DNA of 38,472 bases from Rhodovibrionaceae bacterium (GTDB lineage: Bacteria; Pseudomonadota; Alphaproteobacteria; Kiloniellales; DSM-21159), in the NCBI GenBank assembly GCA_028282405.1, contig JANQIA010000494.1, forward strand, positions 1 through 38,472. The letters run 5' to 3'. The notes below the pieces were generated by a model. That model did no database searches. It worked only from the letters and a program-made list of their open reading frames with translations, and was not told the origin of the DNA. The position numbers were made by a program, and so were the translations under genes. Of this stretch, positions 1-38,472 are shown in pieces. Every line of letters starts with the position of its first letter. The first letter of the stretch is position 1.

Positions 1-62
1 TAGCCCGCTTCGGCGACCGCGCGGAGCACCTCCGCACCCAAGCCGAGTTCTTCGAAGTTCAT
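1..62 (-). CDS. DEAD-box RNA helicase, N-terminal fragment (runs off the left edge)
   Basis: Only the first 20 codons are in the window, read leftward from an ATG at 60-62. They encode a peptide with F-x-x-L-G-L near the start and a G-Y pair about 15 residues later. This is the beginning of the Q-motif region of RhlE/DeaD-type ATP-dependent RNA helicases, where it precedes P-T-P-I-Q. These enzymes unwind structured RNA during ribosome assembly and mRNA decay. The resemblance is visible, but the fragment is too short to name the subfamily. The gene is divergent from the hydrolase at 203. Confidence 0.6.
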   Translation of the reverse strand, partial: MNFEELGLGAEVLRAVAEAG

Positions 63-202
63 GAAATCTTTTCTTGCTGGTCGGCGTCGATCGTCACAGG
101 CGATCTGTTCTACGCACCTGTGAGATATGGCTTGACGCCGCTGCTGTCAATCGTAGGCAGGGTGCCGAACGACGCGCTCGGGGCAATGAGGAGGCCGAGA
201 TC

Positions 203-910
203 ATGGTTAACGGAAAACCGGCACTAGCCCTGTTGCCCGGGTTGCTGACGGACGATGCGCTTTGGCAGCACCAGATGGCGCCGCTTTCAGAGGCGGCAGA
301 GCCCTGGGTCGCCGACTTCACCAGCCAGGACAGCACGGCGGCGATGGCCGCAAGCGTGCTGGACGCCATGCCTGAGCGATTCGCGCTCTGCGGACTGTCC
401 ATGGGCGGCTACGTCGCCTTCGAGATCATGCGGCAGGCGCCCGAGCGGGTGGAGCGCCTGGCCCTTCTGGATACCCAGGCGCGGCAGGACCCGCCGGAGA
501 TCCGGCAGCGCCGCTCGGACATGATGCAGCTTGCGGAGAGAGGCGAGTTCAAGGGCGTCACCCAGCGCCTGCTGCCGCAGCTCGTTCACCCCGAGCGGGT
601 GGACGAGCCGGAGGTGGGCGGAGTGGTGCTGGAGATGGCGGAGCGCATCGGCAAGGAAGCCTTCCTGCGTCAGCAGGTGGCGATCCTCGGCCGCTCGGAC
701 AGCCTACCGGCCTTAGCCGGTATTGCCTGTCCCACCTTGGTTCTTTGCGGTGAAGACGATCTCTTGACCCCGCCGGACCGCCATCTCGAGATGGCGGCCG
801 GCATCGCCAACGCCAGGCTGGTCAAGCTGCCGGACTGCGGGCACCTGCCGCCGCTGGAGCGGCCGCAGGAAACCACGGCGGCACTGCTCCAGTGGCTGCA
901 ACAGAGCTAG
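203..910 (+). CDS. alpha/beta-fold hydrolase
   Basis: This 235-residue protein has the alpha/beta hydrolase layout. A LLPGLLTDDALW oxyanion-loop segment lies near the N-terminus, the nucleophile elbow C-G-L-S-M-G-G is near residue 66, an acidic residue sits in GEDDLLTP near 185, and the catalytic His is in DCGHLPPLE near 214. It is therefore probably a soluble serine esterase or acyl hydrolase; the substrate cannot be told from sequence. The ATG at 203 is preferred over an upstream start because an AGGAGG ribosome-binding site lies about 10 bases before it and homology begins there. It converges on the lipoprotein gene with a 13-base gap. Confidence 0.85.
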   Translation: MVNGKPALALLPGLLTDDALWQHQMAPLSEAAEPWVADFTSQDSTAAMAASVLDAMPERFALCGLSMGGYVAFEIMRQAPERVERLALLDTQARQDPPEIRQRRSDMMQLAERGEFKGVTQRLLPQLVHPERVDEPEVGGVVLEMAERIGKEAFLRQQVAILGRSDSLPALAGIACPTLVLCGEDDLLTPPDRHLEMAAGIANARLVKLPDCGHLPPLERPQETTAALLQWLQQS

Positions 911-923
911 GAACTGCCCCGAT

Positions 924-1493
924 CTACTGGTCGAACTCGCCGCCGCGATCTGCGTCGATCAGGATACCCGGGGGCGGGAACAGCGTCAGGCTGGCCTGCT
1001 GAACCAGGCTGCGGAAGGACGCGGACTGCAGATCGCCGGAAACGCGGCCGCGCACCGAGTTGATGCGCTTGCCGTTGCGGCAGTAGGCGGCGAGGAACTC
1101 GGTGGAGCCCACTTCCGGTGGATTTTGCTTGAAGCTCTCATCCTCGCAGAGTGTCTCGGGCGCCGCGCCCGGCTGCGGGGAGAAGAGGAAGCGTACTTCG
1201 AAGTCGCGATAGTTTCCGTCTTCGCCGAGCTGGGACGCGAAGGTGACCCGCGGGCCGAAGTGCGACTCCCGAATGATGTCCGCAAGGTTGTCGGCAAGCG
1301 CCATGCGGTCGGCGCCATAGGTCTCTCCAACCACGCTGACCCGAATGCCCGGTCCGGTCACGGCGCCGTCCAGGCTGTTGGCATCGTAGTTGTCCTTAAC
1401 GTTCGCGTTCCAGGTGACCGGCGTGCCGGTCTGCGCACAGCCTGCCAGGAAGGCAAGACCGGCCGCGGCCATCGCAATGTGCTTCAAAGACAT
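924..1493 (-). CDS. putative outer-membrane or periplasmic lipoprotein
   Basis: The 189-residue product begins with a signal peptide (MSLKHIAMAAAGLAFLAGC) that ends in the lipobox L-A-G-C, so Cys19 should be lipidated and the protein membrane anchored. The mature part is hydrophilic and contains two further cysteine-bearing stretches (LCEDE and AAYCRNG), which could form a disulfide. I recognise no catalytic motif or named family. An AGGA ribosome-binding site precedes the ATG closely. It lies downstream of parE on the same strand, but 129 bases separate them, so it probably has its own promoter. Confidence 0.7.
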   Translation of the reverse strand: MSLKHIAMAAAGLAFLAGCAQTGTPVTWNANVKDNYDANSLDGAVTGPGIRVSVVGETYGADRMALADNLADIIRESHFGPRVTFASQLGEDGNYRDFEVRFLFSPQPGAAPETLCEDESFKQNPPEVGSTEFLAAYCRNGKRINSVRGRVSGDLQSASFRSLVQQASLTLFPPPGILIDADRGGEFDQ

Positions 1494-1622
1494 CTGTCCT
1501 TCATCCTCGGTCTGTCGAGCCGCTTGGGTGTAAGCGGTATGAGTCTTATTCGTTACAGACCTAAGCAGCGGATGCGGCGTCTTTCTGTCAAGAAGGTCAC
1601 GTCTGCGTGAGTTTTCCGCCCG

Positions 1623-3644
1623 TTAGACGTCGAGGCTCTCGTCCGCGACGAAGCGCGCGTTCTCCTGAATGAAGACGAAGCGGCTCTCCGCCTTGCGCCC
1701 CATCAGCCGCTCGACCAGGTCGGTCGCTTCGCGCGTTCCGGCGGCCTGGTCGCCGGCCAGGGTGTCGCCGGGCTCATCGGCCAAGCTGACCCGGAGCAGG
1801 GTGCGCTTGTCCGGGTCCATGGTGGTTTCCTTGAGCTGCATCGGAGGCATTTCGCCCAAGCCTTTGAAACGGCTGATGTCGACTTTCTTCTTGCGGTCGA
1901 ATTCGCCTTGCAGCAGCTCGTCCTTGTGGGCGTCGTCGCGGGCGTAGAGCGTGGTGCCGCCCTGCGAGAGGCGATAGAGCGGCGGCTGTGCGAGATAGAG
2001 CCGGCCGCTTTCGATCAGCCCCGGCATCTCGCGGTAAAAGAAGGTCATCAGCAGCGCCGCGATATGGGCGCCGTCGACATCGGCATCGGTCATCACGATG
2101 ATGCGTTCATAGCGCAGATTATCGAGGCTATAGCCCTTCTGCCGCGCCAGGCCGCAGCCGAGCGCGAGGACGATGTCGTTGATCTCTTGGTTGGCCTTGA
2201 GCTTCTCGAACGAGGCGCTGGCCACGTTCAGGATCTTGCCGCGCAAGGTGAGAATGGCTTGGGTCTCCCGGTTCCGCGCCTGCTTGGCGGAGCCGCCGGC
2301 CGAGTCGCCCTCAACCAGGAAGATCTCGGTGCCGTCGCGCTGCCCGCGCGAGCAGTCGGAGAGCTTGCCGGGAAGCCGCAGCTTGCGGGTCGCTGACTTG
2401 CGGCTGAGCTCTTTTTCCTTGCGCCGTCGGGTGCGCTCCTCGGCCCGCTCGATGATGCGCTCCAGCAGCACGCGGGAGCGGTCGGGCTGGGCGCTCAGCC
2501 AGTGATCGAAATGGTCCTTGAGGATGCCGTCCACCAGGCGAGTGGCACCGGGGGAGGCCAGTCGCTCCTTGGTCTGGCCCTGGAACTGCGGCTCCTTGAT
2601 GAAGACCGAGAGCATGGCGCAGGCGCCGCCCAAGAGGTCGTCGGCGGTGATCTGGGCGCTTTTGCGCTGTCCCGTCATCTCGCCGTAGGCCTTCAGGCTG
2701 CGCACCAGGGCGGTGCGCAAGCCCTGCTCGTGGCTGCCGCCCTCCGGCGTCGGCACCGTGTTGCAATAGGATTGGGAGAAGCCTTCCTCGTCGAGCGGCC
2801 AGGCGATGGCCCATTCGACGCTGCCGGCATCTTCGGCGAAGTTGGCTCGGCCGGAGAAGGTCTCGGGCATCAGAGTTTTGCGCTTGCCGAGGGTGGCGGA
2901 CAGGAAGTCGCTGAGGCCGCCTGGGAAGTGCAGGCTGTCGTTGAGCGGTGGCTCGCCTTCCTTGGCAACCAGGGCAGGGGCGCACTGCCAACGGATCTCG
3001 ACCCCGCGAAAGAGATAGGCCTTCGAGCGGGCCATGCGGTAGAGCCGCCAGGCATCGAACTGCAGCGGGCCGAAGATCTCCGGGTCGGGCCGGAAGCTCA
3101 CGGTGGTGCCGCGCCGGTTCGGCACGGCCCCGATCTTCTCCAGGGGGCCGAGCGGCGCCCCGCGCGAGAAGGTCTGGCGCCAGAGGGTTCGTTCCCGCGC
3201 GACCTCGACCACCAGCTCTTCGGCCAAGGCGTTGACCACCGAGACGCCGACCCCGTGCAGGCCGCCAGAGGTCTGATAGGCTTTGTCGGAGAACTTTGCG
3301 CCTGAGTGCAGGGTCGTGAGAATGACCTCGAGCGCCGACTTCTTCTTGAACTTCGGATGCGCGTCGGTGGGAATGCCGCGGCCGTTGTCGCGAACGGTGA
3401 TGCGGTTGCCTTCTTCCAACTCGATCTCGATGCGGCTGGCGTGCCCGGCGACAGCCTCGTCCATGGCGTTGTCGAGCACTTCCGCCACCAGGTGATGCAG
3501 CGCGCGGGCATCGGTGCCGCCGATGTACATGCCTGGGCGGCGGCGCACCGGCTCCAATCCCTCGAGGACCTCGATGTCCTTGGCGGAGTAGTCTTCAGAG
3601 GACGGCGGGGAGGGCTGTGGAACGCGCTGGAAGAGATCGGCCAT
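1623..3644 (-). CDS. parE: DNA topoisomerase IV subunit B
   Basis: This is the ATPase subunit of topoisomerase IV, which with ParC decatenates daughter chromosomes. The 673-residue product shows the GHKL ATPase motifs in order: E-V-L-D-N-A-M-D-E near residue 51, D-N-G-R-G-I-P near 83, and G-G-L-H-G-V-G-V-S near 125. The TOPRIM motifs E-G-D-S-A-G-G (about 441) and D-A-D-V-D-G-A-H (about 515) follow. The length, without the long GyrB-specific insertion, and the segment L-R-G-K-I-L-N-V-A-S-A fit ParE better than GyrB. The reading frame stays open upstream to 3899, but ATG 3644 is chosen because a good promoter sits directly before it and an earlier start would lie inside that promoter. Confidence 0.92.
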   Translation of the reverse strand: MADLFQRVPQPSPPSSEDYSAKDIEVLEGLEPVRRRPGMYIGGTDARALHHLVAEVLDNAMDEAVAGHASRIEIELEEGNRITVRDNGRGIPTDAHPKFKKKSALEVILTTLHSGAKFSDKAYQTSGGLHGVGVSVVNALAEELVVEVARERTLWRQTFSRGAPLGPLEKIGAVPNRRGTTVSFRPDPEIFGPLQFDAWRLYRMARSKAYLFRGVEIRWQCAPALVAKEGEPPLNDSLHFPGGLSDFLSATLGKRKTLMPETFSGRANFAEDAGSVEWAIAWPLDEEGFSQSYCNTVPTPEGGSHEQGLRTALVRSLKAYGEMTGQRKSAQITADDLLGGACAMLSVFIKEPQFQGQTKERLASPGATRLVDGILKDHFDHWLSAQPDRSRVLLERIIERAEERTRRRKEKELSRKSATRKLRLPGKLSDCSRGQRDGTEIFLVEGDSAGGSAKQARNRETQAILTLRGKILNVASASFEKLKANQEINDIVLALGCGLARQKGYSLDNLRYERIIVMTDADVDGAHIAALLMTFFYREMPGLIESGRLYLAQPPLYRLSQGGTTLYARDDAHKDELLQGEFDRKKKVDISRFKGLGEMPPMQLKETTMDPDKRTLLRVSLADEPGDTLAGDQAAGTREATDLVERLMGRKAESRFVFIQENARFVADESLDV

Positions 3645-3651
3645 GGCCGGC

Positions 3652-3679
3652 ATTATAGGAACCGCTGTGGGCCGTTCAA
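3652..3679 (-). promoter_or_regulatory. sigma-70-type promoter of parE
   Basis: Reading leftward there is TTGAAC (3674-3679), a 16-base spacer, and a perfect TATAAT (3652-3657). Only seven bases separate the TATAAT from the parE ATG. That places the expected transcription start at or one base before the A of the start codon, and no Shine-Dalgarno sequence is visible. Confidence 0.65.
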
Positions 3680-3732
3680 GCAGATGCTGTGGGCGTAACT
3701 GCAGGAAACCACGACATATTGAGGGCCTATCG

Positions 3733-4140
3733 GTGACAGAGAGGGAAGAGCTGCCGCAGGGCATGCCGGCGCTGCGGACCCTGGCCATGCCGGCGGACAG
3801 CAACCCCAACGGCGACATCTTCGGCGGCTGGGTGATGGCCCAGATGGACTTGGCCGGGGCCGTTCCGGCGTCGCGCGAGGCCCGCGGGCGGATTGCCACC
3901 GTCGCGGTCGAGGCGATGCGATTCCATAAGCCGGTCTACGTCGGCGATATCTTCAGTTGCTATGCGGAGGTTCGACGGGTCGGCACCACGTCCATCACCG
4001 TCTCGGTCGAGGCATGGGCCGAACGCCGGCCGCTCGGCGAATGCGTCAAGGTGACGGAGGGGACCTACGTCTACGTCGCCATCGACGAGACCGGGCGTCC
4101 GCGGCCGGTCGGCAGCATCTCAAAAGACGACCACGCCTAG
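3733..4140 (+). CDS. acyl-CoA thioesterase, YciA-like hotdog fold
   Basis: The 135-residue protein matches YciA-type acyl-CoA hydrolases, which release CoA from fatty acyl-CoA in the cytoplasm. The diagnostic segment N-P-N-G-D-I-F-G-G-W-V-M-A-Q-M-D holds the catalytic Asp of the hotdog helix. It is followed by A-M-R-F-H-K-P-V-Y-V-G-D and G-T-Y-V-Y-V-A. Length is normal for the family, which works as trimers of dimers. GTG 3733 is chosen because a GAGGG site lies eight bases upstream; ATG 3763 is the alternative. It diverges from parE. Confidence 0.85.
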   Translation: MTEREELPQGMPALRTLAMPADSNPNGDIFGGWVMAQMDLAGAVPASREARGRIATVAVEAMRFHKPVYVGDIFSCYAEVRRVGTTSITVSVEAWAERRPLGECVKVTEGTYVYVAIDETGRPRPVGSISKDDHA

Positions 4141-6186
4141 TCAGGCAAGCTCGTCGAGGCCGGGATACTCCAGCGCGATCTCTTGTCTCGGCCGCGCGCC
4201 GCTCTCCGGCAGCAGACGGGCGTAGGCGGCCCGGCTGCTGGGCGGGATGCGGCCGACGACGTCCTGCAGCGCGCCCAGGTCCGCGCCCTGCTGGGCCAGG
4301 TAGGCGAGATAGCAGTGGCGAAGCTGGGCCGAGTCCACTTTTGCGGCGTCCGGCAGCTCGGCGTCGTCGGCGGCGCGGGCGATCAGGCCGTCCAGCTCCG
4401 TCAGGCTGTAGCGCTCTTCGGTCTTGTGCCGCAGGATCGTTTGGCCGCTTCGGCTGGTGCGGAAGTCCGCACGGGCGATGCTGCGCTTCACGCTGGCCGG
4501 CAGCGCGATGGTGCGGTGACTGAGCCCGGAGATGTGCAGGGTGCCTTGCTGCAGGTCCAGGTCTTCCCCTTCGACGGCGAGCAGCTCGCTGCCGCTGACG
4601 CCGCTGAGCAGCAAGGCGATCAGCGCGCGCGTCTTGGGGGTGGCGGCCCGCAGCAGTCGGTGCACGGACTCGACCGGTAGCTCGGCGATCTCCGGCTCGG
4701 TTTCGGCTGCGGCTTCCTGGCGGGCCAGGCGGGGCCGGGTGGGCGTCTCCTCGACCAGCTCGGCCTCCTCGTGGAAGACTCCCGGGCTGGTCATGGTTCC
4801 GATGGTGATCGGTCCCAAGGCCTGGACGCCGGTCTGCGGCGGCGGCCGCGTGAAGAAGTCGAAGGCGAGCACGACGAAAAAGCCGAACAACGCGGAGCCG
4901 CCGACGGCGATGGCGGCGTCGCGCGTGTAGTTCGGCCAGCTCGGCTCGGTCGGCTCGTTGGCCCGCTCCAGGACCTCCACCTGCGTCACGGCACGGTCGC
5001 GGTCGACTTGGCGGCGCACTTGCTGCTCGGTGATGCCGCGGTAGGCGTTTTCCAGATCGCGAAGCTCTTCCGTCAGCGCCTCGTGCTCGGCGAAGAGCTC
5101 CGAGAATGCGGATATCTCCTGCTCGCTCTCCGAAAGCTGACGGGTCAGCTCTTCAGCGGTCTGCCGGGCGCTCGCGAGTTCCCGGCGGGCTTCTTCGATG
5201 GAGCGCTCGGCAGCGACACGGCGGCGCTCCGCAAGCTGAAGCTCATAGGTTTCGAGCTCCTGGAAGGCGAGCTGGATTTCGCGGTCGAGGGGGATGAAGG
5301 CATCGGTAAAACGCCGGCGAAAGTCATCAATCTGGCTGCGGCGTATCGCAACCTCGTCTTCCAGTTCGGATATCCGGATCCTGTCCTCTCGGCCTGCGAC
5401 GATCTCGCCGCGGGCGACCGCCAGGGTCACGGTCTCGAGGTTGGCCGAGGCCTTGACCACCTCTTCGCGCGCTTCGTCGAGCGACAGGCTGAGCCCACGC
5501 AGCCGGGAGACGGCGCGGTTCTCCTCGCGCTCCATCGAAACGATGTCGTTGGTATCGCGGAAGAGGGCGAGCTCATCGCGCTTGCGCTCCACCCGGTCCT
5601 GCAGCTCGGTTCCCTGCCGGGCCAGCTCCCTGTCGGTTTCGCTGTAGAGCGATTCCTGGAAGCTGGCTTGAACCTGGAGGTAGACGTCGATCCAGGTGTT
5701 GAGCAGCAGGGGCAACTCCGCCGGCTCGGCACCCCGGGCCCAGAGACGCACGATGTTGGTTTCCTCGAAGCGCTCGACCCAAAGCACTTCCTGCAGCTTC
5801 GGAGTGTCCCAGTCCTCACCCTCGACCACCGGAACCTCGCGGTTCAAACGGTTGCTCAGCAGGTCCATGAGAGAGTTGGTCATCAGGGCGTGGCGTTCCA
5901 TCCCGACGGCCTGCGGATTGCTCGGCAGGGCGGCGGCGAGGGCCGCGCGGTCTGCGGGCGGGGTGACCAGCAGGCTGGCCGTCGACTGATAGACGGCCGG
6001 GCGCTGGTAGACGTAAGCCAAGCTGGCTGCGGCGCTGGCAAAGAAGACGGCCAGGAAGATGGCAAAGCGCTTGCCGTTGCGGGTGGCGCCGTTCTGCTTC
6101 GGCGCCGCCAGCTGATCGGCGTAGCTCTGTCCCTGCTGGAGCCTCATCGTAACCGTCTCGTCCGGCACATCATCCCACCATGCCAC
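4141..6186 (-). CDS. Wzz/GumC-like chain-length protein fused to a degenerate tyrosine-recombinase-like domain
   Basis: This 681-residue protein has a short cytoplasmic start, a first membrane segment near residues 40-61, and a periplasmic Wzz-like region (Y-Q-S-T-A-S-L-L-V-T-P). Long coiled coils run from about 170 to 410, and a second membrane segment lies near 421-445. This is the architecture of polysaccharide co-polymerases that set O-antigen or exopolysaccharide length. Where Wzc-type proteins carry a tyrosine kinase, residues about 503-665 instead resemble the catalytic domain of tyrosine recombinases: L-L-L-S-G-V-S-G-S-E-L-L, an L-R-H segment near 620, and A-Y-A-R-L near 656. Box I Arg is Ser, the box II HxxR His is Ala, and the later His is Arg, so recombination activity is unlikely. 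The start is GTG 6186, with ATG 6147 possible. Confidence 0.75.
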   Translation of the reverse strand: MAWWDDVPDETVTMRLQQGQSYADQLAAPKQNGATRNGKRFAIFLAVFFASAAASLAYVYQRPAVYQSTASLLVTPPADRAALAAALPSNPQAVGMERHALMTNSLMDLLSNRLNREVPVVEGEDWDTPKLQEVLWVERFEETNIVRLWARGAEPAELPLLLNTWIDVYLQVQASFQESLYSETDRELARQGTELQDRVERKRDELALFRDTNDIVSMEREENRAVSRLRGLSLSLDEAREEVVKASANLETVTLAVARGEIVAGREDRIRISELEDEVAIRRSQIDDFRRRFTDAFIPLDREIQLAFQELETYELQLAERRRVAAERSIEEARRELASARQTAEELTRQLSESEQEISAFSELFAEHEALTEELRDLENAYRGITEQQVRRQVDRDRAVTQVEVLERANEPTEPSWPNYTRDAAIAVGGSALFGFFVVLAFDFFTRPPPQTGVQALGPITIGTMTSPGVFHEEAELVEETPTRPRLARQEAAAETEPEIAELPVESVHRLLRAATPKTRALIALLLSGVSGSELLAVEGEDLDLQQGTLHISGLSHRTIALPASVKRSIARADFRTSRSGQTILRHKTEERYSLTELDGLIARAADDAELPDAAKVDSAQLRHCYLAYLAQQGADLGALQDVVGRIPPSSRAAYARLLPESGARPRQEIALEYPGLDELA

Positions 6187-6395
6187 AAGTGCATGTTAAC
6201 ACAGATTAACCGGCATACAGAGGGGCATGACGACCGGCTTCGACACCCTATCCCGCAATTTGGGCAAAAGCGGGCACAACCTCCCGATTAAGCTTAACTT
6301 CCACGCATTCTCATACGAATCAAACAACTTTCCATCGCGCCCCCCTTTGTCGACAGCCTGTTGGAAGGGCGAGTTGGAAGCCGGATTTTTGGTCC
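6187..6395. other. intergenic junction of chromosome and integrated element
   Basis: This 209-base stretch between the wzz-like gene and the first element gene holds the left attachment-repeat copy at 6286-6300. It also has a TTAA-N6-TTAAC motif near 6195-6209, which resembles a CtrA half-site pair but with one base too few in the spacer. No convincing protein gene is present on either strand. Confidence 0.5.
6286..6300 (+). repeat. left attachment-site repeat (candidate attL core)
   Basis: The 15-base sequence GATTAAGCTTAACTT recurs exactly at 16723-16737, just beyond the integrase. It contains the palindrome TTAAGCTTAA, as is common at recombinase crossover sites. Confidence 0.7.
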
Positions 6396-6563
6396 ATGGC
6401 GAGCGACTTCGTTCTCGCTGAGGACTTGCGGCAACTCGCCTCCGACGTGTGGAGGATAGGCGATGGCGTCCGTCACGACCCCGAGGCGGTCTATCTGGCC
6501 AAGGACAGCATTGCAAAGCGACTCGAGGCCTTGGCTCGGCAGATTGAGCGGCGCCGGTCATGA
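6396..6563 (+). CDS. 55-residue hypothetical protein, first gene of the element
   Basis: An ATG at 6396 opens a 55-codon frame ending in TGA at 6561-6563. The stop overlaps the next gene's start as ATGA, the usual sign of translational coupling. The product is helical and charged (SDFVLAEDLRQLASDVWRIG, ending in IERRRS) with no recognised motif. Position and coupling suggest an accessory factor for the helicase that follows. It could be a small adaptor or replication-initiation helper, but no function can be assigned. Confidence 0.6.
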   Translation: MASDFVLAEDLRQLASDVWRIGDGVRHDPEAVYLAKDSIAKRLEALARQIERRRS

Positions 6564-7966
6564 CAGACGATCAGGGCCCGGCCGTTTCCGACGCAGTCGC
6601 CGCGGCTGCCGATACGATATTGAACGCACCGTTCGCCCCGCCCAGTCTGAGCGACATCGCCCTAGCTGGGCAATTTGAGACTGAGCGGCGCGAGGATGCC
6701 CGCTATGTGCCAAGCTGGGGCCAATGGCTGCGTTTCAACGGCACCCGTTGGTCTCGCGACGAGCTTCTTGAGACCGTGATGGACGTGCGGCGCCTTTGCA
6801 CCTTTAGGGCTTATGACGCGAAGTCGCGGCGCGACGCCTTGGCGGTCTCGAGCCGGAAGACTGTTAATGCGGTCGAGGGCCTGGCCAGGGCAGGGCTGTC
6901 CTCGAGGGCGGATGATTGGGACCGCGATCGTCATATCCTCAACACGCCAGATGGCGTCGTTGATCTTCGGACAGGCGAGACTCGGCCGAACCGATGGGAC
7001 GACTTCTGCACGAAACAGACGGCCGTGGCGCCGGCGGCGGAGGACACGAAGGCACCGCTTTGGGAGGCCTTCCTCGAACGCATCACCGGCGGGGACGGGG
7101 AGCTCATCGACTATCTCGGGCGCTCTGCCGGCTATTGCCTCACGGGCGATGTCAGCCTTCACGCGCTCTTCTTCGCCCATGGTGGGGGGGCCAACGGCAA
7201 GAGCGTCTTCATCGGCACGCTGGCGGGCATCATGGGCGACTATGCCACCACCACGCCGATAGAGACCTTGACGGCCAGTCATGGCGAACGCCATCCGACA
7301 GAGCTTGCGGACCTGGCTGGCGCGCGGCTTGTGGTGGCCAATGAGACGGAGCGCGGCCGCGCATGGGCGGAGAGCCGATTGAAAATGCTGACGGGCGGAG
7401 ACCCGATCAAGGCGCGCCTGATGCGCCAGGACTTCTTCCAATTCGAGCCGCAGTTCAAGCTCTGGATCTCGGGTAACCACAAGCCCAAGCTACGGGGCGT
7501 GGACGAGGCCATGCGCCGGCGCATCAACCTGATTCCCTTCGGTGTGACGATTCCGGAGGAGGAGCGCGACCCAGAGCTGCATGAGAAGCTCAGGGAGGAG
7601 TGGCCTGCCATCCTGCGTTGGGCGATTGACTGCGGCTTGGACTTCCATAGGCGCGGCCTCGATCGTCCGATAAGCGTGCGCACCGCGACCGACGACTACT
7701 TCCTCCAAGAGGACAGCCTGGGTCAGTGGCTCGAAGAGTGTTGTTACGTAGCGCCCGAGCGCTGGTCTACCTCCAAGCTCCTGTTCGCCTCATGGAAGCT
7801 GTTCTGCGAGCAACGGGGCGAGCGTCCTGGCTCTCAGAGGATGCTCAGCAACGAGTTGGAGAACAGGGGCTTTCGTCCTGAGAAGCGCAACAGGCAAGGC
7901 GGCCGTGGATGGGCAGGCCTCATGCTCACCGAGGAAGCCAACAAGGCGATCAGCCTCAACACCTAG
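6560..7966 (+). CDS. phage/plasmid replication helicase, D5/P4-type superfamily 3 ATPase
   Basis: This 468-residue protein matches the C-terminal half of P4 alpha-like replication proteins. A D5-N-like region leads into Walker A G-G-G-A-N-G-K-S near residues 208-215, then a Walker-B-like L-V-V-A-N-E. S-G-N-H-K-P and A-M-R-R-R-I-N-L-I-P-F follow, both typical of the family's sensor and arginine-finger region. It should be a hexameric helicase that opens the element's origin. No archaeo-eukaryotic primase or TOPRIM domain is evident at the N-terminus, so it is shorter than full P4-type primase-helicases and may rely on host primase. The likely origin lies immediately downstream. Confidence 0.85.
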   Translation: MTDDQGPAVSDAVAAAADTILNAPFAPPSLSDIALAGQFETERREDARYVPSWGQWLRFNGTRWSRDELLETVMDVRRLCTFRAYDAKSRRDALAVSSRKTVNAVEGLARAGLSSRADDWDRDRHILNTPDGVVDLRTGETRPNRWDDFCTKQTAVAPAAEDTKAPLWEAFLERITGGDGELIDYLGRSAGYCLTGDVSLHALFFAHGGGANGKSVFIGTLAGIMGDYATTTPIETLTASHGERHPTELADLAGARLVVANETERGRAWAESRLKMLTGGDPIKARLMRQDFFQFEPQFKLWISGNHKPKLRGVDEAMRRRINLIPFGVTIPEEERDPELHEKLREEWPAILRWAIDCGLDFHRRGLDRPISVRTATDDYFLQEDSLGQWLEECCYVAPERWSTSKLLFASWKLFCEQRGERPGSQRMLSNELENRGFRPEKRNRQGGRGWAGLMLTEEANKAISLNT

Positions 7967-8055
7967 TCCAGGCATCCAAACAGCTGTCGACCGCCCAGGC
8001 GCCCCCGCCGGCGGGCGGCTCCGCTTGCCTGCCAGCAGGGTCGGTCAGGTCACCC

Positions 8056-8087
8056 GGGGACGCATCGGGGACGCATCGGGGACGCAT
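8056..8087 (+). repeat. three direct iterons with 11-base period
   Basis: GGGGACGCAT occurs at 8056-8065, 8067-8076 and 8078-8087, each separated by a single C. The spacing is about one helical turn, so bound proteins would line up on one face of the DNA. Confidence 0.8.
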
Positions 8088-8108
8088 GCGATTTCGTTGC
8101 GTCCCCGA
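8076..8108. repeat. perfect 11-bp inverted repeat in the iteron field
   Basis: TCGGGGACGCA (8076-8086) is followed after 11 bases by its exact complement TGCGTCCCCGA (8098-8108). The third iteron thus forms a stem with the first inverted iteron, which could extrude as a cruciform or serve as a dimer binding site. Confidence 0.75.
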
Positions 8109-8142
8109 AACAGGCTAGGCATGCCAAGGCTTTCAGGGCCAT

Positions 8143-8257
8143 GGGGACGCAGGGGACGCAGAGATGGGGGGATTAGCGCTCCTCGCCCGCGCGTGTGTGC
8201 GCGCGCGCGTTAGACGCTCATATGGGAGATTGCGTCCCCTGCGTCCCCTGCGTCCCC
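8143..8257. repeat. opposed iteron clusters (two direct, three inverted)
   Basis: GGGGACGCA is repeated back to back at 8143-8151 and 8152-8160. TGCGTCCCC is repeated back to back three times at 8231-8257. The two clusters are complementary and enclose about 70 bases, including the alternating CG/TG tract at 8188-8210, which has Z-DNA-forming character. Confidence 0.8.
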
Positions 8258-8410
8258 GCCAGCGGGCAGGGGTGTAGCCGACTCCGGATGGGTGTACTGT
8301 CAATGGGCGCGGGTCCTTCCCCGAAGCCATCGCGCCGGGGGGAATTCGCGGCCCCGGTTTCTCCGGTCTGTGTAGTAAAAATCTGGAAAACTTAGTTGTT
8401 TTTCTTGGTG

Positions 8411-9034
8411 ATGGCGGAAGAAGTATTGATTTGTAATCTTTCAAATACAGCAAAGAGGCTCGGCTATTCAGTCAAAGGGCTGCGTCAACTGATCAATAAA
8501 AACCCGGATTTTCCCGTTATTCGTCGAGGGGACCTGAGCAAGCCCTGGAGAATCGACGTTGTCGCTGCCCGCGCTTGGCTGGAAGCGCGCGAAGAGCTGA
8601 GACGCAAGGATAGGGAGGAGCGCCAGCGCCGGATTGAAAAGGCGTGGGCGCAATTGCCGGCTCTCGGCCAGCGTACGAGAGGACGCCCGTACGACCCGAG
8701 GAAAGACCTCATCCGTCGCCTTGAGTGCCGGTCTCGATTGCGAGACCTGGAAATGAAAGAGGCTCGGCTCGTGGTCGCGTCGGACCTCAAGGCGGCCTTG
8801 GCAGAGGTCGGACGAATGCTGGACGCCGAGCTGTCCGCAACTGTCGACCAATTGATTGCTTCCCACGGGCTGACAGGTCCCGTCGCGGAGGACTGCTGGC
8901 TGAGGATCGCGGAGATCAGGGACGAGATGACCTTCCGGCTCAACAGGCTCGTCGAGGAGAAGATGAGCGGCCGGGGCGGCGGCACAAACGACGCACCACC
9001 TTCCTCAGCGCTACGAGAACCAAACCTCTTCTGA
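8411..9034 (+). CDS. terminase small subunit-like protein (Nu1 type)
   Basis: The 207-residue product has an N-terminal winged-helix-like region (N-T-A-K-R-L-G-Y-S-V-K-G-L-R-Q-L) followed by a wing-type segment ending W-R-I-D-V-V-A-A-R-A-W-L. A charged helical C-terminal half follows. This resembles Nu1-family small terminases, which recognise phage DNA for packaging and hand it to the large subunit. ATG 8411 is chosen over the TTG at 8396 because the recognisable domain starts there. The usual partner, the large terminase, is not found downstream, which is the oddest feature of this block. A generic excisionase or regulator is the main alternative. Confidence 0.6.
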   Translation: MAEEVLICNLSNTAKRLGYSVKGLRQLINKNPDFPVIRRGDLSKPWRIDVVAARAWLEAREELRRKDREERQRRIEKAWAQLPALGQRTRGRPYDPRKDLIRRLECRSRLRDLEMKEARLVVASDLKAALAEVGRMLDAELSATVDQLIASHGLTGPVAEDCWLRIAEIRDEMTFRLNRLVEEKMSGRGGGTNDAPPSSALREPNLF

Positions 9035-9052
9035 GTCGACCGGCAAAAGGTG

Positions 9053-9112
9053 TTGACAGGCTAAAAACGTGAGCGTATGCGTAATTGACGTAACGCTACG
9101 TAAGTGGATTAC
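9053..9112 (+). promoter_or_regulatory. candidate promoter and palindromic operator before the AT-rich gene
   Basis: TTGACA at 9053-9058 is followed by 17 bases and TATGCG. Just downstream lies ACGTA-ACGC-TACGT (9088-9101), a perfect inverted repeat, nested in a GTAAT (9081-9085) / ATTAC (9108-9112) pair. The gene at 9115 starts three bases later, so a bound repressor would block its expression. Confidence 0.4.
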
Positions 9113-9114
9113 CT

Positions 9115-9747
9115 GTGAAAGACCCTTTGCTTCCCGATGTAGAAGAATGCCTCGACCGGCTGTCCTGGTTGAATGCACAGCGTTTCACCACGGAAGAGGT
9201 TTGTGGGGCGCTCCAAATAGATAAGCGTTCAATCACCAACTACACCGGGAAAACCGACTTGTTCCTTTGCTCAGAAAGCAAGCAAGGGTCATCTCGTCTG
9301 TTTCCACTGATTGATATCTATAATATTGGCCTTCTTGTTGAGCTATCCCGTGAGAACGGGGCTCCTTATCTAGTTTCTAGTGGCATAAATCTTCTATTCT
9401 TCGCGAGAATGCCGCGAGAGAACATGAAAGAGGAAGATGAATTCAGATCTAGTATTTGTCCGAATATATGTCATGATATTTTTAAAGCACCAGAATATTA
9501 TACTCATCGAGATTTGAACGCGCCCATAATGGCAAGTTTTAATACTAACCTCTCTATTATCGAAAATGATTTAAATGAAATCTGGGATCTGTATACGAGA
9601 ACCGCATCTTTGATCGTGAATATTACTTTTTTATTCGCGAGAATTGATATCAAGCTCAAAGAAATCAGGACCTTCTCGCCTCCGCGCAGGCCGGTAGTCG
9701 GGGAGCGAGCTAAGGCACGACTCAGAAAGCAAGAGGACAACAAATGA
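9115..9747 (+). CDS. AT-rich orphan gene in the element (unknown function)
   Basis: The 210-residue protein is not recognised. Residues about 25-48 (FTTEEVCGALQIDKRSITNY) look like a MerR-type helix-turn-helix; the rest is mixed, with a hydrophobic helical stretch near 165-182 (TASLIVNITFLFARIDIKL) and a basic tail. Codon use is visibly AT-rich from about 9280 to 9660, unlike the GC-rich genes on both sides, which suggests separate acquisition. It has its own putative promoter and palindrome, starts with GTG, and its TGA overlaps the next ATG. It sits where large terminase and portal genes would be expected. A moron, defence or regulatory role is possible but unproven. Confidence 0.65.
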   Translation: MKDPLLPDVEECLDRLSWLNAQRFTTEEVCGALQIDKRSITNYTGKTDLFLCSESKQGSSRLFPLIDIYNIGLLVELSRENGAPYLVSSGINLLFFARMPRENMKEEDEFRSSICPNICHDIFKAPEYYTHRDLNAPIMASFNTNLSIIENDLNEIWDLYTRTASLIVNITFLFARIDIKLKEIRTFSPPRRPVVGERAKARLRKQEDNK

Positions 9748-10235
9748 GTGACCCTTCGTCCAAGCGGTCGGGTGTAACGCCGCCTTCCGAAACGACCATC
9801 GTGCCATCAAGTGCTGCCCGGACAGCCCGGGTGAAGGTCAGGCCCAAGGGTCAAGAAGATAGTCCGGCGCCGCGTTTAGAGCTCTCACTGACCCCTCCAC
9901 CTCCTTTCGCATGGTCGCCCGGCCCAGTCGATGAGGCCGACTCGAGCCGATCGGCGCAAGAGCGCATCCTTGCAATCGTCAATAGCGCGGAGGCCAAGTG
10001 CCGCCGGCGCCTGGCACACTTCATCGCGCTGCATACCGAGGTGCCGGCGGAGGTCGCCCGCGCCATCCTGGCGAACGCGCCGCAGCGCGACGACAGGACC
10101 TTCGCCGAGCGCATGAGAGAGGTTCCACAGCCCCGCGTTGGCCCGGGCTGGGACGGTCCTGGTGGCTCGGATGCCGAACGCCAGTCCATGTTCGATGCCC
10201 ACACCGAGGCTTTCATCAACGGATGGCGGCGGTGA
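9744..10235 (+). CDS. scaffold-like capsid assembly protein (putative)
   Basis: The 163-residue product has a disordered, Pro/Ser-rich N-terminal half. Its C-terminal part (A-Q-E-R-I-L-A-I-V through A-R-A-I-L-A-N-A-P) resembles the tails found at the C-terminus of many phage S49 prohead proteases, where the tail is thought to act as internal scaffold. Here it is a separate gene upstream of the protease rather than fused to its end. It is coupled at both sides: its ATG overlaps the previous stop, and its stop lies 13 bases inside the protease gene. The scaffold role is inferred from recall of the family and from gene order. Confidence 0.5.
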   Translation: MSDPSSKRSGVTPPSETTIVPSSAARTARVKVRPKGQEDSPAPRLELSLTPPPPFAWSPGPVDEADSSRSAQERILAIVNSAEAKCRRRLAHFIALHTEVPAEVARAILANAPQRDDRTFAERMREVPQPRVGPGWDGPGGSDAERQSMFDAHTEAFINGWRR

Positions 10236-11008
10236 TCGAACATCCCGGGTGCTTGGCAGATGGCGCGAGCATCGACCCGCAGCAGCTCCTCGAGGTGAAC
10301 GACCGACCGCTTGCGCTGCTGCCATCGGCGGCGCCGTCGCTGCTGGCCAAGCCGAGGGCGCAATTGCCGCCTGCTGTCTATGTGAGCGCTGACGGCGTGG
10401 CGCGTGTCTTCGTTCTGGGCGCGCTTTTGGCGGGCGACTACGCGCGGATTGGCCGGGAGTTCGCCGCGGCGCGCGACAGCGACCAGGTCCGGGAGATTCA
10501 TCTGATGATCGATTCACCGGGCGGGGCCTACATGGGCGCGCTGGAGCTCAGCGCGTTCATTGCGGAAGGCGCCGGTGCGAAGCCTGTGTTCGCCCTGATT
10601 GGTGGCATGGGTTGCTCTGCCGCCTACGCCATTGCCTCGGCGGCCGACAGAGTGCTGCTGACGCCATCGGCCTCGGTGGGCAGCATCGGCGTCATCATGG
10701 TGCATTTCGACTTCTCCGACATGTTGAGCGCCGCCGGCGTTGCTGTAACGCACGTCTTTTCCGGGAGTCATAAGGCTGACGGCTCTCCCTACATGCCGTT
10801 GGCCGACGATGTTCGAGAGCGTTGGCAGGGCGAGGTCGATGCAGCGCAAGAGCGATTTGCGTCCTTCGTCTCCCATCGCCGCAACCTGACCACGGACGCG
10901 GTGCTGGCTCAGGAAGCCGCCGTCTTCGAGGGCCCGACAGCAATCGCCGCCGGCCTGGCCGACGGGCTCTTCTCTCCCTTCAACTCCGAAAGGAACAATC
11001 ATGCATGA
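10223..11008 (+). CDS. S49 family prohead protease
   Basis: This 261-residue protein is a phage S49 (SppA/lambda C-type) serine peptidase that matures the capsid precursor. Visible elements are I-D-S-P-G-G-A near the oxyanion region, the nucleophile Ser in G-G-M-G-C-S-A-A-Y-A-I-A, V-G-S-I-G-V after it, and the general-base Lys in S-G-S-H-K-A-D-G. The family uses a Ser-Lys dyad. ATG 10223 overlaps the preceding gene by 13 bases; the open frame extends further upstream but only as the shadow of that gene. The C-terminal tail common in relatives is missing here. Confidence 0.85.
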   Translation: MAAVIEHPGCLADGASIDPQQLLEVNDRPLALLPSAAPSLLAKPRAQLPPAVYVSADGVARVFVLGALLAGDYARIGREFAAARDSDQVREIHLMIDSPGGAYMGALELSAFIAEGAGAKPVFALIGGMGCSAAYAIASAADRVLLTPSASVGSIGVIMVHFDFSDMLSAAGVAVTHVFSGSHKADGSPYMPLADDVRERWQGEVDAAQERFASFVSHRRNLTTDAVLAQEAAVFEGPTAIAAGLADGLFSPFNSERNNHA

Positions 11009-12185
11009 CATCCCTCAGCGTCGGGGCTCCTACGTCGTGACTGACCCCAGCGGCGTAAGGATGGTTCACACGCCCGGCTCCACTATGCCCGGCAATCTGG
11101 TCGGCGGCGGGGCTACGGGGCTTCCCGATCATCCGCCTGGGATCACCTCTTCGCCGAAGCCCAGCTCGAGAGACCGAATGGCAGGGCAGGACCCTGTTCT
11201 CATGGCCGCCGTCGACTTCCTGCAGCGCGCCGGACGGGAGGTTCCGCCGCTGATCGGGGGGCATGAGCTGGTGATGCTGGCGATGACCCACTCGGGCAGC
11301 GACTTCCCCAAGTGGCTGGTCGATGCGATGGGGCGCGCAACGCGCACGCGCTACGAGGCGGTGCCGCCGGTGCTTCGGTCCATCGGGCGATACATCTCGG
11401 CGCAGAACTTCAAGGAAGTTCATATGCCCTTGCTCGGGGAAGCGCCGCAGCTGAAACCTCTCCTCGAGACGGGTGAGATCAGCTACGCGACGACCGACGA
11501 AGAGACGGCAAAGCTGAAGCTTGGCACCTTCGCGACGATCGTCTCGTTCTCGAGGCAGATGATCGAAAACGACCCCGGTCAGGGCTTTCTCGGCATCGCG
11601 AACGGCTTCGGCACATCCCAGGCGAACCTCGAAGGGATGACCTTTCTCAATCTTCTGCGCAGCAACAGTGGCGCGGGCCCGACCATGGACGACGGCCATC
11701 CGCTCTTCGACGCGGCGAACCACAACAATCTGGGGTCCACCACCGGCGCCCAAGGGAACCTGACGTTGGAGAACCTCAAGGCCGCTCGGACCAAGATGCG
11801 GAAGCAGAAGGGTCTCGACGGCACATCACCGATCAACGTGACGGCGCATCACCTGATCGTACCTGCCGCGTTGGAAACGGATGCGGAGGCCCTATTGGCC
11901 GATCTCTATCCGCAGAAGGCGGAAGACGTGAACTCGGCTGCGAAGGGCTTGACCCTGCATGTCGAGCCGCGGCTCGACGCCTTCTCCGAGACCGACTGGT
12001 ATCTCGCCACGGGTCCGGAACGCGCCGACAGCATCCTCTATGCCGATCTGCGCGGCCAGGGTGTCGATATCGATATCGAGCCCTCGTTCGAGCGGGATGG
12101 CCTGGCCATCCGGGCGCTCTACGACTTCGGCGTCACCATCGCCGATTGGCGCGGGCTCTACCGCCACACCTATTCCGCCACCTGA
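11001..12185 (+). CDS. major capsid protein, Mu gpT-like
   Basis: The 394-residue protein resembles Mu-type major head subunits of the HK97 fold. The first 60 or so residues are Pro/Gly-rich and probably flexible. Typical segments are T-D-E-E-T-A-K-L-K-L-G-T-F-A, S-F-S-R-Q-M-I-E-N-D, the D-G-H-P-L-F-D loop, and the C-terminal R-A-L-Y-D-F-G-V. These proteins form the icosahedral shell after trimming by the prohead protease, whose gene overlaps this start by eight bases. A good AAAGGA site precedes the ATG. It is followed by a decoration-type gene, as in many head operons. Confidence 0.85.
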   Translation: MHDIPQRRGSYVVTDPSGVRMVHTPGSTMPGNLVGGGATGLPDHPPGITSSPKPSSRDRMAGQDPVLMAAVDFLQRAGREVPPLIGGHELVMLAMTHSGSDFPKWLVDAMGRATRTRYEAVPPVLRSIGRYISAQNFKEVHMPLLGEAPQLKPLLETGEISYATTDEETAKLKLGTFATIVSFSRQMIENDPGQGFLGIANGFGTSQANLEGMTFLNLLRSNSGAGPTMDDGHPLFDAANHNNLGSTTGAQGNLTLENLKAARTKMRKQKGLDGTSPINVTAHHLIVPAALETDAEALLADLYPQKAEDVNSAAKGLTLHVEPRLDAFSETDWYLATGPERADSILYADLRGQGVDIDIEPSFERDGLAIRALYDFGVTIADWRGLYRHTYSAT

Positions 12186-12205
12186 TCTCAGAGAGAGGGT
12201 TTCAC

Positions 12206-12511
12206 ATGAAGAACTTCGTGCGTCCGGGAAAAAGCGTTCCCGTCACCGCGCCGGCGCTTGGCGTCGCCTCCGGCCAGGCCTTCGCCATCGACACGCTCGT
12301 CGGCTTTGCCGGCTTCACCGCGGCTCAGGGCGAGCCGGTCGAGATGCACATCGAAGGCGTGTTCCGGGTGCCCGGCCTGGGCGCGACCGTCGGGGCGCCC
12401 GTCTATTTCGACGCCGCGGCGGGTGCATTCGCCCTCACCGATGTTGGCAACATCAAGTGCGGCGTCGCGGTTGCACCCAATGAGGTCCGCCTAACGCCGG
12501 GGCTCGGCTAG
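12206..12511 (+). CDS. DUF2190-type capsid decoration protein
   Basis: The 101-residue product is rich in short beta strands and Gly/Ala/Val. It contains A-F-A-I-D-T-L-V-G-F-A and G-A-P-V-Y-F-D-A-A-A-G, hallmarks of the DUF2190 family that usually follows the major capsid gene and is thought to decorate or cement the shell. A GAGAGAGGG ribosome-binding site precedes the ATG. The expected next genes (head completion, tail tube, tail assembly) are absent, and the tape measure follows after only 226 bases. Confidence 0.75.
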   Translation: MKNFVRPGKSVPVTAPALGVASGQAFAIDTLVGFAGFTAAQGEPVEMHIEGVFRVPGLGATVGAPVYFDAAAGAFALTDVGNIKCGVAVAPNEVRLTPGLG

Positions 12512-12737
12512 CGCCGATGCATCCCTGTTGCCGGCCGGTTCGTCTCGCTTGACGGTCGCGCAACGGAGCCCGCCGTGGGTGCAAACGCGGTGGGAGGCTC
12601 TCCGGGGCTTGGCGGGGCGCCAACGCCGCTGGGCCCCGGAGGCCAGCTCGAGGACAGCACCATGATTGTCAAACAACCGCCGCTCATCGCCGAGATTCGG
12701 CTGCAGGTCGTGCGGGAGCTCACGGAGTATCATCTCA
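12512..12737. other. non-coding gap where head-completion and tail genes are expected
   Basis: This 226-base stretch has a weak open frame from ATG 12662 that runs on into the tape measure in another frame. It has no recognisable domain and poor support. The gap is far too small for the tail tube, sheath or connector genes that normally lie here, which points to a deletion. Confidence 0.45.
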
Positions 12738-14213
12738 ATGATCAACGCCAAGATCGCCGCAAGCCTCGTCGCCGTCGACAAGATGACTCGCGTGGTGCGG
12801 CGGGCGAATCAGTCCCTGAACCCGCTCAAGATTCGTGCGGACGAGACGACACGGGCCTTCCGCCGGCTTTCACGTGAAACAGGGCTGTCGCAACTGGCGC
12901 GCACGCTAAGACGTGCGGCAGGGCCGATGAATCGGTTGGGCGCCGCGGCTCGGGGTGCGGCCGGTCCCCTTGGGCTCATCACCGGCGGCGGTGCCGTGGT
13001 CGGCCTGGGAGCGTTGACGATGGGGTATGCCCGGGCGGGCGACGAAGCCGCCAAGTTCGGTCGCATCGTGGGATTGTCGACGGAGTCGGTGCAGGCCTTC
13101 CGTTTCGCCGCTGGGCGCCAAGGGGCCACCACAGAGACGCTTAACATGGGGCTGCGCACGCTCTCACGGGTGATGGGTGAGCTGCGGGTTGGCACCGGAG
13201 AGTTGAACAGCTTCCTCGAGAGAACGTCTCCGAGCCTGCTGAACGCGCTCAAGAACGCCAACGGCACCGAGGAGGCGTTCCTGCAGCTGAGCCAGGCCGT
13301 CGCCGACACCGAGGATCCCTTCCTGCGCTCGAAGCTCGCTGCGGCAGCCTTCGGCGAGTCCGGACAGAACCTGCTCAACCTGCTCGAAGGTGGGCCAGCC
13401 GGCATCGCGGAGTTGCGGCGCGAGTTCGAGGCGCTTGGCGGCGCCATCGGTAACGAGGCTGCCAAGGATGCCGAGGCCTTCCAGGACAGCATGGCAAACC
13501 TCAACGTCGCCGTGGGCGGGCTGCGCAATGCAATCGGCAGTCAGCTCTTGCCCATCCTCACGCCAATGATCGCTGCCCTGACGGGCTGGATTGCTGCGAA
13601 CCGGGAACTCATAGCCCAGAAGGTCGGGGCTTTCATGACGAGCATGTCGGAGATCGTCCAGAAGATCGACTTCGAGACCATACAGATCGCCGCCGGGGCT
13701 TTCGCGGCCGTACTCTCCGGGCCGCTGATCTCCGGTGTGTTCGGCGTCATCGGGACCATAGGCAAGCTATCGGCCGTCTTGGTGACCAACCCCATCTTGC
13801 TGCTTGCGGCGGGTTTAGGGACCGCAGCGTTTCTGGTGATACGCAACTGGGACAAGGTGGGAGTTTTCTTCTCCGACCTGTGGGACTCGATCGGCGCCGG
13901 CATCGACTGGCTGCGCGGGGCACTGCGGGGTCTTCTCGACAGCGACGTTATGAAGAGCATGCGCGCGATGGCCGATACGGTTGGCGGCTTGGTCTCCCGC
14001 GCGGCCGATTTTCTCGGCTTCGGAGATGACCGAGAACCTGCCCTTGCCGGCATCAGGGGTGGTGGTGCGCCGCCGCTCGATTCCAGGTCCTCGGTGGAAG
14101 TCCGAATTCGCGGTGAGAACCTGCCTGAGGGGACTCAGCTGTCGGCGCGCAGCAATGGGCCTGTCGAGACAGACCTTCAAACCAATGATGCTCTTTCGTT
14201 GATGTACCCATGA
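12738..14213 (+). CDS. phage tail tape measure protein (short)
   Basis: This 491-residue protein has the layout of tape measure proteins. The N-terminus is helical and Arg/Lys-rich; a region like G-L-S-T-E-S-V-Q-A-F-R-F-A-A-G-R-Q-G follows, then G-E-S-G-Q-N-L-L-N-L-L-E. Hydrophobic Gly/Ala-rich segments near 320-390 complete the pattern. Tape measure length sets tail length, so this one would specify a short tail. However, no tail tube, sheath, baseplate or fibre gene is present, so its product may be useless or serve with a helper's tail. ATG 12738 is chosen, with GGAG about 10 bases upstream. Confidence 0.75.
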   Translation: MINAKIAASLVAVDKMTRVVRRANQSLNPLKIRADETTRAFRRLSRETGLSQLARTLRRAAGPMNRLGAAARGAAGPLGLITGGGAVVGLGALTMGYARAGDEAAKFGRIVGLSTESVQAFRFAAGRQGATTETLNMGLRTLSRVMGELRVGTGELNSFLERTSPSLLNALKNANGTEEAFLQLSQAVADTEDPFLRSKLAAAAFGESGQNLLNLLEGGPAGIAELRREFEALGGAIGNEAAKDAEAFQDSMANLNVAVGGLRNAIGSQLLPILTPMIAALTGWIAANRELIAQKVGAFMTSMSEIVQKIDFETIQIAAGAFAAVLSGPLISGVFGVIGTIGKLSAVLVTNPILLLAAGLGTAAFLVIRNWDKVGVFFSDLWDSIGAGIDWLRGALRGLLDSDVMKSMRAMADTVGGLVSRAADFLGFGDDREPALAGIRGGGAPPLDSRSSVEVRIRGENLPEGTQLSARSNGPVETDLQTNDALSLMYP

Positions 14214-14263
14214 CAACGAGCGGAGTTACCGTACCGGCCATATCAGACGCGCCACCGCTCGCG

Positions 14264-14611
14264 TCACGGGCTTGGCTGATCGTCCTCGTCGAGAAGGTCG
14301 AAATGACCAGGCGTGCACTCCAAGGCTCTGGCCAGCGTCTCAGTCTCTCGAGGACTTGCTCTGAGCCGACCGTTTTCGATTGCTTCAATCTTGGCCAAGT
14401 CGATGCCTGTGGTCGCTGCCAGGTCCCGTTGACTGACAACGCGATACTCTCGCCATGCGCGAATGGGGTGAAGACCTTCGATGACAGCGTCTGCCACAGC
14501 GCCCGGAATGAGGACTTCGCGACCTGCTGCGCGCTCGCGGTCCATCTCTTCGAGCAAGCGGCGATCATACTCTTGTTCGGCAAGGGGGTAGTCGTCGTCT
14601 TCCTCGCCCAT
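14264..14611 (-). CDS. XRE-family helix-turn-helix regulator
   Basis: The 115-residue protein has an acidic N-terminal half and a C-terminal lambda-repressor-like HTH: W-R-E-Y-R-V-V-S-Q-R-D-L-A, then I-E-A-I-E-N-G-R-L. The arrangement resembles HTH proteins of chromosomal toxin-antitoxin pairs, but no RelE-like toxin is next to it. It lies nine bases downstream of the ribbon-helix-helix gene on the same strand with an AGGAGA site, so the two are probably co-transcribed. Together they probably control the divergent genes that lead to the integrase. Confidence 0.75.
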   Translation of the reverse strand: MGEEDDDYPLAEQEYDRRLLEEMDRERAAGREVLIPGAVADAVIEGLHPIRAWREYRVVSQRDLAATTGIDLAKIEAIENGRLRASPRETETLARALECTPGHFDLLDEDDQPSP

Positions 14612-14620
14612 CTTGCTCTC

Positions 14621-14773
14621 CTAGCGCTTGCGCTTGGATACCGCCTCCACGTGTTCTTTGAGAACGCGCTCGATGTAGTTGGCCAGAGTGCGGTCGTCAG
14701 CGGTCGCGAGCTGCTGCAGAGCTTCTTTCAGCTCCGGTTCGATGCGGAAGGACAGGGCAGCAGTCTTAGCCAT
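14621..14773 (-). CDS. ribbon-helix-helix DNA-binding protein (Arc/CopG-like)
   Basis: This 50-residue protein begins MAKTAALSFRIEPELKEAL. That is a beta strand followed by the first helix of a ribbon-helix-helix fold; a second helix (L-A-N-Y-I-E-R-V-L-K-E-H-V) and a basic tail follow. Such dimers bind short palindromes in the major groove. ATG 14773 is used because the fold starts there, although the frame is open further upstream. Its promoter region faces a long inverted repeat at 14816-14855, which is a natural candidate for its operator. Confidence 0.75.
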   Translation of the reverse strand: MAKTAALSFRIEPELKEALQQLATADDRTLANYIERVLKEHVEAVSKRKR

Positions 14774-14815
14774 AGTGTGCAGTCCGAGCTTCGTTGTATG
14801 GTAATGTATGTTGAC

Positions 14816-14855
14816 GTGTGTTGAGAACGTAGGCAGTCTACCTACGTCAACACAC
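14816..14855. promoter_or_regulatory. long inverted repeat, candidate operator of the element's control switch
   Basis: GTGTGTTGA + GAA + CGTAGG (14816-14833) faces CCTACGTCAACACAC (14841-14855). The arms match over 15 positions, with a three-base bulge in the left arm and a 7-base centre. A further TTGACG overlaps the left edge (14811-14816). The repeat lies between the leftward RHH-XRE pair and the rightward gene at 14877, so one bound protein could control both directions. Confidence 0.6.
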
Positions 14856-14876
14856 ATCTGCAACGAGGATGAAACC

Positions 14877-15296
14877 ATGATGGATGTTATCAACTTGGAC
14901 GCCACCCGAAACACCAATGAAGGTCCCGACGCGTTGGCGCGGCCCTCCAAGCCGTCTGACGCCACGGGCCACCGATCTAGGCGAGAAGAGGCGGCGGAGG
15001 AGTGGCTTGCGCAGGTGGACCGCCTGAATCTCGAGCTGAGCGTAGCGGCTGAGAGCCTCGAGACGATTCAAATCGTCGGCGACGACTATCAGTGCGAATC
15101 TGACGATGCCTTCAAAAAGCTCGGGATTCCGGTTCGCTGTCGGCCGCATTACCCATCCGCCGCGATACTGCTGCTAGTGCGCGAGCTGAAACGCTTGGCC
15201 TACGAGTCGAGCGAACTGGTCAACGCGCTGGAGGAGTGCCCGGAGCACCTGATGGAGAGCATCAAAACGCCGCGCGGAACGTCGAAGGGACGGTAG
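14877..15296 (+). CDS. 139-residue hypothetical protein divergent from the regulators
   Basis: The protein starts MMDVINLDATRN and is mainly helical and acidic, with the segment E-E-W-L-A-Q-V-D-R-L-N-L-E-L and a later stretch S-A-A-I-L-L-L-V-R-E-L-K-R-L. It is not recognised. ATG 14877 has AGGA upstream; the next codon is also ATG. It is the first gene of the rightward AlpA-integrase operon and follows the inverted repeat directly, so it is probably repressed in the integrated state. Early-gene or accessory roles fit the position, but nothing in the sequence shows the function. Confidence 0.6.
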   Translation: MMDVINLDATRNTNEGPDALARPSKPSDATGHRSRREEAAEEWLAQVDRLNLELSVAAESLETIQIVGDDYQCESDDAFKKLGIPVRCRPHYPSAAILLLVRELKRLAYESSELVNALEECPEHLMESIKTPRGTSKGR

Positions 15297-15300
15297 CACG

Positions 15301-15570
15301 ATGGCCGCTGTCCGAAATAGGCCCGCACTGACGCCCCGGATGCTCTCTGGGCCAAAGGTGGCCGCCTATCTCGGGCGCTCGGCGACATGGTTCCTGCAGA
15401 ACCGAATTGGACTCGAGGCGGCCGGCTTTCCGGGGCCGGTCGCCCCGCTCGGTTTGTGGGACCGCCACGCCATCGACCGCTGGCTCGACGAGCGGAGTGG
15501 GCTGCTCGATCGGTCGGAGATTCCTGCAGACGCTTACGATGCCGATTGGTCGGAGGCCTCCCGTGAGTAA
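15301..15570 (+). CDS. AlpA/excisionase-like DNA-binding protein
   Basis: The 89-residue protein has the AlpA-like pattern. L-S-G-P-K-V-A-A-Y-L-G-R-S is the start of a winged helix, F-P-G-P-V-A-P-L-G is the wing approach, and W-D-R-H-A-I-D-R-W-L-D is the closing helix. Such proteins activate or direct excision by the integrase in P4-type elements. It starts four bases after the preceding gene and overlaps the integrase by eight bases, so the two are translationally coupled. Confidence 0.75.
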   Translation: MAAVRNRPALTPRMLSGPKVAAYLGRSATWFLQNRIGLEAAGFPGPVAPLGLWDRHAIDRWLDERSGLLDRSEIPADAYDADWSEASRE

Positions 15571-16666
15571 GATCGCCGTGCGCCACCTGATTGCCAAGCG
15601 GCAGAAGAACGGCGCCGTGCTCTACTACTGGCAGCCGTCGAAAGCCCTGCGCCTGGCCGGGTTCAAGCCGCAGCGCCTTGCTCGCGCGACGAACGACCCA
15701 CTCGATGCCGCGCGCGAGGCTGAGGCGATCAACCGCGACGTGGACCGCTGGCGCCGCGGCGAGACCGGCCCGCGCATCAAAAATGAGACGCTGCCCTGGC
15801 TGATCAGGCTCTACAAGAGCGACCCGCGCTACCAGGACCTCAGCGCCGCTTCGAAGCAGACCTACGGATGGGCGCTGCGCAAGATCGAGGATTGGTCCAG
15901 GCGCGCCAAGGACCCGCCTCTGGCGAGCCTCAGGCGCCGTTGGTGCCGGGAGTGGTATCGGGCGCTCCTCGAGCAAGGAGGGACCGCCAGGGCGGCCCTG
16001 GTGATGAACGTACTCTCGGTGTTGCTCGCCTTCGCCGTCGATGAGGAGGTCATCCCCGCGAACCCTGCAGCCAAACTCAAGATCACGGGTTCGAAGCCGC
16101 GGCGCGCGGTTTGGCGACCGGAGGATATCGAGAAGCTCTGCACGGCAGCCGCGAAGGCCGGGCGGCCTTCGATCGCGTTGGCCGTTCGCCTGGCCGCAAG
16201 CCTTGGGCAGCGGGAAGGGGACGTACTGCGCCTCGCTTGGAGCCAGTACCGCGACGGAGCTTTCCGCCTGCGACAGCAGAAGACGGGAGTCCTCATTGAA
16301 GTGCCGGCCAGCGAAGAGCTTCGGGAAGAGTTGGCGGGCGCGAAGCGCAAGGGGCCCGTCATCGTCGTCAACGAGAACACAGGCCGGCCCTGGAACACGC
16401 ACACCTTCGGGCAGCGCTTCGGCGAGATTCGCGACAAAGCCGGCCTGGGCCACTTGCAGTTCCGCGACCTGCGGCGGACGGCGGTCGTCTGGCTCGCCGA
16501 GGCGGGCTGTGAGGTGCCTGAGATCAGCGCCATCACCGGCCACAGCATCGACCGGACGGCAGCAATCATCGAGGTCTATCTGCCGCGAAATTCCACCATG
16601 GCGCGCAACGCCATCACCAAGCTCGAAGAGTACAAAAAGAGATCGAAGTTGGAAGCGGACGAGTGA
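15563..16666 (+). CDS. tyrosine site-specific integrase
   Basis: This 367-residue recombinase has an N-terminal arm-binding and core-binding region (to about residue 190) and the catalytic domain. The box I Arg is in S-L-G-Q-R-E-G-D, a Lys in Q-Q-K-T-G, and box II reads F-R-D-L-R-R. Then come G-H-S and the nucleophile in V-Y-L-P-R. The first His of HxxR is replaced by Arg, a variant I recall from other alphaproteobacterial phage integrases, so it is probably active. The GTG start overlaps the AlpA-like gene. The attR repeat lies 57 bases past the stop, in the usual position for an integrase. Confidence 0.9.
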   Translation: MSKIAVRHLIAKRQKNGAVLYYWQPSKALRLAGFKPQRLARATNDPLDAAREAEAINRDVDRWRRGETGPRIKNETLPWLIRLYKSDPRYQDLSAASKQTYGWALRKIEDWSRRAKDPPLASLRRRWCREWYRALLEQGGTARAALVMNVLSVLLAFAVDEEVIPANPAAKLKITGSKPRRAVWRPEDIEKLCTAAAKAGRPSIALAVRLAASLGQREGDVLRLAWSQYRDGAFRLRQQKTGVLIEVPASEELREELAGAKRKGPVIVVNENTGRPWNTHTFGQRFGEIRDKAGLGHLQFRDLRRTAVVWLAEAGCEVPEISAITGHSIDRTAAIIEVYLPRNSTMARNAITKLEEYKKRSKLEADE

Positions 16667-16722
16667 TTTTGCTTCGAAATGTTGGAAAGGTCATTGATTA
16701 TTAACGATAAATCGACCATGCG

Positions 16723-16737
16723 GATTAAGCTTAACTT
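16723..16737 (+). repeat. right attachment-site repeat (candidate attR core)
   Basis: This is an exact second copy of the 15-base GATTAAGCTTAACTT at 6286-6300. It lies between the integrase and motA, about 80 bases before the motA start, so it borders the motA control region. Confidence 0.7.
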
Positions 16738-16818
16738 AAAGCCTCCCACGCTAGCTTGCCATGCTGCGCGATCCAATGAGACGCGCCAGGTAGGCGTTTG
16801 ACACGGCGGGGATTTCGC

Positions 16819-17694
16819 ATGGTCTCACTTCTCGGTGTTGTGGTGGTTTTTGCCATGGTCTTCGGCGGCTATTTGGCCGCCGGCGGCAGCATGGAAGTGA
16901 TCATTTACGCCCTGCCTTACGAAATGATGATGATCGGCGGCGCGGCGATCGGTGCGCTGATCATCTCAAACAGTGTGCCTAACCTGAAGAAGACGTTCGC
17001 CGGCATCGGCAAGGTGGTCAAGGGGCCGAAGTGGAAGAAGGACGACTACCGCGATCTGCTCTGCCTCATGTTCCTCCTGTCCAAAACGCTCAAGACCAAG
17101 GGCGTCGTCGGTTTGGAGCCGCATATCGAGAATCCCCACGACAGCTCGATCTTTGGGCAGTATCCCAAGATTCAGGGCGATCATCACGTCACCGACATGA
17201 TTTGCGATACCCTGCGCATGGTGACGATGAACCTCGACGATCCCCACCAGGTCGAGGATTTTCTGGAGAAGCAGCTCGAAAAGCACCATCACGAGGCCGA
17301 GACTCCGGCCGATGCGCTGCAAAACACCGCAGACGGCCTACCGGCGCTCGGCATCGTCGCCGCCGTGCTCGGCGTCATCAAGACCATGTCGGCGATCGAT
17401 CAGCCGGTGGAAATCCTCGGGCGCATGATCGGCGGCGCCTTGGTGGGAACCTTCCTCGGCGTCTTCCTGTCCTATGGCCTGGTCGGCCCGATGGCCGCAC
17501 GCCTGAAGCAGATCATCGCCGAGGACCATCAGTTCTATCTGATCATCCGCGACTGCATCACCGCCCACCTGCACGGTCATGCGGCGCAGGTCGCCGTCGA
17601 GATCGGGCGCGGCAACGTTCCGAGCGGATACCAGCCGAGCTTTGCCGACATGGAAGAGGCGATCAACGCCATTCCGGTTGACGCGCAGGCCTAG
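16819..17694 (+). CDS. motA: flagellar motor stator protein MotA
   Basis: The 291-residue inner-membrane protein is the proton-channel stator subunit that drives flagellar rotation with MotB. It has four membrane segments (about 2-22, 32-50, 168-190, 198-222) and a large cytoplasmic loop between the second and third. The hallmark A-D-G-L-P-A-L-G-I-V-A-A-V-L-G-V holds the conserved Pro. Length matches alphaproteobacterial MotA. ATG 16819 is chosen; a TTG at 16798 would add seven basic residues. No motB lies nearby, so the partner gene must be elsewhere. The element is inserted just upstream and may have altered its promoter. Confidence 0.92.
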   Translation: MVSLLGVVVVFAMVFGGYLAAGGSMEVIIYALPYEMMMIGGAAIGALIISNSVPNLKKTFAGIGKVVKGPKWKKDDYRDLLCLMFLLSKTLKTKGVVGLEPHIENPHDSSIFGQYPKIQGDHHVTDMICDTLRMVTMNLDDPHQVEDFLEKQLEKHHHEAETPADALQNTADGLPALGIVAAVLGVIKTMSAIDQPVEILGRMIGGALVGTFLGVFLSYGLVGPMAARLKQIIAEDHQFYLIIRDCITAHLHGHAAQVAVEIGRGNVPSGYQPSFADMEEAINAIPVDAQA

Positions 17695-17776
17695 ACCTGG
17701 ACTCCGCTGCTGCAGTTTCGCCCCACCGCCGGCCCAGGTAGAGTACCGTGGCATGCGCGCGGAGGGGCGACCGATC

Positions 17777-18160
17777 ATGAGACGAAGAGCAGCACTGGCG
17801 GCGATCGCCGTCCTCTCCACAGCCATTCTCGCCCCAAGCGCTCTACCGGTCGTCGCCGGCGAAGCCGATGTAATCGACGTGCTGGTGCGGGGGTCCAGAG
17901 ACCAGGGCTACCGCATCGACGTGACCGTCCGCCACGCCGACGAAGGTTGGGAGCACTATGCCGACCGCTGGGAAGTCCTGAGCCCGGACGGCACGGTGCT
18001 GGCCACCCGCGTGCTGCACCATCCCCATGTCGACGAGCAGCCCTTCACCCGCTCGCTGAGCGGCGTGCGCATCCCGGAGGGCATCGACGAGATCATCGTG
18101 CGGGCCCGCGACAGCCGGGACGGCTATGGCGGCCGCAACCTTCGGGTGAAGCTGCCCTGA
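17777..18160 (+). CDS. small secreted protein of unknown function
   Basis: The 127-residue product starts with a basic N-terminus and hydrophobic core (MRRRAALAAIAVLSTAILAP) and an Ala-Gly cleavage region near residue 28, so it should be exported to the periplasm. The mature part is beta-rich with many charged and His residues (V-R-H-A-D-E-G-W-E-H-Y-A-D-R-W-E). I recall similar short proteins in alphaproteobacteria but no assigned function. GGAGG lies 11 bases upstream of ATG 17777; ATG 17753 is an alternative start. It follows motA in the same direction after 82 bases. Confidence 0.7.
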   Translation: MRRRAALAAIAVLSTAILAPSALPVVAGEADVIDVLVRGSRDQGYRIDVTVRHADEGWEHYADRWEVLSPDGTVLATRVLHHPHVDEQPFTRSLSGVRIPEGIDEIIVRARDSRDGYGGRNLRVKLP

Positions 18161-18213
18161 TCGTCGCCAAGAGCGTTTCTTCGATCAAGACGAAGTGCAT
18201 CGGATAAAGGTGA

Positions 18214-18250
18214 CGAAGACGCGGATTGCCGTGCGCATTCCGCGTCTTCG
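18214..18250. repeat. perfect 12-bp stem-loop between convergent genes
   Basis: CGAAGACGCGGA (18214-18225) and TCCGCGTCTTCG (18239-18250) are exact complements around a 13-base loop. The site lies between the secreted-protein gene and the secretion substrate, which converge. There is no T-run on either side, so it may be a terminator of an unusual kind, a mRNA-end stabiliser or an extragenic palindrome. Confidence 0.65.
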
Positions 18251-18321
18251 CATTGCTTGAATGGCCACTACCGCTTCAGCGCTTGCCGAAAACGGCGGCC
18301 AGGCGTTCGTCAGGAAAGCCG

Positions 18322-19857
18322 TTATGCCAAGTCGTCGTTGCCGAGAATTGCCAGCTTTTCGATGACACCGTTGGCACCCGTCAGGACATCGTCGTTCCAG
18401 CCCGGCGCGGTGAGATTTGCCAGAGTTAGGTCCTCAGCTTGGACGTCTTCCAGAATGTACTTGTGACCCCCATTGCCGAGGACTTCGATGTGGAGGTCTC
18501 CATCGACTTCGGAGATACCGATCCCGGTCGCGGCCATCGCCCCGAAATCCAAGACATCCTCGCTTGGTGCAAAGTCCGAAATTGTCTCTTCGCGCCCCCA
18601 GTCCCAGGTGATCTTGACGACGTCCTGAACGCCGTCCGAGTCGTTGCCGCCACTGTCAGTGTCGCCACCGGTGTCACCTCCAGTGTCACCACCGGTATCT
18701 CCTCCAGTGTCACCGCCGGTATCGCCACCAGTGTCACCTCCAGTGTCACCACCGGTATCTCCTCCGGTGTCGCCACCACTATCCTGGCCGACGAGGGCGA
18801 GGATCTCCTGCGCCGCGCTGTCATCCCTGATGGTGAAGTTGGCGGCGGAGAGCTCGGATAGGGAAACGCCTTCCAACGTCGTCGTTTGATTGTTGGAGGG
18901 AATGGAGAACACGACGTTGCCGTTGCTCTCGGAGACGTCGATGTGATCGGCGTTGAACCAGTCGATGTAGATCGTGTCGGAGCTCGGGTCGAAGTTGGAG
19001 ACGACGTCGTTGGTTCCCCAGGCCCAGTCGATGGCGACGTCGGCCGAACCGGCATCCACCCCGGCGGTGCCGTTTCCGGCATCCGGGCCCGAGGGTGTGT
19101 CTCCGGGCGTGTCCCCGGGCGTGTCTCCGGGGGTCCCCAAGCCTTCGTCGCCCGTCAGGCGGTCCTGGAAGTAGGCGATCAGCGCGTAGACTTCCGGCGC
19201 GTCATGTCCGCCGAACTGATCGACGTACTGAAGAATGGAGGTTCCGAACTCGTCGTTGCTCGATGTGCCGTTGAGCAGCAGGTTGAGCGTCCCGAATGGA
19301 CCGCGCAGGTGCGCGGCGGCGAGAATGCCGGTCAAGGTCAGGGTCACGGCAACCTCAGAGCCGCCCGAGTTGTAGGTGACCGTCGTTCCAAGATAGTCAT
19401 CGAGGCTTCGTCCGGCGGCGCTCAGCCCATTTTCGATGATGCTGAGGTTGTGACCGAAGGCCTCTCGAATGGCGACATCCTGCGCCTCCTTGGTCATGAA
19501 TTCCTCGAGGGAGTTGACCCCGTTCTTGCCGGTCCAGGTGCCGTCCCAGGTGTTGGTGGCGGCGCCATTGCCGTAATACAAATCATCGTCGTAGTAGCCG
19601 AGGTCGATGAGTAACGCCTCGCCGAACTGATAGCCGACGAACCCTAGGGTGTTCATGGAGCGGTAGGCCATGGCCTCCCATTCCGCATCGCTCAGGTCGC
19701 CCCAGTTGCTGTAGTTCGGAAAGAAGTCGCCGACCGGGCCGCCGGCCCAAGTGTCGAGCTGCCAGTCCTGAATGATACCGGCGTTATAGCGCTCTCGGTC
19801 CCAGCCGGACTCGAACGCAAGCAACGCATCCAGAAACTCTTCAAACGTGCCATTCAT
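18322..19857 (-). CDS. type I secretion substrate with duplicated W-x-W-G domains and repeat linkers
   Basis: This acidic 511-residue protein has no signal peptide and diverges from a type I exporter, so it is probably its substrate. Residues 1 to about 235 form a globular domain (F-L-D-A-L-L-A-F-E-S-G-W-D, L-G-F-V-G-Y-Q-F-G-E) of a kind I associate with secreted calcium-binding or glycan-active proteins. A PGDT linker (about 242-257) precedes a first W-A-W-G domain (about 272-345). Ten GGDT repeats (about 359-399) then lead to a second, related W-D-W-G domain (about 412-480). Both domains share V-x-x-F-x-P-S-x-D and an L-E-x-V-x-x-x-x-L strand. The hydrophobic-acidic C-terminal tail fits a secretion signal. 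RTX nonapeptides are absent. Confidence 0.7.
   Translation of the reverse strand: MNGTFEEFLDALLAFESGWDRERYNAGIIQDWQLDTWAGGPVGDFFPNYSNWGDLSDAEWEAMAYRSMNTLGFVGYQFGEALLIDLGYYDDDLYYGNGAATNTWDGTWTGKNGVNSLEEFMTKEAQDVAIREAFGHNLSIIENGLSAAGRSLDDYLGTTVTYNSGGSEVAVTLTLTGILAAAHLRGPFGTLNLLLNGTSSNDEFGTSILQYVDQFGGHDAPEVYALIAYFQDRLTGDEGLGTPGDTPGDTPGDTPSGPDAGNGTAGVDAGSADVAIDWAWGTNDVVSNFDPSSDTIYIDWFNADHIDVSESNGNVVFSIPSNNQTTTLEGVSLSELSAANFTIRDDSAAQEILALVGQDSGGDTGGDTGGDTGGDTGGDTGGDTGGDTGGDTGGDTGGDTDSGGNDSDGVQDVVKITWDWGREETISDFAPSEDVLDFGAMAATGIGISEVDGDLHIEVLGNGGHKYILEDVQAEDLTLANLTAPGWNDDVLTGANGVIEKLAILGNDDLA
18658..18777 (-). repeat. 12-bp tandem repeat encoding about ten GGDT units
   Basis: Ten degenerate copies of a 12-base unit encode Gly-Gly-Asp-Thr. 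Variants alternate in blocks (for instance a unit with GTGTCACCACC followed by one with GTATCTCCTCC recurs), showing that longer segments were copied. The number of units could vary by slippage without a frameshift. Confidence 0.8.
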
Positions 19858-20109
19858 GAGGGTGGTTCCCTTCTTTTGATCATTCCCGTCGGGCGCGGCT
19901 TCTAGAATGTGTTTCGCGGTAGGTAAATAAAGAATTCGGCATGGTTTTAGTAATATGGCATAAATGCCCGACTTTTATCACAATCAAAATCGATCTTATA
20001 TGTTAAGTATAGTGCAGAATATAATAAATAACGGTGTGGGCTCTGTAATGTCTTGGATAATTTCATTTTATTGTTCGACAATACATTTTCGGTTCTGAGT
20101 GCCGGCCAC
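19858..20109. promoter_or_regulatory. AT-rich divergent regulatory region of the type I secretion locus
   Basis: This 252-base region separates the secretion substrate from its exporter genes and is markedly AT-rich (notably 19910-20040) against the GC-rich surroundings. It has TATAATAAATA around 20015-20026 but no clear -35 partner. It probably holds both divergent promoters and a regulator site; I cannot define them from sequence alone. Confidence 0.4.
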
Positions 20110-21870
20110 ATGTCTTTCATGAATGGTAATTTGCGCGAGCTAGCCGTGCGTCATCCTCGTTGGGCCGACGAGAGCTCATCAAGGTCGTCACTCGAGACAC
20201 TGATCGCGTCCATGCGCGGGTGGATGTGGGGGGTGGCCGGTGTCAGCTTCGTCATCAACCTGCTCACGCTGACGGGTCCCATCTTCATGCTTCAGATCTA
20301 CGACCGCGTGCTCGTCAGTGGCTCGGTGCCGACGCTTGTCGTGATCGGATGCCTCGCTCTGGCCCTTTATCTGTTCTTTGGCGTGCTGGAGGCGTTGCGA
20401 TCGCGCGTGCTGCTGCGCATAGGGCAGCAGGTGGACGCGAAGCTGTCGCCGGAGGCCTATTCCCTGTCGACCGAAGTCCCAACGAGGATTGGTGCGAAGG
20501 GACGCGAGGTGCGGCCCGTGCAGGACCTGGATGCAGTCACGCAATTCATGACTGGCCAAGGGCCGGCGGCCATTTTCGACATTCCCTGGCTCCCGGTTTA
20601 TCTCAGCGTCATATTTCTGTTTCACAGCCTGCTTGGATTTGTCGCTCTCGCAGGCGCGCTTGCGATCTGCACCCTGGTTTTACTCAACGAGTTGTATTCC
20701 CGCAGACCGGCCGCACTCGCGGCGCGGATGCGTGGACGGAGAGAATCGCTTGTCGAGGAGAGCCGGCGCAACGCAGAGGCCGTTCAGGCGATGGGCATGT
20801 CGCCTGCTCTGTCGGGGCTGTGGTCTGCCGAGAACTTCAACTTTCTCGCAAGACAGCGCCTTGCGGCCGATTGGTCGGGTGTCTTCAGTTCCGCGATCAA
20901 GACAGTCCGCTTCACGTTGCAGTCGGCGATCTTGGCGGTCGGTGCGTGGCTTGCCATCGGGCAAGAAATCTCGCCCGGCGTGATGATCGCTTGCTCGATC
21001 ATGACGGCACGGGCCTTGTCACCGGTAGAGCAGGTGGTCGCTCACTGGCGCGGTTTCGTTGCGGCACGGCAGGGCTTCCGGCGACTGCGGGAAATGCTCG
21101 GGTTTCAGTCCGAACGCACGCAGAACGTCGAGCTCCGATTGCCGGAGAAACGTCTGATCATAGAGCAGCTCTACTGCAGTCCAGTCGGAATGCAGCATCC
21201 CGTCGTTCACGGCGTCTCGATGGACCTCGAAGCAGGTGATGGTATCGCCATCCTCGGCCCTTCCGGTTCCGGCAAGTCCACGCTCCTCAAAGCGATCGTC
21301 GGCACAGCCTTCGTGATCAAGGGTGACATCCGCCTCGATGGCGCCGCGCTCGATCAATGGAGCGCGGAGAGACGCGGCAAACTGATCGGCTATCTGCCTC
21401 AGGACTTGCAGCTATTCGACGGGACCGTGGCCCAGAACATCGCCCGTTTCGATCCCTCTGCGACGTCGGGGGAGATCATTGAGGCGGCCACCCTTGCGGA
21501 CGTCCATGATCTGATCGTTCGCCTTCCGCAGGGCTATGACACGGTAATCGGAGCTGGTGGCATGGCCCTCTCAGGCGGCCAACGCCAGCGCATCGCACTT
21601 GCCCGTGCCCTGTTCGGCAGTCCCTTTCTGCTCGTCCTCGACGAACCGAACTCGAATCTCGATGCCGAGGGCGAAGCCGCCTTGGCGATGGCTATCCAGA
21701 CAATGCGAAAGCGGGGCTCGGTCGTGGTTCTGGTCGCTCACCGGCCGCGTGCCATTGCGGCCGTCAACAAGACCCTGTGTTTGAAAGACGGACGCGCTGT
21801 TGCGATGGGCCCCACGGAGGACGTTATGCGCAAGTCGCTCGTTCCGGTGCCATCCCAAGTCGGGGCCTGA
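20110..21870 (+). CDS. type I secretion ABC exporter, PrtD-like
   Basis: The 586-residue inner-membrane protein fuses a six-helix exporter domain (about 35-320) to an ATPase domain. The ATPase has Walker A G-P-S-G-S-G-K-S-T near 383, signature L-S-G-G-Q-R-Q-R near 487, Walker B L-L-V-L-D-E-P near 507, and the H-loop V-A-H-R-P. There is no C39 peptidase domain, so it belongs with PrtD/AprD-type exporters that move unfolded substrates straight out of the cell. ATG 20110 is chosen over an upstream TTG at 20053 because the region before it looks unlike coding sequence. It is followed five bases later by the adaptor gene. Confidence 0.9.
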   Translation: MSFMNGNLRELAVRHPRWADESSSRSSLETLIASMRGWMWGVAGVSFVINLLTLTGPIFMLQIYDRVLVSGSVPTLVVIGCLALALYLFFGVLEALRSRVLLRIGQQVDAKLSPEAYSLSTEVPTRIGAKGREVRPVQDLDAVTQFMTGQGPAAIFDIPWLPVYLSVIFLFHSLLGFVALAGALAICTLVLLNELYSRRPAALAARMRGRRESLVEESRRNAEAVQAMGMSPALSGLWSAENFNFLARQRLAADWSGVFSSAIKTVRFTLQSAILAVGAWLAIGQEISPGVMIACSIMTARALSPVEQVVAHWRGFVAARQGFRRLREMLGFQSERTQNVELRLPEKRLIIEQLYCSPVGMQHPVVHGVSMDLEAGDGIAILGPSGSGKSTLLKAIVGTAFVIKGDIRLDGAALDQWSAERRGKLIGYLPQDLQLFDGTVAQNIARFDPSATSGEIIEAATLADVHDLIVRLPQGYDTVIGAGGMALSGGQRQRIALARALFGSPFLLVLDEPNSNLDAEGEAALAMAIQTMRKRGSVVVLVAHRPRAIAAVNKTLCLKDGRAVAMGPTEDVMRKSLVPVPSQVGA

Positions 21871-21875
21871 CGAAT

Positions 21876-23201
21876 ATGGCACCGTCTCTGCCGCATGCGC
21901 CCAACGATGACGGCGTGCTCACCCGGAGTATCCGCAACAACCTCTTGATCGCCACCCTGGTCAGCCTGCTGCTGATACTCGGCGTTGGCGGCTGGGCCGC
22001 CCTAAGCGAGATTTCCGGTGCCGTGGTCGCTCGCGGCACGGTGGTCGTCGAAAGCGAAGTGAAGCAGGTCCAGCACCGTGAAGGCGGTATCGTGCGTCGG
22101 ATACTGGTGGAGGAGGGGGACGAGATCGCCGCGGGCGAGCTGCTCGTGCAACTCGACGACATGGCGGCTCGGACCAACCAAGCGATCATCACCAACCAGC
22201 TTGCCGAACTTAAGGCGCGCCGGGCGCGTCTCGTGGCAGAACGCCAGGGAAAGGACTTGATCGACTTTCCGCTGCGGCCGGATGGTCAGAGGCCCGAGAA
22301 GTTGGCGGAAATCGAGCTCAGCCAGACGCATCTCATGCATGCGCGGCGGGAAAGTCTGGCCAAGCGCAAAGAGCAACTGAGAGATCAAATCCATCAATTC
22401 GAGGAGCAGATCGGCGGACTGGAAGCGCGCCTCGTTGCCAAGAGAGATGAGCTGGACCTTCTGGACGAGGAGTTTGCCAGCCTCGCGACGCTCTTCGAAA
22501 AGCAACTCGTGACCAGAGATCGCATGGCGGCGCTCAAGCGGGATAGAACCCGGATCAATGGCCAACACAGCGAGCTTTCATCGGAGATCGCCAGCCATCG
22601 GGAGGCAATCAGCGAACGCCAGATGCAGATTCTCCAAATCGATGAGGAGAGCCGCGCTGAGGTCCTGCGGGAACTGCAAGATGTCACCTCCGAGATCGCT
22701 GAGCTGGAACTGCAGACTGTGAAGGTTGAAGACGAGCTCAACCGCCTGCAGGTCCGCGCCCCGCGCGCCGGTTATGTCCATCAGTTGGCGTTTCATACGA
22801 TCGGCGCGGTCGTTCCGCCGGGTGAGACCATCATGCAGATCGTGCCAAGAGACGATTTGCTGGTGATCGATGCGGAGGTCGCGCCCTCGGACATCGATCA
22901 ACTCTACCTGGATCAAGAAGCGATGATCCGCTTTCCCGGCTTGGACCATCGCACGACGCCACGACTGGCCGCTCGGGTCGAGAGGATTGCCGCGGATCAG
23001 ACCTTCGACGAAACGACGGGTGTGGCCTTTTACAAGATCAGGCTTCGGATCCCCAAAGAAGAGCTCGCCAAGCTGGACGGTCAGACGCTTGTCCCTGGCA
23101 TGCCGGTCGAGACCTTCATCACAACGACAAACAGGACCGTGCTTGCCTATCTCACGAAGCCGATCGTCGATCAGATCGCGCACGCCATGAAAGAAAGCTG
23201 A
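21876..23201 (+). CDS. type I secretion membrane fusion protein, HlyD/PrtE family
   Basis: The 441-residue periplasmic adaptor has one membrane segment near residues 23-43. A biotinyl-lipoyl-like half follows (V-K-Q-V-Q-H-R-E-G-G-I-V-R-R-I-L-V-E-E-G-D), then long coiled-coil hairpins (about 105-300). The second lipoyl half (V-R-A-P-R-A-G-Y-V) and a C-terminal beta-barrel region (P-G-M-P-V-E-T-F-I) close the protein. It bridges the ABC exporter to a TolC-type outer-membrane channel, which is not encoded here. It lies five bases after the exporter stop, so they form one operon. Confidence 0.9.
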   Translation: MAPSLPHAPNDDGVLTRSIRNNLLIATLVSLLLILGVGGWAALSEISGAVVARGTVVVESEVKQVQHREGGIVRRILVEEGDEIAAGELLVQLDDMAARTNQAIITNQLAELKARRARLVAERQGKDLIDFPLRPDGQRPEKLAEIELSQTHLMHARRESLAKRKEQLRDQIHQFEEQIGGLEARLVAKRDELDLLDEEFASLATLFEKQLVTRDRMAALKRDRTRINGQHSELSSEIASHREAISERQMQILQIDEESRAEVLRELQDVTSEIAELELQTVKVEDELNRLQVRAPRAGYVHQLAFHTIGAVVPPGETIMQIVPRDDLLVIDAEVAPSDIDQLYLDQEAMIRFPGLDHRTTPRLAARVERIAADQTFDETTGVAFYKIRLRIPKEELAKLDGQTLVPGMPVETFITTTNRTVLAYLTKPIVDQIAHAMKES

Positions 23202-23237
23202 CGCGGCAGATGGAAGCTCTGAACGATCGTTCCGGGG

Positions 23238-23672
23238 CTAGCCGCCGACGATCTCGACCAGCTCGACGTCGAACACCAGGTCCTTGCCGGCCAGCGGATG
23301 GTTCGCATCCAAGGTCACCGTGTCGTCGGAGACCTTGCTGACCGTCAGTACCATGGTGCGACCGTCGTTCGACGTGGCCTGGAGCTGGCCGCCCAAGGTG
23401 AGATCGAGATGGTCGGGCAATTCCGAGCGCGCCACTTCGTGCACGTTGGCCTCTTGATAGGGGCCGTAGGCGTCCTCCGCCGGAATCGTAGCGGTCAGCG
23501 TATCGCCGACGGCCATGCCGAGAATCTGCTGCTCCAACCCGGGTATGACCTGGCCTTGGCCAAGCTGAAACTCCAAGGGCTCGCGCCCCTCGGAACTGTC
23601 GAACTGGGCTCCGTCGGTGAATTTCCCGGTGTAGTGAATACGAACCGTGTCGCCAGTCTTGGCAGTGCTCAT
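23238..23672 (-). CDS. FKBP-type peptidyl-prolyl isomerase, SlyD-like
   Basis: The 144-residue cytoplasmic protein matches SlyD/FkpB-type isomerases that speed proline cis-trans steps in folding. Visible are V-R-I-H-Y-T-G-K, the F-D-S-S-E-G loop, P-L-E-F-Q-L-G-Q-G-Q-V-I-P-G-L-E, and an inserted-flap region. V-T-L-D-A-N-H-P-L-A-G-K precedes the last strand. It lacks the metal-binding His/Cys tail of E. coli SlyD. ATG 23672 is chosen as the point where homology begins. It converges on the secretion operon and stands alone. Confidence 0.88.
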   Translation of the reverse strand: MSTAKTGDTVRIHYTGKFTDGAQFDSSEGREPLEFQLGQGQVIPGLEQQILGMAVGDTLTATIPAEDAYGPYQEANVHEVARSELPDHLDLTLGGQLQATSNDGRTMVLTVSKVSDDTVTLDANHPLAGKDLVFDVELVEIVGG

Positions 23673-23815
23673 AGCGTCGCCTCTTGGGTTGTCTCTAGAT
23701 ACGACAAAACTGGCGACCGACCTCGGCAAGCCGACAGAATCGCAGCCAGCCTTCGCTGGATAATGGTCGAGTTTACCATAGGGGCCGAGTCCCTGTCATC
23801 CGCCGCCCGGCTGCG

Positions 23816-24403
23816 TCAGGCGTCCCGGATCAGCGGCAGGAGGTCGCGGAACTCCGGGGTCGCGGCGCACTCTAGCCACTCGAAGAGCACCATCTCCGTG
23901 GTGACCCGCGCGGCACCCGCTGACTGCAGGCGCTCAAGCCCGGCCGACTTGTCGGCTGCCCGGCGGGAACCGCAGGCGTCTTCAATCATCGCCAGACGCC
24001 AGCCACGCGATAGTATCTGCATTGCGGTCTGCAGCACGCAGACGTGGGTCTCGGTGCCGAGAATGATGAACTCGTCTCGGCCGGCTTGCGCCAGTTCCTG
24101 GCAGGTCTCTTCCACCGTCGGCTCGCCGAGGGCGCCGAAGGTCGTTTTCTCGAGAAGGCGCGCCGGCTTCAATGCGTCCTGCAAGTCGGCGACCGTATGG
24201 CCGAGTCCGGCCGGATACTGCTCGGTCACCAGTATCGGCACGCCGAGGCGTTCGGCCGCCAGCATCAGGCGCTTGGCATTCGCCAAGACGGCCTCCACGC
24301 CGTCGATGGCGGGCGCCAGCCGCTCCTGGAGGTCGATCACCACGAGGACGGAGCGATCGCGCGCGAGCAAATGGGGCCGGTTGGTGAGAGACAAGCTTTG
24401 CAT
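23816..24403 (-). CDS. isochorismatase-family cysteine hydrolase
   Basis: The 195-residue protein has the family's catalytic triad in context: Asp in V-V-I-D-L-Q-E-R, Lys in L-E-K-T-T-F, and Cys in G-T-E-T-H-V-C-V. The fold covers isochorismatases, nicotinamidases and YcaC-like hydrolases that cleave amides or vinyl ethers. The E-x-H-V-C-V form and length are closest to YcaC/isochorismatase-domain proteins of unknown substrate. It diverges from the glycosyltransferase gene across about 100 bases. Confidence 0.85.
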   Translation of the reverse strand: MQSLSLTNRPHLLARDRSVLVVIDLQERLAPAIDGVEAVLANAKRLMLAAERLGVPILVTEQYPAGLGHTVADLQDALKPARLLEKTTFGALGEPTVEETCQELAQAGRDEFIILGTETHVCVLQTAMQILSRGWRLAMIEDACGSRRAADKSAGLERLQSAGAARVTTEMVLFEWLECAATPEFRDLLPLIRDA

Positions 24404-24502
24404 GGCTGTGAGCTTGCATCTGTCCGGCGACAGCGCAAGCCTCAACGACATCGTGGCAAGCAACCGATGTCTTCGTCTTCTCTGGCGTGAAGCGACGATG
24501 TG

Positions 24503-25570
24503 ATGGCGCTGCAGAAAGCTCCTCTGCGCCTCTTGGCGCGCTGTCACCAGCTTCGGCCGAGCGGTGCGCCGATCATGCTGTTCAGCCTGCTGGAAAGGCT
24601 GGTTCAGCGGCATCGTGTGACGATGTTGGTTTCCGACACGCCCGATCCCGCTTTTGTAGAGCGCTACCGGGACATCGGGGTCACGCTGGCAGACGGGGCG
24701 CACCTTGGGGAGTACGACGTCTTCCTGGTCAACACCTTGCTTGGCGCGCCTTGGATCCTCCAAGCGAAGGACAGGGTGCCGACGGCCTGGTGGATTCACG
24801 AAGCCGCCTTTGGGCTGGGGTTCATCAAGGCGGGCGCGGCGGATGAAGCCGCCTTCGAAGCCGCAACGCGGGTGATCTTTCCGTCGGACTGGCAATCCAG
24901 GGAGCTGTTCCGGCCCTGGCTCGCAAAGGCCTCCTGGTCGGTCGTGCCGACGGCCATCCCGCCGGTCCCCCGCCTCGAGCGACGGCGGGGCGACGATGGC
25001 CGCTTTCGCTTGCTGCATATCGGTCTGGTCGAATCGCGCAAAGGACAGGACCTGACGATCAAGGCGCTGCTGGAGCTCAAAGACCCAAGCTTGGAACTAC
25101 GCTTCGTCGGCCCGGACCACGGCAAATGGGCGGGACAGGTCAAGCGCTCCATTGCGCGCTTTCCGAGGACCGCGCGCCAGATCACCTGGTGTGGCCAGCT
25201 ATCGCCGGAACAGGTGCAGCAGGAGATTGCCGATGCGGATGCCTTGGTCTTTCCCTCGCGGGACGATCTCTTCGCGCTCGTGGTGTTGGAGGCCATGAGC
25301 CACGGCGTGCCGGTCATCTGCTCGCGGTACGGGGCCCTGGCCGATGGGCTGGTCCACTGTGAAGAGGCTCTGCTGGTAACGCCTGACGATCCCACGTCGC
25401 TGGCACGGGCCATCCGTCAGTTGCAGCAGGAGCCGGGATTGCGGAAGCGATTGGTGAAGAACGCCCGGACCCGGGTGCTGAGCAAGCGGACCTACGACGA
25501 CTTTGTCGCCGCCATGGAAGCTGAACTTTACGCCGCTATCGACGATTTCCAGAGAGGGGCCACCGCCTGA
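24503..25570 (+). CDS. glycosyltransferase family 4-like protein
   Basis: This 355-residue GT-B enzyme has an acceptor-side N-terminal domain. The nucleotide-sugar C-terminal domain shows H-I-G-L-V-E-S-R-K-G-Q-D, V-F-P-S-R-D-D-L-F-A-L-V-V-L-E-A-M (the E-x7-E region) and G-V-P-V-I-C-S. It would transfer a sugar during cell-surface glycan synthesis; donor and acceptor are unknown. ATG 24503 is chosen, with GTG 24500 possible. No other glycan gene is adjacent, though the wzz-like gene is in the same window. Confidence 0.85.
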   Translation: MALQKAPLRLLARCHQLRPSGAPIMLFSLLERLVQRHRVTMLVSDTPDPAFVERYRDIGVTLADGAHLGEYDVFLVNTLLGAPWILQAKDRVPTAWWIHEAAFGLGFIKAGAADEAAFEAATRVIFPSDWQSRELFRPWLAKASWSVVPTAIPPVPRLERRRGDDGRFRLLHIGLVESRKGQDLTIKALLELKDPSLELRFVGPDHGKWAGQVKRSIARFPRTARQITWCGQLSPEQVQQEIADADALVFPSRDDLFALVVLEAMSHGVPVICSRYGALADGLVHCEEALLVTPDDPTSLARAIRQLQQEPGLRKRLVKNARTRVLSKRTYDDFVAAMEAELYAAIDDFQRGATA

Positions 25571-25701
25571 TATCTGTCATGCGGTTTGTCCGTCTGGTGA
25601 GCTGCTTCCGGCCTGTCTAGACTACCGCTCAGTTTCGCAGTCGGCGTGCCGGTTCGGCATGGACCGGCAGTTCTGTCCGACGGCGAGGGCGGAGGCCCGC
25701 T

Positions 25702-26934
25702 TTGACCATCGATCTGACGGAAGCTCAGGCTCGGCCGCGCTGGGGCGCGGTGGCGTTGCTGGCGATGGGCCAGACAGTCGCCTGGGCCGGCCTCTACTAT
25801 GTCTTCGCCGCGATGCTCCTGACCTGGGAGCAGGCGCTGGGCTGGGCCAAAACCGAACTCACCTTGGGCCTGATGGCAGCAGTCCTTGTGGCAGCGGCCT
25901 GCGCCCCCTTGATCGGTCGGCTGATCGACGCCGGCAAGGGGCGTTGGGTGCTCGGGCTCGGCACCTTGAGCGGGGCTGCCGCTCTGGCCCTGCTCTCGAC
26001 GGTCGACAATAGCCTTACCTTCGTTGCCATCTGGATGGTCATCGGCCTGGCCCAAGCGGCCAGTCTGTACGAGGCCTGCTTCGCCTTCGTGACGCGCGTG
26101 ACTGGTGACATGGCGCGCGCGGCAATCACCCGCATCACGCTCGTGGCCGGATTGGCCTCGGCGATCGCTTTCCCGGCCGGGGCCGTGCTGGCCGACGCGC
26201 TCGGCTGGCAGGGCGCTGTCTTGGTCTTTGCCGCGGTCGTCGCCGTCGTGGGCGCGCCTCTGCAGTTCTTCGGCGCCACCTTGTTGCAGCGATATGCAGC
26301 GACGCCGCCGCCGAAGTTGAAGCGAACCGAAGAGCGCGCCGCGGTCCGGGCGGCGCGCATGCGGCCGGAGTTCTGGCTGATCGCCATCGCCTTTCCGATG
26401 ATGGCCCTCAACCACGGCATCATGCTGAACCACTTCATCCCGATGCAGGTGGAGCGGGGCATCACCGAGGCCATGGCGGTCACGGCCGCCTCCGTCATCG
26501 GACCCATGCAGGTGATCGGCCGGCTGGCCATGGCGCGGCTCGAGCATCGCCTTGGCGCGCTCAGCATCAGCATGCTCGCCTTCGGCGGGGTAAGCTGCGC
26601 GGCACTCCTCCTGCTGGCAGCCGGTGCCGCGCCGCTCTTGGTCTTCGCCTTCGCCGCGATGCAGGGGGCTGCCTACGGCGTCACCAGCATCTTGAAACCG
26701 GTGGTGACGGCGGAGTCTCTCGGCCGGGCCGCTTTCGGCGCAATCGCCGGTTGGCTCGCTTTGCCGTACCTCGCTGGCTACGCCCTGGCGCCGCACCTGG
26801 GGGCCATCCTGCGAGAGACCGGCAACTACGATCTGGTCATTGTCGCCGCGGCGAGCATGGGCGTGATCGGTCTGCTGTGCATCCTGGCGCTCTGGTGGCT
26901 GCGGCGCAGCCGTTCAGGCAGCACGGGCGGCTAG
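25702..26934 (+). CDS. major facilitator superfamily transporter
   Basis: The 410-residue membrane protein has about 12 hydrophobic segments in two six-helix halves, separated by a basic loop near 200-220 (K-L-K-R-T-E-E-R). A loop motif P-L-I-G-R-L-I-D-A-G-K-G-R after the second helix corresponds to the MFS G-x-x-x-D/G-R-x-G-R pattern. Substrate is unknown. It begins with TTG, supported by GGAGG six bases upstream. Its 3' end overlaps the convergent dehydrogenase by 21 bases, so the pair may influence each other's expression. Confidence 0.85.
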   Translation: MTIDLTEAQARPRWGAVALLAMGQTVAWAGLYYVFAAMLLTWEQALGWAKTELTLGLMAAVLVAAACAPLIGRLIDAGKGRWVLGLGTLSGAAALALLSTVDNSLTFVAIWMVIGLAQAASLYEACFAFVTRVTGDMARAAITRITLVAGLASAIAFPAGAVLADALGWQGAVLVFAAVVAVVGAPLQFFGATLLQRYAATPPPKLKRTEERAAVRAARMRPEFWLIAIAFPMMALNHGIMLNHFIPMQVERGITEAMAVTAASVIGPMQVIGRLAMARLEHRLGALSISMLAFGGVSCAALLLLAAGAAPLLVFAFAAMQGAAYGVTSILKPVVTAESLGRAAFGAIAGWLALPYLAGYALAPHLGAILRETGNYDLVIVAAASMGVIGLLCILALWWLRRSRSGSTGG

Positions 26935-29337
26935 GCCGCGCATCCTGTGGCCGGCCGGATCGAAGGCGGCGCGGAGCGTCACCCGTCCCGGCCAGCGCTG
27001 GCCGGCAATGTCGAGCTCGACGCTTGCACCTTCCACGCGCGCTTCGGCGTGATGCAGATTGGCGATCGCGAGCGGACGTTCGATGCGGTAGCCGAAGGCG
27101 GCCGAGGTGGTCATGCCGACCATCTTTCCGTCGAACACCACCGGCTCTCCGCCATGCGGCACGGCCTCCAGGTCGTCGAGCAAGGCGGTGACGATCCGGC
27201 AGGCCTCCCCGGCGTCGCGCTGGCGCTTAAGCGCTTCGCGGCCGATGAAGTCGCTGTCCCAATCCACGGCAAAGTCCAAGCCGGCCTGCAGCGGCGAGAT
27301 GTCCGTGTCGAGATCGTGGCCGTAGGCGAGAAAGCGCTTTTCGATGCGCATGGTGGTCTGGGCGAAGAGGCCTGCAGGCTGCGCGCCGAAGGACGCCAGC
27401 GCGTCATAGATGCGCTCGGCATCGCTGGCCTTGCAGGTGATTTCCCAGCCGGCCTCGCCGACATAGGACAGACGGACAGCGGTGATCGGCGCGCCGACAA
27501 TCTCTGCTGAGCAGGAATGGAAGTAACGTAAGGAGTTCAATTCGCTGGCGCCGGCCTGCTCGACGGCTCTGGCGGCGTCCGGACCCATCAGACCGAGAAC
27601 GGCATAGTCTTCGCTGCGGTCCCGCAGGGTGACTTGCTCGCCGTCGAGATGGCGCCGGAGCCAGGCCATGTCCCGGTGCACGGCGGTGCTGCCGACGTAG
27701 AGGCGGTAGTGGTCTTCGGCGAGGCGCAAAGCAGTGAGGTCGCTCTCCATGCCGCCATCCGCGTTGAGCAGCGCCGTGTAGATCGCGCGGCCCGGTGAAC
27801 GCGCCATCCCGTTGGCGCAGAGCCGGTTCAGAAAACGTTCGGCATCGCGGCCTTCCACCTCGATCTTGCCGAAGCTCGAGAGATCGAAGAGGGCGGCATG
27901 CCGATGGGCCGCCTCGACCTCTTGGCCGACAGCCTCGAACCAGTCGGGTCGGCCGAAGGTCATGCGCGGCTCGGCCTGCCTGCCGAAGTACAGCGGTCTT
28001 TCCCAGCCGTAGACCTGGCCGAAATGGGCCCGCGCGTCCTGCCATCGGGCATGCAGCGGCAGGTGCCGCAGATTGCGGCTGCTGACCCACTGCCGACCCG
28101 GGTAGGCGATCTCGAAGTGTTTGCCGAGCACCTCCGGCACGCGCTCGGCGAGGGCGACCGCATCGTTGAAGCAGCCGGGAAAGCGCTTGGGGTCGGCCTC
28201 ATGCAGGTCGAAGGGCGTCCGCCCGTGGGCGATGGTCTTGGCCAGCGCCATGCCCGCGCCGCCGCCGGTGGCAACGCCGACGGAGTTCATGCCGCAGCCC
28301 AGAAAGAGCCCCTCGGTCTCAGCGGTCTCGCCGAGCAGGAACGAGCCGTCCGGGGTGAAGCTCTCGGGTCCGTTGAGCAGCGTCTTGACCTCCGCCGTCT
28401 CCAGCACCGGCAGGCGGTGGAGGGCGTTGAGCATCATGGGCTCGAAGTGATCCCAGTCTTCCGGGAGGAGCTGGAAGGCGAAGTCCTCGCCCAGCCGCTC
28501 CGGATCAATGGCTTTGCCCAAGGGCTCGAAGCAACCGACCAGGAGGCCGCCCGAGTCATCCCGGATGTAGAGATGGCTGTCGTGGTCGGACAGCGTCGGC
28601 AGGTTGCCGCTGATGCCCTCGATGGGCTTGGTCAGCAGATAGAAGTGCTCGCAGGGCCAGATCGGAACGGCGGCACCTGCCATGGCGGCGGCCTTGCGGC
28701 TCCATAGGCCTGTGCACAAAGCGACCGCATCGCAGCGGATGGTCCCCTGCGGGGTCTCGACGCCGGCGATCTTTCCATCGCGCGTCAGGATTCCGGTGAC
28801 CGGCGTATCCTCGAAGACCTTCGCCCCGCGTGCCTTGGCGCCTTTGACCAGCGCGGCGCAGAGATCGGAAGGGCTGACGCGGCCGTCGTCCGGCGACCAT
28901 ACGGCGCCGAGCACGTCGTCCGCATTCATCGCCGGCCAGCGTTCTTTGGCTTCGCCTGGGGAGATGGAGCTTGCCCGCAGGCCGAAGAGCTTCGCCAGGG
29001 CTTCCTGTCGCCGGATGTGGGTGAGCCGGTCTTCGCTGGTGGCAATGGACAGCGAGCCCTTGTTGATCCAGCCGGTCGCCTGCCCGGTCTCTTCTTCCAG
29101 GCGTGCATAGAGCGACACGGAGTAGCGAATGAGCTCGGTGAGATTGCGGCTGGAGCGCAGCGCGCGCACCTGCGCCGCCGAGTGCCAAGTGGTGCCGGAG
29201 GTGAGCTTGTTGCGTTCCAGCAGGAGGGCGTCCTGCACGCCCTCCTCGGCCAGGTGGTAGAGCGTCGAGCAGCCCATGACGCCACCGCCGATGACGACAA
29301 CAGAAGCGTGGGAGGGCAGGGCGCTGTTCGGGCTCAT
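26914..29337 (-). CDS. dimethylglycine/sarcosine dehydrogenase-like FAD oxidoreductase with GcvT domain
   Basis: This 807-residue protein has an N-terminal FAD-binding domain (V-V-V-I-G-G-G-V-M-G-C-S, then E-R-N-K-L-T-S-G-T-T-W-H-S-A-A). The His after T-T-W is where related enzymes attach FAD covalently. An oxidase-like domain and a linker follow. The C-terminal GcvT-like folate-binding half starts near 480 (F-D-L-S-S-F-G-K-I, then Y-V-G-E-A-G-W-E-I). Relatives demethylate N-methylated glycines and pass the one-carbon unit to tetrahydrofolate. The exact substrate is unknown; dimethylglycine, sarcosine or a similar methylamine fits. It diverges from an RpiR regulator. Confidence 0.85.
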   Translation of the reverse strand: MSPNSALPSHASVVVIGGGVMGCSTLYHLAEEGVQDALLLERNKLTSGTTWHSAAQVRALRSSRNLTELIRYSVSLYARLEEETGQATGWINKGSLSIATSEDRLTHIRRQEALAKLFGLRASSISPGEAKERWPAMNADDVLGAVWSPDDGRVSPSDLCAALVKGAKARGAKVFEDTPVTGILTRDGKIAGVETPQGTIRCDAVALCTGLWSRKAAAMAGAAVPIWPCEHFYLLTKPIEGISGNLPTLSDHDSHLYIRDDSGGLLVGCFEPLGKAIDPERLGEDFAFQLLPEDWDHFEPMMLNALHRLPVLETAEVKTLLNGPESFTPDGSFLLGETAETEGLFLGCGMNSVGVATGGGAGMALAKTIAHGRTPFDLHEADPKRFPGCFNDAVALAERVPEVLGKHFEIAYPGRQWVSSRNLRHLPLHARWQDARAHFGQVYGWERPLYFGRQAEPRMTFGRPDWFEAVGQEVEAAHRHAALFDLSSFGKIEVEGRDAERFLNRLCANGMARSPGRAIYTALLNADGGMESDLTALRLAEDHYRLYVGSTAVHRDMAWLRRHLDGEQVTLRDRSEDYAVLGLMGPDAARAVEQAGASELNSLRYFHSCSAEIVGAPITAVRLSYVGEAGWEITCKASDAERIYDALASFGAQPAGLFAQTTMRIEKRFLAYGHDLDTDISPLQAGLDFAVDWDSDFIGREALKRQRDAGEACRIVTALLDDLEAVPHGGEPVVFDGKMVGMTTSAAFGYRIERPLAIANLHHAEARVEGASVELDIAGQRWPGRVTLRAAFDPAGHRMRGLAARAA

Positions 29338-29372
29338 AGGGCGTTTTCCCGTTGCTCGCCGATGTTACATAT

Positions 29373-29398
29373 GTTTTACGTTATGAGTATCGCAAAAC
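29373..29398. promoter_or_regulatory. inverted repeat, candidate RpiR operator
   Basis: GTTTTACG (29373-29380) and CGCAAAAC (29391-29398) are complementary except for one base, around a 10-base centre. They lie in the roughly 100-base gap between the divergent dehydrogenase and regulator genes. A further ACATATGT palindrome lies just to the left near 29367-29374. Confidence 0.4.
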
Positions 29399-29437
29399 GA
29401 ATAAGACAAACGCGATCGCTTGAACAGGGAGAAACTG

Positions 29438-30316
29438 GTGGCCGAGGCCTCGATCCGAGATCAGGTCGTGGAGCGCTTTCCGGCGCTCAGTCCGCAGTTG
29501 AAGCGGGCGGCCCAGTTCGTCCTCGATTATCCCGACGAGATTGCCACGCGCTCGCTGCGCCAAGTCGCCCGCGAGGCCGAGCTGCCGCCGCCGACCTTTT
29601 CGCGCCTTGCGCGGGCCATCGGCTACGAGAGCTACGATGCCATGCGCGAGCTTTGCCGGGGCGAGATTCGCAAGCGCAAGTCGCGCTTCGCCGACAAGGC
29701 GCTGGACCTGCTTCAGACGGAAGGCGGCAGGCCGTCTGGGCAGCAGAACCCTTTTGTGGTGCGGCAGGCGGCGGCGGCTATATCGAATGTCCAGGCGCTG
29801 CTGGAGACCATCGACATCAAGGCGCTGGAGACGGCGGCGCGCAAGCTGGCGCGCGCCCGCAAGGTGGTCGTGATCGGCAGTCTCAGCGCCTATGCCTTCG
29901 TGGACTATGTCTCCTACATCGCGGCCTTGGCGCTGCCCAACTGGCGGGTCGCGGGGCGGAGCGGCTCCAGCCTGGCCTCGGCCGTGGTCGAGCTCGGCAA
30001 GAGAGACGCGGTGCTGGTGATGACCCACGAGCCCTATTCGGCACGCTCGGTCCGTGCTGCCCGCTTTGCTCGCGATCAGGAGGCGCACGTGGTCGGCATC
30101 ACCGACGGCGCCCAATCCCCGGTGGCGGCGATTGCCAACAGCCTGTTTTTGGTTTCCACTGACAGCCCGCAGTTTTTTCCCTCGCACGTGGCTGCGCTGG
30201 TGCTGCTCGAATCGCTGATGGGCATGGTGGTGCGCGAGAATGGCGCCGCCGCCCAGCAGCGTATAGCGGCGGTGGAACGAGAGAATTACGTGCTTGGGGA
30301 ATACTGGCAGGATTAG
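29438..30316 (+). CDS. RpiR/MurR-family transcriptional regulator
   Basis: The 292-residue protein has an N-terminal HTH_6 domain (L-S-P-Q-L-K-R-A-A-Q-F-V-L, then S-L-R-Q-V-A-R-E-A-E, T-F-S-R-L-A-R-A-I-G-Y). A C-terminal SIS domain (about 125-260) would normally sense a phosphorylated sugar or similar ligand. GTG 29438 with AGGGAGA just upstream is preferred over TTG 29420. It lies upstream of, and points into, an amino-acid ABC transporter operon and is divergent from the dehydrogenase, so it probably controls both. Confidence 0.85.
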   Translation: MAEASIRDQVVERFPALSPQLKRAAQFVLDYPDEIATRSLRQVAREAELPPPTFSRLARAIGYESYDAMRELCRGEIRKRKSRFADKALDLLQTEGGRPSGQQNPFVVRQAAAAISNVQALLETIDIKALETAARKLARARKVVVIGSLSAYAFVDYVSYIAALALPNWRVAGRSGSSLASAVVELGKRDAVLVMTHEPYSARSVRAARFARDQEAHVVGITDGAQSPVAAIANSLFLVSTDSPQFFPSHVAALVLLESLMGMVVRENGAAAQQRIAAVERENYVLGEYWQD

Positions 30317-30345
30317 CTGCCGCAAAAAAATGGGAGAGCGGAATA

Positions 30346-31188
30346 ATGAAAAAGCTGCTTAAGACAGGTGTCGCGAGTGTTGCCCTCTTGGCGGCCACCT
30401 CGGTTGTTGCCTATGCCGCGCAGTGCACCAACGATACTTGGAACAAGGTGATGGAGCGCGGCAAGATCGTCGTCGGCGTCAAGGCAGACTACAAGCCTTG
30501 GGGCTTCCGCAGCGAAAACGGCGACATCGTCGGTATGGAAGTCGACATGGCCCAGGACGTGGCCGATGCCATGGGCGTCGATCTCGATCTGGTCGCGGTG
30601 CAATCCTCCAACCGCATGCAGTTCCTGGAGCAAGGCAAGATCGACCTGATGATTGCCACCATGTCCGACCGCGAGGACCGGCGGGAGATCGTCGGCATCG
30701 TGCAGCCGAACTACTACACTTCCGGCACCAACATTATGTCGCCCAAGGCGCTCAGCCTGACGAGCTGGGAGCAACTCGAAGGCAAGCCGGTCTGCGGCAA
30801 GCAGGGTGCCTTCTACAACCAGATCGTCGAAGAGCGCTACGGCGCCGAGATCGTCGCCTTCGTCGGCAATGCCGAGGCCAAGCAGGCCCTGCGCGACAAG
30901 AAGTGCATCGCCTGGGTCTACGATGACTCCTCGATCATGTCGGATCTCTCATCCGGCAACTGGGACGACTTCGAGATGCCGTTGGCGTCTGAGGACGACA
31001 ACCCCTGGGGCTTGGCCGTTGTGCGTGACGAGCAGGACTGCGTTTTCGGTCGCTTCATGTCCGGCATGCAGTACAACTGGCATCAGTCGGGCCGCCTTAT
31101 GGAGCTCGAAGAGAAGTGGGGCATCCAACCCACCGCCTACCTCAAAGAGCGGCACGATCACTACTCGGATTGGATGGCCGACAAATAA
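30346..31188 (+). CDS. polar amino-acid ABC transporter, periplasmic binding protein
   Basis: The 280-residue product has a signal peptide (to about residue 24) and the family-3 binding fold: G-K-I-V-V-G-V-K-A-D-Y-K-P-W-G-F, E-V-D-M-A-Q-D-V-A, Q-F-L-E-Q-G-K-I-D-L-M-I-A-T-M, and a late D-D-N-P-W-G-L-A-V. It would capture an amino acid or a related compound for the permeases that follow. It is the first transporter gene after the RpiR regulator, 29 bases away, with a GGGAGAG site. A 258-base spacer with palindromes separates it from the permeases, a common way to make more binding protein than membrane parts. Confidence 0.9.
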   Translation: MKKLLKTGVASVALLAATSVVAYAAQCTNDTWNKVMERGKIVVGVKADYKPWGFRSENGDIVGMEVDMAQDVADAMGVDLDLVAVQSSNRMQFLEQGKIDLMIATMSDREDRREIVGIVQPNYYTSGTNIMSPKALSLTSWEQLEGKPVCGKQGAFYNQIVEERYGAEIVAFVGNAEAKQALRDKKCIAWVYDDSSIMSDLSSGNWDDFEMPLASEDDNPWGLAVVRDEQDCVFGRFMSGMQYNWHQSGRLMELEEKWGIQPTAYLKERHDHYSDWMADK

Positions 31189-31214
31189 GCGGGTGAGGCC
31201 GCGAGGGCGCCTTT

Positions 31215-31291
31215 GCTAGTATCCCGAATCGGAAGTTCGTACGATTATGCGCCGAGTCCGAAGCGAACTTCGGATTCGAAAGGACGCTAGC
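31215..31291. repeat. inverted repeat A in the transporter spacer
   Basis: The left arm 31215-31239 pairs with the right arm 31264-31291. The inner 15 bases (CGAATCGGAAGTTCG at 31225-31239) match the complement of CGAACTTCGGATTCG with one mismatch, and the outer GCTAG ends also pair, with a 3-base bulge. Confidence 0.75.
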
Positions 31292-31306
31292 AACTCCATG
31301 AGTCTG

Positions 31307-31378
31307 GTGTGGTTTTCGGTTTTGATGTTCTTAGAAGAAGGTGGCGGAATAGCCATACGAACTTCAAAACCGCCACAC
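31307..31378. repeat. inverted repeat B in the transporter spacer
   Basis: The left arm 31307-31330 pairs with the right arm 31358-31378. GTGTGG and CGGTTTTGA pair with the complementary CCACAC and TCAAAACCG, with a 4-base bulge in the left arm and one mismatch, around a 27-base loop. Confidence 0.75.
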
Positions 31379-31446
31379 TAGAGGCGTCCTTTCTTTTCCA
31401 GTTGTGTTGAGTTGCCGCGGTGGCGGCAGGGGGGCTTGAGGGAGCG

Positions 31447-32208
31447 ATGCTGGAGTACTTCCGGGCGTTCTTCATCCAGCTTGCGGAGGACTATCCGCGC
31501 TGGAACTTCATTTTCTTCTATGACGAACGGCAATGGGATCGCGTCGTCGAGGGCCTTTATTACACCTTGATGCTCTCGATCGCCTGCGTCATCGCCTCGG
31601 TCGTTATCGGTATCGTCGGCGCCTGGGCGCAGGGCTCGCCGGTCAAGTGGCTGCGTGCCCTGGTGCAGGGCTATATCCAATTCTTCCGCAACACGCCGCC
31701 TTTCGTGCAGCTGCTGTTCTTCTATTTTGCGCTTGGGCAATTCACGCCGACCTATTCGCCCGACGGCTGGCTCGAGTACCCCATCATCTCCAACGTCGGC
31801 TGGGCGATCATCTCGCTGAGCTTCTTCGCCGGCGCCTTCAACGTGGAGATCTTCCGCGCTGGCATCGAGGCCGTGCCGGAGTCGACCCAGGAGGCGGCGT
31901 CCTCGCTCGGCTTCACGCGGCTGCAGACCTACGTCGAGGTGGTGTTGCCCCTGGCCTTCCGCGTGTCGCTGCCGTCGCTCAACAACAACCTGGTCAACCT
32001 GGTGAAGACCACCACGCAGGCCTTCGCCATCGCCGTGCCGGAACTGCTCTATCAAAGCGTCAGCATCTGGAACGACTTTCCCAGCGCGCAGTACCCGACC
32101 ATGCTGATGCTCTTCGTGGTTTACATCGGGCTGGTCGGTGTCCTGGTGCTCGGCATGCACCGCTGGGAGAAGGCGACGCGCATCCCGGGCTATGGAGTGG
32201 GCGCATGA
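31447..32208 (+). CDS. polar amino-acid ABC transporter permease 1
   Basis: The 253-residue inner-membrane protein has about five membrane segments and the HisM/GlnP-type pattern: Y-T-L-M-L-S-I-A at the first helix of the domain, F-F-R-N-T-P-P-F-V-Q, and the EAA loop E-A-A-S-S-L-G-F-T-R-L-Q that docks on the ATPase. ATG 31447 with GAGGGAG just upstream is chosen. Its TGA overlaps the next gene's ATG, coupling the two permeases, which should form a heterodimer. Confidence 0.9.
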   Translation: MLEYFRAFFIQLAEDYPRWNFIFFYDERQWDRVVEGLYYTLMLSIACVIASVVIGIVGAWAQGSPVKWLRALVQGYIQFFRNTPPFVQLLFFYFALGQFTPTYSPDGWLEYPIISNVGWAIISLSFFAGAFNVEIFRAGIEAVPESTQEAASSLGFTRLQTYVEVVLPLAFRVSLPSLNNNLVNLVKTTTQAFAIAVPELLYQSVSIWNDFPSAQYPTMLMLFVVYIGLVGVLVLGMHRWEKATRIPGYGVGA

Positions 32209-33101
32209 GCCGCCGCGCCATTCCCAGCCTCGACGGTGCGGCGACCACCGATCTTCCGGTCCTCAAGCCCTTCGATCCGAGCGGGCGCACGGCACATGAT
32301 CCGTTGCTCATCTCGCGCTTTCTGGCGCGGCTGGACTGGCGGCACTTCGTCGTCTTCGCACTCGTTCTGCTGCTTTGGCCCATGGTGGCCTATGCCCAGA
32401 GCCGCTACTCCTATGGTGATGCCTTCGAAGCGCTGGTGCGCTGGATTCCCTTCGTCGTGCTCGACGGCTTCACCTTCAACATAATCATCAGCTTCTTCTC
32501 GATGGCCATCGGCACGCTGGCCGGCGTCATTCTCGGTCTGATGCAGATCTCGCCGCTTGCCTTGGTGCGCCTGCCGGCCGTCTTTGTAACCCAGCTGTTC
32601 CGCAACTCGCCCTGGCTGGTGCTGCTCTTCATCGTGCTGCTGGCCTTCCCGTTCGAGATCGTCATCGGCGATCTTATCCTGCCGTTCCCGGCCTGGATGA
32701 AGGCGGTGATCGGCCTGTCCCTGCCGATCATGGCCAACATTTCCGAGGTGGTGCGCGGCGCGGTTCAGTCGGTGCCGTCGGGACAGTGGGAAGCGGCCGA
32801 GTCGCTGGCCTTCTCGCGGCGCCAGACGCTGTTCGAGATCATCCTGCCGCAGTGCTTCAAGCGCATGATTCCGCCGTGGATGAACTGGTACGCCATTCTC
32901 ACCATGGCGACACCGCTTTGCTCGCTGCTCGGCGTTGAAGAGATGATCAATCTCTCACGCCAAGCCATCGAGGCGGAGGACAATCATCCCGAGCTGCTGG
33001 TGCCGTTCTACGGTTTCACCCTGCTGCTCTTCTTCGCCTACTGTTATCCCATCGCCCGCTGGACGATCAGTCTCGAGCGGAGATATGCGGTGAAACTGTG
33101 A
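32205..33101 (+). CDS. polar amino-acid ABC transporter permease 2
   Basis: The 298-residue permease has a longer cytoplasmic N-terminus (about 45 residues) before the first membrane segment. The same family features follow: F-T-F-N-I-I-I-S-F-F, L-F-R-N-S-P-W-L-V-L, and the EAA loop E-A-A-E-S-L-A-F-S-R-R-Q. Its start overlaps the first permease stop as ATGA. With the ATPase 32 bases downstream it completes the membrane part of the importer. Confidence 0.9.
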   Translation: MSRRAIPSLDGAATTDLPVLKPFDPSGRTAHDPLLISRFLARLDWRHFVVFALVLLLWPMVAYAQSRYSYGDAFEALVRWIPFVVLDGFTFNIIISFFSMAIGTLAGVILGLMQISPLALVRLPAVFVTQLFRNSPWLVLLFIVLLAFPFEIVIGDLILPFPAWMKAVIGLSLPIMANISEVVRGAVQSVPSGQWEAAESLAFSRRQTLFEIILPQCFKRMIPPWMNWYAILTMATPLCSLLGVEEMINLSRQAIEAEDNHPELLVPFYGFTLLLFFAYCYPIARWTISLERRYAVKL

Positions 33102-33133
33102 TCGCCCGAGTTGAACAAGGAGGCCTTTGAGCC

Positions 33134-33883
33134 ATGGCCGACTGGACGCCCGATCAGCCCATCGTCTCCGTCAAGGAGGTGCATAAGTCCTTCGGCGAGC
33201 TGGAGGTCCTGAAGGGTGTGTCGTTTGACGTGATGAAGGGCGAGGTGATCTGCATCATCGGGCCGTCGGGCTCCGGCAAGTCGACGCTCATCCGCTGCAT
33301 TAACGCGCTCAACGACATCCAGTCCGGCTCCATCACCGTCGAGGGGCAGGAGGTACACGACCCCAAGCTCGACAAGCTGGAGCTGCGCAAGAAGGTCGGC
33401 ATGGTCTTTCAGCAGTACAATCTCTTCCCGCACAAGACGGCGCTCGAGAACATCATGATGGCGCCGGTCAAGGTGCTGAAGGAGCCCAAGGAGCAGGTGG
33501 CGGAGCGGGCCCGGTCGCTGCTCGCCAAGGTGCGTCTCGAGGGTAAGGAGGATAGCTATCCGGGTGAGTTATCCGGTGGCCAGCAGCAGCGGGTGGCCAT
33601 CGCGCGTTCGCTCGCCATGCGGCCAGACGTGATGTTGTTCGACGAGGTGACGGCTGCCCTCGACCCGGAAACCGTCAAGGAAGTGCTGGTCACCATCAAG
33701 GATCTGGCGCAGGACGGCATGACCTGCATGCTGGTCACCCACGAGATGGGCTTCGCCCGCGAGGTCGCCGATCACATCTATTTCACCGATCGCGGGGTCA
33801 TCGTCGAGCACGGCCCGCCGGCGACCTTCTTCGATCAGGCGCAGGACCCGCGCACCCGCGAGTTCCTCAGTCAAATCCTCTAG
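33134..33883 (+). CDS. polar amino-acid ABC transporter ATPase
   Basis: The 249-residue ATPase has Walker A G-P-S-G-S-G-K-S-T near 45, signature L-S-G-G-Q-Q-Q-R near 146, Walker B V-M-L-F-D-E-V-T-A-A-L-D near 160-171, and H-loop V-T-H-E-M-G. The D-E-V-T-A form instead of D-E-P-T-S occurs in some importers of this class. It powers uptake by the two permeases. A strong AAGGAGG site precedes ATG 33134. It is the last gene of the operon, nine bases from a convergent membrane-protein gene. Confidence 0.92.
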   Translation: MADWTPDQPIVSVKEVHKSFGELEVLKGVSFDVMKGEVICIIGPSGSGKSTLIRCINALNDIQSGSITVEGQEVHDPKLDKLELRKKVGMVFQQYNLFPHKTALENIMMAPVKVLKEPKEQVAERARSLLAKVRLEGKEDSYPGELSGGQQQRVAIARSLAMRPDVMLFDEVTAALDPETVKEVLVTIKDLAQDGMTCMLVTHEMGFAREVADHIYFTDRGVIVEHGPPATFFDQAQDPRTREFLSQIL

Positions 33884-33892
33884 GCAAGTGCC

Positions 33893-34246
33893 CTAGTTTG
33901 CCAGGGCGGCCTGCTGTTGCAGGGCTGTGGCCACGGATTCGACGTCGACGAAAAGGCCGACGATGCCGCTCATCATGGCGAGCACAGCCGCCTGGTCCCA
34001 GGCCGTTATGCGCTTGGACCAGACCGGATCTCGGCGGATGGCCGCGACGATCAAGGTGCCCAGCGCACCGAAGAACAGCAGCTCGCCGAAGACCGCGACG
34101 AAGAAGACCTGCGGTAGGGTCGAGGCGAAGACTGCGGCCAAGGCGACGGCAATGGCGATCGCCCAAAGACCGCGGAAAGGCGATCCCTGCTGAGCCTTTT
34201 GCTCGGTTGTTTTGTCCCGTCCGCTTTCGAACTCGTTGCTTTGCAT
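33893..34246 (-). CDS. small membrane protein of unknown function
   Basis: The 117-residue product has a charged N-terminus (E-F-E-S-G-R-D-K-T-T-E-Q) and about three hydrophobic segments (roughly 27-45, 48-68, 84-102), with a basic loop R-R-D-P-V-W-S-K-R. No family is recognised. It is convergent with the transporter operon. Frame and hydrophobic periodicity support it as real, but the function is unknown. Confidence 0.6.
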   Translation of the reverse strand: MQSNEFESGRDKTTEQKAQQGSPFRGLWAIAIAVALAAVFASTLPQVFFVAVFGELLFFGALGTLIVAAIRRDPVWSKRITAWDQAAVLAMMSGIVGLFVDVESVATALQQQAALAN

Positions 34247-34488
34247 GGTGCTTCGCCCAGGGTTGTGCGTGCTGTCGATAACTGCCTGTTGATCGAGATA
34301 GGGAGCAGCCGAGGAAGCGCAAGAGGTCGGTTGAGCGCAGGCGCCGAGGCTACAGAGCTTTCACAGGGGGGGTATCTTTAGACATGAGGCATGTTTGGCG
34401 CAGGCTGGTTCTGCCCCAGAAAGGTCTCGCGTGTCGGCTTTTGCTTGGCGCAAAGTTTTGCAGGGTGATGGGAGAACAAGAATGCCGT

Positions 34489-34505
34489 CCGACCGAAAAG
34501 GTCGG
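34489..34505 (+). promoter_or_regulatory. leader hairpin upstream of the YceI gene
   Basis: CCGACC, loop GAAAA, GGTCGG: a perfect 6-bp GC-rich stem 27 bases before the ATG at 34533. It would form in the mRNA leader, upstream of the GAGGGAG ribosome-binding site. Confidence 0.4.
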
Positions 34506-34532
34506 GCGTGTCGATCTGAGGGAGTAGGCGTC

Positions 34533-35129
34533 ATGACCCTTCGCACCACTCGAACCGGGATCTTCGCGGCCTTACTGTTGCTCACAAGCGTTACCGCCTC
34601 GGCCGATGTCGGCTGGATGCTCAGCCAGGCAGAGTCTCGGGTGAGCTTCGTGTCGGTCAAGCAAGGGACGACAGGCGAGGTGCACCACTTCACGGAGACC
34701 GAAGGGGCGGTCAGCGATCAAGGCACCGTCTCTCTCAGCATCGACACCGCCAGCGTCGAGACCTGGATAGACGTCCGCAACGAGCGCATGATCGACTATC
34801 TCTTCCAGAGCGCCGTGTTTCCGACGGCAACCCTGTCGATGAAGATCGACATGGACGCGCTGAGCGAGATGGAGATCGGCGAGACGCGTCAGCTAACCGT
34901 GACGGGCTCTCTGAGCCTGGTCGGTCAGAGCGGGGACATCGAGGCCGAGCTTTTGGTCAGCCGCCTTGGCGAGGCCAAGGTGCTGGTTGCGACCCTCCAA
35001 CCCATCGTGGTTCAGGCGGATGCCTTCGACCTCATCGCCGGCATCGAGACTCTGCGCGAGCTTGCCGAGCTGTCGGCGATCTCGGCAGCGGTGCCCGTCT
35101 CGGCCGTGCTGGTCTTCGTCAAGAACTAG
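34533..35129 (+). CDS. YceI-family periplasmic protein
   Basis: The 198-residue product has a signal peptide (to about residue 24, cleaved after A-S-A) and a YceI lipocalin-like barrel. W-M-L-S-Q-A-E-S-R-V-S-F opens it; M-I-D-Y-L-F-Q-S-A-V-F-P-T-A follows, and then L-T-V-T-G-S-L-S-L-V-G. YceI proteins bind isoprenoid-type lipids and are often stress or envelope related. ATG 34533 with GAGGGAG upstream is chosen over an upstream frame extension. The YHS protein follows in the same direction after 168 bases. Confidence 0.85.
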   Translation: MTLRTTRTGIFAALLLLTSVTASADVGWMLSQAESRVSFVSVKQGTTGEVHHFTETEGAVSDQGTVSLSIDTASVETWIDVRNERMIDYLFQSAVFPTATLSMKIDMDALSEMEIGETRQLTVTGSLSLVGQSGDIEAELLVSRLGEAKVLVATLQPIVVQADAFDLIAGIETLRELAELSAISAAVPVSAVLVFVKN

Positions 35130-35297
35130 CGGCCGACACTTTGGCGTGAATACAGAAAGCGCCTGTAAATGCTGACAAATCCTGACCCGCGCGTGAGAGC
35201 AGTTGAATTGTCTTCCTGAGCGGAGGGGCGAAATGCGGAGGACCGGTTCTCGTCGAGAGAGCGGCTTGATGAACCCAACTGCTCAGGGAGTCCATCC

Positions 35298-35729
35298 ATG
35301 CGTGCTTTGAGTCTTTCCGTCTTCTTGGCCGGCCTGCTCGCCCTGGCGGCCACCGCGGCCCAAGCCGGCAATCAGCTTCCGGTCGCCATCGCCGGCTATG
35401 ACAGCGTGTCCTACCACAAGGGTGAGCCGCAGCGCGGCGAGGCGCGTTTCAATCATTTCTGGAACGGTGCCATCTGGTACTTCGCCTCGGAAGAGAACCG
35501 CAACGCCTTCCGCGATACGCCGGAGCAGTTCGCGCCGAAGTACGACGGCTACTGCGCTTGGGCCGCTTCGCAAGGCTACAAAGCGCCGGGCGACCCGATG
35601 GTCTACGTGGTGCACGACGGCACCCTCTACCTGCAGGTCCATCCCCGGGCGCAAGAGCTTTGGAAGGGCGACAAGGCCGGCAATATCAAGACGGGCGACG
35701 AGAACTGGCCGCGGATCCATCCCTTCTAA
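35298..35729 (+). CDS. YHS-domain periplasmic protein
   Basis: The 143-residue product has a signal peptide (to about residue 23, A-Q-A) and a YHS-type domain: V-A-I-A-G-Y-D-S-V-S-Y, F-N-H-F-W-N-G-A-I-W-Y-F, then F-A-P-K-Y-D-G-Y-C-A-W-A. The Tyr-Cys pair is typical and suggests metal binding. AGGGAG lies close upstream of ATG 35298. With the preceding YceI protein it may form a periplasmic stress or metal-handling pair; this is inference. Confidence 0.85.
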   Translation: MRALSLSVFLAGLLALAATAAQAGNQLPVAIAGYDSVSYHKGEPQRGEARFNHFWNGAIWYFASEENRNAFRDTPEQFAPKYDGYCAWAASQGYKAPGDPMVYVVHDGTLYLQVHPRAQELWKGDKAGNIKTGDENWPRIHPF

Positions 35730-35793
35730 GATAGAAGGCAACACTGGACCGACTGCAGCGGTGGGGATCGACCGGTCTCCACCGCTTGTCGTT

Positions 35794-36474
35794 TCAGCTT
35801 TCGTCCACTGCTATGTCTTGCTTCCCGTAATTCTCGAACAGCGCCAGGACGCGCTTCATCTCGGCCTGGCTGAGCAGCGTGGGTTCGCCGAGTTGCTTGG
35901 CAGCTATGTACTGGCGGCAGAGTGTCTCGACCTCGCCGGCCAGCCACAGTGCCTTCTGCAGGCTCGGCCCGAAGCAAATCATGCCGTGGTTGGCCAAGAG
36001 GCAGGCCCGGCGTCCCTCCAGCGCTTTGAGCATGTTCTGCGACAGTGCCTCGGTGCCGAAGGTTGCGTACTTCGCACAACGCAAATTACTGCCCCCGGCG
36101 ACGGCGATCATGTAGTGGAAAGAGGGGACCTCGAGCCGTAGGCAAGACAGAGCCGTGGCGTGAACCGCGTGCGTGTGGACCACCGCCTGGGCTTCCGGCC
36201 GCGCCGCATAGATGTCCCGGTGCATGCGCCATTCCGAGGAAGGCTTCCAGTCGCTATGCACCTCACCGTCTAGGGTCATCGCGACGATCTGCTCGGGCGC
36301 CGTCTCCTCGTAGGGGACTCCCGAGGGCGTGATCAGGAATCCCTCCTCGGTGCGCACGCTGGCATTGCCGGAGGTGCCCTGGTTGATGCCGAGCGCATTC
36401 AACTTGAGGCAGGTCTCGATGACGGCGCGGCGTAACTTGGCGTGCTTGAGCTTTTTGGGGGGCGGTTTTGGCAT
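35794..36474 (-). CDS. class II aldolase/adducin-family protein (fuculose-phosphate aldolase-like)
   Basis: The 226-residue enzyme shows the family features. G-T-S-G-N-A-S is the phosphate-binding loop, S-S-E-W-R-M-H holds the catalytic acid, H-T-H-A is the zinc pair, and A-N-H-G carries the third zinc His. It should split or epimerise a phosphorylated sugar in the cytoplasm. ATG 36474 is preferred over GTG 36483. It lies 15 bases downstream of the phosphatase gene, in the same operon as the DeoR regulator. The true substrate is not fixed by sequence. Confidence 0.85.
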   Translation of the reverse strand: MPKPPPKKLKHAKLRRAVIETCLKLNALGINQGTSGNASVRTEEGFLITPSGVPYEETAPEQIVAMTLDGEVHSDWKPSSEWRMHRDIYAARPEAQAVVHTHAVHATALSCLRLEVPSFHYMIAVAGGSNLRCAKYATFGTEALSQNMLKALEGRRACLLANHGMICFGPSLQKALWLAGEVETLCRQYIAAKQLGEPTLLSQAEMKRVLALFENYGKQDIAVDES

Positions 36475-36489
36475 GGGCCGCACTTTGCG

Positions 36490-37269
36490 TTAGGCGGCGA
36501 GGATCTCCAAGAGCGCAGCGTGCATGTCTGGATTGGCTGCAGCGACGACCCGGCCGTCGGACTGGAGGCTGAGCGTCTCTCCTTGCCAGTCCGTGATAAT
36601 CCCGCCCGCGCCTTCGATGACCCCAACCAAAGGTAGGTAGTCGTACGGCTCGAGCCCGATGTCGACGACCCCGTCGACCCAGCCGGCGGCGAGCTGCGCA
36701 TAGGGATAGCAGTCGCTGGTCGGCCGTTGATAGCGGCCGAGAGCAAGGAGGCGCTGCGCCTTCTCCGGCTCGCGGGCGATCAAATGCGGCAGATCGTTGT
36801 AGCAGAGGAAGGCCTGGTCCAAGGGGATACCTGGGCAGCAGCGGATAGGCGCACCGTTTAATCGGCTGCCCGGGCCGACGGCGCCGGCGAAGCTCTCCCG
36901 AAGCTGTGGCATGCGGATGACGCCGGCAAGCGGGCGGCCCCTATGCAGCACGCCGATCAGCGTGCCGAACAGCGGTGAGCCGGCGATGAAGGACTTGGTG
37001 CCGTCGATCGGATCGAGAATCCAGACGAAGGGCTGTTCCAGGCCCTTGGCGCCGTACTCTTCGCCAAGGATGCCGTGATCGGGAAAGCGTTCGGCGATCG
37101 CGGTCCGCATGGCCCGTTCCGTCTCCCGATCGGCAACGGTAACCGGGCTCTCGTCGTCCTTGCTTTCGACGGCAAGGCCGCCGCGGAAATAGCGCAGTGT
37201 GATGTCGCCGACTGCGTCCGCCACCTCTTCAGCGGCTTGTAGCAGCTCTTCGACATTGGGGTCATTCAT
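36490..37269 (-). CDS. inositol monophosphatase-family phosphatase, HisN-like
   Basis: The 259-residue enzyme has the two metal-binding motifs of the family: G-E-E-Y-G near 70, and D-P-I-D-G-T-K-S-F near 86. The closing E-P-Y-D-Y-L-P-L-V-G-V-I-E-G-A-G-G resembles HisN-type histidinol phosphatases more than true inositol phosphatases. It would remove phosphate from a small alcohol using Mg2+. No his genes are nearby; the partners are a DeoR regulator, whose stop overlaps this ATG, and an aldolase, which point to carbohydrate-phosphate breakdown instead. Confidence 0.85.
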   Translation of the reverse strand: MNDPNVEELLQAAEEVADAVGDITLRYFRGGLAVESKDDESPVTVADRETERAMRTAIAERFPDHGILGEEYGAKGLEQPFVWILDPIDGTKSFIAGSPLFGTLIGVLHRGRPLAGVIRMPQLRESFAGAVGPGSRLNGAPIRCCPGIPLDQAFLCYNDLPHLIAREPEKAQRLLALGRYQRPTSDCYPYAQLAAGWVDGVVDIGLEPYDYLPLVGVIEGAGGIITDWQGETLSLQSDGRVVAAANPDMHAALLEILAA

Positions 37270-38048
37270 TGGTCCGTGTGTCCGGCCGGTTCAGCGACCA
37301 TCACTTCGACCGAGGCGCCGGCGAGGTAGGCGGCGAGCTTCGGCGGTGGCGCCGCATCGGTCACCAGACAGTCGAAGGCGTCCGGCTCGGCGATGCGAAT
37401 GGGCGCGCGCAGTCCGAACTTCGTCGAGTCCGCAGCGACGATCCTACGTTCGGCACGCTTGAGGATCTCGCGGGAGAAGGCGGCCTCGTCGAGATCGAAC
37501 AGCATGAAGCCGCTGTCCGCGTCGATGGCTGCCGCGGAGAGAATCGCGTAGCGGGCGCTGAACTGGCGGACGAAGGACACGGCCTCCTGCCCGAAGGCGC
37601 CGGCGTCGTGGGAGCGGAGCTCGCCGCCGGCCATGAAGACGCGGTTGTTGTTGCGGGTGGCGAGCGCCTGCGCAGCCTCCAGCGAATTGGTCACGACGAA
37701 GAGGTCCTGATGATTGCGCAGGGCGCGGGCGACATAGGCCGTGGTCGAGCCGATATCGAGGATCAGGGAGTCGCCGTTGCCGATCATCTCCGCCAGACGC
37801 TCGGCGATAACGCGCTTGGCATCCGGATTGACGTCCATGCGCTGGTTCAGGGTCGGCTCCCGCACGGCTTCCGGCAGGTAGACGCCGCCGTGGACTTTGC
37901 GAACCAGGCCCTGCTCGGCGAGCTTCTTGACGTTGCGCCGGATGGTCTCTTCCGACACCGCAAGGCGTTTCGCCAGCTCGTGAATCCGCCGCGAGCCGTA
38001 GAGCTTCAGCTCTTCGAGGATCTCCATCTCACGGTGCGTTGCGTGCAT
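37266..38048 (-). CDS. DeoR-family transcriptional regulator
   Basis: The 260-residue regulator starts with a DeoR HTH (R-R-I-H-E-L-A-K-R-L-A-V-S-E-E-T-I-R-R) followed by V-H-G-G-V-Y. A DeoRC sensor domain follows, with L-I-L-D-I-G-S-T-T near 98 and a V-A-A-D-S-T-K-F-G end segment. Such proteins repress sugar-phosphate operons and are released by a phosphorylated intermediate. ATG 38048 is used; the frame extends upstream to 38108. It is translationally coupled to the phosphatase (ATGA) and divergent from a binding-protein gene, so it may control both sides. Confidence 0.88.
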   Translation of the reverse strand: MHATHREMEILEELKLYGSRRIHELAKRLAVSEETIRRNVKKLAEQGLVRKVHGGVYLPEAVREPTLNQRMDVNPDAKRVIAERLAEMIGNGDSLILDIGSTTAYVARALRNHQDLFVVTNSLEAAQALATRNNNRVFMAGGELRSHDAGAFGQEAVSFVRQFSARYAILSAAAIDADSGFMLFDLDEAAFSREILKRAERRIVAADSTKFGLRAPIRIAEPDAFDCLVTDAAPPPKLAAYLAGASVEVMVAEPAGHTDQ

Positions 38049-38186
38049 GCTCTTGCTTACGTGTCGGTCGATTGATCGGTTTGGGGGCGGCGGGAAACGA
38101 ACGGTCACAGTCCATCATTGTCGCCCGTCATTGGGGTAATCTTCAAGCCGAAGGGGGTTAATTCCAACAAAAAACCAAAATGAATG

Positions 38187-38216
38187 TTGACATACGTGGC
38201 TTTTGCTTCGGAAACT
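38187..38216 (+). promoter_or_regulatory. possible promoter of the binding-protein gene
   Basis: A perfect TTGACA lies at 38187-38192, about 95 bases before the ATG at 38286. The matching -10 is poor (GAAACT near 38211), so the site may need an activator, or the -35 match may be chance. Confidence 0.3.
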
Positions 38217-38285
38217 TGCCCATGACAGCGAGCGCTCTGTCAAAGGAAACGCACAAAGAAAACTCCGAACAGGAAGGGACGAAGC

Positions 38286-38472
38286 ATGGCAAACGCAGGT
38301 GTGAAAGGCGTGTTGCTTGGATTGGCCCTTGGCCTTGGTGTCGCCGGTGCTGCCGCGGCGGACGTCGAGTCCAAGGATCCCATCAAGCTGACCTTGCACG
38401 ATTGGACCGGTCAGCTGATCACCACCAAGATGATGGGCGAGGTCCTCAAGAAAGCCGGCTACAACGTCGAGT
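38286..38472 (+). CDS. ABC transporter binding protein, glycine-betaine (OpuAC/ProX) type, N-terminal part
   Basis: The first 62 codons are in the window. They encode a signal peptide (to about residue 25, A-A-A-A-D) and then K-L-T-L-H-D-W-T-G-Q-L-I-T, continuing to M-M-G-E-V-L-K-K-A-G-Y. This opening is typical of OpuAC-type binding proteins for betaine, choline, carnitine and similar quaternary amines. AGGAAGGGA lies just upstream. It is divergent from the DeoR operon. The gene runs off the right edge. Confidence 0.7.
   Translation, partial: MANAGVKGVLLGLALGLGVAGAAAADVESKDPIKLTLHDWTGQLITTKMMGEVLKKAGYNVE

Follow-up and report, generated by a model that had tools for sequence, protein, structure and literature searches.

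The question raised by this locus is why a membrane protein built like a polysaccharide co-polymerase (PCP) should end in a tyrosine-recombinase domain devoid of its active site, and what such a domain may do there. The gene lies in the window, the whole stretch of 38,472 nucleotides that was analysed, in which the minus-strand ORF 4141-6186 (681 aa) was confirmed to be present. Its closest homologue (89% identity), from a Rhodovibrionaceae MAG (L012, JANQMX010000088.1), has a stop codon just 5' of the point corresponding to two internal codons, a GTG at 6153 and an ATG at 6147; for this reason the gene probably starts at one of these two and not at 6186. Residues are numbered according to the 668-aa form of the fusion protein. 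The features of the gene are as follows.

4141..6153, minus strand: whole fusion gene (ORF; probable start GTG 6153 or ATG 6147, stop 4141-4143)
6004..6075, minus strand: TM1, residues ~25-48 (hydropathy peak; weak Wzz match over the region)
4924..6003, minus strand: periplasmic PCP part with long helices and coiled coil, residues ~49-408 (Wzc/PslE profile matches, TIGR03007/EpsF, helices in the full-length model)
4849..4923, minus strand: TM2, residues ~409-433 (hydropathy peak)
4684..4848, minus strand: cytoplasmic linker, residues ~434-488, weakly conserved and variable (alignment)
4144..4683, minus strand: pseudo-recombinase domain without core-binding domain, residues 489-668 (PF00589, XerA and XerC-like matches; AlphaFold model)
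4594..4596, minus strand: S518, site of the catalytic Arg I (Arg in 0/18 members versus 41/41 recombinases)
4327..4329, minus strand: A607, site of the HxxR His (His in 0/18 members versus 41/41 recombinases)
4222..4224, minus strand: Y642, site of the nucleophile Tyr (Tyr in 14/18 members)
4144..4182, minus strand: conserved C-terminal tail I-x-L-x-[YH]-P-x-L (aligns with the HPRA tail of Xer proteins)

A palindrome, GTTAACACAGATTAAC, was noticed close 5' of the gene (window 6195-6210) and at the same place in a related genome (L045); it is a possible operator.

An earlier note on this DNA had described the N-terminal part as a Wzz/GumC-like co-polymerase, and this description held. A long helical region lies between two hydrophobic stretches, and a 12-member profile of the fusion family matched the solved Wzc at E=2.7e-12 (PDB 7nhr being named as the Wzc-type reference) and PslE at E=1.2e-7. 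The PCP part also matched TIGR03007 and EpsF, with E values of 1e-8 to 1e-15. The AlphaFold model of the full-length protein was poor (pLDDT 50) and unusable beyond the helices seen in the periplasmic part. The fusion shares with Wzc-type PCP-2a proteins (PF02706/PF13807) the PCP-2 trait of two TM helices around a homologous helical periplasmic part, as well as a C-terminal cytoplasmic domain. It differs from them in that this domain is a dead tyrosine recombinase instead of a BY-kinase, the PCP-2a trait, and in forming its own clade on the PCP tree. The fusion as a PCP-2a kinase is excluded, since the chain carries no BY-kinase. The C-terminal part of PslE (PDB chains of 670 and 662 aa) gave no match to the domain profile, even at E 10.

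The second claim, a recombinase domain at the C-terminus, was also confirmed over the last 180 residues. Scanned alone, the domain matched Phage_integrase with 27.1-27.8 bits (cut-off 27.1) and the XerA model with E=5e-12. Among the members scanned, PF00589 was matched by 13 of 14 and XerA by all 14, and a 14-member domain profile searched against the PDB recovered XerC-like, XerA and IntI4 proteins at E 1.8e-13 to 2.4e-10. The domain was also modelled with AlphaFold, from an alignment of the two closest sequences only and thus free of recombinases, with modest confidence (pLDDT 60, pTM 0.55, one of five models clearly best); the fold assignment therefore rests mainly on the profile searches, with the model as support. 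The 50 Foldseek matches listed for this model were all tyrosine recombinases or their dead regulatory kin, MrpR/YopR and SroF among them. With VIA-align, the model fitted XerA with Z=15.6 and an rmsd of 2.8 over 161 residues, and the first unrelated-looking class, at Z 8, was topoisomerase IB, a known distant relative. Profile searches and model both placed tyrosine recombinases on top and revealed no other fold, and no match to a known Wzz-associated domain unrelated to recombinases was found. The C-terminal domain is a tyrosine-recombinase catalytic fold. It resembles XerA, XerC and XerD (PF00589) in the sequence and fold of their catalytic domain and in the C-terminal tail, but it lacks Arg I, the Lys, the HxxR His and the core-binding domain, the region before it consisting of TM2 and the variable linker; it is also acidic and joined to a membrane protein. 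The domain profile further matched chain 14 of PDB 9i5v (401 aa, E=5.7e-4 over 149 residues), which bears the name "RaiA"; name and match are inconsistent.

The letters of the active site were exactly as the earlier note had read them: in the window protein, Arg I is replaced by S518, the HxxR His by A607 and the later His by R633, with the LRH Arg (R610) and Y642 being kept. The closest homologue carries identical letters at these sites. A loss beyond those already noted is that of the hairpin Lys, which is a Ser. Throughout the 18 members, Arg I (replaced by Ser, Thr, Gly or Ala), the hairpin Lys and the HxxR His (replaced by Ala, Glu, Asp or Arg) are never found, and the third His (H/W site) is present in one; Arg II is kept in 15 and the Tyr in 14. 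As controls, 41 recombinases gathered by the same searches as the fusion family had Arg I, the HxxR His and Arg II in 41/41, the Tyr in 40/41 and a hairpin Lys or Arg in 39/41. The loss in the family is therefore not an effect of poor alignment. An active tyrosine recombinase is excluded, the defining set R-K-H-R-H/W-Y being incomplete. Retention of the C-terminal Tyr and of Arg II in most members could mean that they are still of use. One genus (G930, G851, G893; L081, L082, L084) has also lost Arg II (now His) and the Tyr (now Leu) and shows the most decayed site of the family.

The earlier note had further proposed that the domain might link surface polysaccharide synthesis to DNA, and here the data pointed the other way. 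In 17 of 18 members the domain has an acidic pI of 4.4-6.4 and a net charge of -13 to -2, the exception being G858 (net 0 to +1, pI 7.3-8.2 depending on the exact boundary), whereas each of the 41 recombinase domains is basic (net +2 to +16, pI 8.6-11.4); net-charge ranges compared between 14 family members and the recombinases did not overlap. A genuine integrase of the window's own genome (L002 of G000) is basic as well, with a pI of 10.5. Eight positions were compared at which recombinases usually carry Lys or Arg and which align in the family without wide variation. Six of them are lost (Arg 504, Arg I, both Lys of the GKG loop, the G587 site and the DLR Arg, here G625), whereas the family retains Arg 545 of the hairpin and, in most members, Arg II.

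The strongest precedent for DNA binding is MrpR/YopR, the SPbeta master repressor (PDB 8a0a), a tyrosine-recombinase fold that is not a recombinase and has, like the fusion domain, lost Arg I, the HxxR His and the third His/Trp with the Tyr kept, yet binds DNA (PMC10516654). By analogy, the domain would couple polysaccharide synthesis with the chromosome or with transcription; its structural matches to MrpR/YopR and SroF and the retention of Arg II and Tyr in most members are in line with this. However, MrpR is soluble and retains its core-binding domain and the Lys (PMC10516654), whereas the fusion domain is tethered to the membrane, has no core-binding domain and, in 17 of 18 members, is negatively charged where the 41 recombinases are positively charged, Arg I, both GKG-loop Lys and the DLR Arg being gone. 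We consider this reading improbable. The acidic character of the domain, set against the basic recombinases, argues against a link to DNA and for a protein-protein module, so that protein binding is probably the better reading of these sequences. What is plain is that the active site and the basic DNA-facing surface of the recombinase fold disappeared long ago and that the fold was retained as a non-catalytic module, in agreement with the proposal of the earlier note that the fold had been recruited for a non-enzymatic use: catalytic residues are lost and the fold is conserved in 18 genomes.

The family itself came to light only through profile searches of the class and phylum, as single-sequence searches of 58 relatives returned nothing but the 89% homologue. 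These profile searches recovered the fusion at full length from 18 alpha- and gammaproteobacterial genomes. Two of them, G001 and that of the window, belong to one genus; G363 represents a different family of the same class, and the remaining 15 come from other class(es) of the phylum. The fusion is rare in random draws (2/397 other genomes of the phylum, 1/384 of the class, 5/369 of the class of G533). Phage and plasmid records searched with the domain, and plasmids searched also with two members, gave no matches. The presence of both halves together in 18 genomes excludes chance. On a tree of the PCP region, the 17 fusions used formed one clade (100/100), the PCPs of the exosortase A (XrtA) system formed a separate clade (100/100), and the fusions also stood apart from the sampled kinase-bearing PCPs. 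A single origin of the fusion would be the simplest reading of this tree. No Pfam or NCBIfam model covers the fusion as a whole, and no report of such a fusion was found in the open literature, the scope of the search leaving aside subscription journals. The fusion is a PCP whose cytoplasmic domain is of a new type.

Could the domain be a functionless passenger, a decayed integrase read through by the PCP gene? Catalysis is gone in every member and the linker is variable, as would be expected of such a remnant. Against it, the frame is open in 18 genomes from two classes, with a single origin, positions of the fold are conserved, and dN/dS on the domain is low. For the closest pair, the window gene and its L012 homologue, dN/dS was 0.14 on the domain and 0.10 on the PCP part; in other pairs silent sites were saturated or values on the domain were 0.17-0.18. 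By this measure, purifying selection acts on the domain. The family domain also has newly conserved hydrophobic and polar positions (e.g. L513, L514, D595, Q620). A passenger is hardly credible. In G533, the fusion gene adjoins one of two similar transposase-like ORFs (L066, 1-852 and 14170-15069).

The gene content of the carriers points to the pathway that a retained module may serve. An OPX export gene was present in 16 of the 18 carriers and a BY-kinase-like gene in 17. In 15 carrier genomes the OPX gene, a TIGR03007-like PCP gene and a TIGR03018-like kinase gene are adjacent, with an exosortase A homologue within the same 20 kb in 12 of them. Models above cut-off were TIGR03027, 03007, 03018, 03016, 03015, 03006 and 03109 in G533, and the PCP, the kinase and PrsK in G001; the remaining genomes were assigned by similarity to G533. 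In the window's genome (G000, 536 contigs), fragments of the block lie at contig ends (L115, L116). G363 had no OPX match, and its fusion gene lies near genes scoring above cut-off for TIGR03098, 03099, 03100 and 03101, all of them families named for the exosortase A system. The 15 block genomes, G000 and G363 add up to 17 of 18 carriers with signs of the system; G893 (87% complete) is outside this count. In 2006, the PEP-CTERM mark was reported in 19 of 280 genomes (PMC1569441), a background against which 17/18 is unlikely to have arisen by chance, the counts being over fusion carriers only and related genomes not being independent. Thus read from these carriers, some of them kin, the fusion appears to track the exosortase A exopolysaccharide system.

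This association is one of genomes more than of loci. In nearly all genomes a long distance separates the fusion gene from the XrtA locus, and only in G363 is it part of an XrtA-associated cluster; in G851 its neighbours are genes for Wzy_C, a UDP-sugar dehydrogenase, an epimerase and DegT, and nothing in its gene neighbourhood is conserved across genera. When a sigma-54/PrsR promoter was looked for 5' of the fusion genes, none was found: the best -24/-12 scores were no better than those of other genes of the same loci, and TTTACA was found 5' of 2 of 17 fusion genes, not at the expected place.

The earlier note had placed the recombinase domain in lieu of the kinase of Wzc-type proteins. The domain indeed sits where Wzc carries its kinase; a direct replacement of the kinase is unsupported, because the fusions are not nested in the sampled kinase-bearing PCPs and because an XrtA-type PCP and a stand-alone tyrosine kinase are encoded separately in these genomes. 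This XrtA chain-length determinant (TIGR03007) has a PCP fold related to that of the fusion, but it stops ~60-80 residues past TM2 and its kinase (TIGR03018) is a separate protein, whereas the fusion forms a clade apart (100/100) and carries its own cytoplasmic domain.

We propose that the fusion is a kinase-less, PCP-2-like co-polymerase, most likely working alongside the XrtA/PEP-CTERM exopolysaccharide system. Its two membrane helices would anchor the coiled periplasmic part, which, given its fold relation to Wzc, may form a Wzc-like ring meeting the growing polymer. The cytoplasmic domain would most likely bind protein, be it adjacent subunits of the ring or some partner in the cytoplasm. 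Because a PCP and a kinase are present in the XrtA system itself, the fusion would come in addition, as an accessory or second co-polymerase that perhaps mixes with the resident one. In the prevailing view, PCP-2 co-polymerases are switched when their kinase domain is phosphorylated on tyrosine, and recent work has added pseudokinases to this picture. In the fusion, assembly of the co-polymerase may instead be controlled with no tyrosine phosphorylation involved, the model being the pseudokinases EcpK and HfsB of a phosphorylation-independent PCP-2 group (PMC12004946). In EcpK/EpsV and HfsB/HfsA a dead enzyme domain is likewise proposed to serve a PCP-2 without phosphorylation (PMC12004946), but theirs is a kinase fold on a separate protein and here it is a recombinase fold on the same chain. 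We regard an accessory, kinase-less PCP of the exopolysaccharide pathway, with the pseudo-recombinase domain as a scaffold, as about evenly balanced between right and wrong.

A bolder version, held more tentatively and still quite possible, would make the fusion an undescribed PCP class dedicated to exosortase A, in which ring assembly is switched or scaffolded on the cytoplasmic side by the pseudo-recombinase and not by tyrosine phosphorylation. If so, a third, unrelated fold, retained across two bacterial classes, would occupy the place of the kinase, showing that a docking or ring-building module matters there and not kinase chemistry, and a recombinase fold would, as rarely happens, have given up DNA entirely. 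The exosortase A exopolysaccharide system, in which control of the polymer has received little study, would gain a new candidate component.

How the domain might hold its partners can be approached from the behaviour of its relatives. In Xer and Cre assemblies the C-terminal tail is exchanged between copies. The fusion keeps such a tail with a conserved Pro, aligned with the Xer HPRA tail, and could therefore hold the co-polymerase ring by itself, the tail of each copy docking into the next. PCP proteins act as octamers (PMC12004946), which suits a ring closed in this way; recombinase assemblies on DNA are nevertheless fourfold where PCP rings are eightfold, and we judge self-docking unlikely, if worth keeping in mind. 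Very improbable, in our opinion, is docking to the Xer/FtsK-type division machinery, by which export would be placed or timed at the septum; it is suggested by the binding of the XerD catalytic domain to the FtsK gamma domain in PDB 5dcf, a match of the fusion domain.

Besides the pseudo-recombinase domain, the window carries a second recombinase, which looks intact, and further genes that were recorded in passing.

15407-16666, plus strand: tyrosine integrase, intact-looking (in mobile element)
6560-7966, plus strand: D5_N primase (in mobile element)
11001-12185, plus strand: phage capsid protein (in mobile element)
20053-23201, plus strand: ABC exporter and HlyD partner (in window 18322-25570)
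24500-25570, plus strand: glycosyltransferase (in window 18322-25570)

The stretch 18322-25570 also contains a 511-aa ORF assigned to no family, and most of it is absent at the corresponding place in L045. The mobile element, which has in addition a weak tape-measure match, is 10.4 kb long (window 6286-16737) and lies between the fusion gene and motA; a live-looking integrase next to a dead recombinase domain is thus the outcome of a chance insertion. The element is flanked by a 15-bp direct repeat, GATTAAGCTTAACTT, at 6286 and 16723, and L045 shows a single copy of this repeat, corresponding to the empty site.
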